A stretch of 64,000 nucleotides of DNA from Lichina pygmaea (lineage: Eukaryota > Ascomycota > Lichinomycetes > Lichinales > Lichinaceae): positions 1,798,001 through 1,862,000 of the forward strand of contig OY730175.1 of the NCBI GenBank assembly GCA_963422465.1, given 5' to 3'. Shown here one piece after another: positions 1-64,000 of this stretch. The translations under genes were made by a program, and so were the position numbers. The notes under the pieces are model-generated. The model made no database searches, had not been told where the DNA came from, and saw only the letters and a program-made list of their open reading frames with translations. Each line of letters starts with the position of its first letter. The stretch's first letter is position 1.

Positions 1-1115
1 CAGAACACCTTCAGAAAACAAGTTCATGAGCTAGCCAGTTCCTCAAAATTCTGGAAGCTTGCAAAGTGGGGAAAATCAAAAGCTAACAAGACCCCTGATC
101 TTCCTCTGGTCCCTGATCTGGAGACTCAAGAAGGACTAGCCAAAAGCTTTGAGGAGAAGACAAAATCTTTCTCAGCTCAATTCTTTCCAGAAGCACGTGT
201 TCCAGAACCAAGTACAGAAAGTCACCAGAGTACCCCAGAGATCCAGCTTTCTCAGGAGGTTACCACTGAAGAAGTGGAGCAAATTCTGAACAAGAAGAAA
301 CCTTTTACAGCAGGAGGAAAAGACAAGCTGCCAAATGGATTTCTGAAAGCTCTGGGTTCCAAGTTCTGCCAAGCTATAGCTGTTCTCACATCAACATGCT
401 GGAGACTGGAATACTTTCCAGAGAAATTCAAGAATGCAAAAACAGTCTGTCTAAGAAAACCTGGCAAGGGAATCTATAACCAAGCTAAAGCCTGGCGCCC
501 TATAGCTCTGCTAAACACAACTGGCAAGCTGATGGAAGCTATTACAGCAGCCAGACTAAGCAAGGTAGCAGAAGAGGCTAAACTCTTGCCAGAAATCCAG
601 ATGGGGTTCAGGGAAGGCAGATCAACTGAATCAGCACTTTTCCTTCTAACTTCCCAAGTGGAAAAAGTCTGGAAAGAAGGCATGGTTGCATCTCTACTTT
701 CTCTGGACATCTCAGGAGTATATGACAGAGTTCTTCCAGAGATTCTTCAAAAGATTCTGGAGAGAAAAGGAATCCCTCTCTGGCTAACTTCTTGGATCTT
801 CTTTTTCTGTACCAGACGTACCACCACTCTAGTTTTTGATGACTCTGAGTCCTCTTCTATTCCTATTCACTGTGGAGTTCCCCAAGGTTCCCCTTTGTCT
901 CCTATTCTTTTTCTATTCTATATTTCTGAACTTCATGAGACTGTACATTCTCCTACTACTGGTGTTTCTGCTCTGGGATTTGCAGATGATACAAATCTGC
1001 TTGCATTTGGACACTCTCTTAAAAGCAACCTTCTGAAGTTGAAGAATACACATCTTAAATGTCTATCTTGGGCTGCAAGACATGGAATAGTCTTCTCTCC
1101 TGAGAAATATGAAAT
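1..1115 (+). pseudogene. LINE L ORF2, reverse transcriptase part (L-a, 5' section)
   Basis: Open in frame 1 from the first base to the L-b insertion. It encodes the linker after the endonuclease and then the RT fingers and palm: the KAWRPIALLN block, the GFREGRSTES block, the LSLDISG..YDRV block (first catalytic Asp), GVPQGSPLSPILF, and the catalytic box GFADDTN at about 976-996. FADD replaces the more common YADD, as in many LINEs. Translation cannot continue past 1115 because an inverted LINE copy interrupts it, so this is half of a disrupted ORF2. Confidence 0.9.
1101..1115. repeat. Target-site duplication of L-b (left copy)
   Basis: The 15 bases TGAGAAATATGAAAT occur here and again at 3043-3057, exactly flanking the inverted LINE L-b. 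The length fits target-primed reverse transcription. Joining the two flanks restores the L reading frame (Glu-Lys-Tyr-Glu region of RT). Confidence 0.92.
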
Positions 1116-3042
1116 TTTTTTTTTTTTTTTGATTTGATTCTTACACTGTTTGTAGCTTTACAGCCATGCAGATCTTCCAGCTAATAGTGAACTTCTTCAG
1201 AAAACCTTTAAAGGAATAAAAACTGAAGACAGGGAGGTGACTAGAAAGTGTAGCAAAAGGAAATCTTGTAGTGTCTGGTAGGAAAAGCTTCTAGATGTTG
1301 GAGTGTGAATAGTGAAGTTTGAAAGCCAGATTAAATTGGTTTAGTCTTTTCAAAGACATAAACCAGTACAGAAACTTCTGTAGAAGCTCTGGGTTTGAAA
1401 TAATAGTAGTGAAATCTTGGGGGTTAAAGAGAGCATGTTGTCTTTGACTTGAGTAGAGAGAGCATGAAGAGGTGATATGCTTTACTGTCTCTTCTGCTTG
1501 ACCACACATGCATAGGGGGGTAGGAAAGTCAGGGACTCCAGCTCTGAAAAGAAAACTTGCTAGACCAATTCTCCCAGTTCTGGTTTGCAGTAGTAGACTT
1601 GCCTCAGCTTTCTGTAGCTCTTTGTAGAGCTTTAGGTTGTTGTAGTGAGGTTTTTGGCAAAACACCTGCCATCCAGCATAGCCTTTTCTTTTCTTCTCCT
1701 CCCATTGGTTTTCCCACTCTTTAGTAAAGAGTATTTGTAGTTCTTTCTTTGAACTAGCCTGGTTAGTAGTTATTTGACTTAACCAAGTGAACTTCCAATT
1801 AGGAGAGATAGTTGAGCATTTCTTTAAAGGTTTCCTCAGTGAAGAAGTATAGGAAGAAATAGTAGAAAAGGTACTGTCAAGAAAGTCTTTCAGAGAGGAG
1901 GTTTGGATAGAAGATAGAAAACAAGCTGTGCGAAATTTAAAATAGAGATCTAGAGGTAAAAGAAAAAGCTCACTCTCTAATAGAAAAGAAGGAGTGGCTT
2001 TGAAAGCACCCCCAATAAGTCTCAGACATTTGTTTTGGAATATGATAAGAGAGGAAATATTAGAGGATTTTCTGAGTGGGTTGAACCAAATTCCCACTGC
2101 ATAGCTCAGTACAGATCTGAGTATTGCAGTGTACACAAGGCGTGCTGTGAGAACTGGAAAGCCCCAGGTGGAGTAAGAGGTTCTAGAAAGAGAAGATAGT
2201 GCTTTTTGTGCTTTTTGAAGAATAATTCTCTGGTGTTTGTGCCAGTGGAGTTTGGCATCCAGGTACACTCCCAATACTCGCACTTCTTCTTTTGGTTTTA
2301 GAATCACATTCCCAAGTCTAAGCTTGAGCTGCAGATTGTCTGATCTTCTTCTGGAAAAATGAAGTATTTCATATTTCTCAGGAGAGAAGACCATTCCATG
2401 TCTTGCAGCCCAAGATAGACATTTAAGATGTGTATTCTTCAACTTCAGAAGGTTGCTTTTAAGAGAGTGTCCAAATGCAAGCAGATTTGTATCATCTGCA
2501 AATCCCAGAGCAGAAACACCAGTAGTAGGAGAATGTACAGTCTCATGAAGTTCAGAAATATAGAATAGAAAAAGAATAGGAGACAAAGGGGAACCTTGGG
2601 GAACTCCACAGTGAATAGGAATAGAAGAGGACTCAGAGTCATCAAAAACTAGAGTGGTGGTACGTCTGGTACAGAAAGAGAAGATCCAAGAAGTTAGCCA
2701 GAGAGGGATTCCTTTTCTCTCCAGAATCTTTTGAAGAATCTCTGGAAGAACTCTGTCATATGCTCCTGAGATGTCCAGAGAAAGTAGAGATGCAACCATG
2801 CCTTCTTTCCAGACTTTTTCCACTTGGGAAGTTAGAAGGAAAAGTGCTGATTCAGTTGATCTGCCTTTCCTGAACCCCATCTGGATTTCTGGCAAGAGTT
2901 TAGCCTCTTCTGCTACCTTGCTTAGTCTGGCTGCTGTAATAGCTTCCATCAGCTTGCCAGTTGTGTTTAGCAGAGCTATAGGACGCCAGGCTTTAGCTTG
3001 GTTATAGATTCCCTTGCCAGGTTTTCTTAGACAGACTGTTTT
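1116..3042 (-). mobile_element. LINE copy L-b, 5'-truncated, inserted in L-a
   Basis: Complementary-strand LINE of the same family as its host. Its poly-A tail appears as a T run at 1116-1130, followed by the family 3' UTR. The 5' end is truncated inside RT at 3042. It is flanked by a perfect 15-bp duplication. Because host and insert are nearly identical and opposed, L-a plus L-b form a large imperfect inverted repeat. The uncorrupted reading frame and short perfect tail suggest a recent event. Confidence 0.93.
1291..3042 (-). CDS. LINE L ORF2 fragment (RT to C-terminal Cys/His motif), open
   Basis: A single open frame reading leftward from the truncation point to the stop at 1291. An internal Met lies at 2949, but the frame is open further upstream, so no authentic start exists; the natural start of ORF2 is missing. 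In order: RT blocks KAWRPIALLN, GFRKGRSTES, SLDISGAYDRV, GVPQGSPLSP and GFADDTN; a thumb and connection region; and a C-terminal CCHC-type motif (CMCGQAEETVKHITSSC) like that ending many fungal and I-clade LINE ORF2 proteins. I see no RNase H IYTDGS-like motif. It lacks the endonuclease and is presumably not mobile by itself. Confidence 0.88.
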   Translation of the reverse strand, partial: KTVCLRKPGKGIYNQAKAWRPIALLNTTGKLMEAITAARLSKVAEEAKLLPEIQMGFRKGRSTESALFLLTSQVEKVWKEGMVASLLSLDISGAYDRVLPEILQKILERKGIPLWLTSWIFSFCTRRTTTLVFDDSESSSIPIHCGVPQGSPLSPILFLFYISELHETVHSPTTGVSALGFADDTNLLAFGHSLKSNLLKLKNTHLKCLSWAARHGMVFSPEKYEILHFSRRRSDNLQLKLRLGNVILKPKEEVRVLGVYLDAKLHWHKHQRIILQKAQKALSSLSRTSYSTWGFPVLTARLVYTAILRSVLSYAVGIWFNPLRKSSNISSLIIFQNKCLRLIGGAFKATPSFLLESELFLLPLDLYFKFRTACFLSSIQTSSLKDFLDSTFSTISSYTSSLRKPLKKCSTISPNWKFTWLSQITTNQASSKKELQILFTKEWENQWEEKKRKGYAGWQVFCQKPHYNNLKLYKELQKAEASLLLQTRTGRIGLASFLFRAGVPDFPTPLCMCGQAEETVKHITSSCSLYSSQRQHALFNPQDFTTIISNPELLQKFLYWFMSLKRLNQFNLAFKLHYSHSNI

Positions 3043-3057
3043 TGAGAAATATGAAAT
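3043..3057. repeat. Target-site duplication of L-b (right copy)
   Basis: Perfect repeat of bases 1101-1115; see that entry. Confidence 0.92.
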
Positions 3058-4132
3058 ACTTCATTTTTCCAGAAGAAGATCAGACAATCTGCAGCTCAAG
3101 CTTAGACTTGGGAATGTGATTCTAAAACCAAAAGAAGAAGTGTGAGTATTGGGAGTGTACCTGGATGCCAAACTCCACTGGCACAAACACCAGAGAATTA
3201 TTCTTCAAAAAGCACAAAAAGCACTATCTTCTCTTTCTAGAACCTCTTACTCCACCTGGGACTTTCCAGTTCTCACAGCACACCTTGTGTACACTGCAAT
3301 ACTCAGATCTGTACTGAGCTATGCAGTGGGAATTTGGTTCAACCCACTCAGAAAATCCTCTAATATTTCCTCTCTTATCATATTCCAAAACAAATGTCTG
3401 AGACTTATTGGGGGTGCTTTCAAAGCCACTCCTTCTTTTCTATTAGAGAGTGAGCTTTTTCTTTTACCTCTAGATCTCTATTTTAAATTTCGCACAGCTT
3501 GTTTTCTATCTTCTATCCAAACCTCCTCTCTGAAAGACTTTCTTGACAGTACCTTTTCTACTATTTCTTCCTATACTTCTTCACTGAGGAAACCTTTAAA
3601 GAAATGCTCAACTATCTCTCCTAATTGGAAGTTCACTTGGTTAAGTCAAATAACTACTAACCAGGCTAGTTCAAAGAAAGAACTACAAATACTCTTTACT
3701 AAAGAGTGGGAAAACCAATGGGAGGAGAAGAAAAGAAAAGGCTATGCTGGATGGCAGGTGTTTTGCCAAAAACCTCACTACAACAACCTAAAGCTCTACA
3801 AAGAGCTACAGAAAGCTGAGGCAAGTCTACTACTGCAAACCAGAACTGGGAGAATTGGTCTAGCAAGTTTTCTTTTCAGAGCTGGAGTCCCTGACTTTCC
3901 TACCCCCCTATGCATGTGTGGTCAAGCAGAAGAGACAGTAAAGCATATCACCTCTTCATGCTCTCTCTACTCAAGTCAAAGACAACATGCTCTCTTTAAC
4001 CCCCAAGATTTCACTACTATTATTTCAAACCCAGAGCTTCTACAGAAGTTTCTGTACTGGTTTATGTCTTTGAAAAGACTAAACCAATTTAATCTGGCTT
4101 TCAAACTTCACTATTCACACTCCAACATCTAG
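3058..4132 (+). pseudogene. LINE L ORF2, C-terminal part (L-a, 3' section)
   Basis: Continuation of the L-a ORF2 after L-b: RT thumb, connection and the terminal CMCGQAEETVKHITSSC motif, ending with a stop at 4130-4132. Near 3140 a TGA stands where L-b has CGA (Arg), a CpG to TpG change that makes this copy non-functional independently of the L-b insertion. The 3' UTR 4133-4280 is shared with L-b. Confidence 0.88.
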
Positions 4133-4305
4133 AAGCTTTTCCTACCAGACACTACAAGATTTCCTTTTGCTACACTTTCTAGTCACCTCCCTGTCTTCAG
4201 TTTTTATTCCTTTAAAGGTTTTCTGAAGAAGTTCACTATTAGCTGGAAGATCTGCATGGCTGTAAAGCTACAAACAGTGTAAGAATCAAATCAAATCAAA
4301 AAAAA

Positions 4306-4510
4306 TCATGCACGCTGCGGTGAGCTGGGTGAGCTCTGCTCACTTTGCTCACTTGTTCATGCACACTGCAGCAAGCTGGGTAAGCTCTGCTCACTTTGCT
4401 CACTTGTTCATGCACACTGCAGTGAGCTGGGTGAGCTCTGCTCACTTTGCTCACTTTTCATGCACACTGCGGTGAGCTGGGTGAGCTCTGCTCACTTTGC
4501 TCACTTGTTC
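4306..4510. repeat. 51-bp tandem array inside A1 LTR
   Basis: Four units beginning at about 4306, 4357, 4408 and 4458 (periods 51, 51, 50). Each contains the inverted pair GTGAGC and GCTCAC. The same number of units with the same spacing occurs in the 5' LTR (about 10293-10496). They lie upstream of the TATA-like box as read on the + strand. Confidence 0.9.
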
Positions 4511-4627
4511 GTGCATATGCATACTGCGGCAAGCACCCCCTGGTTTGTCTTGCCGGTCACATGACTGGTTCCCGTGTCACACTGCCTGGTACTTCTGTCC
4601 AGTATCCTGTCTGCTGCTTTCTGTGAG

Positions 4628-4635
4628 TATATAAA
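4628..4635 (+). promoter_or_regulatory. TATA-like box directed toward the antisense frame of A1
   Basis: TATATAAA lies about 26 bp before the LTR edge, facing the inside of the element on the strand opposite gag-pol. Downstream on the same strand lies the antisense Zn-cluster frame (cluster at 4789-4887). A3 has TTATAAATA at the equivalent place (39888-39896). A role as an antisense promoter is inference from position. Confidence 0.5.
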
Positions 4636-4779
4636 GACTGTGTTCCTCCTGGGTTGTAACACTATCCTCCTCTCCATCTTTCATCATCTTGATAAAATCT
4701 GGTCATGCCTCTAAAGTCATGTGTGACTGTTAGCTGAACTCAGCTTGCTGCTCAAATCCACAATCAGGGTTTTGTTTTG

Positions 4780-5160
4780 TGTACGCCCTGCGACTTTTGT
4801 GTTCTCTGTGGTTGTCCGTGCTTCCAGATGTCAGGAGAAGACGATAAGTTGAAATGTGCTGTGTGCACTCAGCGTGGAAGGTCTTGTGTCTCTGTGTCCT
4901 GGGAATCTCTGAACATGTCCTAGGACAACCTCTGTGAGGATGTGGCCACTGACAAAGCAACACACAACACACTCTTTGAACAACTTGCTATGGTGCAGGC
5001 TTGTCTGTCTCAGAAGTGAAAGGTATTGGAGGGTGCTGAGGTCTGTGCGAGGCAGAAGCTTCAGTGCTTGGTGAAAGAGATAGAGTCAGATGGTGAGGAT
5101 TTGACTTGATCAGTTATTGATGTGTCTCTCCTGCAGGCCAAGCTGTTCAGTCCTGCTCCT
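4780..5160 (+). pseudogene. Antisense Zn2Cys6-like frame of A1 (fossil)
   Basis: On the strand opposite gag-pol, between the 3' LTR and the chromodomain end. Codons at 4789-4887 give six cysteines spaced CX2CX6CX11CX2CX6C, the layout of fungal Zn2Cys6 binuclear clusters (usual form CX2CX6CX5-12CX2CX6-8C). The sequence downstream is rich in Glu, Leu and Gln and resembles the corresponding part of A3. The frame beyond the cluster is broken in this copy. The spacing in A3 is identical. The role as a DNA-binding regulator is inferred from the motif only. Confidence 0.6.
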
Positions 5161-5170
5161 GCTGGAACTG

Positions 5171-6530
5171 TCACAGAAGAAGCTGGCAGTTTGCAAGGTT
5201 CTTGAGTGGTTCCCAGGTATTTTCCGAGTCTGGGTATCCTTTCCACTTGACAAGGTGTTGCTGACCTTTCCTAGCCAGGATCTGTTCAACTTCAAACTCT
5301 TGTTCTTCTTCAGGTTGATAATAGAATGTTTCCTGCAAGGGTGTGCTCTGGTCAGCTGGTTCAATCATCAATATATGAAAGTTTGGATGGACTCTGGCAT
5401 CTCTTGGTAGTCGTATCTTGATGTTGACTGGTCCTGTTTTTTCTTCGACTGAAAATAGTCTGACCTTGATGTTGTCAAGTTTCTTTATCTTTGGTTTCTT
5501 TGTTTTCCAATTTCTTGTGAGAAGGTAGACTTTATCCCCCTTCTTTAGCTGAGGTGCCATTTTCAATTTCTTGTCTATTTAACATTGCATTCTTTCTGAG
5601 GTCTCTTGAAGGTAGTGCCTTATCATTGTGTGCGTTTGTTGTAGGAGCTTGTCATGTTGGAGTGCTTTCTCCGTGTTTGGTGAAGCTCTGCTTGGCATCC
5701 TGATGTTCGCATGTTGTCCAAAATTGGCAAAAAATAGTGATTCCTTTATTGAGTCTGATCTGTGCTGGTTGATTGCCAGCTGTGCCACCAGTAATAACTG
5801 TACCCAATTGCTGTAGGTCTGGTTGATGTAATGCTGTAAGTAAGTCTCCAGGACTTGGTTTACTTGCTCTGTCTGGCTGTCAGTTCATGGGTGATAGACT
5901 GTAGACATTTTGGGTTTTGTTCCCATGGCTGCACTGATTGTCTTCCAGTAGTTGGATGTGAAGAGTTTGTCTCTGTCTGTAATGATTGTAATTGGAACTC
6001 CATGGTCTCTGACCAATCTGTCCAGTAAGAGGTATCCCAACTGTTCTGCTGTGTGGGTCTTCTTGAATAGTACTGCTATTAGATATTTTGTGAATCTGTC
6101 CACTATCACCATAATCAAGTTGTAGGTGATTCCTGTGACTGGGTCTTTGGACTTAGGTAGCTTTGTGATGAAGTCCATTGACATGTCTTCCCACAGGCCT
6201 CTCAGTATCATGTTTGGGTGTCCTTCTCTGTATGGCTTATGTCTTCCATGTTTGTTTTTCTGGTATAGTAGACACTTGCTGATGTAGCTTGTGACATGTT
6301 GTCAGAAGTTAATGACATTGTTCCCTACCTGTTGGATAAGTTCTGTGGTCTTGGAGATTCCTGGGTGACCATGTGCTGGATTATCATGGTAGTTCCTTAT
6401 TAGTTCTTCAGTGTCTTCTGCCATGAGCTTGTTGATCTGTGGTTGAGGTACCAGGTTTCCTTGCTGGTCCTGCTGTAAGATCGTTCCTTGGTATTCATCC
6501 TCTTCCATGTAGTCTTTTTGTCAGCTTAGT
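5171..6530 (-). pseudogene. Integrase and chromodomain region of A1 (fossil)
   Basis: Reading leftward: an HHCC-like zinc-binding region (HDNPAHGHPGISKT near 6400); the integrase core with DFITKLPKSKD and ITDRDKLFTSNYW segments; a GDKVYLL segment; and a C-terminal chromodomain with the hallmark aromatic and acidic run [15 protein letters not shown] near 5200. The integrase would join element cDNA to the host genome, and the chromodomain is known in chromoviruses to guide insertion to heterochromatin. Broken in several places. Confidence 0.88.
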
Positions 6531-6601
6531 GTGTCTGCTCTCCTGTTGTCTTGTCCAGGGGTATACAAGATCTTGAACTTGTGTTGCCCTAGGAGTTCAG
6601 C

Positions 6602-7800
6602 CTATCTGACTTGCCGTCTGTTCAGCTTCTTGGTTGTTGTGAACATTGTCAGATTCTTGTGGTCTGTGAGAACAGTGAGTTCAGAACTGCTTTCCACGTA
6701 CACTCTCCAGTGTTCAAGTGTGTTGACAACTGCCAGTAGCTCTTTGTTGTGGATATTATAGTTTTGTTCTGCTTGTGTCATTTTTCGTGAGTAGTAGGCA
6801 ACTGGGTGCCACTTGCTGTCTGCCTGTTGGCATAGACATGCTCCCACTGCCTGATCTGAAGTGTCCGTCTTGATTTGTGTCGGTTGGCCTGTCTTGAAGT
6901 TGAGAAGAACTGGTTCCTTGGCGTAAGTGTCCTTGAGCTGTTAGAATGCTTTTTGTTATCTCTCTGTCCACCAGTACTCCACGTCCTTCTTTGTGAGTTC
7001 TGTCAGTGGTGTTGCCATCTGTGAGTAGTTCTTAATAAACTGTTGGTTGAAGTTGGCAAATCCTAGAAAAGCTTGTACTTTCTTAACTGATGTCAGTGTT
7101 GGCCAGTGCTGAATCACTTTGATTTTCTCAGGGTCAATCTTGATCCCTTCAATCCCTATGATATATCTGAGGAATTCAACTTCCAGTTTGTTAAACTCGC
7201 ATTTCTTTAGGTTGAGCTTGAGCTCTGCCTCTTGTAGGCATTGTAGAACATCCTTCACATGTTTGGTATGTTCCTGTTGCATGTTCAAGTAGACAAGAAT
7301 GTTGTCCAGGTAGATGATAGCTGTTTGGTCCAGGTGTGCTCTGATAATGTTGTTGATCAATGCTTGACATGTTGCTGGTGTGTTCGTGAGTCCGAATAGC
7401 ATAACCAGATACTTGTAGTGTCTGTATCAGGTTCTGAAGGCTGTCTTCCATTCTTCTCCTTCTTTCATGTGTATCAGGTTGTATGCTCCTTTCAAGTCCA
7501 GCTTGGTAAAGATTGTAGCTTGGTTGATCCTGTCTCGCAATTTGTTCACATTTGGCAACAGATATCAGTTCTTGATGGTAATGTTGTTGAGTTTTCTGTA
7601 ATCCACACAAAGTCGAAGACTTCTGTCTTTCTTTGGTGCAAATAGTATCAGGTATCCTGCTGGTGATTGAGATTCTCAAATGAAACTCTTTTTCAGGTTT
7701 TCCTCCAGGTACTCGTGAAGTACTTGGAGCTCTTTCTCTGATAACTGGTAAATTAGTCCAAATTCTGGCTCTGTCCCTGGTTGCAACTTGATCTCATGAT
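6602..7800 (-). pseudogene. Reverse transcriptase and RNase H region of A1 (fossil)
   Basis: Ty3/Gypsy RT palm segments are recognisable (the LFGLTNTPATCQALIN block and the following YLDNILVY region near 7290), followed by LGFANFNQQFIKNYS and the RNase H block with ELLAVVNTLEHWRVYVE and LTVLTDHKNL. Order and content match A3 at 52592-54130. Broken in several places. Confidence 0.88.
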
Positions 7801-7867
7801 CCCAAGGTTAGTGCTTAGGCAACACTGCTGTTGTTGTCTCTTCCTGAAAGAGGTTATCATACCCAGG

Positions 7868-8416
7868 TCAGTACTCTTCAGAGATCTCCAGAGGGTTAAC
7901 AACTTCCTCTCTCTTCATCTCTGACTGTTTGGCCACCTGGTTCCAGGGTGTGCCTGTTGAGGCAGACCTCTTCTTTTGAGAGTTGTCCTTTCTGTCAGTG
8001 AGGTTCCACTGAGGACTCCTTCCCTTATCTGTCCACACCTTCTGCGGCTGGTAACAGGTCTGAGCTGTGTTGTTAGTGCAGTTCCTAAACGTGAGCACTT
8101 CTGTCCTCCAGTTAACAACTGGGTTGTGCTTCTTTAGCCAAGGCATCCCCAAATAGATATTCTGAGTGGCCAACTTGACAATATCAAGGTGGATCCTTTC
8201 AGTATAGTGTCCAGTAACTATTTCCATTGGCTGTGTCTCATGGCAGACTAGCTCTGCCTGTCTATTTGCCATCGCGAGCTGATAGGGCTGCTGCTTGCAT
8301 CTCCTTCCAGTGCCAAGAGTGTCGTAAAGTTGTCTTGAGATGTAGTTTCCACTGGCTCCAGAGTCAACAAGTGTGTATGTCTGTACTGGCGTGTTGGTGT
8401 GTAGTGACACAGGCAA
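7868..8416 (-). pseudogene. Aspartic protease region of A1 (fossil)
   Basis: A retroviral-type aspartic protease is recognised by TYTLVDSGASGNYIS near 8370 and the later LGMPWLKKHNP block, typical of Ty3/Gypsy proteases of fungi. It would cleave the Gag-Pol polyprotein. The matching region of A3 lies at 60540-61110. This stretch is open in A1, but the element as a whole is broken. Confidence 0.88.
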
Positions 8417-8484
8417 TCACAGGTGCTTTGTGTTGCTAGGGGTCATGTTGTTAAGCTCCTGATGTTGCCCCTTGACAAGGGAGT

Positions 8485-8957
8485 TCAGTCTTTTCCTGAT
8501 TGAAGTGTCTTTCCACTGACTGGGCAATAGGTCCAGCCCTTCCCATCAGTTCTGAGGAATCTGTTCATGAATTTGTCTTGCTGATGCTTGTCACATCCAG
8601 GCTTGAGGCAGTACTGCCAATTGTTGACATAGCAGTTGTGGTTGTTGCCTTGCTGTAGGAACATGAGGTGTTTGTGCCAATCATGTGTGTGCCTGGGGAA
8701 TGCAGTGTGTTGATGTTTGTCCCAAAGGTGGATCTCACACACATCCTTCTCGCAATTGACCCAATGCTTGTGGCAGGTGGTGTGGTAGGGTGAATGTCCT
8801 CCATACCTTCGTAGTTGTTCGTGGTAGGTGCAGTAGTGCTTTGTACAAAATCTCCACTGTAGTTCACTGTGCTGTAGATTTTGTGAGTCCATGCTGTAAG
8901 TATAGCTTTCTTGTGGTATTTCTTCTTTGATAGACACAGGTTCATCTCAGTCCCCAT
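8485..8957 (-). pseudogene. Cys/His-rich region between gag knuckle and protease (A1, fossil)
   Basis: About 150 residues with three repeats of the form W-x2-C-x4-C-x2-H (WRFC..C..H, WVNC..C..H, WQYC..C..H), interspersed with many extra His residues. This is separate from the single CCHC knuckle at the gag C-terminus (about 9180-9230). The spacing suggests zinc binding. The region is kept in A3 (61229-61601). I cannot name a family for it; the function is unknown. Confidence 0.65.
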
Positions 8958-9156
8958 CAGAGGTGGTTAAGGACTCCTGTCCCTTGTCCTGACCTGTCTG
9001 TTCTGGTAGATCCTTGCCTCCTGATGTTGCCAGTTGGTGGGCTACTTCCAATGTCTGATTGTAGTTGTCCTATTGTTCAAGAGATAGCTGAGCCTCTCCT
9101 GGTAGGTCCTCTGGCTTGATGACATTCCAGTCTCCGTCAAGTATATTAAGTTGCTG

Positions 9157-9987
9157 TCAGTGCACCTTGTTCTTTGAACAACAGTCTTTCACCATGTGGT
9201 CTAGCTTGCCACAGGCATAGCACTTCAGTGCTTTCCTCTTTTTGTTGTTCCTTCCCTTCGTGAACCTTCCTTTGTAGTGGACTGCATCCAGTTCCATGGG
9301 TGCATAGCCATATAGGTCATGTGGCAGTGCTTTGTTAGGCAGCTTGTAGTGGTTGCTCACATGCCATGCAGGGTGGCTGTATCCTCTGTTGTGGTGTTTC
9401 TCCATCACTCGCTTGAATAGTTTGTCATCAATGTTGATTGCTTGTGCGATGAGTTTGTCCAGTGTGTTGACCACTCGTCTGTCAAAGGTGATTTCATTCT
9501 TCATGTTTTCCTTGAGTCCATGTTGGTACATGACTATCAGGGTGTTGTTGTCCCAGTCAGTCAGTACTGAGTATTGTTTGAACTGCGTGGTGTACTCTGC
9601 GGCTGAGCGTTGTTGTTTGATGTACTGGATTATTTGTATAGCCACTTTGTCTTTGTTAGATAGTCCAAGGATCCTTTTGATCTTGTCCTTGAATCATGTC
9701 TATTTTGTTATCTATTCTGTTGTGCTGTCATGGTCTCTGTTTCCTGAGAGATGTTTGTTGACGTAGAGCTTGATCTATCAATAAGCATTACCTCTTATGT
9801 AAGTGGTTGCAAAGAGGGGCTACTTTTTCTTAGGCAGCTTTATCTCTGGTTGGAATTAAAAGTAGACTTGGAGTTGCATGAGCCAGTCATCAACCTTGTT
9901 TCTTTTGCTGTAGAACAGGTCTGGTTTGGCAACGCTAATCTTTCCATCTGGGAAGTTGGGGTTGGTTGCTCCTGAGGTACTCATCCT
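9157..9987 (-). pseudogene. Gag region of A1 (fossil)
   Basis: Starts close to the 5' LTR (start region near 9987, about 15 bp inside the LTR edge) and ends with a CCHC zinc knuckle, CYACGKLDHMVKDC, near 9200. The central part resembles Ty3/Gypsy capsid (long helical segment with EYTTQFKQYSVLTDWDNNTL). It would form the particle shell. The parallel region in A3 is 61821-62648. Broken. Confidence 0.85.
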
Positions 9988-10002
9988 TGAGGGTCTTCAA
10001 AG

Positions 10003-10648
10003 TGTTGCAGTCTGTACTGTACTGTCCTATCCGAGTATAGGATTAGGGTGAGAGGTGGAAGGCAGGTTGGTTCTCGCAGGAGAGGAGTGTCAAAGAGCGC
10101 AAAGGGGTTTGGTGGAACGTGGTGGTGGTGACACCTGATCAACAGCTTCGTACAAAAGGATTGTATTGAAGTAGATCTAGTTGTCTGGATCACAACATGA
10201 GTTGAAGATGATTGTTCCATAAGGGAACTATCACCAGACTATATAGTGCCCAGTTTGTGAGCACAGTGAGCTCTGCTCACTTTGCTCACAGTTCATGCAC
10301 ACTGCGGTGAGCTGGGTGAGCTCTGCTCACTTTGCTCACTTGTTCATGCACACTGTGGTGAGCTGGGTGAGCTCTGCTCACTTTGCTCACTTGTTCATGC
10401 ACACTGCAGTGAGCTGGGTGAGCTCTGCTCACTTTGCTCACTTTTCATGCACGCTGCAGTGAGCTGGGTGAGCTCTGCTCACTTTGCTCACTTGTTCGTG
10501 CATATGCATGCTGTGGTGAGCACCCCCTGGTTTGTCTTGCCAGTCACATGACTGGTTCCCGTGTCACGCTGCCTGGTACTTCTGTCCAGTATCCTGTCTG
10601 CTGCTTTCTGTGAGTATATAAAAACTGTGTTCCTCCTGGGTCGTAACA
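10003..10648 (-). repeat. 5' LTR of A1
   Basis: A 646-bp LTR bounded by TGTT and AACA. It contains the palindrome ACTATATAGT (10238-10247), a possible TATA for gag-pol; the 51-bp array (about 10255-10500); and a TATA-like ATATAAAA facing the other way near 10616. The outer edge at 10648 abuts T-LINE sequence beginning CACAT. Confidence 0.9.
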
Positions 10649-10947
10649 CACATCCACCAGTTGCAAGGCTGGCTTCGGGCTGTAGCGTACACGGTAGACA
10701 TCCGTCAGGTGGTTTTCATAACCAGTTTGGTCGAAGTCCTCTGTTCTGCTGATGTCACTTCACAGGGGTGTCCAGGGTGCCTGCACAACACCTCCGGTGG
10801 CCCATCACTCCACGGGCACCAGCAGCTTGACTGGTGACTCAATTAGCTCTCGGTGCAGCGACTACAAGCAGCTTGGGAGACTGCCTGCCATCGCTGCCCC
10901 GAGGTTCCCAGCCTGCACCGCGTGGAGGTTTGAGTCTTCGCAGGCCA
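10649..10947 (-). mobile_element. Tad1-like LINE T1, 5' end fragment
   Basis: About 300 bp matching 37303-37600 at roughly nine in ten positions by eye. There it forms the extreme 5' end of a T element. Both copies end at the same base (CAGGCC on the + strand), so this is probably the true 5' terminus of family T. A1 inserted into it; the remainder lies left of the window. The following 40 bp (10948-10987) match nothing else that I recognise. Confidence 0.7.
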
Positions 10948-11099
10948 TGATGGAATATACATATCCAAAAGGTCAACCCTGAACAAGATGATTGCAACCA
11001 AGATCTGTGGGAATGATGCCTCACCACATGATGCAAACAACACATGGTAGAGTGTCAGGCCCAGGGCCTAGGCAGCTCAAAAAACTAGCAGTACTCTCC

Positions 11100-13050
11100 A
11101 AAACTAGGGTTGGAAAAGCAGGCAAGACAACACCCTGGGAGGAAGAAGTCAAGCCAAGCCTTGATGTGACAGCCTGCAGCCTGCACTTTCACATCAAGAT
11201 CAGAGTCAATGGGTGGTTGGCTAAGGCTATGATCAACTCTGGTGTGACTGGCAACTTCATGTCAGAAAGCTTTGCCAGAAGAAACAAGGTTCCAGTCCAA
11301 GGCAAGAAAAACCTCTACCAGTTGACAGTGGTGGACAGAACACCACTCTCCAAAGACAAGAGACAAGTGACAAAGAAGACCAAGAGTCTGAGACTGAGTG
11401 TCCATGGCATGATGATCAGAACAGAGAAATTCAACTTGGTCTGAATACCACACAAAGTTATATTGGGACTTCTGTGGTTAGAAAAACAAAACCCAAGGAT
11501 TGACTGGAGAACAAGGTAACTAGTCTTTCCGGACAGAACACTGGTCACATCAGAACCAGGGGTGATAATTAAAGAAATCTCACTGACATGTTGGAAGAAA
11601 TACCACCGCCACAGGCAGGCCTGTGTGGCCTGGATGAAACCCCGAACACAACAACTTTGCACCACGCAAGACACCGTGGGCGAGACTCAGGCACCGCAGT
11701 TGCCAAGTGAGTATAAAGAATACCAGGAGATATTCGAAGAAACAGTGATCACGACGCTACCAGAACATCAGGAGTGGGACCACAAGATTCCGCTGGAAGA
11801 CAGAAAAAAACCCACACACAGCCCTATCTACACTCTGTCAGCAAAAGAGCTTGAGGCCCCGAGAGACTACCTGGACAAGAACCTAGCGAAAGGGTTCATA
11901 AGACCTTCAACATCACTGGCTGGATACCCGATATTGTTTGTGCCAAAGAAAGATGGCAAACTTCAAATGTGTGTTGATTATCAGCAGCTAAATACAATCA
12001 CAGTGAAAAACCACTACCCACTGCTATTGATATCAGAAATCCAAGACTGGATCCAAGAAGCCAAATAGTTTACCAAGTTTGATATTCAAGGTGCTTTCAA
12101 CCTGGTTAGGATGAAAGATGGCGAGGAATAGAAGACAGTCTTTCGTACAAGGTACAGACACTACAAGTATACTGTGATACTATTCAGCCTTACAAATGCA
12201 CTGGCAACATTCCAATCACTTATTAACACTGTCCTCCAACAATACCTGGACATATTTGTCACCACTTATATTGACGATGTCTTGGTATACACCAATGGAA
12301 CCTTGGAGAAGTATAAACAGCATGTCAAAACAATCCTACATGCACTCCAGAAAGCAGGCATGAGGTTACACCTTGATAAAAGTGTTTTCCACACGAAAGA
12401 AGTAGAATATTTGGGGTTGATCCTAACAACAGAAGGAATCTGAATAGACAACACAAAAACTATAGTAGTGCAAGACTGGCCAACACCCAAAAACCTCAGA
12501 GAAGTACAATCCTTTCTGGGATTTGCAAACTTCTACTGACAATTCATCAAGGACTACTCAAGAACAGCAGCAGCCTTAACAGAATTAACCAGAAAGAAGG
12601 AATCTTTCAGGTGGGGGGAGAGCCAACAAGCAGTCTTCCAGGAGTTGAAGAATAAATTCATCTCCACACCTATTTTGACATTATTTGACTCCGAGAAAAG
12701 GATTATTTTGGAGACTGATGTCTCAGACCAAGTATTGAGATCCTGCTTGTGTCAACCAGACACTGAGAATCACTTACACCCTGTCGCATATCAATCAAGA
12801 AAGTTCTCTGGCCCAGAACTGAGGTATGATGTTCATGACAAAAAGCTGTTAGCAATTGTCAACATATTCCAAGAATAGAGGCCTTACTTGGAGGGGGTAA
12901 AATACACAGTAGACATGTACTCAGACCACAAGAACTTAGCTTACTTCACAACAACAAAGAAGCTAAACTGACAACAAGTTCGATGGGCAGAGCTGTTAGT
13001 ATTATACAACTTTCAAATCCTCTACTGGAAGAGCACTGAAAATACTCAAG
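11100..13050 (+). pseudogene. Protease, RT and RNase H region of C1 (fossil)
   Basis: Protease with a degenerate active-site block near 11240 (C2 carries INSGATGNFISESFA there). RT with [38 protein letters not shown] and TYIDDVLVY. Then the RNase H block with TDVSDQVLRSCLCQP and HPVAYQSRKFSG. The sequence parallels C2 (56713-58760) throughout. Broken in many places. Confidence 0.88.
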
Positions 13051-13200
13051 TGGACACACTCAGCAGGCAACCAGACCTGATGGACAAGAAAACAACAGAG
13101 GAACACCCAATCCTAGCAACAAGGACAAACCCTGGTCTATGCCTAACCCCAACTGGCAACAACTGAAACAAAGAGTCCACTCCTTACCCTTGGCCACAAG

Positions 13201-14520
13201 GTGGCAAACAAAAAGGAAATTATGCCAGAAAGAGTACAAGAGGAGGTGATCTGGAGGCACCACAACAGGCCTTTGCACAGACACCCCGGACAAGATAAAA
13301 CCTTGGAGAAAATCCAAAGGAACTACCACTTCAACAGAATGAAGTGTAAGGTGACAGAGTTCATCCGCAAATGCAAACAGTGTGCGAAGAACAAACTATC
13401 AAGACATAAGCCCTACGGGCAGGCGCAGCAAATAGACCTACCCGAGGCACCATAGGAAACTATCATGATGGATTTTGTGGTCAAGTTGCCAAAGTCAACA
13501 GACCCAGTAACAAAGGTGGTATACAATAGCATTTTGGTGGTTGTTGACAAGCTCACCAAATACACCCACCTGGTCTTGTGGAAAGAATCAGGAACCGCAA
13601 ACAAACTTGCGAGTGTCTTACTCAAAGAGTTGGTAAGCCACTGAGGGCTACCAAAAACAATCATCTCAGATCAAAACAAACTCTTCACCTTGAAATTCTA
13701 GAACACATGGACAAGGCAACTTGGCATTGACACAAGGATGTCAACAGCCTACCATCCACAAACTGACAGACAAACTGAGCAGACAAACCAGACAATGGAG
13801 CAGTATCTACAACACTACATCAACCACCAGCAGGATAACTGGGTGGAACTGCTACCAATAGCCCAGTTTGTGTACAACAACCAGCAATACAGCGTGACAG
13901 GGATGACACTGTTCTTCGCAAACTATGGAAGAAACCCCTGATGGCAGGCAATAGCAGGAGGCAATATTGTTGATGTTAACAAACTCACTGCTATGCACAA
14001 GAAGATGAAAACAACAATTGACTGTGCCCAGAACACCACCACCCACTGACTACATGACAAAAGGTTGAAGGGACCAACCTTGGAAAGGGGGGATAAAGTC
14101 TACCTATCAACAAAAAACCTGTGCTTGAAGTGACCAAGCAAAAAGCTGGACCATGTACAAATCAGACTATTTGAAATTGAGAAGCACACTGGGGAGGTCA
14201 ACTATTGACTGAGACTACCACGAAAAGTAAGGATACACTGAGTATTCCATGTCTCACTGCTTAAACCAGCACCCAGCGACACAGAGATTAAGACAGAATG
14301 GAACTTCAAGGACAACAAAGAAGAGTACGATGTCAAAAGGATCCTGGACAGTCAAAGAAACAGACAGAAAACTGAGTACCTGGTGAAGTGGTTAGAGTTT
14401 GACAAAGAAGAGAATTTGTGGGAACCAACTGAGAACTTCAGCCCTGTGATAAACCAGAAGCTGGTGGATTACCACCAAGCAAACCTGCAGCGACCAGGTC
14501 TGACAGGGACAATAGCTTGA
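13201..14520 (+). pseudogene. Integrase and chromodomain region of C1 (fossil)
   Basis: HHCC-type region (HHNRPLHRHPGQDKTLEKI and CKQCAKNK), integrase core (DFVVKLPKSTD and the TAYHPQTDRQTEQTNQ block), then a chromodomain (EYLVKW..FDKEENLWEPTENF) ending near 14520. This is the same order as in C2. Its 3' end overlaps the antisense frame tail to tail. Broken in several places. Confidence 0.87.
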
Positions 14521-14930
14521 GAGAAGCCAAAGTCTCTGAAGAGAAGATGTTCTCAAAGGATGGTGGAGTGGCAGCCTGACCAGCCTCCTGTTCACAAATA
14601 ACACAGAGGGCCTCTTGTTCCTGAGCATCAAGGGACTCTTGATCCTTGATAGCTGACAGCTCATGACAGATGGCATCAGCCTTCTTCTGTGAGAGATGAC
14701 CCAGCTGCCAGCAGAGGCAGATCTGCCGGGGAAGCAATTTTGACAATTGGTTGTCAGTCTCTCGCAGCTGAGCCTTGAGCTGCTCACACTCAAGTTCCAT
14801 CTTCTTCTATTCTGATTCTGAGAGATGAAGGTTGCAGTGATGACCCTTCTCGACACACCGACAACAAAAAGACAATGTGGAACTCACGACACACTTAGTG
14901 TGGTCACAACAACAAGTACTGCATGCGATT
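14438..14930 (-). pseudogene. Antisense Zn2Cys6-like and coiled-coil frame of C1 (fossil)
   Basis: On the strand opposite C1 gag-pol, in the same position as in C2. Codons from 14923 down to 14834 give six cysteines with spacing CX2CX6CX8CX2CX6C, identical to C2, even though C1 is much more decayed. A charged heptad-like region follows (ELECEQLKAQLRETDNQLSK). The frame is broken in this copy. Confidence 0.65.
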
Positions 14931-15072
14931 TTCAATTCCTTGCCTATTTTGCCAATGTGACAAGAAAGAGAACTGTGATGACAAGTTCAAGTTGTCTGAT
15001 CTTGGTTCATGACAAAAGAGAAGTAGGAAGAAAAAAGGATCTGGGGACAGAACTCTTGGAGAGAGAGGATAG

Positions 15073-15532
15073 TGTTAAGGCCTAGGCTGGAACAGCCTAG
15101 GTAAGTGAGGGAGAAGTGTTAGTTATACAGAATAACATCCGACCAGTCTGGTGGACAAGCAAGAGCTAAGTGAGGAGCTTGTCCGGTGGACAAGCAGGAG
15201 CTAAGCAAGGAGCTTGTCTGGTGGACAAGCAGGAGCTAAGCGAGAAGCTCATCTGGTGGACAAGCAGGAGCTAAGCAAGGAGCTCGTCCACGCAAAAGGA
15301 CAATACCCCTCGGAGGAGACCCCCCCCCTTGGGCATCTGCATAAAGACCCCCCAAAGGGCCCGGAGAGATTAGCTCTCCAGGCTGAACACACATGCACAC
15401 ATCGTACTGAGACAATAGCACAGAGAGAGTTACTTATCTGTCTATTCCTCTACTGAGTCCCTGTCTAGAATCCGCCCTGCGAAGCAACAAGACTGTACTG
15501 GCTTCTGTGTGAACCCGGCCTGGTCTTTAACA
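15073..15532 (+). repeat. 3' LTR of C1
   Basis: A 460-bp LTR from TGTTAAGG to TTAACA, preceded by a purine run (GGAGAGAGAGGATAG). It contains a 35-bp tandem array at about 15150-15300 whose units pair GGACAAGC with GCTTGTCC, and a TATA-like GCATAAAG near 15338. It matches the C2 LTRs. The five bases after it are CCAGA. Confidence 0.9.
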
Positions 15533-15537
15533 CCAGA

Positions 15538-16443
15538 AAGATATCAGAGCAGTCAGAAAGCTCCCTTCTGGTGATATTATCATCTCTCTAGAATCTCCCT
15601 CAGCCAAGACCCAACTAGAACAGAACAAAGACTGGATCTCTGCAGTGTTCTCTGAAGAAGCTAAGATCTCTTCTAGAATCTTCCCAGTCATGGTTCATGG
15701 AGTTCAAACAAAGGACTTTAACCCAGATAACCTGGAAGAGACAACTAAGACTATCTTCAGACAAAACCCTAGTATGGAAAACCAGGTCAAAATCCTGAGA
15801 ACCTACTGGACCAGAAAGTCCAAACTTCTCAAGAAATCTGTGACATCTCTGCACATAGATCTTGCAACACCTGAGCAAGCTAATCTACTAATCAAGAGAG
15901 GAGTTGTACTTGGCCACATGATCCATGAAGTAGAGCCAGCACTTCTGGATACATCAGTGGTCTAATGCTACAAATGCTCAAAGTTTGGACACCAGGCAAG
16001 AACCTGCCAAGCTCAAGCACAGTGCCTGGCATGTGGAGGAAAACATGCCAGAAGAGACTGCCTAATTCCTCAAGAAAAGCTAGTTCCCAAATGTGCTAGC
16101 TGTGGAGGGAAGCACTCTGCTTGGGAAAAAGTCTGCCCTAAAAAGCAGGAAGCTACACAGAAAGCTAGAGAATTCTGGCTCACCAGACCTGGAAGATACA
16201 CCACTCCAGAAAACATCTCTTCCACTTTTGTCTTCTCTCCAAGCCAGACCACCAATACTGGAAGTGGCCCTAATCTATCTGATAGAGAGGATGGGAAGAA
16301 AAGAAAACAGGGAGAGCTGGTGAGAACTAGATCAAGTGCAAGACTTAGCTGAAGCAACCTCTCTGCAAAACCTGAAGACTACCACTAATCTTCCAAAACA
16401 AAACTTTTTTGAGATACTTGTGGATTCTAACCCAGAGGTTTGA
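15538..16443 (+). pseudogene. LINE L ORF1 remnant (L3)
   Basis: Equivalent to the second half of L2 ORF1. It shows the conserved block around VMVHGVQTKDFNPDN and then three zinc knuckles: CYKCSKFGHQARTC, CLACGGKHARRDC and CASCGGKHSAWEKVC (15967-16140). ORF1 of such LINEs is an RNA-binding protein. At least one stop precedes the knuckles in this copy. The ORF1/ORF2 junction reads TGATG at 16441-16445, a stop overlapping the next start. Confidence 0.8.
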
Positions 16444-19400
16444 TGAGTACACCAACTCTCAACCTTCTCCAGTATAATGTGCAGAAAAGCCAGACATGTC
16501 AAGATCTTCTACTAGCTAACCCCAGACTCCAGGAAGTGGATCTGATTGCACTTCAAGAACTATGGAGAAATCTATACCAGGAAACAAGTACCTCAACAGT
16601 CTTCTCAGCCTTCTACCCTCTTCAAGACCAAGTGTTAGGGAGAACTCTGGTTCTAATCAACAGAAGAATACAGAGGTCAGCTATAACCCCTGTGTTCTGA
16701 AGCAAAGATTTAACATCATTGGAGATAAGAGTGCAAGCAAAAGTGTTCTGGGTACATAACCTGTACTTCACACCTACAAACCAGGAAAACTACAGAGTAT
16801 CAGCAGAAGCTCTACTGGATGTACTGGCCCAGGCACTAGAGAAAGAAGGAGAACATATTCTTCTGACTGACTCAAACCTCCACCACCTATCCTGGTCAAA
16901 ATCCTCCTAACTCTACTCTGAACTAGCTACTAAGTTCAAAGAACTCACAGATGATCAAGGACTAGAGCTGGCAATAGCACCTTTCACACCAACAAGAGCA
17001 AGAACACTGGCAGAGCCTCTCTCCTCTGCTATTGACTTATCTTTTATTTCTATGTCACTTCTTAATTTCTTTATTTCTTCCCAGATTAACCTAGACTTCC
17101 ACACAGGTTCAGACCACAGACCAGTTCAGAGAATCCTAAGTCTGGAAACACCAAAGAAAGCCAGAACCCACCAAAGAAACTGGAGAACACTAGATCTGGA
17201 CCAAGTCAAGAAAGAAGCTAAGAATCTTCCCCCTATTCCACCACTACTTAACAGAGAGGAAGTGGACAACTATCTGGAGAACCTGGACAAAGCTCTTCAA
17301 GAACTGGCTGACAAGACAACAAGAACTCTGAGAGACTCAAAGTACACTGTTCCCTGGTAGAACCAAGAGATTAAAGAGAAAATTAAAGAGGAAAGAAAAC
17401 TAAGAAGAAAAGTCTTCCAAAACCAAGAACCAGTCTACAAACTTGAAAAGGTAATAAAGAAGAAGAAACACCTGATCAAGAATGCTAAAAGAAAGATATT
17501 CAGAGAACAACTCCAGAACCTGGCTGAAACACAAAAGCACTGGAAAATAGCCAAGTGGGGTAAAGAAAAAGCTGGCAAACCACCAGAACTTCCAATTGTT
17601 CCAGAGCTCACAAAGCAAGATGGAGAAACTGCCAGAACTTTCACAGAAAAGGTAGAAGTATTCAAAACCCAGTTCTTCCCTCTACCTCTCCAGCCAGTAC
17701 CAGAATCCCAGGACCAGCCAGCCAACCACCAACAACACCAGCTATCTCAGGAAATCTCCAAAGAAGATATTCACAATATTCTGAAAAAGAAAAAATCTTT
17801 TACAGCTCCTGGGAAAGACACTCTACCCAATGGATTTCTAAAAGTATTAGGAAACTCTTTCAATAAAAAGATAGCCAAAGTTCTGGAAGCCTGCTGGAAG
17901 CTAGAATATTTCCCTGACAGATACAAAGCAGCCAGAACAATATACTTGAGAAAGCCTAGCAAAGGATCCTATTGCTATGCCAAAGCTTGGAGGCCAATAG
18001 CACTTCTCAACACAATTGGGAAGCTGATGGAAGCTCTGGCAGCCACAAAGCTAAGTGAACTGGCTGAGAAAGAGAACCTGCTACCAGAAATTCAGATAGG
18101 CTTCAGAAAAGGAAGATCAACTGAGTCTGCACTATTTCTACTCACTTCCCAAGTTGAAAAAGTCTGGAAGGAAGGAATGGTAGCCAGTCTTCTTTCTCTG
18201 GATATCTCAGAAGCTTATGATAGAGTTCTGCCAGAAATTCTCAAGAAAATCCTGGAGAGAAAAGGAATCCCCAGCTGGTTTGTTAACTGGATCTTTTCTT
18301 TCACTACCCAAAGAAAAACCTCTCTTGTTTTTGATGATTCAGAGTCTTCTTTGTTTCCAGTACACTGTGGAGTCTCTCAAGGTTCACCTCTCTCTCCTAT
18401 TTTATTTCTTTTCTATATTTCAGATCTTCATAATATTGTTCATACACCAGAGAAAGATGTATCAGCTCTGGGCTTTGCAGATGACACAAACTTTCTGGCA
18501 TTTTCTCCTTCTCTTAAAAGCAATCTCCTGAAGCTAAAGTCTACTCACTCCAAGTGTTTAGACTGGGCAAGAAAACATGGAATGAAGTTTGCACCTGAAA
18601 AGTATGAACTTCTCCATTTTTCTAGAAGAAGAACAGATAATCTTCAGCTCAGTCTAAGACTTGGAGAAGTGGTACTACAGCCTAAGGAAGAAGTGCGTAT
18701 TCTGGGACTACACTATGATTCCAAGCTTCTCTGGAAAAAACACCAGAAAATCATGTTACAGAAAGCTTCCAAGTTTTTCTCAGCACTTTCCAGAACTACT
18801 TTTTCTACATAGGGTCTACCTGTTCTCTCTGCTAGACTTGTCTACAGTGCAATACTGAGATCACTTCTCAGCTATGCAGTAGGAGTCTGGTTCAATCCCC
18901 ACAAAAAACCTTCTAATATTTCTTCTCTAAATCTTTTCCAGACTAAGTGTCTAAAAACTATAAGAGGTGTCTTCAAAGCTACTCCTACATTTCTTATTGA
19001 AGGAGAACTATTCCTACCAACTCTTGATCTTTATTTCAAATTCAGAACAGCAACTTTCCTACAATCTTTCTATTTTTCTAATACTTCTTCTAATCCTCTC
19101 TCCTCACTTCTCTATAAGCTCTTTTCCCAGATCACTGTTTTTGTTTCTACTCTGAGAACACCTCCAAAGTCTCTGTCTACTGTCACACCTAACTGGAAAG
19201 CAAGATGGCTAGAAGAACTAACCACTAACCAAGATTACTCTAAGAAACAATTTCAAGAAGTGTTTCAGAAAGAGTGGGAAGCCAGATGGCAGGCAAACAG
19301 ACAGAAGTGTTCTCCAGTCTGGGAGCTATTTTGCAGACTACCCCAAAGGAAAAATCTCAAAGGTTTCAAAGACTTGAGAAAAGCTGAAGCTAGTCTTTAC

Positions 19401-19703
19401 TTGCAGATTCTATCAGCAAGGATAGGACTAGCCAGCTTTCTTTTCAGAGCAAATGTTCCAGACTTCCAATCCCCTCTATGTTCCTGTGGTTTTGGAGAAG
19501 AGGCTGCTCAACATATCACTTTCTCTTGTAACAAGTTTCTTACTCAAAGACAGCAAGCCACTTTTCTTTCCTACAATTTCTCTACTTTACTTCAAAAGCC
19601 TAAAGTGCTTAAAGAATTTCTTCTCTGGTTTATGTCTTTAAAAAGACTAGACCAGTTTAACTTAGCACACCAACTCTTACCAGAAAACCTATCATCTCTG
19701 TGA
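16443..19703 (+). pseudogene. LINE L ORF2 remnant (L3)
   Basis: Starts with the ATG at 16443. N-terminal apurinic-like endonuclease: LNLLQYNVQKSQTC, DLIALQELW and the TDSNLHHLSW block. Then linker, RT (GFRKGRSTES, SLDISEAYDRV, GVSQGSPLSP, GFADDTN) and the C-terminal motif CSCGFGEEAAQHITFSC ending at 19703. Stops occur at several places, for example TAG where tryptophan is expected near 17358 and again near 18810, consistent with C to T and G to A decay. Non-functional. Confidence 0.85.
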
Positions 19704-19871
19704 TTTTATTTTCTCCAGACACTGCATATTCTCCCAGATAATTCCCTAGTCTTACCCAAGTCTCAGTTTTTATTCCTTCAAAGGTTTTCTGGGAAAAAAA
19801 AAGTATGTATCTAGAAGTTCTGCATGGCTCACCAGCCAAATCAGAGTAAGAATAAAATAAAAAAATAAAAA

Positions 19872-20086
19872 TCACCGGACTATATAGTGCTCAGTCTGTG
19901 AGCTCAGTGAGCTCTGCTCACTTTGCTCACTCTGCTCACGTATATGCGTGCTGCGGCGAGCAACCCCTGGTCAGTCTCGCCAGTCACGTGACTGCTTCCC
20001 GTGTTATGCTGCCTGGTACTTCCGTCCAGTATCCTGTCTGCTGCTTTCTGTGACTATAAAGACTGTGTTCCCCCTGGGTTGTAACA
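19872..20086 (-). repeat. A-family LTR fragment (A5)
   Basis: Begins at the middle of the family A LTR (CGGACTATATAGTGC) and ends at GTAACA (20081-20086). The bases beyond are gag-like sequence of family D, not a polypurine tract, so this edge is an outer element boundary. The repeat array is reduced to about one unit. It keeps the 10-bp palindrome GTCACGTGAC (19983-19992). The left part of the LTR is missing. Confidence 0.8.
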
Positions 20087-20576
20087 CTTCTCCAACCTGT
20101 GAGAAGATGTAGTGGAGTTGGGCTAACATGTCTGGGTACCAGGTTCTCTCCTGCCCAATCTTATCAGCCATCTCAATCTTCCAAACATCCAGAGAGGTCT
20201 TATCTGTCTGTGTGTCTTCTGTGAAAACAGGAGGATTTGGGAGCTTTGCCAGCTTAGGGAAGCTGGCTTGCTGAGTGGTGGTGGTGGTGGTGGCTAGCTG
20301 GGTCTGGAGAGTGTCTTGTTCCAGCTTGAAGACATCATATTCTGCCTTGTAGTAGCCAGCTTGCCTTATCACTTCTTGGTACTGCTGCTGGAGTGCAGCA
20401 AGTTGCTTGTTGACAAAGCCTAGCTCTGCCCACAAGGATTGGAGTTGTGTCTCCATATCTCTGCCCAGAGCCACTTTCTTGTTCTGATCTTGCTGGGTAA
20501 GTTCCAGCTCCTCCATGACCCACTGCAATTTGTCTTGCAGCACCATCATACACTCTTCCATATCAGTGCCTTCCAT
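20087..20576 (-). pseudogene. Gag remnant of Gypsy family D (fossil)
   Basis: Reads leftward from the Met at 20576. A Gln- and Glu-rich helical N-terminus with coiled-coil character precedes a capsid-like block (KLPNPPVFTEDTQTDKTSLD then VWKIEMADKIGQE) that resembles the start of fungal Tf1/sushi-type Gag. It is cut off by the A5 LTR. No other D part is visible in the window. Confidence 0.65.
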
Positions 20577-20600
20577 GTCTGCTGTCTGTTTGATGGGGGC

Positions 20601-20930
20601 TATCCAGCCAAGTGCTTGGGTCCTTGACTCGAGTCTGTGAGTGCAGCAGCTATCCAGCTAAGTATATCTGTCTGTTCTGTTTTGCTGTTCTATTCTGATG
20701 GTGAGACTATCCAGCCAAGCACTTGGGTCCTTGACTTAAGTCTGTGTGCATGGCAGCTATCCAGCTGAGCATGTCTGTCTGTTCTGTTTTGCTGTTCTAT
20801 TCTGATAGTGAGAGCTATCCAGCCAAGTGCTCAGGTTCTTGACTTGAGCCTGTGTACACAGCAGCTATCCAGATGAGTGTGTCTGTCTGTTCTGTTCTGC
20901 TGTTAGGCTATCCAGCTGAGAGAGAGCTTT
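20601..20930. repeat. 108-bp tandem repeat upstream of D gag
   Basis: Units starting TATCCAGCCA at 20601, 20708 and 20816 (period 107-108), with a partial fourth near 20907. Each unit also contains a second TATCCAG copy and a T/G-rich run. They lie just upstream of the D gag start in element orientation, so they may be the leader or part of an LTR. The remaining 20931-20977 shows nothing recognisable. Confidence 0.85.
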
Positions 20931-21191
20931 ACCTAATGTCAAGGGCTAGACATCAATAATAATCAATAGGTTCCTATTATTTTTTTGATTTGATTCTTAC
21001 ACTGATTTAGCTGTTAAGCCATGCAGAACTTCTTGAAGAATTTTTGTTTCTGGTAGACTTGACTTGGGGATCTCACACATTTACTGTACACCTTGTGGTT
21101 TGTAGTGTATGTACTGTGGGAAAACCCCAAACCCTGTAGAGAAAATAAGAAAACTACAGTAATAAGAGTTTTGTGGATCTTGACAGATATT

Positions 21192-21909
21192 TATTTTTAT
21201 TTTTATTTATTTGATTCTTACACTGATAGTAGCTTTTCAGCCATGCAGATCTTCTAGCTAAGAGTGATTTTCTTCAGAAAACTTTTAGAGGAATAAAAAC
21301 TAAAGACTGGGGGTGACTAGAGTGTGACAAGGCAATGGCAGAGCAGAACTTGAGCCTAACTGATTCAGTAACCTTGACCTGACTTGGCTTGAGACTTGAG
21401 ACTTGGATTGATGTACAAGACAAAAGACAAGGAAGGAAGAAAAAGAGAAAAGAAGAGAAGAAGCTGGGGGAGCAGGAGAAGTTCTTATAGGCAGGGGATC
21501 AGGCAAGAGCAGAGCAAACAGGCAACAGTGCAGATGGAACTTCCCAGCAAGGTGTGTGACTTGTGCCAGATATGCAACTGGGCCAGAACTGTGACATAGA
21601 GGATGTAGCAAAAGGAAATCTTGTAGTGACTGGTAGAAAGAAAACTTCTAGATATTAGAGTGTGAATAGTGGAGTTTGAAAGCCAGATTAAACTGGTTCA
21701 GTCTTTTCAAAGACATGAACCAGTATAGAAACTTCTGTAGAAGCTCTGGGTTTGAAATAATAGAAGTGAAATCTTGAGAATTAAAAGGAGCTTGCTGTCT
21801 TTGACTTGAATAAAGAGAGCATGAAGAGGTGATATGTTTCACTGTCTCTTCTGCTTGACCACAGACACATAAAGGGGTAGGAAAATCTGGAACTCCAGCT
21901 CTGAATAGA
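21192..21909 (-). mobile_element. LINE copy L-c, short 3' fragment in S1
   Basis: Only the 3' end of L: the tail, the 3' UTR and the last part of ORF2 (21648-21909, from near the C-terminal Cys/His motif). Flanked by the 13-bp duplication CTTGACAGATATT at 21179-21191 and 21910-21922. A solo B LTR lies within it. Confidence 0.9.
21323..21596. repeat. Solo LTR of Gypsy family B
   Basis: A 274-bp LTR (TGTGACAAGG to CTGTGACA) with the 5-bp duplication TAGAG on both sides (21318-21322 and 21597-21601). No internal region is present, so the original element collapsed by recombination between its LTRs. It matches the B1 LTRs closely. Confidence 0.93.
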
Positions 21910-22153
21910 CTTGACAGATATTAGGTGAGCTATTTCTTGGGAGTTTTCATACATCTTGCAAGGAGTACATCTTAGACAAGTTCTATAAATCTTAGGGGTT
22001 TTTGTGGTAGAATGTGGGGTGAGTCAGATTTGAACTAACAACTAGTTTAGTCAGGTTCTCCAGGCCTGACACCACTAGTTCTGGGTCATGGGTGCCATGT
22101 AGTGGGAAACTCTCACCAGCTTCCCACTACACTATGCCACCCCAGGTTTCTAT

Positions 22154-22282
22154 CATACAAGAAGGTAAAGCTGCAGAAGAGAAATGCAATGCAGGTGGGT
22201 AAAAACATGAAAAGTGACACAAAGTCAGCTGACTTGTCATGTGGTCACATGACTTGGCAGTGCTTGCAGTCTGCCCTGTGAC
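22154..22282. other. Unassigned segment between S1 and A2
   Basis: About 130 bp without a recognisable reading frame. It contains TCATGTGGTCACATGACTTG, which recalls the GTCACGTGAC palindrome region of A LTRs. It may be a decayed LTR or D-element leader, but I cannot decide. Confidence 0.3.
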
Positions 22283-23257
22283 ACTTGTCAAGCTGTGCTT
22301 GCAAGTCTTGATATATTTGCATACTGTGTCAAGCTGGTCAAGTTGGACTTGCCATACTCAATACATATACACACTGTGTCAAGCAACTTCTGGTCAGTTT
22401 TGACAGTCACATGACTTCCTTCTGTGTTGTGCTGCTTGGTACTTCCACTCAGTATTCTGTCTGTTGCTCTCTGTGAGTATATAAGGACTGTGTTCCTTCT
22501 GGGTTATAACACTATCCTTCTTTCTATCTTTTATCATCTTGATGAAACTTGGTCATACTTCTGAAGTCACATGCAACTATTAGCTGAAGACAGCTTGCTA
22601 CTCAGATCTGTGATCAGGATTTTGTATCACCCACTCCCTGCAACTTTTGTGTTCTCTGTGATCAACTGTTCTTTCAGATACTGGGAGAAGACAGCAAATT
22701 GAAATGTGCTGAGTACACTTGTTGTGGGAAGTCTTGTGTCTCTGTGTTCTGGGAGTCTCTGAATATAGTCCAGGATAACTTTTTTGAGGATATAGCTGCT
22801 GAAGAGGCAATATAAGATATACTCTTTGAACAACTCTCTGTGGTGCAAGTCTGTCTTTCTTGGAAGTGGAAGATGTTGGAAGAGACTGAGGTTTATGTAA
22901 GGTAGAAGCTTTGGTGTCTTGTGAAGATAGAGTTGGATGGTGAGAATTTAACTGTGACAGTCATTGACACATCTCTCCTGCAGGCTGAGCTCTTCAGTCC
23001 TACCCCTGCTAGAACTGTTGCAGAAGAAGCTGGCAGTTCTTGAGGTTCTTAAGTGGTTCCCAGGTATTTTCCAAGTCTGGGTATCCTTTCCACTTGATAA
23101 GGTATCACTGACTTTTCTTAGCCAGAATTTGTTTAACTTCAAATTCTTGTTCTTCTTCAAGCTGGTAACAAAATATCATCTGCAAGAGTGTATTCTGGTC
23201 AGCTGGTTTAATCATTAAGATATAAAAGTTTGGATAGACTCTGGCATCCCTTGGTAG
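22283..23257 (-). mobile_element. Gypsy A2 remnant: 3' LTR end and pol 3' end (fossil)
   Basis: Right part of an A-type LTR of the A4 subtype (22283-22511, with the GTCAAGCTGGTCAAG repeats), then the polypurine tract and about 750 bp of internal sequence. That includes a decayed version of the antisense cysteine cluster (near 22630-22740) and the chromodomain end. It stops at GGTAG where B3 begins. Strongly decayed and clearly old. Confidence 0.82.
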
Positions 23258-23530
23258 TGTCACGGTTCTGGCCCAGTTGCATATCTGGCACAAGTCACAC
23301 ACCTTACTGGGAAGTCCTATCTGCACTGTTGCCTGCTTGCTCCACTGTTGCCTGATCCTCTGCCTATAAGAACTTCTCCTACTCCCCCAGCTTCTTCTCT
23401 CCTTCTTTTCTCTTTTCCTTCCTTGTCTTTCATCTTGTACATCAATCCAAGTCTCAAGTCTCAAGCCAAGTCAGGTCAAGGTTACCAAATCAGTTAGACT
23501 CAAGTTCTGCTCTGCTATTGCCTCATCACA
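23258..23530 (+). repeat. 5' LTR of B3
   Basis: A 273-bp LTR (TGTCACGG to CATCACA), the reverse complement of the B1 and B2 LTRs. No tandem palindromic array, unlike A and C. It contains a purine/pyrimidine-biased stretch near 23380-23430. Confidence 0.92.
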
Positions 23531-23588
23531 CTACAAAAAACCTACCCAACCATAACACACTTCACCAAGCCATGTTCATGTCCTTGTC

Positions 23589-25938
23589 ATGTCTCAACAA
23601 CCAGACCAAGCTATACCAGTTGCTAGAAATGACAAGTTCCTTTACAACATGTTTGCAGAGTTCATACAAATTCAAGCTACCAACACTACTCCCAAGTCCA
23701 AGTCTGAACACACTGCTGACACAGATATCTTCAGTGGTGATAGTGGAAACACAGAAATCATGCATGAGAAGCTTGAGAGCTTCATCACATCACTGTCACT
23801 CAAGATGACACTCAACACTGACTGGTACCCCATGGAAATATCGCAGATTACGTATGTCTTTTCACACATGACTGGTACTGCGTAGTCCTACATCTCAGCT
23901 AAGATCACAGCTGGCCAGTACATTGACTGGCACAACATCATCCAAGATCTCCAGAACATCTTCTCTGACCCAGACCCAGAGTTCCTAGCTCAGAGAAAGC
24001 TTATCACCTTATGTCAGGCCAACTGTTCCTTTGCCAAGTTCTTCACAGAGTTCAATCAGTATACTCCACACACAGACTTCAACAACAAGGCCTTGAAGTG
24101 CTATCTTTGATATGCTGTCTCTGAAGAGCTTGCCAAGCAGCTTGTCAGTATCAACCTCAAGGACATCAGCTATCAGAAGCTTGTTGAGGAATGCCAGCTG
24201 TAGGACAACCAGTTACATGCCACTTCTGCCAACTCTTACTGTCCATGTTAAGCATCTCCCACCCAAGCCTCAGTTCCATAGTCAGAGTTTATCAAGCCAG
24301 CCTTCACACCACAGCCACCAAGTCCTACCATAGATCTCAGCCACTCTAAGCTGATGCCAGAAGAGCAAGAACATTACTGAAGCAAAGGTCTCTACTTCTA
24401 CTGTGGGAACCAAAGTCACATCTCTACCTTCTGTCCAGTAAAAAGCATGTTGCCACCACTATAACCACCACTAAGTCTGCCACTGTTAAGACTACTCCAG
24501 AGTCAGAAAACAAGTAGTCCTTGGTCATCATCACGCCCAAGGATATGAAAAAGATCTCCATGTTGGCTATCTATCTCCAGACCAGCAATTAGACAGTAAG
24601 TGCTTGTTTCTTCCTTGTATTCTAGATAGGAAACTCAAGTGCAATACTCTTATTGACTCTGGCTGTTCAGCATTTGGCTGCATTGGTGCTTCCTTTACAC
24701 AATCTCTTCACCAAGAACCTCTCCCCTACCCACGTACATTGCGATTGTTTGATGGCAAGATATCACAAACCACACATCTTGCCAAGACAATCATGACTAC
24801 AGCATATGGTGTGCACCAGGAAGAAGTCTCTCTCTTTGTGTCTCCTGGTCTTCACTATGATGTGATTCTGGGGATACTATAGCTCCAGAAGTACAGGCCA
24901 CATATTGATTAGACAAACACCTCAATCATCTTCAAGTCAGATCACTACTGATCCACATACCTCAAGTCAAACAATAGCTATTAAATCTCTTTGGATCTTG
25001 GAGCCAAGATGTCTGCTGGAAAGCCTCAGGATCCCAAGCCTTTTTCTGCCACGCTAATCCCCATCAATGCTGCCACATTTTCTCTCCTTGCTGCCAAGCC
25101 AGATCACCAGATGTTCAGTATTTCTCTGAGAGATATTGAACAGGTGTTGAAGCCAAAGAAGTGTGTGGATTCTGCCACACTTCTCCCTGCTCAGTACCAC
25201 AAGTTCCTGGACATCTTCAGGAAGGATGACACTGATAAGCTTCCTCCTCTACACCCAGGAGTTGACCACAAGATCAAGATAGAACCAGGAACCCAGGCAC
25301 CCTCTGGACCTCTGTATGGCATAAGTAGAGAAGAACTTGAAGTTCTCAAGAAGTACCTGACAGAGAACCTGAACAAGAGCTTCATTCAAGCATCTTCATC
25401 ATCTACTACTGCACCAGTCCTTTTTGTCAAGAAGCCAGAAGGTGGATTACATTTCTGTGTAGACTACAGAGCACTCAACACTATCACCATCAAGAACTGT
25501 TACCCCCTACCACTGATCCAGAAGATGTTGGACCAGCTTTGCAAAGCTGTGTGGTACACCAAGCTTGACATTGTTGGTGCCTTCAACTGTATCTGGATGA
25601 AGGAAGGTGAAGAATGGAAGACTATGTTCTGCACACACTCAGGCCTCTACAAATACCTTGTTATACCCTTTGGTCTTGCCAATACTCCAAGCATGTTCCA
25701 GAACTACATCAATAATATTTTGGGACCTGACATCCTTGATGTCTTTGGCACTACCTATGTGGATAACATCCTTATCTACAGTCAGACACTCAAGGAACAC
25801 CAGAAGTATGTCAAGCTTGTTCTCAGTCAACTACAAGATGCAAGTCTGCAAGTTGACATCTCCAAGTACAACTTTGAAGTCTATCAAGTCAAGTACCTTG
25901 GCCTCATTATTCAGTCTGCCACTGAAGACAGCCAACCC
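23589..25938 (+). pseudogene. Gag, protease and RT region of B3 (fossil)
   Basis: Gag begins MSQQPDQAIPVARND at 23589 and includes the capsid-like MTLNTDWYPMEISQITYVFS block; a CCHC-like knuckle lies near 24390. Protease near 24650 (CNTLIDSGCSAFG). RT 24991-25938 with GLHFCVDYRALNTITIKNCY and FGLANTPSMFQNYINN. The domain order matches B1 and B2. Broken in several places. Confidence 0.87.
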
Positions 25939-25952
25939 AGATCTGTGAGTAT

Positions 25953-27700
25953 TTTTATTTTATTTTATTTTATTTTATTCTTACACTGATTTAGCTGTAG
26001 AGCCATGCAGAACTTCTAGGTACATGTTTGTTTCTCCAGAAAACCTTTGGAGGAATAAAAACTGGAGCTTGGGAGAGACTAGGGAAAATCTTGTGGAATA
26101 TGCAGTAGCTAAGGAAATTTGTACATGTAGCTATTTGTTAAAACAAACAGTTGACTTGGTAGAGCTTAGAAAGAGAGTTGGTGGGCTAGGTTGAACTGGT
26201 CAAGTCTTTTCAAAGACATAAACCAGAAAAGAAGTTTAGGAAGTAGCTTGGAGGAGAATAAGATAGATGGGAAATCTTGTAGAGGGAATTGGACTTGTTG
26301 TCTTTGGTTTGAAAATTTGTTACAGAAAAAAGTGATGTGTTGGGCTGTTTCTTCTCCAAAACCACATGTGCATAGAGGGGAGTTAAAGTCTGGAACATTT
26401 GCTCTGAAAAGAAAACTGGCCAGTCCTATTCTTGCTGACAGAATTTGAAGAAATAGACTAGACTCAGCTTTTCTCAAATCTTTGAAGATATTGAGGTTTT
26501 TCTTCTGTGGCCTTCTGGTGAACATGTCCCAAATAGCAGAACAATTTCCTCTGCTTACCTGCCATCTGGCTTCCCATTCTTTGTGGAAAACCTTCTGTAG
26601 ACTTTTCTTTGAGAAGTCTTGGTTAGTAGTTAGTTGTTCCAGCCAGACTGTTCTCCAGTTTAGAGAAATAGTTGTCAGAGACTTTGGTGTAGTTCTGAGA
26701 GAAGAAACATAGAGAGAAATTTGACTGTGTAGTTTGTGGAGAAGTGTAGAAGGAGAGTTGGGTAGTGTGTTTGAATAGAAAGATGAAAGAAAACATGCTG
26801 TTCTCAGCTTGAAGTATAAGTCTAGAGGGGGTAGAAATAGTTCTGATTCAAGTAGGAAAATAGGAGTGGCTTTAAAGACACCTCCTATAGTTCTTAAACA
26901 TTTATTTTGGAAAGTAGATAATGAAATAATATTAGAGAGTTTCTTTTGGGGATTGAACCAGACTCCTACTGCATAACTAAGAAGAGATCTTAGTATAGCA
27001 GTGTAGACATGACGTGCTGTTAGGACTGGTAGTCCCCAAGTAGAGTAGGTTGTTCTGGATAAAGCTGAGAAATATTTGGAGGCTTTCTGTGACATGATTT
27101 TTTGGTGTTTTTTCCAGACAAGTTTTGAGTCAAAGTAAAGTCCCAAGATGCGCACTTCTTCTTTTGGTTGAAGTACCACTTCTCCAAGTCTTAGACTGAG
27201 CTGAAGATTGTCTCTTCTTCTTCTAGAAAAATGGAGAAGTTCATACTTTTCAGGTGCAAACTTCATACCATGTTTTCTTGCCCAGTCCTGACATTTGGAA
27301 TGTGTAGACTTCAACTTGAGAAGGTTGCTTTTCAAGGAGGAGGAGAATGCAAGAAGATTAGTGTCATCTGCAAAACCAAGTGCTGAAACTCCTTTCTCAG
27401 GGGTGTGTACAGTATTGTGCAGTTCTGAGATATAGAAAAGAAATAGAATAGGAGAGAAAGGTGATCCTTGAGGGACTCCACAGTATATAGGGAACTGGGG
27501 GGGTTCTGAGTCATCAAACACCAGAGAGGTAGTACGTGAAGTAGTGAAGGAAAAGATCCAGGATACAAACCACTTAGGAATCATTCTCTTAATCAGGATC
27601 TTTCTGAGAACTTCTGGCAAGACTCTGTCATAGGCTCCAGAGATGTCTAGAGAGAGAAGACTAGCAACCATTCCTTCTTTCCAGATCTTTTCTACCTGGG
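25953..27700 (-). mobile_element. LINE copy L-d, 5'-truncated, inserted in B3
   Basis: L element on the - strand with a (TAAAA)n tail at 25953-25978, a 3' UTR and the last two thirds of ORF2. Flanked by the perfect 14-bp duplication AGATCTGTGAGTAT (25939-25952 and 27701-27714). It is nearly identical to L2, with only a few differences seen over 1.7 kb, so both derive from a recently active source. Confidence 0.94.
26166..27700 (-). CDS. LINE L ORF2 fragment (RT onward), open
   Basis: Open from the truncation point to the stop at 26166; the Met at 27671 is internal. It contains SLDISGAYDRV, GVPQGSPFSPILF, GFADDTN, the thumb region with FAPEKYELLHFSRRR, and the C-terminal CTCGFGEETAQHITFFC. 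No RNase H motif seen. The endonuclease and the first RT blocks are absent because of 5' truncation, so it cannot move by itself. Differs from L2 at very few residues. Confidence 0.9.
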
Positions 27701-27848
27701 AGATCTGTGAGTATAGACCCAGCCAAGACTAACACCATCAAGGAGTGGAAACCTCCTGCCAGTCTCAAGGAAGTGCAGAGCTTTATTACCTTTGCAAACT
27801 TCTACCACCAGTTCATCAAAGACTTTGCCAAGCTTGCATCCCCACTCA

Positions 27849-28122
27849 TGTGACAAGGCAATAGCAGAGCAGAACTCAAGCCTAACTGATTCAGTAACCT
27901 TGACCTGACTTGACTTGAGACTTGAGACTTGGATTGATGTACAAGACGAAAGACAAGGAAGGAAGAAAAAGAGAGAAGAAGAGAAGAAGCTGGGGGAGCA
28001 GGAGAAGTTCTTATAGGCATGGGATCAGGCAACAGCAGAGCAAACAGGCAACAGTGCAGATAGAACTTCCCGGTAAGGTGTGTGACTTGTGCCAGATATG
28101 CAACTGGGCCAGAACTGTGACA
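27849..28122 (-). repeat. 3' LTR of B1
   Basis: 274 bp, TGTGACAAGG to CTGTGACA. The adjacent TTACCCCCCTCC is the complement of a polypurine tract. Confidence 0.92.
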
Positions 28123-28320
28123 TTACCCCCCTCCTTCACATAGCAAACTCCTGTGAGCCTCAGGCTGCTTGTGGGCGTAGTTCTGTGGCTGTGGTTTCCT
28201 TGGGTATTTCTTATGGAAGTTGTAGATGGTGTCTTTGGCGTTGTCAAGATGCTCAATAGACTCTTCAGTGGCATCTTCAATTGGCTATCTGGACTATTTG
28301 ACCAGGTACTTGAACTTCTG

Positions 28321-30030
28321 TCAAGACATTGCTGGCTTGGAGTCAAGGATTTCTTCAACCTGGAACTTTTCATCTGTGTCTTGACCAATGACAGAGCCAG
28401 GGTGTTCATTTGATTGGCCAGGGATAAGATTAGCAGGTGTCAGACGTAGAAAGGAAACATGAAAGACAGGGTAGATCTTGAGAGTGTGTGGAAGCTCCAG
28501 ATAGCAGGCACAGCTTCCAACTATCTTCAACACCTTGAATAGTTCAATCCACTTGTTGTCAAGCTTTTCGCATGGGTGGTGTGTTCTGATGTTCTTGGTA
28601 TTCAGTCAAACAAGATCTCCAGTTTGATAGGACAGTGACAGGACTTGATGCAAATTGGCAGTGTGAGCTTGAGCTTCCTGGGATAGTCGGAGTTCAGCTT
28701 GCAACTGTTCCAGAATCTACGTTATTTCTCCAGAGATTTCTATAGTATCTTGGGGCGGCATGGTGTAGCGGGAAGCTGGTGAGAGTTTCCCACTACGTGG
28801 CACCCATGACCCGGAACTAGTGGTGTCAGGCCTGGAGAACCTGACTAAACTAGTTGTCAGTTCGAATCTGACCCACCCCACATTCTGCCACAAAAACCCC
28901 CGAGATTCATAGAACTTGTCTAAGATGTACTCCTCGCAAGATGTATGAAAACCCCCAAGAAATAGCTCACCCAATATCTGTCAAGATCCACAAAACTCTC
29001 ATTACTGTGGTTTTCCTATTTCCCCTACAGGGTTTGGGGTTTTCCCACAGTACGTACACTACAAACCACGGAGTGTACGGTAAATGTGTGAGGTCCCTGA
29101 GTCAAGTCTACCAGAGACAAAAATCCTTCAAGAAGTTCTGCATGGCTTAACAGCCAAATCAGTGTAAGAATCAAATCAAATCAAAAATAGTATCTTGGTT
29201 GCAGGCTTCACTTGTGGGTGTGATGCTGAGCTGTGGATGGAACTCTTTGTTGGCAAAGAACAGTGACATGCCAGAGGAATCAGACTGGAAGTTGTTCTAC
29301 GTGAACTCTGCCAGAGGAAGCTATTGGACCCAGTCATCTTGGAGATAGTTGATATAGGATCTCAGATAGTGTTCAAGCTCCTGATTCTCTTGTTCTGTCT
29401 GACTATCTGTCTCTGGGTGGTGTCCTGAGGATAGTTGTAGCATGATGTCAAGATGGGCACAGAGTGCTTTCCAGAATAAGCTGACAAACTGACCTCCTCT
29501 GTCTGAGACAATACTCCTGGGTAAGCCATGGGTATGGACAATAAACTAGATGAACATCTGGACAAGATGCGAGGTTGTCATCTCAGCATATGGCACAAAG
29601 TGGCATTCTTTGGTGAGACAGTCAGTGATGACCCAGATGTGCTTGGCACCAGGGAAGCAGGCATCTCTTGACTTGGGCAAGTCAGTAATGAAATCCATAG
29701 CCAGATCCTGCCAACATTGCTGAGGCACAGGAAGAGACAGCAGCTCTCCTTGGTGATTACAGGCAGGCTTTGCTTGAGAGCAGACATGACAATTCCTGAT
29801 GTACTGCTATATGATGTTCACTATCTTTGGCCAATAGTACCAACAAGACAGAAGATTATGGGTCTTGGCAATCCCAGTGTGGCTAGCCATTGCTTGGTCA
29901 TAGACTTCTTGGAACAGGTGTAGGTGTAGCTTATTGTTCTCAGAGATCTAGAGTCAGTTCTTGTAGAAGAGACAGTTATTTTCCAAGCTGCAGTCTGAGA
30001 GAGACACTTCTTGACTGTGCCTGACACTAT
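28321..30030 (-). pseudogene. Integrase region of B1 (fossil, split by SINE S2)
   Basis: Recognised by comparison with B2 (46231-47472): zinc-binding N-terminus near 29800-30000, core with DLAMDFITDLPKSRD near 29700, then C-terminal LELPHTLKIYPVFHVSFLR and EEILDSKPA. The last segment aligns with the start of a chromodomain, but the B family protein ends soon after. Broken in several places in addition to the SINE. Confidence 0.85.
28754..29186 (+). mobile_element. SINE copy S2 (tRNA head, LINE-like tail)
   Basis: A 433-435 bp SINE. Head: acceptor-like GGGGCGG (28752-28758) pairing with CCACCCC (28873-28879), an A-box-like GGCATGGTGTAGCGGG and a B-box-like AGTTCGAATC at about 28859-28868, as for RNA polymerase III promoters. 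A body of about 250 bp follows. The tail GTTCTGCATGGCTTAACAGC and CAGTGTAAGAATCAAATC matches the 3' end of LINE L. Flanked by ATAGTATCTTGG (28742-28753 and 29187-29198). B2 shows the empty site at 46652-46663. Confidence 0.9.
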
Positions 30031-30274
30031 CCCTTAGCATCTGTAACACTATTGCCACTGGATCACCTTCAGCAAGGTTGTTATAGGCAGCTTGGATGAC
30101 ATCTGAAAGAGGTGCAGCATCAGGTTCAGTGTCAACTAGTGTAGCTTCTGAACATCTCAGGATCCAGATAGGCTTGACTTGAACCTCTGAATATACAAGA
30201 TTCTTGAGCTTGAGGACAACTTGCTCTATGAAGTCTTGACAGAGATCACTGTCTGACAGGAGGTCTTGGGAATG

Positions 30275-31735
30275 TTAAGTGAGGGTGTCAGCCTTGCACT
30301 GACTGCCTGAACAGTAGCTGATCTTGAAATTGAAGTATGATAAGAACTCACTCCAACAGGCTTGACAGCGGGAAAAGTACTTTGACAACATAAAGTACTC
30401 CAAGTTCTTGTGATCAGAGATCACTTTGACAGGTTCTGGAGATCCTTCAAGCTCTGCTTGCCATTCTTCAAAGGCACGGACAATTGCCAGCAACTCTTTG
30501 TTGTAGATTTCGTAGTTGCATTCTGCCGGCAGGTGGTGGTGTGACAAGAAGGCAACAGGGTGTAGAACTCCTTCATGGTCTGGCTGTGACAGGACAGCAC
30601 CAGAGACGTAGTCAGAAGTGTCAGTCTCAACAACACACTCCTTCTCTAGATCAAAGTGCTGCAGGATAGGTGCAGTGCTGAACACCTTCTTGATACTTTT
30701 GAACAAGCACTACTCTGGGGTTTCCCACTTGAAGACAATATTCTTCTTGGTCAGAGCTGTGAGTGGGGATGCAAGCTTGGCAAAGTCTTTGATAAACTGG
30801 TGGTAGAAGTTTGCAAAGGTAATGAAGCTCTGCACTTTCTTGAGACTGGCAGAAGGCTTCCACTCCTTGATGGCATCAGTCTTGGCTGGGTCCATACTCA
30901 CAGATCTGGGTCAGCTGTCTTCAGTGGTAGACTGAATGATGAGGTCAAGGTACTTGACTTGATGGACTTTAAAGTTACACTTGGAGATGTCAACTTGCAG
31001 GCTTGCATCTTGTAGTTGACTGAGAATAAGCTTGACATACTTCTGGTGTTCCTTGAGTGTCTGACTGTAGATAAGGATGTCATCCACATAGGCAGTGCCA
31101 AAGACATCAAGGATGTCAGGTCCTAAAACATCATTGATGTAGTTCTGGAATGTGCTTGGAGTATTGGCAAGACCAAAGAGCATAACAAGGTATTTGTAGA
31201 GGCCTGAGTGTGTGCAGAACACAGTCTTCCATTCTTCACTTTCCTTCATCTGGATACAGTTAAAGGTACCAACAATGTCAAGCTTGGTGTACCACACAGC
31301 TTTGCAAAGCTGGTCCAACATCTCCCAGATCAGTGGTAGGGGGTAACAGTTCTTGATGGTGATACTGTTGAGTGCTCTGTAGTCTACACAGAAATACAAT
31401 CCACCTCCTGGCTTCTTGACAAAAAGGACTGGTGTAGTAGCAGGTGATGAAGATGCTCAAATAAAGTCCTTGTTCAGGTTCTCTGTCAGGTACTTCTTGA
31501 GAACTTCAAGTTCTTCTCTGCTCATACTGTACAGAGGTCCAGAGGGTGCCTGGGTTCCTGGTTCCATCTTGATCTTGTGGTCAACTCCTGGGTGTAGAGA
31601 AGAAAGCTTGTCAGTGTCATCCTTGCTGAAGATGTCCAGGAACTTGTGGTACTGAGCAGGGAGAAGTGTGGCAGAGTCCACACACTTCTTTGGCTTCAAC
31701 ACCTGCTCAATGTCTCTCAGAGAAATACTGAACAC
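30275..31735 (-). pseudogene. RT and RNase H region of B1 (fossil)
   Basis: RT with FCVDYRALNSITIKNCYPLP, FGLANTPSTFQNYIND and AYVDDILIY, then FITFANFYHQFIKDFAKLAS, and RNase H with [19 protein letters not shown] and [11 protein letters not shown]. Same order as B2. Broken in several places. Confidence 0.87.
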
Positions 31736-31949
31736 CTGGTGATCTGGCTTGGCAGTAAGGAGAGAAAATACAGTAGTATTGATGGGGATTGGTGTGGCAG
31801 AAAGAGGCTTGGGATCCTGAGACTTTTCAGCAGATGTCTTGGCTTCAAGATCTAAAGAGATTGGATAGCTATTGTTTGACTTGAGGTATGTAGATTAGCA
31901 GTGATCTGACTTGAACATGATTAAGGTGTTTGTCTAATCAATGTGTGGC

Positions 31950-33280
31950 CTGTACTTCTGGAGCTATAGCATCCCCAGAATCACATCATAGTGAAGACCA
32001 GGAGATACAAAGAGAAAGATTTCTTCCTGGTGTACACTATGTGCTGTGGTCATGATTGTCTTGGTGAGATGTGTGGTTTGTGACATCTTGCCATCAAACA
32101 ATCACAATGTGTGTGGGTAGGGGAGAGGTTCTTGGTGAAGAGATTACACAAAGGAAGCACCAATGCAGCCAAATGCTGAACAGCCAGAGTTAATAAGAGT
32201 ATTGCACTTGAATTTCCTATCTAGAATACAAGGAAGAAACAAGCACTTACTGTCTAATTGCTGGTCTGGAGACAGATAGCCAACATGGAGATTCTTTTCA
32301 TGTCCTTGGGTGTGACAATAACCAAGGACTACTTGTTTTCTGACTCTGGAGTAGTCTCAACAGTGGCAGACTTAGTGGTGGTTATGGTGGTGGTAACAAC
32401 AGGTATGCTTTTCACTGGACAGAAGGTTGAGACATGACCTTGGTTCCCACAGTAGAAGCAGAGGTCTTTGCTTCAGTGATGTTCTCACTCTTCTGGCATC
32501 AGCTTAGAGTGGCTGAGATCTATGGTAGGACTTGGTGGCTGTGGTGTGAAGACTGGCTTGATAAACCCTGACTGTGGAACTGAAGCTTGGGTGGGAGGTG
32601 CTTGATGTGGATGGCAAGAGTTGGCAGAAGTGGCACGCAACTGGTTGTCCTGCAGCTGGCATTCCTCAACAAGCTTCTGATAGCTGATGTCCTTGAGGTT
32701 GATGCTGACAAGCTGCTTGGCAAGCTCTTCAGAGATAGTGCATCAAAGATGGCACTTCAAGGTCTTGTTGTCAAAGTCTGTGTGTGGAGCATACTGATTG
32801 AACTCTGTGAAGAACTTGGCAAAGGAACAGTTGGCCTGACACAAGGTGATGAGCTTTCTCTGAGCTAGAAACTCTGGGTCTGGGTCAGAGAAGGTATTCC
32901 AGAGATCTTGGATAATATTGTGCCAGTTAATGTACTGGCCAGCCATGATCTTAGCTGAGATGTAGGACTGTGCAGTGCCAGTCGTGCGTGAAAAGACGTA
33001 CACAATCTACAATGTTTCTGTGGGGCACCAGTCAGTATTGAGTGTTATCTTGAGTGACAGTGATGTGATAAAGCTCTCAAGCTTCTTATACATGATTTCC
33101 GTGTTTCCACCATTGCCACTGAAGATCTCTGGGTCAGCAGTGTGTTCGGACTTGGACTTGGGAGTAGTGTTAGTAGCTTGAATTCACATGGACTCTGCAA
33201 ACATGTTGTGAAGGAACTTATTATTTCCAGTAACTGGCATAGCTTGGTCTGGTTGTTGAGACATGACAAGGATATGAACA
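31950..33280 (-). pseudogene. Gag and protease region of B1 (fossil)
   Basis: Gag reads from about 33280, with the capsid-like block AQSYISAKIMAGQYINWHNI near 32960 and a CCHC-like knuckle near 32440. The protease lies near 32170. Interpretation rests on comparison with B2 and B3. Broken in several places. Confidence 0.8.
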
Positions 33281-33322
33281 TGGCTTGGTGAAGTGTGTTA
33301 TAGTTGGGTAGATCTTTCGTAG

Positions 33323-33596
33323 TGTGACAAGGCAATGGCAGAGCAGAACTCAAGTCTAACTGATTTGGTAACCTTGACCTGACTTGGCTTGAGACTTGAG
33401 ACTTGGATTGATGTACAAGACGAAAGACAAGGAAGGAAGAAAAAGAGAAAAGAAGAGAAGAAGCTGGGGGAGCAGGAGAAGTTCTTATAGGCATGGGATC
33501 AGGCAACAGCAGAGCAAACAGGCAACAGTGCAGATAGAACTTCCCGGTAAGGTGTGTGACTTGTGCCAGATATGCAACTGGGCCAGAACTGTGACA
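33323..33596 (-). repeat. 5' LTR of B1
   Basis: 274 bp, closely matching 27849-28122. The bases after it (TACTGTAAGTATAGC) continue as A-family gag/Cys-His region (compare 8890-8905). Confidence 0.92.
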
Positions 33597-34707
33597 TACT
33601 GTAAGTATAGCTTTCTTGTAGTATTTTTTCTTTGATAGACACAGGTTTATCTTGGTCTCTATCAGAGGTGGTTAAGAGCTCCTGTCTCTTGTCCTGACCT
33701 GTCTGCTCTGGTAGGTTCTTACCTCCTGATGTTACCAGTTAGTGGACTGCTTCCAATAGCTGATTGTATTTATTCTATTGTTTGAGAGGTAGCTAAGCCT
33801 TTCCTGGTGGGTCTTCTGGCTTGATGATATTCCAGTCTCTGTTAAGTGTATTAAGTTGCTGTCAGTGTATCTTGTTCTTTGAACAACAGTCTTTCACTAT
33901 GTGGCCTAGCTTGCCACAGGTATAGTACTTTAGTGCTTTCCTCTTGTGGTTGTTTCTTTCTTTTGTGAATCTTCTCTTGTAGTGGACTGCATCTAGTTCT
34001 ATAAGTACATAGCTATATAGATCATGTGGCAGTGTCTTGTTAGGTGATCTGTAGTGATTGCTCATATACCATGCAGGGTGGCTGTATTCTCTGTTATAGT
34101 GTTTCTCTATTACTTACTCAAAAAGTTTGTTATTAATATCAATAGCTTGTATAATATGTTTGTCCAGTGTCTCAACTGCTTGTCTGTCAAAGGTGATCTT
34201 GTTCTTCATGTTTTCCTTGAGTCCATGTCAGTACATAACTATAAGAGTATTGCTGTCCTACTCAGTCAGTACTGAGTATTGTTTGAACTGTGTGGTGTAC
34301 TCTGTGGTGGAGTGTTGTTACTTGATGTGCTGGATTATTTGTATAGCCACTTTGTTTTCATTAGATAGTCCAAGAATCTTCTTGACTTCTTTCTTGAATA
34401 GTCTCTATGTAGTTATCCATTCATCTGTGCTATCATTACCTCTGTTTCCTGAGAGATGTTTGTTGATGTAGAGCTTAATCCATCAATAAGTGTTACCTCT
34501 TATGTAAGTGGTTGCAAAGAGAAATCACTTTTCTTTTGGCAGCTTTATCTCTGGTTAGAATTAAAAGTAGACTTGGAGTTGCATAAGCCAATCATCAACT
34601 TTATTCCTTTCACTGTAGAACAGGTCTGGCTTAGCAATACCAATCTTTCCATCTGGGAATACAGAGTTGGTTACTTCTGAGGTACTCATCCTTGAAGGTC
34701 TTCAAAG

Positions 34708-35136
34708 TATTGCAGTCTGTACTGTACTATTCTACCCAAGTGTAGGATTAGGGCAAGATGTGGAAGGCAGGTTGGTTCTCACAGGAGAGAAGTGTCAAGG
34801 AGTGTGAAGAGGTTTGGTGGAATGTGGTGGTGATGACACCTAATCAGTGGCTTTATACAAGATTGTGGTTTGTATTAAAGTAGATCTAGTTGTCTGGATC
34901 ATAACATGAGTTGAAGATGATTATTCCATAAGGGAACTATCACCTGACTATATAGTACTCAGTTTTCAAGCTCAGCAAGCTGTGCTTACTTTACTCACTG
35001 TTAAGCCTGTCAAGCTGTGCTTGAAAAGCTTGATGTATATACATACTATGTCAAGCTTGTCAAGCTGTGCTCACAAGTCTTGATGTATATACACGCTGTG
35101 TCAAGCTGGTCAAGTTGGGCTTGCCATGCTTGATGT
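34708..35136 (-). repeat. 5' LTR of A4, first part
   Basis: A-type LTR with a subtype-specific 50-bp array (units at about 35011, 35061 and 35111) built on CAAGCT/AGCTTG. It resumes after the LINE at 37601 and ends GTAACA at 37756-37761. Confidence 0.87.
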
Positions 35137-35314
35137 TTTTTATTTTTATTTTTTTATTTGATTCTTACACTGGTAGTAGCTTTACAGCCATGCAGATCTT
35201 CTAGCTAATAGTGAACTCCTTCAGAAAACCTTTGAAGAGATAAAAACTGAAGGCAGAGTGTGACTAGGGAATGTAACAAAAGGAATCTTGAAGTTTCTGG
35301 TAAGAGAAGAGAAT

Positions 35315-36483
35315 CTAGGTATTGGGTTGGGAATAGTGGAGTTTGAAAGCTAGATTAAACTGGTTTAGTCTTTTCAAAGACATAAACCAGTACAAGAACT
35401 TCTGTAGTAGCTCTGGGTTTGAAATAATAGTGGTGAAGTCTTGGGGATTAAAAGAGACTTGTTGTCTTTGTCTTGAATAAAGAGAGCATGAAGAGGTGAT
35501 ATGTTTTGCAGTTTCTTCTGCTTGGCCACACACACATAGTGGGGTAGGGAAGTCAGGAACTCCAGCTCTGAAAAGAAAACTTGCCAGACCAATTCTTCCA
35601 GTCCTGATTTGCAGTAGCAGACTTGCCTCAGCTTTCTGTAACTCTTTGTAGAGCTTCAGATTGTTTTTGTGTGGCTTTTGACAGAAAGTCTGCCAGCCTG
35701 GATAGCTTCTTCTTTTCTTCTCTTCCCATTGGTCTTCCCACTCTTTAGTAAAGAGCTTTTGTAGTTCTTTCTTTGAACTAGCCTGGTTAGTAGTTATTTG
35801 ACTTAACCAAGTGAATTTCCACTTAGGAGAGATAGTTGAGGATTCCTTTAAAGATTTCTTCAAGAGAGGCATAGCTGGAAATAGTGGAAAAGATACTGTC
35901 AAGAAAGTATTTGAGAGGGGAGTTTTGAATAGAAGAAAGAAAACAGGCAGTGCGAAATTTAAAGTATAGGTCTAGAGGTAGAAGAAAAAGCTCACTCTCT
36001 AATAGAAAAGAAGGAGTGGCTTTGAAAGCACCCCCAATAAGTCTTAGGCATCTGTTTTGAAATGAAACAAGAGAAGAGATATTGGAGGATTTTCTTAGAG
36101 GGTTAAACCAGATCCCCACTGCATAGCTCAGTAGAGATCTCAGTATAGCAGTGTACACCAGACGTGATGTGTGAACTGGAAAGCCCCAAGTAGAATAGGA
36201 AGTTCTAGAAAGAGAAGAGAGTGCTTTCTGTGCTTTTTGAAGAATAATCCTCTGGTGTTTGTGCCAGTGGAGCTTTGCATCTAGGTACACTCTAAGTACT
36301 CGCACTTCTTTTTTGGTTTGAGAATCACATTCCCCAGTCTGAGCTTGAGCTGAAGATTGTCTGATCTTCTTCTGGAAAAATGAAGTATTTTATATTTCTC
36401 AGGTGAGAAGACTATTCCATGTCTTGCAGCCCAGGATAGACATTTGTGGTGTGTGTTCTTTAACTTCAGAAGGTTACTTTTCA
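35315..36483 (-). pseudogene. LINE L ORF2 fragment in the chimera
   Basis: RT from the segment after FADD (KSNLLKLKNTHHKC) through the thumb to the C-terminal CVCGQAEETAKHITSSC, ending at 35315. One or two frame changes occur, near 36290 and 35850. It lacks the RT catalytic blocks, so it is non-functional. Confidence 0.85.
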
Positions 36484-37600
36484 GGGCCACAGTCGTACTA
36501 TGCCAGAACATAGTGTAGAGTTGGCACCCCCCCACAGGGTCTCTACCACACTTTCCCACAGTCCCGAGGTCTCTTGCACTCTGCTGTATGTGCTCACCCC
36601 TGGGATCCTGCTTCAGAGCGCTGGGTCACCAGCCCAGAGCCCACGCTCCAACTGTAGTTTGCTCTCTGAGCTTGTCGTTTGCAGCCTAAGCCTGCACTCC
36701 GTACGAACCGGCATGCGCATCTGTCTTCTCAGGCCATATAGACAGTCTCGTAGTAGGCCCAGGCCCTACCTCTGTCACTGCCATTATATGCCACGTCTCG
36801 CAGTTGTTAACTGTTTTGTGTTACCTTCGCAGATCTCTTGTACAAAGGCCAACCATGCCTCGCAGGCCTTACAGATCCTGCAGGCTGTGCCAGCACCTGC
36901 AGGGCTGCCTTTCCAGCCCACTAACCAAGTAGGGAGAAGTTCTCCTTGGCCCACTGTCACCTGTGGAGCTCCGGTTGCACCTGTTGGCCCACTGGATAAC
37001 CCAGTCCCCTGGCCCCAGATTGTGGATTGTACGAAGAGACTTTGTGGCAAGGCCTTAGGCAAAACCATCAAGCCAGCACTTTGGCTATCACACAGTCCTT
37101 AGGCACTGGAGTGGTGACATCTCCTCGTACAACCACTCTCCTTCTTTAACAGGTGGTCCCTGTTCGATTAACAACACTGCAGTGCCAAGGCCACTCCCCC
37201 CCTAGCAGATCCTCATGTGTTAGCTGGAGACTCTGCTAGGAGGGTGACGTGATGAGAACTCCTCTCGACTACTCCAGAGGTGCCCTATCAGATGCCTAGA
37301 CTTCACATCCACCAGCTGTGGGGCTGGCTTCAGGCTGTAGCGTACACGGTAGTCGTCTGTCAGGTGGTTTTCCTCTCCCAAGCTTGGTCGCAGTCCTCTG
37401 TTCTGCTGTAGCTGTTTCACAGGGGCATCCAGAGTGCCTGCGCGACACCTCCAGTGGCCTGTCACTCCGCAACACCAGCAGCTTGACTGGTGACTTGATT
37501 AGCTCTCAGTGCAGCGACTACGAGCAGCCTGGGAAGCCACCCACCATCGACTGCCCTGAGGTTCCCAGCCTGCACCACGTGGAGGTTCGAGTCGTTGCAG
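36484..37600 (-). pseudogene. Tad1-like LINE T, 5' region in the chimera
   Basis: Begins at the presumed T 5' end (37600), with about 300 bp shared with T1 (10649-10947). The remainder lacks a clear long frame. The last about 120 bp (36484-36600) match the start of the T3 RT region (63880-64000). A typical Tad element would need several kb between these parts, so the T portion is probably internally deleted. A short open piece at 36784-37071 is not recognisable. Confidence 0.65.
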
Positions 37601-37761
37601 GCCATGCTTGATGTATATACACACTATGTCAAGCAACCCCTGGTCAGTCTTGACAGTCACATGACTTCGTCCCATGTTGTGCTGCTTGGTACTTCCACTC
37701 AGTATTCTGTCTGTTGCTCTCTGTGAGTATATAAGGACTGTGTTCCTCCTGGGTTGTAACA

Positions 37762-39319
37762 AAAAACCTCTCCCTGCAGCACCTAAGGCAGTGCTATCCT
37801 ATTGAGTAATCTGTGGAACATGGGGGGTGACTGGCTAGTAGCCAGTCTCCAGCTACTCCTGAGCCCAGGAGAACTGGGGAAGGACACCATAGTGTAGGAT
37901 CCACAAGGTGAGGGTGGCAGCAGGCCACAGGCACAATCTCATCACCTGATAGTCAGTAGTAGCAGCCGCAGTGTATAAGCTGTGGCGTACTCACTGCAGC
38001 TGTGGGCAGTCTAGGATAACATGCTTGGCTGTCTCCCACTGTGCCCCACAGCTGCAGGCAGGTGTCAGAAAGCCAGGGACTTAACACTTGCAAAGAAAGG
38101 CAGCTAGCCTGACCTTACCTGTATGTATCTGTGTTAAGATACTGCTCTGCACTTTGGAGAGGCCGGCTCAAAGCTGGAGAGTTGCCTGGTATAGCATCTT
38201 ATCCGGCTTCCAATTATCACCACCTCCAGGGTCTGAGTCAAGCAGTTGCACTTGCAGTTGGGGCTCTCTGTGGAGCTTGTGCTATTGTTCCCAGCACCAC
38301 TATTCTGCCAGCAGACAGGCTTGCCAAACTGTCTGTGGGGGAGTGCTCAGGGGTGGGGTGGCTGCGGGGTGGCTGTCAGCCCACAGAGGCAGGCTGATGC
38401 AGCTCTTGGTGGACTCCAGTGCCTGCTGGGGCCAGATGATTGATTTGGCCCAGTGGTGTCACACTTGACCAGGTGAGATGTAGACTTGACAGTGTCAGCC
38501 TGGGCACTGGGCAAGTTGGTACTTGAGTTGCTTGCAGGTCTTCTAGATCTCTGCCTGGACTCTGGAGACTTCTATCTGGGTGTGTGCCTGCAGTTGTAGC
38601 TGTGCCATGTGAGCCCGGAGTGGTGGGACTGCCACCTCACTCTCCAGTTGTTTCTGGCTGGTAGCTCTGAAGCCACCAGTGACTGATTGAAGGCAGTGTT
38701 GTTGCTGTCATTCCAGAGTATCACCAATCCAGTGTCAGTGCACTGGCCTCAGGAGGCCATCCAACAGAGTCCACACTGTCACTCTGTAGGTGATAATTGG
38801 GCACACCACTGTGTTGTAGACCAGCCTTGCTTTGTCAAAGATAGCTCCCCAGGTGGACCCCGTGATGGCGGAGAGAGCTTGGCTCTGCTGAGTCACCTGT
38901 TCCACTGTGTGTTTCATGTGAGGTTCCCAGCGGAGCTTTGAGTCCAGCGAAATGCTGAGTATGCGGAGAGTCGGCTGTGGGGTCTTGGTGATACTCTCCA
39001 GGCTGACTCTTGCAGCCATGTTAAATCTCTTTGGTGATCAAGTCAGGTGCATCAGTTCATACTTGTGTGGGGTGAAGAAGGCTCTGTGGCAGTGGGCCCA
39101 GGTGATGCAGCTGCAGTGTACATGCTCAAGGACCCGGCAGTTGCTCTCTGTACTACTACCAATAACTAGAATATTAACATTATCCACAAAGCTGATAGCT
39201 GACACCTTTCCAGTTCCTCAGGCACAGAAATCCACCAGGTCTTTATTGAAGAAAAAGAACAGGATTGGTGAGACTGGAGACTTCTGCGGTATGCCAGTGG
39301 CCACCTGGTGGGTGTCACT
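37762..39319 (-). mobile_element. Tad1-like LINE T3, 3' half
   Basis: Reads leftward from the A3 insertion. RT palm remnants: GIPQKSPVSPILFFFFNKDL near 39270 and a FVDNVN box near 39180 where FADD is expected. Then RILSISLDSKLRWEPHMKH and the STWGAIFDKARLVYNTVVCP block (38735-39019), and a C-terminal CSCGAQWETAKHVILDC motif near 38030. These blocks are diagnostic of fungal Tad1. The catalytic box has lost an Asp and several stops are present, so it is dead. The left end abuts the A4 LTR; no poly-A tail is visible. Confidence 0.85.
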
Positions 39320-39924
39320 TGTTGTGGTCTGTACTGTGCTGTCCTAACCAAGTATAGGATTAAGGGTGAGATGTGGAAGGCGGGTTGGTTCTCGCAGGAG
39401 AGGAGTGTCAAGGAGTGTGAAGAGGTTTGGTGGAATGTGGTGGTGGTGACACCTGATCAATAGCTTCGTACAAAAGGATTGTATTGAAGTAGATCTAGTT
39501 GTCTGGATCACAACATAAGTTGAAGACAATTGTTCTATAAGGGAACTATCACCAGACTATATAGTGCTGGCCTGTCAAGATAATCAAGATTGTCTTGACA
39601 GTCTTGACATCAAGACAGGTGAGATTGTCTTGACACATCATGCACTCTGTGTCAAGACAGGTGAGATTGTCTCAACAGTCCCACCATGTTATGCACCCTG
39701 TGTTGAGACTGGTGAGATTGTCTCAACATGTCATGCATGCTGTGTCAAGACAGGTGAGATTGTCTTGATACTTCATGCATGCTGCGTCAAGCCACCCGTG
39801 TTTGTCTCAACAGTCACGTGACCCTTTGTCAGTTTGGTCACTTGACTTTTCCATAGTGTCCTCTTGTCTGGCCCGTGGCCTGTCTGCTTATAAATAAGTG
39901 GCTCCCTTCCCAGGGATCGTAACA
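39320..39924 (-). repeat. 3' LTR of A3
   Basis: 605 bp, from TGTTGTGGTC to GTAACA, with a 42-bp-type array about one unit shorter than in the 5' LTR. A polypurine tract in element orientation lies beside 39924. It has lost nearly all the CpG sites still present in the 5' LTR. Confidence 0.9.
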
Positions 39925-40049
39925 CTATCCTCTCCTTCATTCATTGTCCTGATGAATTCTTGAGTATGTCTGCAAGATCACATGCCTCTGCTTACTGAAG
40001 ACAACTGGCAGCCCAGATCTGTGATCATAACTTTGTGTCACTTGCTCTG

Positions 40050-40440
40050 TGTGACTTCTGTGTTTTGAACCACAAGCCCTGTTTCTGAATATCTGACAAC
40101 AACGATAAGTTGAAGTGCACTAAATGCACTTGCTGTGGGAAGTCCTGTGTGTCACTTTCTTGGAAGTTGTTGAACATGATCCAAGATAATCTTCGCAAGG
40201 ATGTGGCCACTGAAAAGGTGATGTGTGACGCACTCTTCGAACAGCTTGCTGCAGTGCAAGTTTGTCTGTCTTGGAAGTGAAAAGTCCTTGAAGGTGCTGA
40301 GGGTTGAGTGAAGAAGAAGCTCCAGTGTCTTGTTACTGAAATGGAGGTGGATGGTGAAGACTTGGCGGTGACAGTCATTGATGTGTCCACGCTGCAGGCT
40401 GAGCTGTTCAGTCCTGCTTCCGCTGGAACTGCTGCAGGAG
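40050..40440 (+). pseudogene. Antisense Zn2Cys6-like frame of A3 (fossil)
   Basis: Cysteine codons between 40050 and 40148 on the strand opposite gag-pol show CX2CX6CX11CX2CX6C, the same spacing as A1. It is followed by a leucine- and glutamate-rich stretch (ALFEQLAAVQVCLSWK and later LQAELFSPASAG). TTATAAATA in the LTR (39888-39896) faces this frame. The frame is broken. Confidence 0.6.
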
Positions 40441-41498
40441 GAGCTGGCAGTTCGTGAGGTTTCTAAGTGGTTCCCAGGTATTTTCCGAGTCTGGGTAGTT
40501 TTTCCACTTGACAAGGTATCGCTGACCTTTTCTCTTCAGGATGTGTTCAACCTTGAATTCCTGTTCTTCCTCTGGTTGGTAATAAAATGTTTCCTGCAAG
40601 GGTGTGCTCTGGTCAGCTAATTCAATCATTGAGATGTGAAAGTTTGGATGTACCTGAGCGTCTCTTGGTAGTCGCAGTCTGATGTTGACTGGTCCAGTTC
40701 TTTCTTTGACTGGAAATAGTCTGACTTTGACATAGTCCAGTTTCTTTGTTCTTGGTTTCTTGACTTTCCAATTTTTTGTGAGAAGGTAGACTTTATCCCC
40801 CTTCTTCAGCTGAGGTGCTATTTTCGATTTTTTGTCTATTTGGTGTTGCATCTTTTCTGAAGTCTCTTGAAGGTAGTGCCTCATCATCGTGTGTGTTTGT
40901 TGTAGGAGCTTGTTGTGTTGGAGTGCTTTCTCTGTGTTTGGTGAAGCTCTGCTTGGTATTCTGATGTTTGTGTGTTGTCCAAAATTGGTAAAGAATAGTG
41001 ATTTCTTTGTTGAGTCTGATCTGTGCTGGTTAATTGCCAGCTGTGCCACTGGTAATAGCTGTACCCAATTGCTGTGGGTCTGGTTGATGTAATACTGCAA
41101 ATAAGTCTCCAGGACTTGGTTTGCTTGCTCTGTCTGGCTGTCAGTTCGTGGGTGATAGACTGTAGACATTTTGAGTTTTGTTCCCATGGCTGCACTGATT
41201 GTTTTCCAGTAGTTGGATGTGAAGAGTTTGTCTCTGTCAGTAATGACTGTAATTAGAACTCTGTGGTCTCTGACCAATCTGTCCAGTAGGAGGTGTCCCA
41301 ACTGCTCTGCTGTGTGGGTTTCCTTGAATAGTACCACTATTAGGTATTTTGTGAATCTGTCCACAATCACCATAATTAAATTGTAGGTGATTCCGGTGAC
41401 TGGGTCTTTGGACTTGGGTAGCTTTGTGATGAAGTCTATTGACATGTCTTCCCAAGGGCCTCTTGGTATTGTGTTCGGGTGTCCTTCTCTGTTTAGCT
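40408..41498 (-). pseudogene. Integrase core and chromodomain of A3 (fossil)
   Basis: A long open stretch holding the integrase core (DFITKLPKSKDPVTGITYNL, ITDRDKLFTSNYW and the VYHPRTDSQTEQANQVLETY block), GDKVYLL, and the chromodomain VEHILKRKGQRYLVKWKNYP followed by an acidic NTWEP. The integrase N-terminal zinc region lies on the far side of L2 (52592-52850). The separation is due to the L2 insertion. Confidence 0.88.
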
Positions 41499-41510
41499 TA
41501 TATCTTCCAT

Positions 41511-42198
41511 CAAAAAACTCTTCCCAGTACCACATCGTCAAAGGACCATCACTTTTGACAATCAGCGGATTTGGTCATAAGTCCTGGAAACCAGTCGTGA
41601 AGCTTGCTGAAACCACCCACTTCCCAAGAGTGAAAACCCATCACTTTTCTGAATCAGGCCTATTGGTCAAAAGTTGTGATCCCAGAACTCACGTCTTCTT
41701 GCTTCAACTACCAACCACCCAGCCACAACAAGAGTGAGAGGGACCAGAGGTATTCTGAAGGACTGGGCAAAGCTCTACCTACCTTGGAACAATCAGCCCT
41801 GAGACTAAAACTCAGGATTGAGCCAGCACTCCCAGTCTATCAGAGATAAAACACAAAACCTCTCCTAAAAGTGAGAAACACCCACCAACAAGGAGATCAG
41901 GGCTCCCAGGATAAGAGGAATAGTTTAGAGCTTGCCTCTAGTGCTGGTAGAGTTGAAAAACTCTAGGAAAGCTCAGGCAGGGGGTGTGGTCCCTAGCTTG
42001 AGTTAATACAACCAGATTTCCCTAGAGTCTAGTTGGAAAAGACTGCCCAGGAAAGTACAGTCTTGGGGAGTGGTCCCAGGATTGTGCAACTACTGCTAGG
42101 AACCAGGTGACCCTTTGCGAACAACTGGAAGAAGCCTCCAAAAGAGCCTCACCAATCCCAGTCAAAAAGAACTGCTGGAAGACACCCAAAATCACATA
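41511..42198 (+). other. 5' UTR of LINE L2
   Basis: About 690 bp before the ORF1 start. No long frame. Since the upstream edge coincides with the target duplication, this is probably the full 5' end and would carry the internal promoter. I see no TATA box or other named signal. Confidence 0.6.
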
Positions 42199-43602
42199 AT
42201 GTCAAAGAAAAAACCAGAGAAAGAGAAAGAAAACCAGCCTTCTCCAAGCTCCCAGCAACCCCCAGTGGCTAACTCCCTGACAGACCAATCCCAGACTCAA
42301 GAAAAAGAAGAAGAGAAGAGGCTGACACCTCCCCAGCTAGTGGAAGAATAGCTTATCCACACAAAAACTCCCCAACACATCAAAAAAGCATAGGATAGTA
42401 TTCTGTCCAAAGTGGCAGAAGCTCTGGACAAAGATGTCTCTACTCACTCACCTAACTCCCAGAGTCTCCAGAAGATACTTGAGAGACTGGACAGTATTGA
42501 GAAACAAGTCCAAAAACAAAACACCAAGCCGACATATGCCCAGGCAGCCCAGAAAACAGTAGGACAGGAAATCCCTGTTCCAACCAGAATCCACAGTGAA
42601 ATCACTATCAGACCTGGAACTCAGACTGGCCAGTTAGCAAACAGAACACCAGCCCAGCTCATGGAAGCTCTCAAGAAGAAAACACCACTCTCCTGCCAAA
42701 AAGAAATAAGAGCAGCCAGAAAACTACCCTCAGGAGATATTATAATCTCTCTGGAAACTCCTCAAGCCAAGACTCAGCTAGAGGAAAACAAGGACTGGAT
42801 CCCAGCTGTCTTTACAGCAGAGGCCAAGATATCACCCAGAATCTTTCCAGTGCTAGTCCATGGAGTGCAGACAAAAGACTTCAAGCCAGAAAACCTGGAG
42901 GAAACAAAAAAAACAATCTTCTCCCAAAACCCTGGGATGGAAAGTAAGGTCAACATCCTAAGAACCTACTGGTCCAGAAAAGCCAAACTCCTCCAGAAGC
43001 CAGTCACATCTCTACATCTGGATCTAGCCACCCCAGAGCAAGCAAACCTTCTAATTGAGAAAGGAGTAGTTCTAGGATACACTCTACATGAAGTAGAACC
43101 AGCCCTGCTAGCAACATCAGTCACCCAGTGCTACAAATGTGCTAGGTTTGGACACCAAGCACGCACTTGCCAAGCCCAAGCCCAGTGCACAGCCTGTGGA
43201 GGAAAGCATGCCAGAAGAGACTACCAGACTTCTCCAGAAACTCTAACACCAAAATGTGCAAACTGCAAGGGAAACCACCCAGCCTGGTCAAAGTCCTGCC
43301 AGAAAAAACAGGAAGCAATCCAGAAAGCAAGAGAGGTATGGCTAGCAAGACCAGGGAGGTACACAACAGCTCCCAGACTAGCTCTACCTCAGACTCCCTC
43401 AACACAAGAAAAAGAGCCAAGTCTACAAGACAGACAAGAAGCTAAGAAAAGAAAACAAGGGGAAGTACTAAGAGCATGCTCAAGCTCAAGACTGAACACT
43501 CAGCTCCCCACTTTCCCACTTGCACAGAACTCAGAGTTCCAAATCAACATACCCAGAAAAAAGGCTACTGAGATCTTGGAAGACTCTAGCCAAGAGGATT
43601 AA
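42199..43602 (+). pseudogene. LINE L ORF1 (RNA-binding, three zinc knuckles)
   Basis: The start ATG at 42199 is followed by a Lys- and Gln-rich disordered N-terminus; then a central domain (KEIRAARKLPSGDIIISLET, VHGVQTKDF, ILRTYWSRKAKLL); and knuckles at about 43129-43315: CYKCARFGHQARTC, a second in which the last Cys is Tyr, and CANCKGNHPAWSKSC. Such ORF1 proteins bind the element RNA. Two TAG codons (42349-42351 and 42391-42393) break the N-terminal third. The last codon TAA (43600-43602) overlaps the ORF2 ATG as TAATG. Confidence 0.85.
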
Positions 43603-45756
43603 TGAGTTACTCCACACTTAACCTTCTCCAGTACAATGTCCAGAAAAACCAGACATGCCAAGAACTTCTACTGGCAAACCCTAGACTACAGGAAGTGGAC
43701 ATCATCACTCTGCAAGAACTCTGGAAAAACCCCCACCAAGAATCAAGCATCTCTACAACATTCTCAGCCTTCTACTCTTTACAAAGCCAGGAGCTAGGGA
43801 GAACACTTGTTCTTGTTAACAGAAGAATTTTGCAGTCATCTATAAGCCCAATTTTCTGGAGTAAAGATCTAGTCTCCTTGGAGATAAGAGTTCAAACAAA
43901 GTCATTCTGGATCCACAACCTCTATTTCACACCCACAAGCCAAAGAAACTATAGAGAGTCAGCTCAGACTCTTCTAGACCTACTGGAACAAGCTATCCAA
44001 AAAGAGGGTGAACATATTCTCCTGACAGACTCAAATCTCCACCACCCAAGTTGGTCAAAGTCAAGCCAGCTATACTCAGAACTGGCCTTATCCTTCAAGA
44101 ACCTAACAGACAAATAGGGACTAGAGCTGGCAATAGCTCTCTACACACCAACAAAAGCAAGACCTCTTCTAGAACCACCTTCATCAGCAATTGATCTTTC
44201 TTTTATTTCAAGTTCTTTACTTAATTCTCTTATTTACTCACAAATTAACATGAGATTCCACACAGGGTCAGACCACAGACCAGTGCACACAATTCTCAGT
44301 CTGGAGACTCCAAGAAAAACCAGAACAGACAAAAAGAACTAGAGAACTCTGGATGCTAGTCAAGCAAGACAAGAAGCTGATAACCTACCACCTATTGCAT
44401 CTCTTACTAGCAAGAAAGAAGTGGATGATTACCTGGAAAGACTGGACAAAACTCTCCAAGAAATTGCAAACAAGACAACCCAACCTTGCAAAGAGTCCAG
44501 ATATGCAGTACTATGGTGGAACCAGGAAATCAAAGAAATAATCCAGGAGGAAAGAAAAGTAAGAAGAAAAGTACTCCAAGACCAAGAGGAAACCACCAGA
44601 CTAGAGGAGATAACTAAAAAGAAAAAGAGTCTGATCAGACAAGCCAAAAGAAAGACATTCAGAACACATCTCCACCAGCTAGCAGAAACCCAGGACTACT
44701 GGAGAATTGCCAAATGGGGAAAAGAAAAAGCCGGCAAAGTTCCTGACCTACCAATGGTCCCAGAACTTATAGGACAACAAGGACAGCTGGCAAAGTCTTT
44801 TGAAGAGAAAACAGAAGCTTTCAGGACTCAATTCTTCCCTCTTCCCCTACAGCCAGAGCCAGAGGAACAGGACCTGCCAGAAGAAACCCAGGAATAGCAA
44901 CTATCCCAAGAAGTCTCCAAGGAAGAAGTACAAGAGGTTCTAAAGAAGAAAAAATCTCTCTCAGCACCAGGCCAAGATACTCTACCAAATGGATTTCTAA
45001 GAGCACTGGGAGACCCTTTCAACAAAAGAATTGCTAAGGTTTTGGAGGCTTGCTGGAGACTGGAATACTTTCCAGACAGGTACAAGTCAGCCAAGACAAT
45101 CTGCCTAAGGAAACCTGGCAAGAGATCCTACTGTCAAGCAAAAGCATGGCGCCCTATAGCTCTCCTGAATACAATTGGGAAGCTAATAGAAGCTATTACA
45201 GCTGCAAGACTAAGTGAACTAGCTGAGAAAGAAAATCTCTTGCCAGAAATCCAGATGGGATTCAGAAAAGGAAGATCAACAGAATCAGCACTTTTTCTTC
45301 TGACCTCCCAGGTAGAAAAGATCTGGAAAGAAGGAATGGTTGCTAGTCTTCTCTCTCTAGACATCTCTGGAGCCTATGACAGAGTCTTGCCAGAAGTTCT
45401 CAGAAAGATCCTGATTAAGAGAATGATTCCTAAGTGGTTTGTATCCTGGATCTTTTCCTTCACTACTTCACGTACTACCTCTCTGGTGTTTGATGACTCA
45501 GAACCCCCCCAGTTCCCTATATACTGTGGAGTCCCTCAAGGATCACCTTTCTCTCCTATTCTATTTCTTTTCTATATCTCAGAACTGCACAATACTGTAC
45601 ACACCCCTGAGAAAGGAGTTTCAGCACTTGGTTTTGCAGATGACACTAATCTTCTTGCATTCTCCTCCTCCTTGAAAAGCAACCTTCTCAAGTTGAAGTC
45701 TACACATTCCAAATGTCAGGACTGGGCAAGAAAACATAGTATGAAGTTTGCACCTG
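43602..45756 (+). pseudogene. LINE L ORF2, endonuclease and RT (L2, 5' section)
   Basis: The ATG at 43602 overlaps the ORF1 stop (TAATG). Endonuclease about residues 1-200: LNLLQYNVQKNQTC, DIITLQELW and LTDSNLHHPSW, which hold the catalytic Asn, Glu, Asp and His residues of the APE-type fold. Then a coiled linker, RT with KAWRPIALLNTIGKL, GFRKGRSTES, SLDISGAYDRV, GVPQGSPFSPILF and GFADDTN, up to APEK where Gypsy B2 is inserted. Three TAG codons at 44115, 44340 and 44895 interrupt an otherwise single frame; L3 has TGG at the position of the second. Confidence 0.88.
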
Positions 45757-45761
45757 AAAAG

Positions 45762-46032
45762 TGTGACGAGGCAATAGCAGAGCAGAACTCAAGCCTAACT
45801 GATTTGGTAACCTTGACCTGACTTGGCTTGAGACTTGAGACTTCGATTGATGTACAAGGCGAAAGACGAGGAAGGAAAAGAGAAAAGAAGAGAAGAAGCT
45901 GGGGGAGCAGGAGAAGTTCTTATAGGCAGGGGATCAGGCAACAGCGGAGCAAACAGGCAAACAGTGCAGATGGGACTTCCCGGCAAGGTGCGTGGCTTGT
46001 GCCAGATATGCAACTGGGCCAGAACTGTGACA
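45762..46032 (-). repeat. 3' LTR of B2
   Basis: 271 bp, TGTGACGAGG to CTGTGACA. The polypurine tract complement follows (TTACCCCCCTCC). Confidence 0.92.
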
Positions 46033-46230
46033 TTACCCCCCTCCTTCACATGGTGAACTCCTGTGAGCCTCAGGCCACTCGTGGGTGTAGTTCCGTGGCT
46101 GTGGTTTCCTTGGGTATTTCTCATGGAAGTTGTAGATGGTGTCTTTGGCGTTGTCAAGATGCTCAATAGGCTCTTCAGTGGTATCTTCGATTGGCCATCC
46201 AGACTATTTGACCAGGTACTTGAACTTCTG

Positions 46231-47472
46231 TCAAGATGTTGCTGGCTTGGAGTCAAGGATTTCTTCAACCTGGAACTCTTCATCTGTGTCTTGACCAATG
46301 ACAGGGCCAGGGTGTTCATTTGATTGGCCAGGGATAGGATTAGCAGGTGTCAGATGTAGAAGGGAAACATGAAAGACAGGGTGGATCTTGAGAGTGTGTG
46401 GAAGCTCCAGATGGCAGGCACGGCTTCTGACTGTCTTCAACACCTTGAATAGTCCAATCCACTTGTCATCAAGCTTTTTGCATGGGCGGCGTGTCCTGAT
46501 GTTCTTGGTATTCAGCCAAACAAGATCTCCAGTTTGATAGGATGGTGACAGGACTTGATGCAAATTGGCGGTGTGAGCTTGAGCTTCCTGGGATAGTCGG
46601 AGTTCAGCTTGCAACTGTTCCAGAATCTGCGTTATTTCTCCAGAGATTTCCATAGCATCTTGGTTGCAGGCTTCACCCATGGGTGTGATGCTGAGCCGTG
46701 GATGGAACCCTTTGTTGGCAAAGAACAGTGACATGCCAGAGGAATCAGACTGGGAGTTGTTCTGCGTGAACTCTGCCAGAGGAAGCCATTGGACCCAGTC
46801 ATCTTGGAGATAGTTGACATAGGATCTCAGGTAGCGTTCAAGCTCCTGATTCTCTTGTTCTGTCTGACCATCTGTCTCTGGGTGGTGTCCTGAGGATAGT
46901 CGTAGCATGACGTCAAGATGGGCACAGAGTGCTTTCCAGAATAAGCTGACAAACTGACCTCCTCTATGTGAGACAATGCTCCTGGGCAAGCCATGGGTAC
47001 AGACAACAAACTGGATGAACATCCAGACAAGATGTGAGGTTGTTATCTCAGCACATAGCACAAAGTGGTGTTCTTTGGTGAGACAGTCAGTGATGACCCA
47101 GATGTGCTTGGCACCAGGGAAGCAGGCATCTCTTGACTTGGGCAAGTCAGTAATGAAATCCATAGCCAGATCCTGCCAATGTTGCTGAGGCATGGGAAGA
47201 GACAGCAGCTCTCCTTGGCGATCACAGGCAGGCTTTGCTTGAGAGCAGACATGACAATTCCTGATGTACTGCCGTATGATGTTCACTATCTTTGGCCAAT
47301 AGTACCAACAAGACAGAAGATTGTGGGTCTTGGCAATTCCAGTGTGGCCAGCCATTGCTTGGTCATGGGCTTCTTGGAACAGGTGTAGATGTAGCTCATT
47401 GTTCTCAGGGATCCAGAGTTGGTTCTTGTAGAAGAGACAGTTATTTTCCAAGCTGCAGTCTGAGAGAGACAC
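46231..47472 (-). pseudogene. Integrase region of B2 (fossil, largely open)
   Basis: 413 residues: HLHLFQEAHDQAMAGHTGIA and CHVCSQAKPACDR (HHCC zinc domain), the core with DLAMDFITDLPKSRD, then [14 protein letters not shown] and [19 protein letters not shown] (D,D,E region), GDLVWLNTKNIRTRRPCKKL (GPY/F-like) and a short C-terminal EEILDSKPATS. The C-terminus looks like the beginning of a chromodomain, without its aromatic cage part. Confidence 0.88.
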
Positions 47473-47475
47473 TTC

Positions 47476-49200
47476 TCAACTGTGCCTGACACCATCCCTT
47501 AGCATCTGTGACACTGTTGCCACTGGATCACCTTCAGCAAGGTTGTTATAGGCAGCTTGGATAACATCTGAAAGAGGTGTAGCATCAGGTTCAGTGTCAA
47601 CTGGTGCAGCTTCTGAACATCTCAGGATCTGGATGGGCTTGACTTGAACCTCTGAATGTGCAAGATTCTTGGGCTTGAGGATGACTTGCTCCATGAAGTC
47701 TTGACAGAGATCACTGTCTGACAGGAGGTCTTGGGAATGTTGAGTGAGGGCGTCGGCCTTGCACTGACTGCCTGGACGGTAGCTGATCTTGAAATTGAAG
47801 TGTGACAAGAACTCGCTCTAACAGGCTTGACAGCAGGAAAGGCACTTTGACAACATGAAGTACTCCAAGTTCTTGTGATCAGAGATCACTTTGACAGGTT
47901 CTGGAGATCCTTCAAGCTCTGCTCGCTATTCTTCAAAGGCACAGACAATTGCCAGCAACTCTTTGTCGTAGATTTTGTAGTTGCATTCTGCTGGCAGGTG
48001 GTGGTGTGACAAGAAGGCAACAGGGCGTAGAACTCCTTCATGGTCTGGCTGTGACAGGACAGCACCAGAGACGTAGTCAGAAGTGTCAGTCTCAACAACA
48101 CACTCCTTCTCCAGATCAAAGTGCTGCAGGATGGGTGCAGTGCTGAACGCCTTCTTGATACTTTCAAACAAGTGCTGCTCTGGGGTTTCCCACTTGAAGG
48201 CAACATTCTTCTTGGTCAGAGCTGTGAGCAGGGATACAAGCTTGGCAAAGTCTTTGATGAACTGGCAGTAGAAGTTTGCAAAGGTAATGAAGCTCTGCAC
48301 TTCCTTGAGACTGGCAGGAGGCTTCCACTCCTTGATGGTGTCAGTCTTGGCTGGGTCCATACTCACAGATCCAGGTCGGCTGTCTTCAGTGGCAGACTGA
48401 ATGATGAGGCCAAGGTACTTGACTTGATGGACTTCAAAGTCACACTTGGAGATGTCAACTTGCAGGCTTGCATCTTGTAGTTGACTGAGAACAAGCTTGA
48501 CATGCTTCCGGAGTTCCTTGAGTGTCTGACTGTAGATAAGGATGTCATCCACATAGGCAGTGCCAAAGACGTCAAGGATGTCAGGTCCCAAAACATCATT
48601 GATGTAGTTCTGGAATGTGCTTGGAGCATTGGCAAGACCAAAGGGCATGACAAGGTATTCGTAGAGGCCTGAGTGTGTGTGGAACGCAGTCTTCCATTCT
48701 TCACCTTCCTTCATCCGGATATGGTTGAAGGCACCAACAATGTCAAGCTTGGTGTACCACACAGCTTTGCAAAGCTGGTCCAACATCTCCCGGATCAGTG
48801 GTAGGGGGTAAGAGTTCTTGATAGTGATAGTGTTGAGTGCTCTGTAGTCTACACAGAAACACAATCCACCTCCTGGCTTCTTGACAAAGAGGACTGGTGC
48901 AGCAGCAGGTGATGAAGATGCTTGAATAAAGCCCTTGTTCAGGTTCTCTGTCAGGTATTTCTTGAGAACTTCAAGTTCTTCTCTGCTCATGCTGTACAGA
49001 GGTCCAGAGGGTGCCTGGATTCCTGGTTCCATCTTGATCTTGTGGTCAACTCCTGGGCGTAGAGGAGGAAGCTTGTCAGCGTCATCCTTGCTGAAGATGT
49101 CCAGGAACTTGTGGTACTGAGCAGGGAGAAGTGTGGCAGGGTCCACACACTTCTTTGGCTTCAACGCCTGCTCAATGTCTCTCAGAGAAACACTGAACAC
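47476..49200 (-). pseudogene. RT and RNase H region of B2 (fossil, largely open)
   Basis: Reading leftward: LDIFSKDDADKLPPLRPGVD (RT N-terminus), FCVDYRALNTITIKNSYPLP, FGLANAPSTFQNYIND, AYVDDILIYSQTL, FITFANFYCQFIKDFAKL, then RNase [20 protein letters not shown] and the KELLAIVCAFEE block. It gives the reference order for B1 and B3. Confidence 0.88.
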
Positions 49201-49429
49201 CTGGTGATCTGGCTTGGCAGCAAGGAGAGAAAATGCGGCAGCATTGATGGAGATTGGCGTGGCAGAAAGAGGCTTGGGATCCTGAGGCTTTCCAGCAGAC
49301 GTCTTGGCTTCAAGATCTAAAGAGATTGGATAGCCATTGTTTGACTTAAGGCATGCGGATCAGCAGTGATCTGACTTGAACATGATTGAGGTGTTTGCCC
49401 AATCAATGTGTGGCCTGTGCTTCTGGAGC

Positions 49430-50760
49430 TATGGCATCCCCAGAATCACATCATAGTGAAGACCAGAAGACACAAAGAGAGAGACTTCTTCCTGGTGCAC
49501 ACCATGTGCTGTGGTCATGATTGTCTTGGTGAGATGTGTGGTTTGTGATGTCTTGCCATCGAACAATCACAATGTGCGTGGGTAGGGGAGAGGTTCTTGG
49601 TGAAGAGATTGCGCAAAGGAAGCACCAATGCAGCCAAATGCTGAACAGCCAGAGTCAATAAGAGCATTGCACTTGAATTTCCCATCTAGAATACAAGGAA
49701 GAAACAAGCACTTGCTGTCCAATTGCTGGTCTGGAGACAGATAGCCAACATGGAGATCCTTTTCATATCCTTGGGTGCGACGATGACCAAGGACTACTTG
49801 TTTTCTGACTCTGGAGTAGTCTCAACAGTGGCAGACTTGGTGGTGGTCGTGGTGGTGGCAACAACAGGCATGCTTTTCACTGGACAGAAGGTTGAGACAT
49901 GACCTTGGTTCCCATAGTAGAAGCAGAGGCCTTTGCTTCGGTGATGTTCTCACTCTTCTGGTGTCAGCTTAGAGTGGCTGAGATCCATAGTAGGACTTGG
50001 TGGCTGTGGCGTGAAGACTGGCTTGATGAACCCTGGACACAGAACTGAAGCTCCTGACCGTGGAACTGGGGCTTGGGTGGGAGGTGCTTGACGTGGACAG
50101 TGAGAGTTGGCAGAAGTGGCACACAACTGGTTGTCCTGCAGCTGGCATTCCTCAACAAGCTTCTGATAGCTGATGTCCTTGAGGTTGATGCTGACAAGCT
50201 GCTTGGCAAGCTCTTCAGAGACAGCGCATCAAAGATGGCACTTCAAGGCCTTGTTGTTGAAGCCTGTGTGTGGAGCATACTGATTGAACTCTGTGAAGAA
50301 CTCGGCAAAGGAACGGTTGGCCTGACGTAAGGTGATAAGCTTCCTCTGAGCTAGGAACTCTGGGTCTGGGTCGGAGAAGGCGTTCCGGAGATCTTGGATA
50401 ATATTGTGCCAGTCAATGTACTGGCCAGCCATGATCTTAGCTGAGATGTAGGACTGTGCAGTGCCAGTCGTGCGTGAAAAGACGTACGCAATCTGCGATG
50501 TTTCCGTGGGGTACCAGTCAGTGTTGAGCGTCATCTTGAGTGACAGTGACATGATGAAGCTCTCAAGCTTCTCATGCGTGATTTCCGTGTTTCCGCCATC
50601 GCTACTGAAGATCTCTGGGTCAGCAGTGTGTTCAGACTTGGACTTGGGAGTAGTGTTAGTAGCTTGAATTCACATGAACTCTGCAAACATGTTGCGAAGG
50701 AACTTGTTATTTCCAGCAACTGGTATAGCTTGGTCTGGTTGTTGAGACATGACAAGGACG
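49430..50760 (-). pseudogene. Gag and protease region of B2 (fossil)
   Basis: Gag from about 50750, with the capsid-like MTLNTDWYPTETSQIAYVFS and AQSYISAKIMAGQYIDWHNI (50229-50552) and a CCHC-like knuckle near 49920. The protease lies near 49630-49680. Frame breaks are present. The function would be the particle shell and polyprotein cleavage. Confidence 0.82.
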
Positions 50761-50808
50761 TGAACGTGGCTTGGTGAAGTGTGTTATGGTTGGGTAGGTC
50801 TTTCGCAG

Positions 50809-51079
50809 TGTGACAAGGCAATGGCAGAGCAGAACTCAAGCCTAACTGATTTGGTAACCTTGACCTGACTTGGCTTGAGACTTGAGACTTGGATTGATGT
50901 ACAAGGCGAAAGACAAGGAAGGAAAAGAGAAAAGAAGAGAAGAAGCTGGGGGAGTAGGAGAAGTTCTTATAGGCAGGGGATCAGGCAACAGCGGAGCAAA
51001 CAGGCAAACAGTGCAGATGGGACTTCCCGGCAAGGTGTGTGGCTTGTGCCAGATATGCAACTGGGCCAGAACCGTGACA
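50809..51079 (-). repeat. 5' LTR of B2
   Basis: 271 bp, the partner of 45762-46032, followed by the AAAAG duplication. Confidence 0.92.
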
Positions 51080-51084
51080 AAAAG

Positions 51085-52164
51085 TATGAACTTCTCCATT
51101 TTTCTAGAAGAAGAAGAGACAATCTTCAGCTCAGTCTAAGACTTGGAGAAGTGGTACTTCAACCAAAAGAAGAAGTGCGCATCTTGGGACTTTACTTTGA
51201 CTCAAAACTTGTCTGGAAAAAACACCAAAAAATCATGTCACAGAAAGCCTCCAAATATTTCTCAGCTTTATCCAGAACAACCTACTCTACTTGGGGACTA
51301 CCAGTCCTAACAGCACGTCATGTCTACACTGCTATACTAAGATCTTTTCTTAGTTATGCAGTAGGAGTCTGGTTCAATCCCCAAAAGAAACTCTCTAATA
51401 TTATTTCATTATCTACTTTCCAAAATAAATGTTTAAGAACTATAGGAGGTGTCTTTAAAGCCACTCCTATTTTCCTACTTGAATCAGAACTATTTCTACC
51501 CCCTCTAGACTTATACTTCAAGCTGAGAACAGCATGTTTTCTTTCATCTTTCTATTCAAACACACTACCCAACTCTCCTTCTACACTTCTCCACAAACTA
51601 CACAGTCAAATTTCTCTCTATGTTTCTTCTCTCAGAACTACACCAAAGTCTCTGACAACTATTTCTCTAAACTGGAGAACAGTCTGGCTGGAACAACTAA
51701 CTACTAACCAAGACTTCTCAAAGAAAAGTCTACAGAAGGTTTTCCACAAAGAATGGGAAGCCAGATGGCAGGTAAGCAGAGGAAATTGTTCTGCTATTTG
51801 GGACATGTTCACCAGAAGGCCACAGAAGAAAAACCTCAATATCTTCAAAGATTTGAGAAAAGCTGAGTCTAGTCTATTTCTTCAAATTCTGTCAGCAAGA
51901 ATAGGACTGGCCAGTTTTCTTTTCAGAGCAAATGTTCCAGACTTTAACTCCCCTCTATGCACATGTGGTTTTGGAGAAGAAACAGCCCAACACATCACTT
52001 TTTTCTGTAACAAATTTTCAAACCAAAGACAACAAGTCCAATTCCCTCTACAAGATTTCCCATCTATCTTATTCTCCTCCAAGCTACTTCCTAAACTTCT
52101 TTTCTGGTTTATGTCTTTGAAAAGACTTGACCAGTTCAACCTAGCCCACCAACTCTCTTTCTAA
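51085..52164 (+). pseudogene. LINE L ORF2, C-terminal part (L2, 3' section)
   Basis: Continuation after B2: YELLHFSRRRRDNLQLS, the thumb LYFDSKLVWKKHQKIM, the connection region with PPLDLYFKLRTACF, and the C-terminal CTCGFGEETAQHITFFC, stop at 52164. No stop codon in this part. Nearly identical to L-d. Confidence 0.9.
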
Positions 52165-52169
52165 GCTCT

Positions 52170-52579
52170 ACCAAGTCAACTGTTTGTTTTAACAAATAGC
52201 TACATGTACAAATTTCCTTAGCTACTGCATATTCCACAAGATTTTCCCTAGTCTCTCCCAAGCTCCAGTTTTTATTCCTCCAAAGGTTTTCTGGAGAAAC
52301 AAACATGTACCTAGAAGTTCTGCATGGCTCTACAGCTAAATCAGTGTAAGAATAAAATAAAATAAAATAAAACCAAGTCAACTGTTTGTTTTAACAAATA
52401 GCTACATGTACAAATTTCCTTAGCTACTGCATATTCCACAAGATTTTCCCTAGTCTCTCCCAAGCTCCAGTTTTTATTCCTCCAAAGGTTTTCTGGAGAA
52501 ATAAACATGTACCTAGAAGTTCTGCATGGCTCTACAGCTAAATCAGTGTAAGAATGAAATAAAATAAAATAAAATAAAA
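52170..52579 (+). repeat. Tandemly duplicated 3' UTR and tail of LINE L2
   Basis: Copy 1 is 52170-52371 (202 bp, ending in (TAAAA)n); copy 2 is 52372-52579 (208 bp, with a longer tail). They are nearly identical. L-d, a close relative, has only one copy. This fits the reverse transcriptase jumping back to a 3' end during insertion. Confidence 0.93.
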
Positions 52580-52591
52580 TATATCTTCCAT

Positions 52592-54212
52592 GTTTGTTTT
52601 TCTGGCATGGTAGACACTTGCTGATGTAGCTTGTGATATGTTGTCAGAGGTTGATGACATTGTTCCCTGCCTGTTAGATAAGGTCTGTGGTTTTGGTGAT
52701 TCCTGGGTGACCATGTGCTGGATTATTGTGGTAGTTCCTTATTAGTTCTTCAGTGTCTTCTGCTGTGAGCTTGTTGATCTGTGGTTGAGGCACCAGGTTT
52801 CCTTGCTAGTCCTGCTGTAAGATTGTTCCTTGGCGTTCATCATCTTCCATGTGGTTTTTTCGTCAGCTTAGTGCGTCTGCTCTCCTATTGTCTTGTCCGG
52901 GGGTGTACAAGATCTTGAACTTGTGTTGCCCTAGAAGTTCAGCCTATCTGACTTGCTGTCTGTTCAGCTTCTTGGTTATCGTGAACATTGTCAGATTCTT
53001 GTGGTCTGTGAGAATGGTGAGTTCAGAACTGCTTTCCACATACACTCTCCAGTGTTCGAGTGCGTTGACAACTGCCAGTAGCTCTTTGTCGTGGATATCA
53101 TAGTTTTATTCTGCTTGTGACATTTTGTGTGAGTAGTAGGCAACTGGGTGCTATTTGCCATCTGCCTGTTGGCATAGACATACTCCCACTGCTTGGTCTG
53201 AAGTGTCTGTTTTGATTTGTGTTGGCTGGCCTGTCTTGAAGTTGAGGAGAACTGGTTCCTTGGCGCAAGTGTCCTTGAGCTGTTAGAATACTTTTTGTTG
53301 TCTCTCCGTCCACCAGTACTCCACATCCTTCTTTGTGAGTTCTGTCAGTGGTGTTGCTGTCTGTGAGTAGTTCTTGATGAACTGTCAGTTGAAGTTGGCA
53401 AATCCTAGGAATGCTTGTACTTCCTTGACTGATGTCAGTGTTGGCTATTGCTAAATCACTTTGACTTTCTCAGAGTCAATCTTGATCTCTTTGATTCCTA
53501 TAATGTATCCGAGGAATTCAACTTCCAGTTTGTTGAACTTGCATTTCTTCAGGTTGAGCTTGAGCCCTGCTTTTTGTAGGTATCGTAGAACATCCTTCAC
53601 ATGTTTGGTATGTTCCTGTTGTGTTTTCGAGTAGACAAGAATATCATCCAGGTAGGTGATAGCTGTTTGGTCCAGGTGTGCTCTGGTGATGTTGTTGATC
53701 AATGCTTGACATGTTGCTGGTGCATTCGTGAGTCTGAATAGCATAACCAGATACTTGTAGTGTCTGTATCAGGTTCTGAAAGCTGTCTTCCATTCTTCTC
53801 CTTTTTTCATGTGTATCAGGTTGTATACTTCTTTCAAGTCCAGCTTGGTGAAGATTGTAGCTTGGCTGATCCTGTCTCACAATTTGTTCGCATTTGGCAA
53901 CAGATATCAGTTCTTGATGGTAATATTGTTGAGTTTCCTGTAATCCACACAAAGTTGAAGACTTCTGTTTTTCTTTAGTGCAAATAGTATTGGGTATCCT
54001 GCTGGCAATTGAGATTCTCGAATAAAATCCTTTTTCAGGTTTTCCTCCAGGTACTCGCAAAGTACTTGGAGCTCTTTCTCTGATAACTGGTAAATTAGTC
54101 CAAATTCTGGCTCTGTCCCTGGTTGCAACTTGATCTCATGATCCCAAGGTTAGTGCTTAGGTAACACTGCTGTTGTTGTCTCTTCCTGAAAGAGGTTATC
54201 ATACCCAGGTCA
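52592..54212 (-). pseudogene. RT, RNase H and integrase N-part of A3 (fossil)
   Basis: Parallel to A1 6240-7870. RT blocks FRLTNAPATCQALINN and AITYLDDILVYSKTQQEHTK (53451-53744); RNase H segments in the 52991-53326 region; integrase zinc-domain remnants at 52592-52850. Broken in several places. Cut by C2 at 54213. Confidence 0.85.
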
Positions 54213-54217
54213 GTACT

Positions 54218-54678
54218 TGTTAAAGGCCGGGCCGGGTTCACACAGAAACCGGTACAGTCTGTTGCTTTGTAGGGTGGATTCTAGACAGGGACTCGGTAGA
54301 GGAATAGACAGGTGGGGTAACTCTCCTGTGCTATTGTCTCAGTACGATGGATTCGTATTGTGTGTTCAGCCTGGAGAGCTAATCCCTCCGGACTCTTTGG
54401 GGGGTCTTTATACAGATGCCCCAAGGGGGGGGTCTCCTCGAGGGGTATCATCCTTTTGCGTGGACGAGCTCCTCACTTAGCTCCTGCTTGTCCACCGGAC
54501 AAGCTCCTCACTTAGCTCCTGCTTGTCCACCAGATGAGCTCCTCGCTTAGCTCTTGCTTGTCCACCGGACAAGCTCCTCGCTTAGCTCTTGCTCGTCCAC
54601 CAGATCAGTCGGATGTTGTTCTGTATGACTAACACTCCTCCCTCGCTTACCTGGGCTGTTCCGGCCTAGGCCTTAACA
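54218..54678 (-). repeat. 3' LTR of C2
   Basis: 461 bp, TGTTAAAGG to CTTAACA. Four 35-bp units at about 54460-54605 pair GGACAAGC with GCTTGTCC around GAGCTCCTCGCTTAGCTC. The polypurine tract complement CTATCCCCTCCCTCC follows at 54679. CTTTATAC near 54405 reads GTATAAAG in element sense and could be the promoter. Confidence 0.92.
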
Positions 54679-54763
54679 CTATCCCCTCCCTCCAAGAGTT
54701 CTGTCCCCAGATCCTTTTTGTTCCTGCTCCTCTTTTGTCATGAACCAAAGCCAGACAACTTGA

Positions 54764-55312
54764 ACTTGTCATCGTGGTTTTCTCTCTTGTCGTATTGGCA
54801 AAATAGGCAAGGAATCAAAAATCACATGCGGTGCTTGTCATCGTGACCACGCCAAGTGTGTCGTGAGCTCTGCATCACCTTTTTGTTGTCGGTGTGTTGA
54901 GAAGGGTTGTCACTGCAACCTTCATCTCTCAGAATCAGAATGGAAGAAGATGGAACTTGAGCGCAAGCAGCTCAAGGCTCAGCTGCGGAAGACTGATGAC
55001 CAATTGTCAAAGTTGCTTCCCCGGCAGATCCGCCTCCGCTGGCAGCTGGGTTGTCTCTCACAGAAGGAGGCTGATGCCATCTGTCGTGAGCTGTCAGCCA
55101 TCAAGGATCAAGAGTCCCTTGATGCTCAGGAACAAGAGGCCCTCCGTGTTATCTGCGAACAGGAGGCCTGTCAGGCTGCTGCTCCGCTGTCCTTTGAGGA
55201 TGTCTTCTCTTCGGAGGCTTTGGCTTCTCTTGAGCTGTTGTCTCCGTCAGACCTGGTCGCTGCAGGTTTGCTTGGTGGTAATCCACCAGCTTCTGGTTTG
55301 TCGCAGAGCTGA
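54764..55312 (+). CDS. Antisense Zn2Cys6-like and coiled-coil protein in C2 (open)
   Basis: An open frame of about 182 codons on the strand opposite gag-pol. Codons 54827-54916 give CX2CX6CX8CX2CX6C (CGACHRDHAKC then CCRCVEKGCHC), the fungal Zn2Cys6 binuclear-cluster layout. A charged heptad-like region follows (MELERKQLKAQLRKTDDQLS and LSQKEADAICRELSAIKDQE), as in the dimerisation helices of such factors, then an acidic/Leu/Ser tail (SFEDVFSSEALASLELLSPS). I see no ATG before the cluster in this stretch, so the start is unknown (a spliced leader or a non-AUG start are possible). Its end overlaps pol tail to tail (pol stop at 55149). Function inferred. Confidence 0.65.
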   Translation, partial: TCHRGFLSCRIGKIGKESKITCGACHRDHAKCVVSSASPFCCRCVEKGCHCNLHLSESEWKKMELERKQLKAQLRKTDDQLSKLLPRQIRLRWQLGCLSQKEADAICRELSAIKDQESLDAQEQEALRVICEQEACQAAAPLSFEDVFSSEALASLELLSPSDLVAAGLLGGNPPASGLSQS

Positions 55313-56528
55313 AGTTCTCAGTTGGTTCCCACAAATTCTCCTCTTCATCAAATCCTAACCACTTCACCAGGTACTTGGTTTTCCATCTGTTTCTTTGACT
55401 ATCCAGGATCCTTTCAACATTGTACTCTTCTTCATCATCCTCAAAGTTCCATTCTGTCTTGATCTCTGCGTCGCTGGGTGCTGGTTCAAGCAGTGAGACA
55501 TGGAATACTCAGTGTATCCTTGCTTTTCGTGGCAGTCTCAGTTGATAGTTGACCTTCGCAGTGTGCTTCTTGATTTCGAATAGTCTGATTCGTACGTGGT
55601 CCAGCTTTTTACTCAGTCGCTTTGAGCGCAGGTTTTTTGTTGATAGGTAGACCTTATCCCCCCTTTCCAGGGTTGGTCCCTTCAACTTTTTGTTGTGTAA
55701 TCAGCGGGCGGTAGTGTTCTGGGCACAGTTGATCGTTGTTTTCATCATCTTGTGCATAGCAGTGAGTTTGCTAACATCAACAACGTTGCCTCCTGCTGTT
55801 GCCTGCCATCAGGGGTTTCTTCCGTAGTTCGCAAAGAACAGTGTCATCCCTGTCACACTGTGTTGCTGGTTGTTGTACGCAAACTGGGCTATTGGTAGCA
55901 GTTCCACCCAGTTGTCCTGCTGGTGGTTGACGTAGTGTTGTAGATACTGCTCTATTGTCTGGTTTGTCCGCTCAGTTTGTCTGTCAGTTTGTGGGTGGTA
56001 GGCTGTTGACATCCTTGTATCAATGCCAAGTTGCCTTGTCCACGTGTTCCAGAATTTCGAGGTGAAGAGTTTGTCTTGATCTGAGATAATTGTTTTTGGT
56101 AGCCCTCGGTGGCTTACCAGCTCTCTGAGTAGGACACTCGCAAGTTTGTTCGCAGTTCCTGACTCTTTCCACAGGACCAGGTGGGCGTATTTGGTGAGCT
56201 TGTCAACAACTACCAAAATACTGTCATATACCACCTTTGTTGCTGGGTCTGTTGACTTTGGCAACTTGACCACAAAATCCATCATGATAGTTTCCCATGG
56301 TGCCTCGGGTAGGTCCATTTGCTGTGCCTGCCTGTAGGGCTTATGCCTTGATGGTTTGTTCTTCGCGCACTGTTCGCAGTTGCAGATGAACTCTGTCACC
56401 TTGCACTTTATTCTGTCGAAGTGGTAGTTCTTTTGGATTTTCTCCAAGGTTTTATCTTGCCCGGGGTGTCTGTGCAAAGGCCTGTCATGGTGCCTCCGGA
56501 TCACCTCCTCTTGTGCTCTTCCTGGCAC
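55149..56528 (-). pseudogene. Integrase and chromodomain region of C2 (fossil)
   Basis: Zinc domain RHHDRPLHRHPGQDKTLEKI and CEQCAKNK; core DFVVKLPKSTD, ISDQDKLFTSKFW and TAYHPQTDRQTERTNQTIEQ (55809-56528); then the GPY/F region and chromodomain WLGFDEEENLWEPTENF with a basic C-terminal tail ending at 55149. Broken in places. Confidence 0.88.
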
Positions 56529-56712
56529 AATTTCCTTTTTGTTTGCTATCTTGTGGCCAAGGGTAAGGAGTGGACTCTTTGTTTCTGTTGTTGCCAGTTG
56601 GGGTTGGGCATAGACCAGGGTTCATCCTTTTGTCGCTAGGATTGGGTGTTCCTCTGTTGTTTTCTTATCCATCAGGTCTGGTCACCTGCTGAGAGCGTCT
56701 GCTCAAGCATTT

Positions 56713-58385
56713 TCAGTGCCCTTCCGGTAGAGGATTTGGAAGTTGTATGATGCTAACAACTCTGCCCATCGAACTTGTTGTCAGTTTAGCTTCTTTGTCG
56801 TTGTGAAGTAAGCTAAGTTCTTGTGGTCTGAGTACATGTCTACCGTGTATTTTACCCCTTCCAAGTAAGGTCTCCATTCTTGGAATACGTTGATGATTGC
56901 TAGCAACTCTTTGTCGTGAACATTGTACCTCAGTTCTGGGCCAGAGAACTTTCTTGATCGATACGCAACAGGGTGTAAGCGGTTGTCGGCGTCTGGTTGA
57001 CACAAGCAGGATCCCAATGCTTGGTCCAAGGTATCAGTTTCCAGAATAATCCTCTTCTCGGGATCAAATGATGCCAAAATGGGTGCGGAGATGAATTTAT
57101 CCTTCAACTCCTGGAAGGCTGCTTGTTGGCTCTCCCCCCACCTGAAAGATTTGTTCTTTCTGGTTAACTCTGTCAAGGCTGCTGCTGTTCTTGAGTAGTC
57201 CTTGATGAATCATCAGTAGAAGTTTGCAAATCCTAGGAAGGATTGTACTTCTTTGAGGTTTTTGGGTGTTGGCCAGTCTTGTACTGCTGCTGTCTTTGTG
57301 TTGTCCATTCGGATTCCTTCTGTTGTCAGGATTGACCCCAAATATTCCACTTCTTTTGTGTGGAAAACACTTTTATCCAGGCGTAACCTTATTCCTGCTT
57401 TCTGGAGTGCATGTAGGATCTTCTTGACATGCTGTTTATACTCCTCCAAGGTTCCATTGGTGTATACCAAGACATTGTCAATATAAGCGGTGACAAATAT
57501 GTCCAGGTATTGTCAGAGGACAGCGTTAATAAGTGATTGGAATGTCGCCGGTGTATTCGTAAGGCTGAATGGCATCACAGTATACTTGTAGTGCCTGTAC
57601 CTTGTACGAAAGGCTGTCTTCCATTCTTCGCTGTCTTTCATTCTAACCAGGTTGAAAGCGCCTTGAATATTGAACTTGGTAAACTATTTGGCTCCTTGGA
57701 TCCAGTCTTGGATTTCTGATATCAATGGCAGTGGGTAGTGGTTTTTCACTGTAATCACATTTAGCCACCGATAATCAACACACAGTTGAAGTTTGCTATC
57801 TTTCTTTGGCATGAACAATATCGGGTATCCAGCCAGTGATGTTGAAGATCTTATGAACTCTTTCGCTAGGTTCTTGTCCAGGTAGTCTCTCAGGGCCTCA
57901 AGCTCTTTTGCTGACAGAGTGTAGATAGGGCTGTGTGTGGGTTTTTTTCTGTCTTCTAGCAGAATCTTGTGGTCCCACTCCTGATGTTCTGGTAGTGTCG
58001 TGATCACTGTTTCTTCGAATATCTCCTGGTATTCTTTATACTCACTTGGCAACTGCGGTGCCTGAGTCTTGCCCACAGTGTCTTGCGTAGTGTAAAGTTG
58101 GTGTGTTCGGGGTTTCATCCAGGCCACACAGGCCTGCCCGCACTGGTGGTATTTCTTCCACCATGTCAGTGAGATTTCTTTAATCATCACCCCTGGTTCT
58201 GACATGACCAGTGTTCTGTCCGGAAAGACTAGTTGCCTTCTTTTCCAGTCAATCCTTGGGTTTTGTTTTTCCAACCACAGAAGTCCCAATATAACTTTGT
58301 GTAGTATCCAGACCAAGTCGAATTCCTCTGTTCTGATTGTCATGCCATGGACACTCAGTCTCAGGCTCTTGGTCTCCTTCGTCAC
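56713..58385 (-). pseudogene. RT and RNase H region of C2 (fossil)
   Basis: RT blocks (YPILFMPKKDSKLQLCVDYR, then the palm near 57480, FLGFANFY) and RNase H ([43 protein letters not shown]). Parallel to C1. Broken in several places. Confidence 0.87.
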
Positions 58386-58760
58386 TCATCTCTTGTCTTT
58401 GGAGAGTGGTGTTCTGTCCACTACCGTCAACTGGTAGAGGTCTTTCTTGCCTTGGACTGGAACCTTGTTTCTTCTGGCAAAGCTTTCTGATATGAAGTTG
58501 CCAGTCGCACCAGAGTTGATCATGGCCTTAGCCAACCGCCCATTGACTCTGATCTTGATGCGAAAGTGCAGGCTGCAGGCTGTTGCGTCAAGGCTCAGCT
58601 TGACTCCTTCCTCCCGGGGTGTTGTCTTGCCTGCTCTTCCGACTCCAGTTTTGAAGAGCGCTGCTAGTTTTTTGAGCCGCCTAGGCCCTGGGCCTGACGC
58701 TCTACCACGTGTTGTTTGTATCGTGTGGTGGTGCATCATTCCCACAGGTCTTGGTTGCAA
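58386..58760 (-). pseudogene. Protease region of C2 (fossil)
   Basis: Recognised by AMINSGATGNFISESFA near 58500. A retroviral-type active site is usually DSGA/DTGA; family assignment comes from position and the following block. Open over this stretch. Confidence 0.8.
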
Positions 58761-58987
58761 TCATCAGCAATGTCTCTGACCTGTATGATGCTGAGGGTAT
58801 CATTGACCTATCATGACACTTGCGTCTCCCCTATTTCTGATAGGGTTGTGTCCTGTCATCGAAGGACAGGTTTGTTGGGGACTGGTGGTGGCTGGGCTTC
58901 CTTGTCATCAACCTGTTCCTCCATATAGCCGGTTGTGTCAAACTCGGAGATCAGGTCATCCTCCCAGTGGATTCCGTTGACCTTCCT

Positions 58988-60034
58988 TCAGACCTCGTCA
59001 AGGTGGTCCAAGGTTTCTTGGGGTATGTTCTCAAGTTTTTCAGCGTGTTGTCGGAGGTCGTCCTCCTCTCTGAGGAGTGCCACCTCAGGGTGATTGTGGG
59101 GCAGTGTGCCTTGGGGGGCCCTCTGGGGCTCCTCCGTCTCCCTGCCTTTCCAGGCGCTTGTGGTGTTCAACTGCTTCCCTTTGCCCTTCTTGTTCTTCTT
59201 CTTGCTCCTGCAGTTCACCGTGAGGTGGCCCACTTTCTGACAGTTGTAACACTTCTGTGTCTTCTTCTTTCGTGGTTCTGCCATGTTGATTTCCATGGGT
59301 ACCAAGCTGTAGTTATCTTTGGCAGGTGTTGGCTTTTTCTTCACCCATGGTTTTGTCTGCTTGCCTCGCCTCTCAAGCTCTCTCTTGAACTGTCGGTTGT
59401 CGATGCGAGCTGCAGTCTTGATCATTTCGTAGAGCTCGGTTGGTCAGTCTCCTCGCGCGATGTCATCCTTGACTTGTTCCTTGAGGCCTTGGTAGAATAG
59501 TGCTGTTAGTGCACTGTCCCCCCACTGGGTCCTCACTGCTAGTTGTTGGAACTTCGCCGTGAATTCCGATGCCGATCCAGTTTGCCGCAGTGCTTGGAGC
59601 TTTTGTTCCGCATCCCTTTCCTTGTCAAGGATCCCAAACATCTTTCTCATGGCTGTCTTAAAGGTTTTCAAGCTTCCCATGACCTGTCAGGTATTGTCTT
59701 CTTGCTTCTTGGGGTCTGCCTGATTGTCTAGGTAATCTCTTAAGTAGACGTTGAACCAAGCGAAGGCTGGTCCTTCCAGGTAGGAGGCTGCAAATAGCAC
59801 CTTCTCCTGGTCTGTCAGGAACTGGGCTGTGTTGAACCCATAGTAGAGCTCCAGTTGTGAGAAGAACAACTCCAGTCCTCCCCTGGATCCATCGTACCTC
59901 TTCAGGGCACCTACCTTCAAGGGCTTCGGGGGTAGGTTAACAATAGGTGCCACCTGGGCAGCCTGGGCCTGGGCCGCCTGAGCAGCCTGGGCTTGGGCCG
60001 CCTGAGAAGGGGTAGGGCTTCGTGGATCCACCAT
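58988..60034 (-). pseudogene. Gag region of C2 (fossil)
   Basis: The Met at 60034 is followed by an Ala/Gln repeat N-terminus, then a capsid-like block (YDGSRGGLELFFSQLELYYG, FAASYLEGPAFAWFNVYLRD), a segment at 59444-59680, and a C-terminal CCHC knuckle CYNCQKVGHLTVNC near 59240. Between 60034 and the LTR lie 38 bp that should hold the primer-binding site; I do not recognise a match to a tRNA 3' end. Broken in a few places. Confidence 0.87.
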
Positions 60035-60072
60035 CGTATCAAGTCAGTGTCCTGTATGTTAGAGGCTGAAAC

Positions 60073-60534
60073 TGTTAAAGGCCGGGCTGGGTTCACACAG
60101 AAACCAGTACGGTCTGTTGCTTCGTAGGGTGGATTCTAGACAGGGACTCGGTAGAGGAATAGACAGGTGGGGTAACTCTCCTGTGCTATTGTCTCAGTAC
60201 GATGGATTCGTATTGTGTGTTCAGCCTGGAGAGCTAATCCCTCCGAGCCCTTTGGGGGGTCTTTATACAGATGCCCCAAGGGGGGGGGTCTCCTCGAGGG
60301 GTATCATCCTTTTGCGTGGACAAGCTCCTCGCTTAGCTCCTGCTCGTCCACCGGACGAGCTCCTCGCTTAGCTCCTGCTCGTCCACCGGACAAGCTCCTC
60401 GCTTAGCTCTTGCTTGTCCACCGGACAAGCTCCTCGCTTAGCTCTTGCTCGTCCACCGGATCGGTCGGATGTTGTTCTGTATGACTAACACTCCTCCCTC
60501 GCTTACCTGGGCTGTTCCGGCCTAGGCCTTAACA
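60073..60534 (-). repeat. 5' LTR of C2
   Basis: 462 bp, the partner of 54218-54678, with the same four 35-bp units. It retains more CpG sites than the 3' LTR. Confidence 0.92.
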
Positions 60535-60539
60535 GTACT

Positions 60540-61110
60540 CTTCAGGGATCTCCAGAGGGTTAACAACTTCCTCTCTCTTCATCTCTGACTGTTTGGCTAC
60601 CTGGTTCTGGGGTGTGCCTGTCAAGGCAGACCTCTTCTCTTGAGAGTTGTCCTTTCTGTCAGTGAGGTTCCACTGAGGACTTCTTCCCTCATCTGTCCAC
60701 GCTTTCTGCAGCTGGTAACAGGTCTGAGCTGTGTTGTTAGTGCAGTTCCTAAATGTGAGTACTCCTGTCCTCCTGTTAACAACTGGGTTATGCTTCTTTA
60801 GCCAAGGCATCCCCAAATAGATATCCTGAGTGGCCAACTTGACAATATCAAGGTGGATCCTTTCAGCATAGTGTCCAGTAACTATTTCCATTGGCTGCGT
60901 CTCATGGCAGACTGGCTCTGTCTGTCTATTTGCCATCACAAGCTGGTAGGGCTGCTGCTTACATTTCTTTCCAGTGCCGAGGGTGTCGTGAAGTTGTCTT
61001 GAAATGTAGTTCCCGCTGGCTCCAGAATCAACAAGAGTGTATGTCTGTACTGGTGTGTTGGCGTGTAGTGACACAGACAATCGCAGGTGCTTTGCGTTGC
61101 TAGGGGTCAT
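60540..61110 (-). pseudogene. Protease region of A3 (fossil)
   Basis: TYTLVDSGASGNYIS near 61030, then LGMPWLKKHNPVVN. Parallel to A1 7868-8416. Largely open here. Confidence 0.87.
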
Positions 61111-61228
61111 GTGGTTGAGCTCCCGATGTCACCCCTTGACAAGGGAGTTCAGTCTTTTCCTGATTGAAGTGTTTTTCCACTGACTGGGCAATAGGTCCAG
61201 CCATTCCCATCAGTCCTGAGGAATCTGT

Positions 61229-61601
61229 TCATGAATTTGTCTTGCTGATGCTTGTCATATCTGGGCTTGAGGCAGTACTGCTAATTGTTGATATAGCAGT
61301 TGTTGTTGTTGCCTTACTGTAGGAACATGAGGTGTTTGTGCCAATTATGTGTGTGCCCAGGGAATGCAGTGTGTTTGTGTTTGTCCCAAAGGTAGATCTC
61401 ACACGTACCCTTCTCGCAATTGACCCAATGCTTGTGGCAGGTGGCGTGGTAGGGTGAATGTCCTCCATACCTTCGTAGTTGTTTGTGGTAAGTGTAGTAG
61501 TGTTTCGTGCAGAACCTCCACTGTAGTTCACTGTGCCGTAGGTTTTGTGGGTCCATGCTGTAAGTATAGCTTCCTTGTGGTATTTCTTCTTTGATAGACA
61601 T
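61229..61601 (-). pseudogene. Cys/His-rich region of A3 (fossil)
   Basis: Same arrangement as A1 8485-8957, with W-x2-C-x4-C-x2-H repeats and clustered histidines, somewhat decayed. Its retention in two copies supports a real domain. Confidence 0.6.
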
Positions 61602-61820
61602 GGGTTTGTCTCAGTCTCTATCAGAGGTGGTTAAGGACTCCTGTCCCTTGTCCTGACCTGTCTGTTCTGGTAGGTCCTTACCTCCTGATGTTGCCAGTTG
61701 GTAGACTACTTCAATTGTTTGATTGTAATTATCCCATTGTTCGAGGGATAGCTGGACCTCTCCTGGTGGGTCCTCTGGCTTGATGATGTTCCAGTCTCCG
61801 TCGAGCGTATTAAGTTACTG

Positions 61821-62648
61821 TCAGTACACCTTGTTCTTTGAACGATAGTCTTTCGCCATGTGGCCTAGCTTGCCACAGGCATAGCACTTCAGTGCTTTCC
61901 TCTTTTTGTTGTTCCTTCCCTTCGTGAACCTTCCCTTGTGGTGGACTGCATCCAGTTCCATGGGTGCATAGCCATATAGATCATGTGGTGGTGCCTTGTT
62001 AGGCAGCTTGTAGTGGTTGCTCACATGCCATGCGGAGCGGCTGTATCCTCCATCGTGGCGCTTCTCCATCGCTTGCTTGAATAACTTGTTGTCAATGTTG
62101 ATTGCTTGTGCGATGAGTTTGTCCAGTGTGTCGACCGCTCGTCCGTCGAAGGTGATCTTGTTCTTCATGTTTTCCTTGAGTCTACGTCAGTACATGACCA
62201 TTAGAGCATTGTCATCCCAGTCAGTCAGTACTGAGTATTGTTTGAACTGTGTGGTATACTCTGCGGCTGAGCGTTGTTGCTTGATGTGCTGGATCATTCG
62301 TATAGCCACTTTGTCTTTGTTAGATAGTCCAAGAATCCTTTTGATCTTGTCCTTGAATTATGTCCATTTCGTCATCCATTCCAATGTGCTGTCGTGGTCT
62401 CTGTTTCCTGAGAGGTGTTTGTTGACGTAAGGCTTAATCCATCAGTGGGCATTACCTCTCATGTAAGTGGTTGCAAAGAGTGGCCACTTTTCTTTAGGCA
62501 GCTTTGTTTCTGGTTGGAATTGGAAGTAGACTTGAAGTTGCATGAGCCAGTCGTCGACCTTGTTTCTTTCGCCGTAGAACAGGTCTGGCTTGGTGACGCT
62601 AATCTTTCCATCTGGGAAGTTGGGGTTGGTTACTCCTGAGGTACTCAT
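61821..62648 (-). pseudogene. Gag region of A3 (fossil)
   Basis: Begins MSTSGVTNPNFPDGKISVTK at 62648, 19 bp from the LTR edge, with a capsid-like region and a knuckle CYACGKLGHMAKDY near 61860. Broken in a few places. Confidence 0.87.
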
Positions 62649-62666
62649 CCTTGAGGGTCTTCAAAG

Positions 62667-63313
62667 TGTTGCGGTCTGTACCGTGCCGTCCTAACCAAGT
62701 ATAGGATTAAGGGCAAGATGCGGAAGGCGGGTTGGTTCTCGCAGGAGAGGAGTGTCAAGGAGCGCGAAGGGGTTTGGTGGAACGTGGTGGTGGTGACACC
62801 TGATCAATGGCTTCGTACAAAAGGATTGTATTGAAGTAGATCTAGTTGTCTGGATCACAACATGAGTTGAAGACGATTGTTCCATAAGGGAACTATCGCC
62901 GGAATATATAGTGCTGGCCTGTCGAGATGATCAAGATTGTCTCGACAGTCTCGATGTCGAGACGGGTGTGATTGTCTCGACACGTCATGCACTCTGTGTC
63001 GAGACAGGTGAGATTGTCTCGACGGTCCCACCATGTTATACACCCTGTGTCGAGACTGGTGAGATTGTCTCAACACGTCATGCATGCTGTGTCGAGACGG
63101 GTGAGATTGTCTCGATGCTTCCTGCACCCTGCATCGAGACTGGTGAGATTGTCTCGATGCTTCATGCATGCTGCGTCAAGCCACCCGTGTTTGTCTCGAC
63201 AGTCACGTGACCCTTTGTCGGTTTGGTCACTTGACTTTTCTATGGTGTCCTCTTGTCTGGCCCGTGGCCTGTCTGCTTATAAATGAGTGGCTCCCTTCCC
63301 AGGGATCGTAACA
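62667..63313 (-). repeat. 5' LTR of A3
   Basis: 647 bp, TGTTGCGGTC to GTAACA. An array at about 62956-63175 has units spaced 42-51 bp, pairing GTCTCGA with TCGAGAC. It contains GTCACGTGAC (63202-63211) and TTATAAATG near 63277. CpG-rich compared with the 3' LTR. The TCACT duplication follows. Confidence 0.92.
63202..63211. promoter_or_regulatory. Conserved palindrome GTCACGTGAC in A LTR
   Basis: The same 10-bp palindrome occurs in A5 (19983-19992). The A1, A2 and A4 LTRs have forms in which its central CG has changed (GTCACATGAC). The core CACGTG is the E-box bound by bHLH factors. The role is inference. Confidence 0.45.
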
Positions 63314-64000
63314 TCACTTTGCCATCAGCCCAGGACCAGCGAGGTTCTGCAATCTGCCAAGAAGCTGGCTGTCCACTTGAGGAGTGCTGTCGGTACGCAG
63401 TCTCACCGGAGGATATACAGTAGCTGTTGGTGTGATATGTTGGGGAAGGCTGCGGCCATGTTCAGGCTGAGCAGTGTGGCCACCTTGTCACAGCCTTGAC
63501 CCACACTGTGTGGATCTGTTCTGTCAGCAGCTCCAGGGCTGTGGTGGTGTTGTGTTGCCTGCGGCACCCATGTTGCGCCTGGGGGAGCAGGTTGTAGTGT
63601 TCGGCAATGTAGTGGATCCTCCAAGTGACGATGGCTTCCAGCACTTTCCTGAGGGTGTTGAGAAGGGTGATTAGGCACCAGGCCTTCAGCTCTTTGTAGT
63701 CTGGTTTGGCTGGCTTGCGTAGGGTGATCGTTGTTGCTACCCTGAAGCAGTGGGGGTGGTGGCCTTGCTGCAGGCATGTGTTGAACAAGTTGTGTAGGTA
63801 GCCTGCAGCATCTTTGTATAGGAGCTGGAGGATGTGGTGTGGGATGCTGTCGGGGCCTGGCACTTTGTCCGGTGCTGGGCCACAGTTGAGCTATGCCAAG
63901 GCATAGCGCAGAGTCGCCATCTCTTGCAGGGTCTCTGCCACACTTCCCCGCAGTCCTGAGGTTTTTTGCGCTCTGCTGTGTACACTCACCCCTAGGTCCT
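63314..64000 (-). mobile_element. Tad1-like LINE T3, RT 5' part (continues outside window)
   Basis: RT N-terminal blocks reading leftward: VPGPDSIPHHILQLLYKDAA, TLRKPAKPDYKELKAW, LITLLNTLRKVLEAIV, GCRRQHNTTTALELLTEQIH, and LNMAAAFPNISHQQLLYILR where the first catalytic Asp would be Asn. The sequence then continues, beyond A3, at 39319 with the GIPQKSP block. The key Asp appears lost and frame changes are present. The match to fungal Tad1 RT is clear. Confidence 0.87.

Follow-up and report, generated by a model that had tools for sequence, protein, structure and literature searches.

The question raised by this locus is whether an open frame lying opposite gag-pol in a fungal Gypsy retrotransposon is a gene and what its protein might do for the element. 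The window, the whole stretch of Lichina pygmaea DNA analyzed, is 64,000 nucleotides long. The element, C2, is a Gypsy element on the minus strand that sits inside, and interrupts, a Gypsy element of another family (T). Its 3' LTR (54218-54678, minus strand) and 5' LTR (60073-60534, minus strand) are 95-97% alike, and a target site duplication, GTACT, was read by eye at 54213-54217 and 60535-60539. The pol frames of C2 contain integrase domains and a chromodomain; the pol end with the chromodomain occupies 55149-55508 on the minus strand and its frame stops at 55149. An antisense frame of 182 open codons with a stop at its end lies between the 3' LTR and the pol end. A reading of the letters without database searches (the sequence-only reading) had described a frame of about 182 codons opposite gag-pol that overlaps pol tail to tail, and both points are confirmed: 54764-55312 is open on the plus strand and ends in a stop, 54764-55148 is free of pol, and 55149-55312 is common to pol and the antisense gene. 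Rfam returned no match over 54100-55700.

The gene begins further upstream than the open stretch. A 61-nt leader (54679-54739, plus strand), which is the complement of the C2 polypurine tract, connects the 3' LTR to an ATG at 54740. From this ATG the gene spans 54740-55312 (plus strand) and is interrupted by an in-frame stop at 54761-54763, so the window copy is not an intact gene. The claim of a gene in this copy therefore survives as an open frame, one that reaches the upstream ATG, and fails as to intactness. The frame is open from the equivalent ATG in the 190-residue database relatives P0002 and P0010 and in some genome copies. A second window copy of the C-family antisense gene, also interrupted, is located at 14438-15010 on the minus strand. 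A pattern scan found the cysteine motif CX2CX6CX8CX2CX6C at 54827-54916 (plus strand), exactly as the sequence-only reading had it. Scanned for a loose Zn2Cys6 pattern in all six frames, the window gave five matches and 20 shuffled windows (mononucleotide shuffles within 500-base blocks) gave none. The two exact matches are the two copies of the C-family element; the match at 4789 led to a second family, and those at 4337 and 10324 fall within LTR repeats.

The C-type gene has at least 150 matches at 79% identity or more in the 32.5-Mb genome (150 scored of 276 candidates). By hand count, the matched part is free of stops in 112 of the 150 scored matches; it leaves out the early stop, since the 182-residue query begins after it. 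A search with the 60% relative P0068 uncovered subfamily B, with at least 61 places at 87% or more (of 150 scored), 53 of the 61 being without a stop by hand count. A third group, D, consists of eight older, decayed places that are described here and were left out of dN/dS. The subfamily A set comprises 22 of the 150 places (20 fetched and 2 in the window), and the B set 31 of the 61. The counts leave out L001-L008 (which coincide in place with the window copy and L009-L015), L023_5736 (which coincides with L030), and a 33-residue match in L058; L027, which is without the common end stop, was excluded from the codon-position, dN/dS, bootstrap, and transition analyses. The C-type antisense frame is a family gene and not a one-copy feature. 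Two pairs of LINE copies in inverted orientation are also present in the window, 1118-2380 with 3043-4305 (99.6% alike) and 25958-27250 with 51080-52372 (99.9% alike), and their near identity suggests recent LINE movement or duplication.

Stops and substitutions distinguish the antisense frame from the others. Over the 136 codons from the ATG, it has a mean of 0.77 stops per copy in A (22 copies) and 0.19 in B (31 copies); the means of the other five frames are between 2.2 and 7.7. Zero stops over this interval were found in 7/22 A and 26/31 B copies, and one A copy also has zero stops in one other frame. Subfamilies A and B are set apart by a clean 12-codon in-frame gap and were compared over 125 codons free of pol using 21 A and 31 B copies. 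The differences at codon positions 1, 2, and 3 are 30.5%, 18.3%, and 45.2%. The Nei-Gojobori method applied to 651 A-B pairs of the pol-free codons yielded a dN of 0.274, a dS of 1.242, and a dN/dS of 0.22, and the other frames have A-B dN/dS values of 0.41 to 1.88. The codon bootstrap interval of the antisense frame (0.105-0.364) overlaps that of the next lowest frame (0.252-0.631), so that dN/dS does not separate the two without the stop counts; the next lowest frame is riddled with stops. Stop counts, codon-position differences, and dN/dS reject a chance frame, and the constraint present in pol-free codons rejects a frame kept open by pol alone. The two comparisons across copies that the sequence-only reading had proposed, synonymous against nonsynonymous change outside pol and the fate of the cysteine codons, both come out on the side of a gene, all six cysteines being retained in 19/21 A and 27/31 B copies.

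Variation within the subfamilies has a different origin. The within-subfamily dN/dS is 0.34 for A and 0.94 for B and is not distinctive. Transitions account for 116 of 121 variable columns in A and 85 of 89 in B, with 50 transition columns in CpG context in each set, an excess that is the mark of copies decaying after insertion. Because the variation within a subfamily is post-insertion decay, constraint is visible between subfamilies, while the elements moved, and not among dead copies. Across 54740-55121 and the A and B copies, almost all of the variation consists of transitions, much of it at CpG, as if the repeats had been methylated or otherwise mutated. A feature of the antisense class aORF-3R, a frame between pol and the 3' LTR that is kept in many copies with constraint, was found here, and the codon comparisons indicate that the antisense frame is maintained by selection.

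In the C-type protein a long helix follows the CX2CX6CX8CX2CX6C cluster, and the tail is acidic. Fungal Zn2Cys6 proteins are spaced CX2CX6CX(5-12)CX2CX(6-8)C; the C-family spacing fits this formula exactly and the T family fits it with CX2CX6CX11CX2CX6C. Additional cysteines beside the six occur at positions that vary among copies. An AlphaFold2 model built on an alignment of 20 sequences predicts a long heptad-like helix at residues 57-139 of the open frame (54932-55180, plus strand) with high confidence and the cluster with low confidence, and Foldseek with this model gave no PDB chain for the cluster part. Zn_clus is the commonest Pfam match, appearing in 12/24 members at E up to 1, and no bZIP family is among the Pfam matches of C-type proteins at that threshold. 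The best Zn_clus score is 20.0 bits (E 0.00076, P0010) and the window copy scores 12.2 bits; the curated PF00172 cut-off of 21 bits is not reached by any C-type member scored. The sequence-only reading had assigned the protein the plan of a Zn2Cys6 factor and named the profile search as its check: the spacing, the predicted helix, and the acidic tail hold up, and the profile score falls below the cut-off. A search of the PDB by sequence found nothing convincing, the profile's best match being RING finger protein 141 (E 0.55); LEU3 and HAP1/CYP1 came in at E values of 1.2 to 4.9. Protein searches returned 69, at least 81, and 23 matches, none of them named and, among the matches listed, all C-type or T-type proteins; no named BRTN is among these listed C- and T-type matches, and the searches need common 5-residue words, so that distant relatives could escape. 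The codons of the acidic tail lie opposite those for the basic end of pol, and the conservation of the tail may therefore be that of pol. The likeness to fungal Zn2Cys6 factors (PF00172) lies in the six-cysteine spacing, the basic residues between cysteines 2 and 3, and the helix after the cluster; unlike those factors, the C- and T-type proteins have 160-190 residues, no large middle domain, a sub-cut-off score, and an antisense location in a retrotransposon. The C-type protein is best described as Zn2Cys6-type, short of a proven PF00172 member.

The match at 4789 belongs to a zinc-cluster-like antisense frame of the T family (4705-5205, plus strand), which is interrupted. T LTR copies are located at 4306-4605 and 10293-10592, and the T pol ends at 5171 on the minus strand. 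Two diverged T-type antisense frames, both interrupted and with approximate ends, lie on the plus strand at 39966-40466 and 22555-23052. The T-type gene has at least 150 genomic matches at 81% identity or more (150 scored of 497 candidates). Twelve T copies (L067-L078), chosen for the absence of a stop in the match, were fetched, and in three of these (L075, L076, and L077) the first 155 codons, counted from the ATG, contain no stop; L075 and L077 were confirmed as 166-codon frames. Between the T copies and the variant at 39966, codon positions 1, 2, and 3 differ by 26.9%, 22.2%, and 52.7%, and a one-codon gap near codon 123 slightly blurs the comparison figures of the variant at 22555. Intact T proteins have no Zn_clus match in Pfam, and relatives reach 12.0 bits. 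The C and T proteins align on the six cysteines with 21-22% identity, and common descent is not claimed because the profile comparison between them is unconvincing (probability 2.6%, E 0.017). As judged from their sequences, the C and T antisense proteins are alike in plan and place.

Both families carry tandem arrays in their LTRs. The C2 3' LTR contains a 35-bp tandem array with inverted TGGACGAG-type half-sites that face each other (54462-54605); the 5' LTR array is located at 60318-60460 and that of the second C element of the window at 15146-15288. The 10-bp form of the half-site has 16 matches in the window, 15 of them in the LTRs of the two C elements, where 0.40 are expected. The sole window match of the C half-site GTGGAYRAGC outside the C LTRs is at 42351-42360. 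The last 330 nt of the LTR hold a median of 6.5 half-sites in A (22 copies) and 6 in B (31 copies), and 330 nt of gene and pol hold a mean of 0.37 (A) and 0.34 (B). The B arrays have longer units with two direct half-sites followed by inverted ones and the same core as A. Several D copies have TGGCAGAG in a similar layout, and others are mixtures. In the B element L058, 148 bp around the start of the LTR are duplicated in tandem (L058:830-1125). The T LTR contains a 51-bp tandem array of inverted GTGAGC half-sites (4306-4515), and the array of the other LTR is at 10266-10502. The half-sites of the T-type LTR arrays were read by eye, those at 22287-22384 and 34999-35136 being inverted GTCAAGCT and those at 39610-39791 and 62955-63199 inverted TCAAGACA or TCGAGACA.

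The inverted symmetry was compared with shuffled sequences. Exact inverted arms of at least 7 beat 200 of 200 shuffles in L010 and L058 (little-decayed copies picked by eye), the E1 5' LTR, and the T variants at 39568 and 62915, in a comparison whose shuffles ignore tandem duplication, which multiplies any palindrome. The observed value was reached by 2/200 shuffles for the E1 3' LTR and 3/200 for the variant at 34959, and the C2 LTRs of the window have a weak excess, with 8 and 14 of 200 shuffles reaching it. A Gypsy family with no antisense zinc frame at 45500-46700 has no tandem array in the LTRs examined, and 18, 32, 33, and 200 of 200 shuffles reach the inverted-arm value in its four LTRs. 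The case for pairing gene with array is built on three families, two that possess both and one that lacks both.

The position of the antisense gene points to the LTR as the likely source of its putative transcript. The leader from the LTR to the ATG is about 61 nt in A and about 52 nt in B, and the antisense promoter should therefore be in or beside the 3' LTR. The likeness in layout to HBZ, the antisense gene of HTLV-1, drawn by the sequence-only reading is supported on this point. TATATAAAG is found 77 nt upstream of the ATG in gene orientation in 12/12 T copies; in the C copies, no TATA lies close to the ATG when the sequence is read in the direction of the gene. A putative TATA box of the C2 sense promoter was read by eye at 54406-54415 (minus strand), and the array is located upstream of it.

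Comparison with known systems, based on parts of the cited papers, separates what has precedent from what does not. The antisense gene brtn of the Boty-like Gypsy element of Botrytis cinerea (via PMC7264820, PMC8365987, PMC4227169, and PMC5987419) is alike in being an extra antisense gene between pol and the 3' LTR of a fungal chromodomain Gypsy with many copies. It was compared by description only, and that description mentions neither a zinc cluster nor an LTR array. Plants have antisense aORFs in Grande (gene23), RIRE2, and Retand (TRP28), and a nuclear or DNA-binding role is suspected for them (PMC7264820 and PMC11963269). Retand has tandem arrays in about half of its potentially recently active elements (PMC7264820 and PMC11963269). 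Unlike the C and T families, the plant elements have their arrays between pol and the LTR, not in the LTR, and the parts of these papers available describe no Zn2Cys6 plan. HBZ is likewise an antisense-strand product from the 3' LTR and a dimerizing transcription factor, but it is a retroviral bZIP protein without a zinc cluster that acts through CREB factors (PMC3736048). VANC of the Arabidopsis VANDAL elements is element-encoded with target motifs in tandem in the same element, and these motifs differ between related families and change in concert; unlike C and T, VANDAL is a plant DNA transposon and its motifs are direct (PMC5735166). Binding and loss of methylation are shown for VANC (PMC5735166), and we infer them for the C and T proteins. 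For VANC-like sequence-specific anti-silencing, which would call for a family-specific tandem target motif beside the encoded protein, the observation is that arrays are present and family-specific. The available part of PMC4427930 describes no antisense gene. A search of open-licence full texts, a scope that leaves the main brtn paper outside, brought up neither a description of an antisense gene of the Zn2Cys6 type nor one of paired arrays in LTRs. The statement that Gypsy elements are not generally described with such a gene thus gives way as regards antisense genes at this place, which are known from plants and brtn, and stands as regards the zinc-cluster type. Antisense genes between pol and the 3' LTR are already known; the zinc-cluster type and its paired arrays are apparently new.

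The reading that we consider probable on balance is that the frame is an accessory gene of a chromodomain Gypsy whose product is a regulator that binds the LTR of its own family and activates or de-silences that family. Self-regulation is suggested by the presence of a dimerizing zinc-cluster protein and an inverted half-site array in the same LTR. The C-type antisense gene would encode a short Zn2Cys6-type protein with a coil for dimerizing, made from an antisense mRNA whose promoter would lie in or beside the 3' LTR. The protein's binding sites would be the inverted half-sites in the LTR of its family, which have the putative sense TATA on one side and the antisense gene on the other, and binding there would activate or de-silence the elements of that family. 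With half-sites that differ from family to family, each regulator would act on its own kind alone. The observations beneath this scheme are the coding constraint, the position, the cysteine plan, the helix prediction, and the LTR arrays in the same elements.

The reading ranked second, which we hold to be rather unlikely, is a negative regulator like HBZ, in which the antisense protein or RNA lowers sense transcription of the element that encodes it and keeps the copy number in check. The layout resembles that of HBZ, which represses 5' LTR transcription (PMC3736048), and the array upstream of the putative sense TATA would suit repression; the RNA variant has been raised for plants (in the available part of PMC7264820). 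However, the protein frame itself is constrained, and RNA alone would be insufficient. The acidic tail would suit activation instead, though its conservation may stem from pol. A similar degree of doubt attaches to the view that the arrays in the LTRs have nothing to do with the antisense protein and are sites of a host factor or stems formed in RNA or DNA. From one subfamily to another the half-site changes and the inverted symmetry stays, which a stem would explain too, and binding of LTRs by host factors is common. Against this are the unit length and spacing, which differ between A and B, and the location of the array upstream of the putative sense TATA. A distinctly improbable alternative makes the protein an accessory of the particle or preintegration complex, with a part in nuclear entry or targeting and none in transcription. 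This role has been proposed for plant antisense proteins (in the available part of PMC7264820), but the usual targeting part is the pol chromodomain, and the private LTR array beside a zinc-cluster gene would be left unexplained. That the frame is open by chance or driven by pol and is no gene draws on the overlap of its tail with pol and the interruption of the window copy, and is scarcely credible given the constraint in pol-free codons, the stop counts, and the in-frame gap.

Taken beyond C2, the self-regulation reading leads to a broader picture that is put forward tentatively. Several fungal Gypsy families may each encode an antisense zinc-cluster protein that recognizes a private, fast-changing array of inverted half-sites in the LTR of its own element. 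Such proteins would be counterparts of VANC, self-specific activators or anti-silencers evolving with their target, and would be made from the 3' LTR like HBZ. According to the available part of PMC7264820, it is not known what function antisense genes have in LTR retrotransposons. If the proteins of the C and T families are zinc-cluster DNA-binding proteins with targets in the same element, that function would become directly testable by binding assays. Under that condition a single genome would also offer, in hundreds of copies, the parallel change of a DNA-binding protein and its sites for study.
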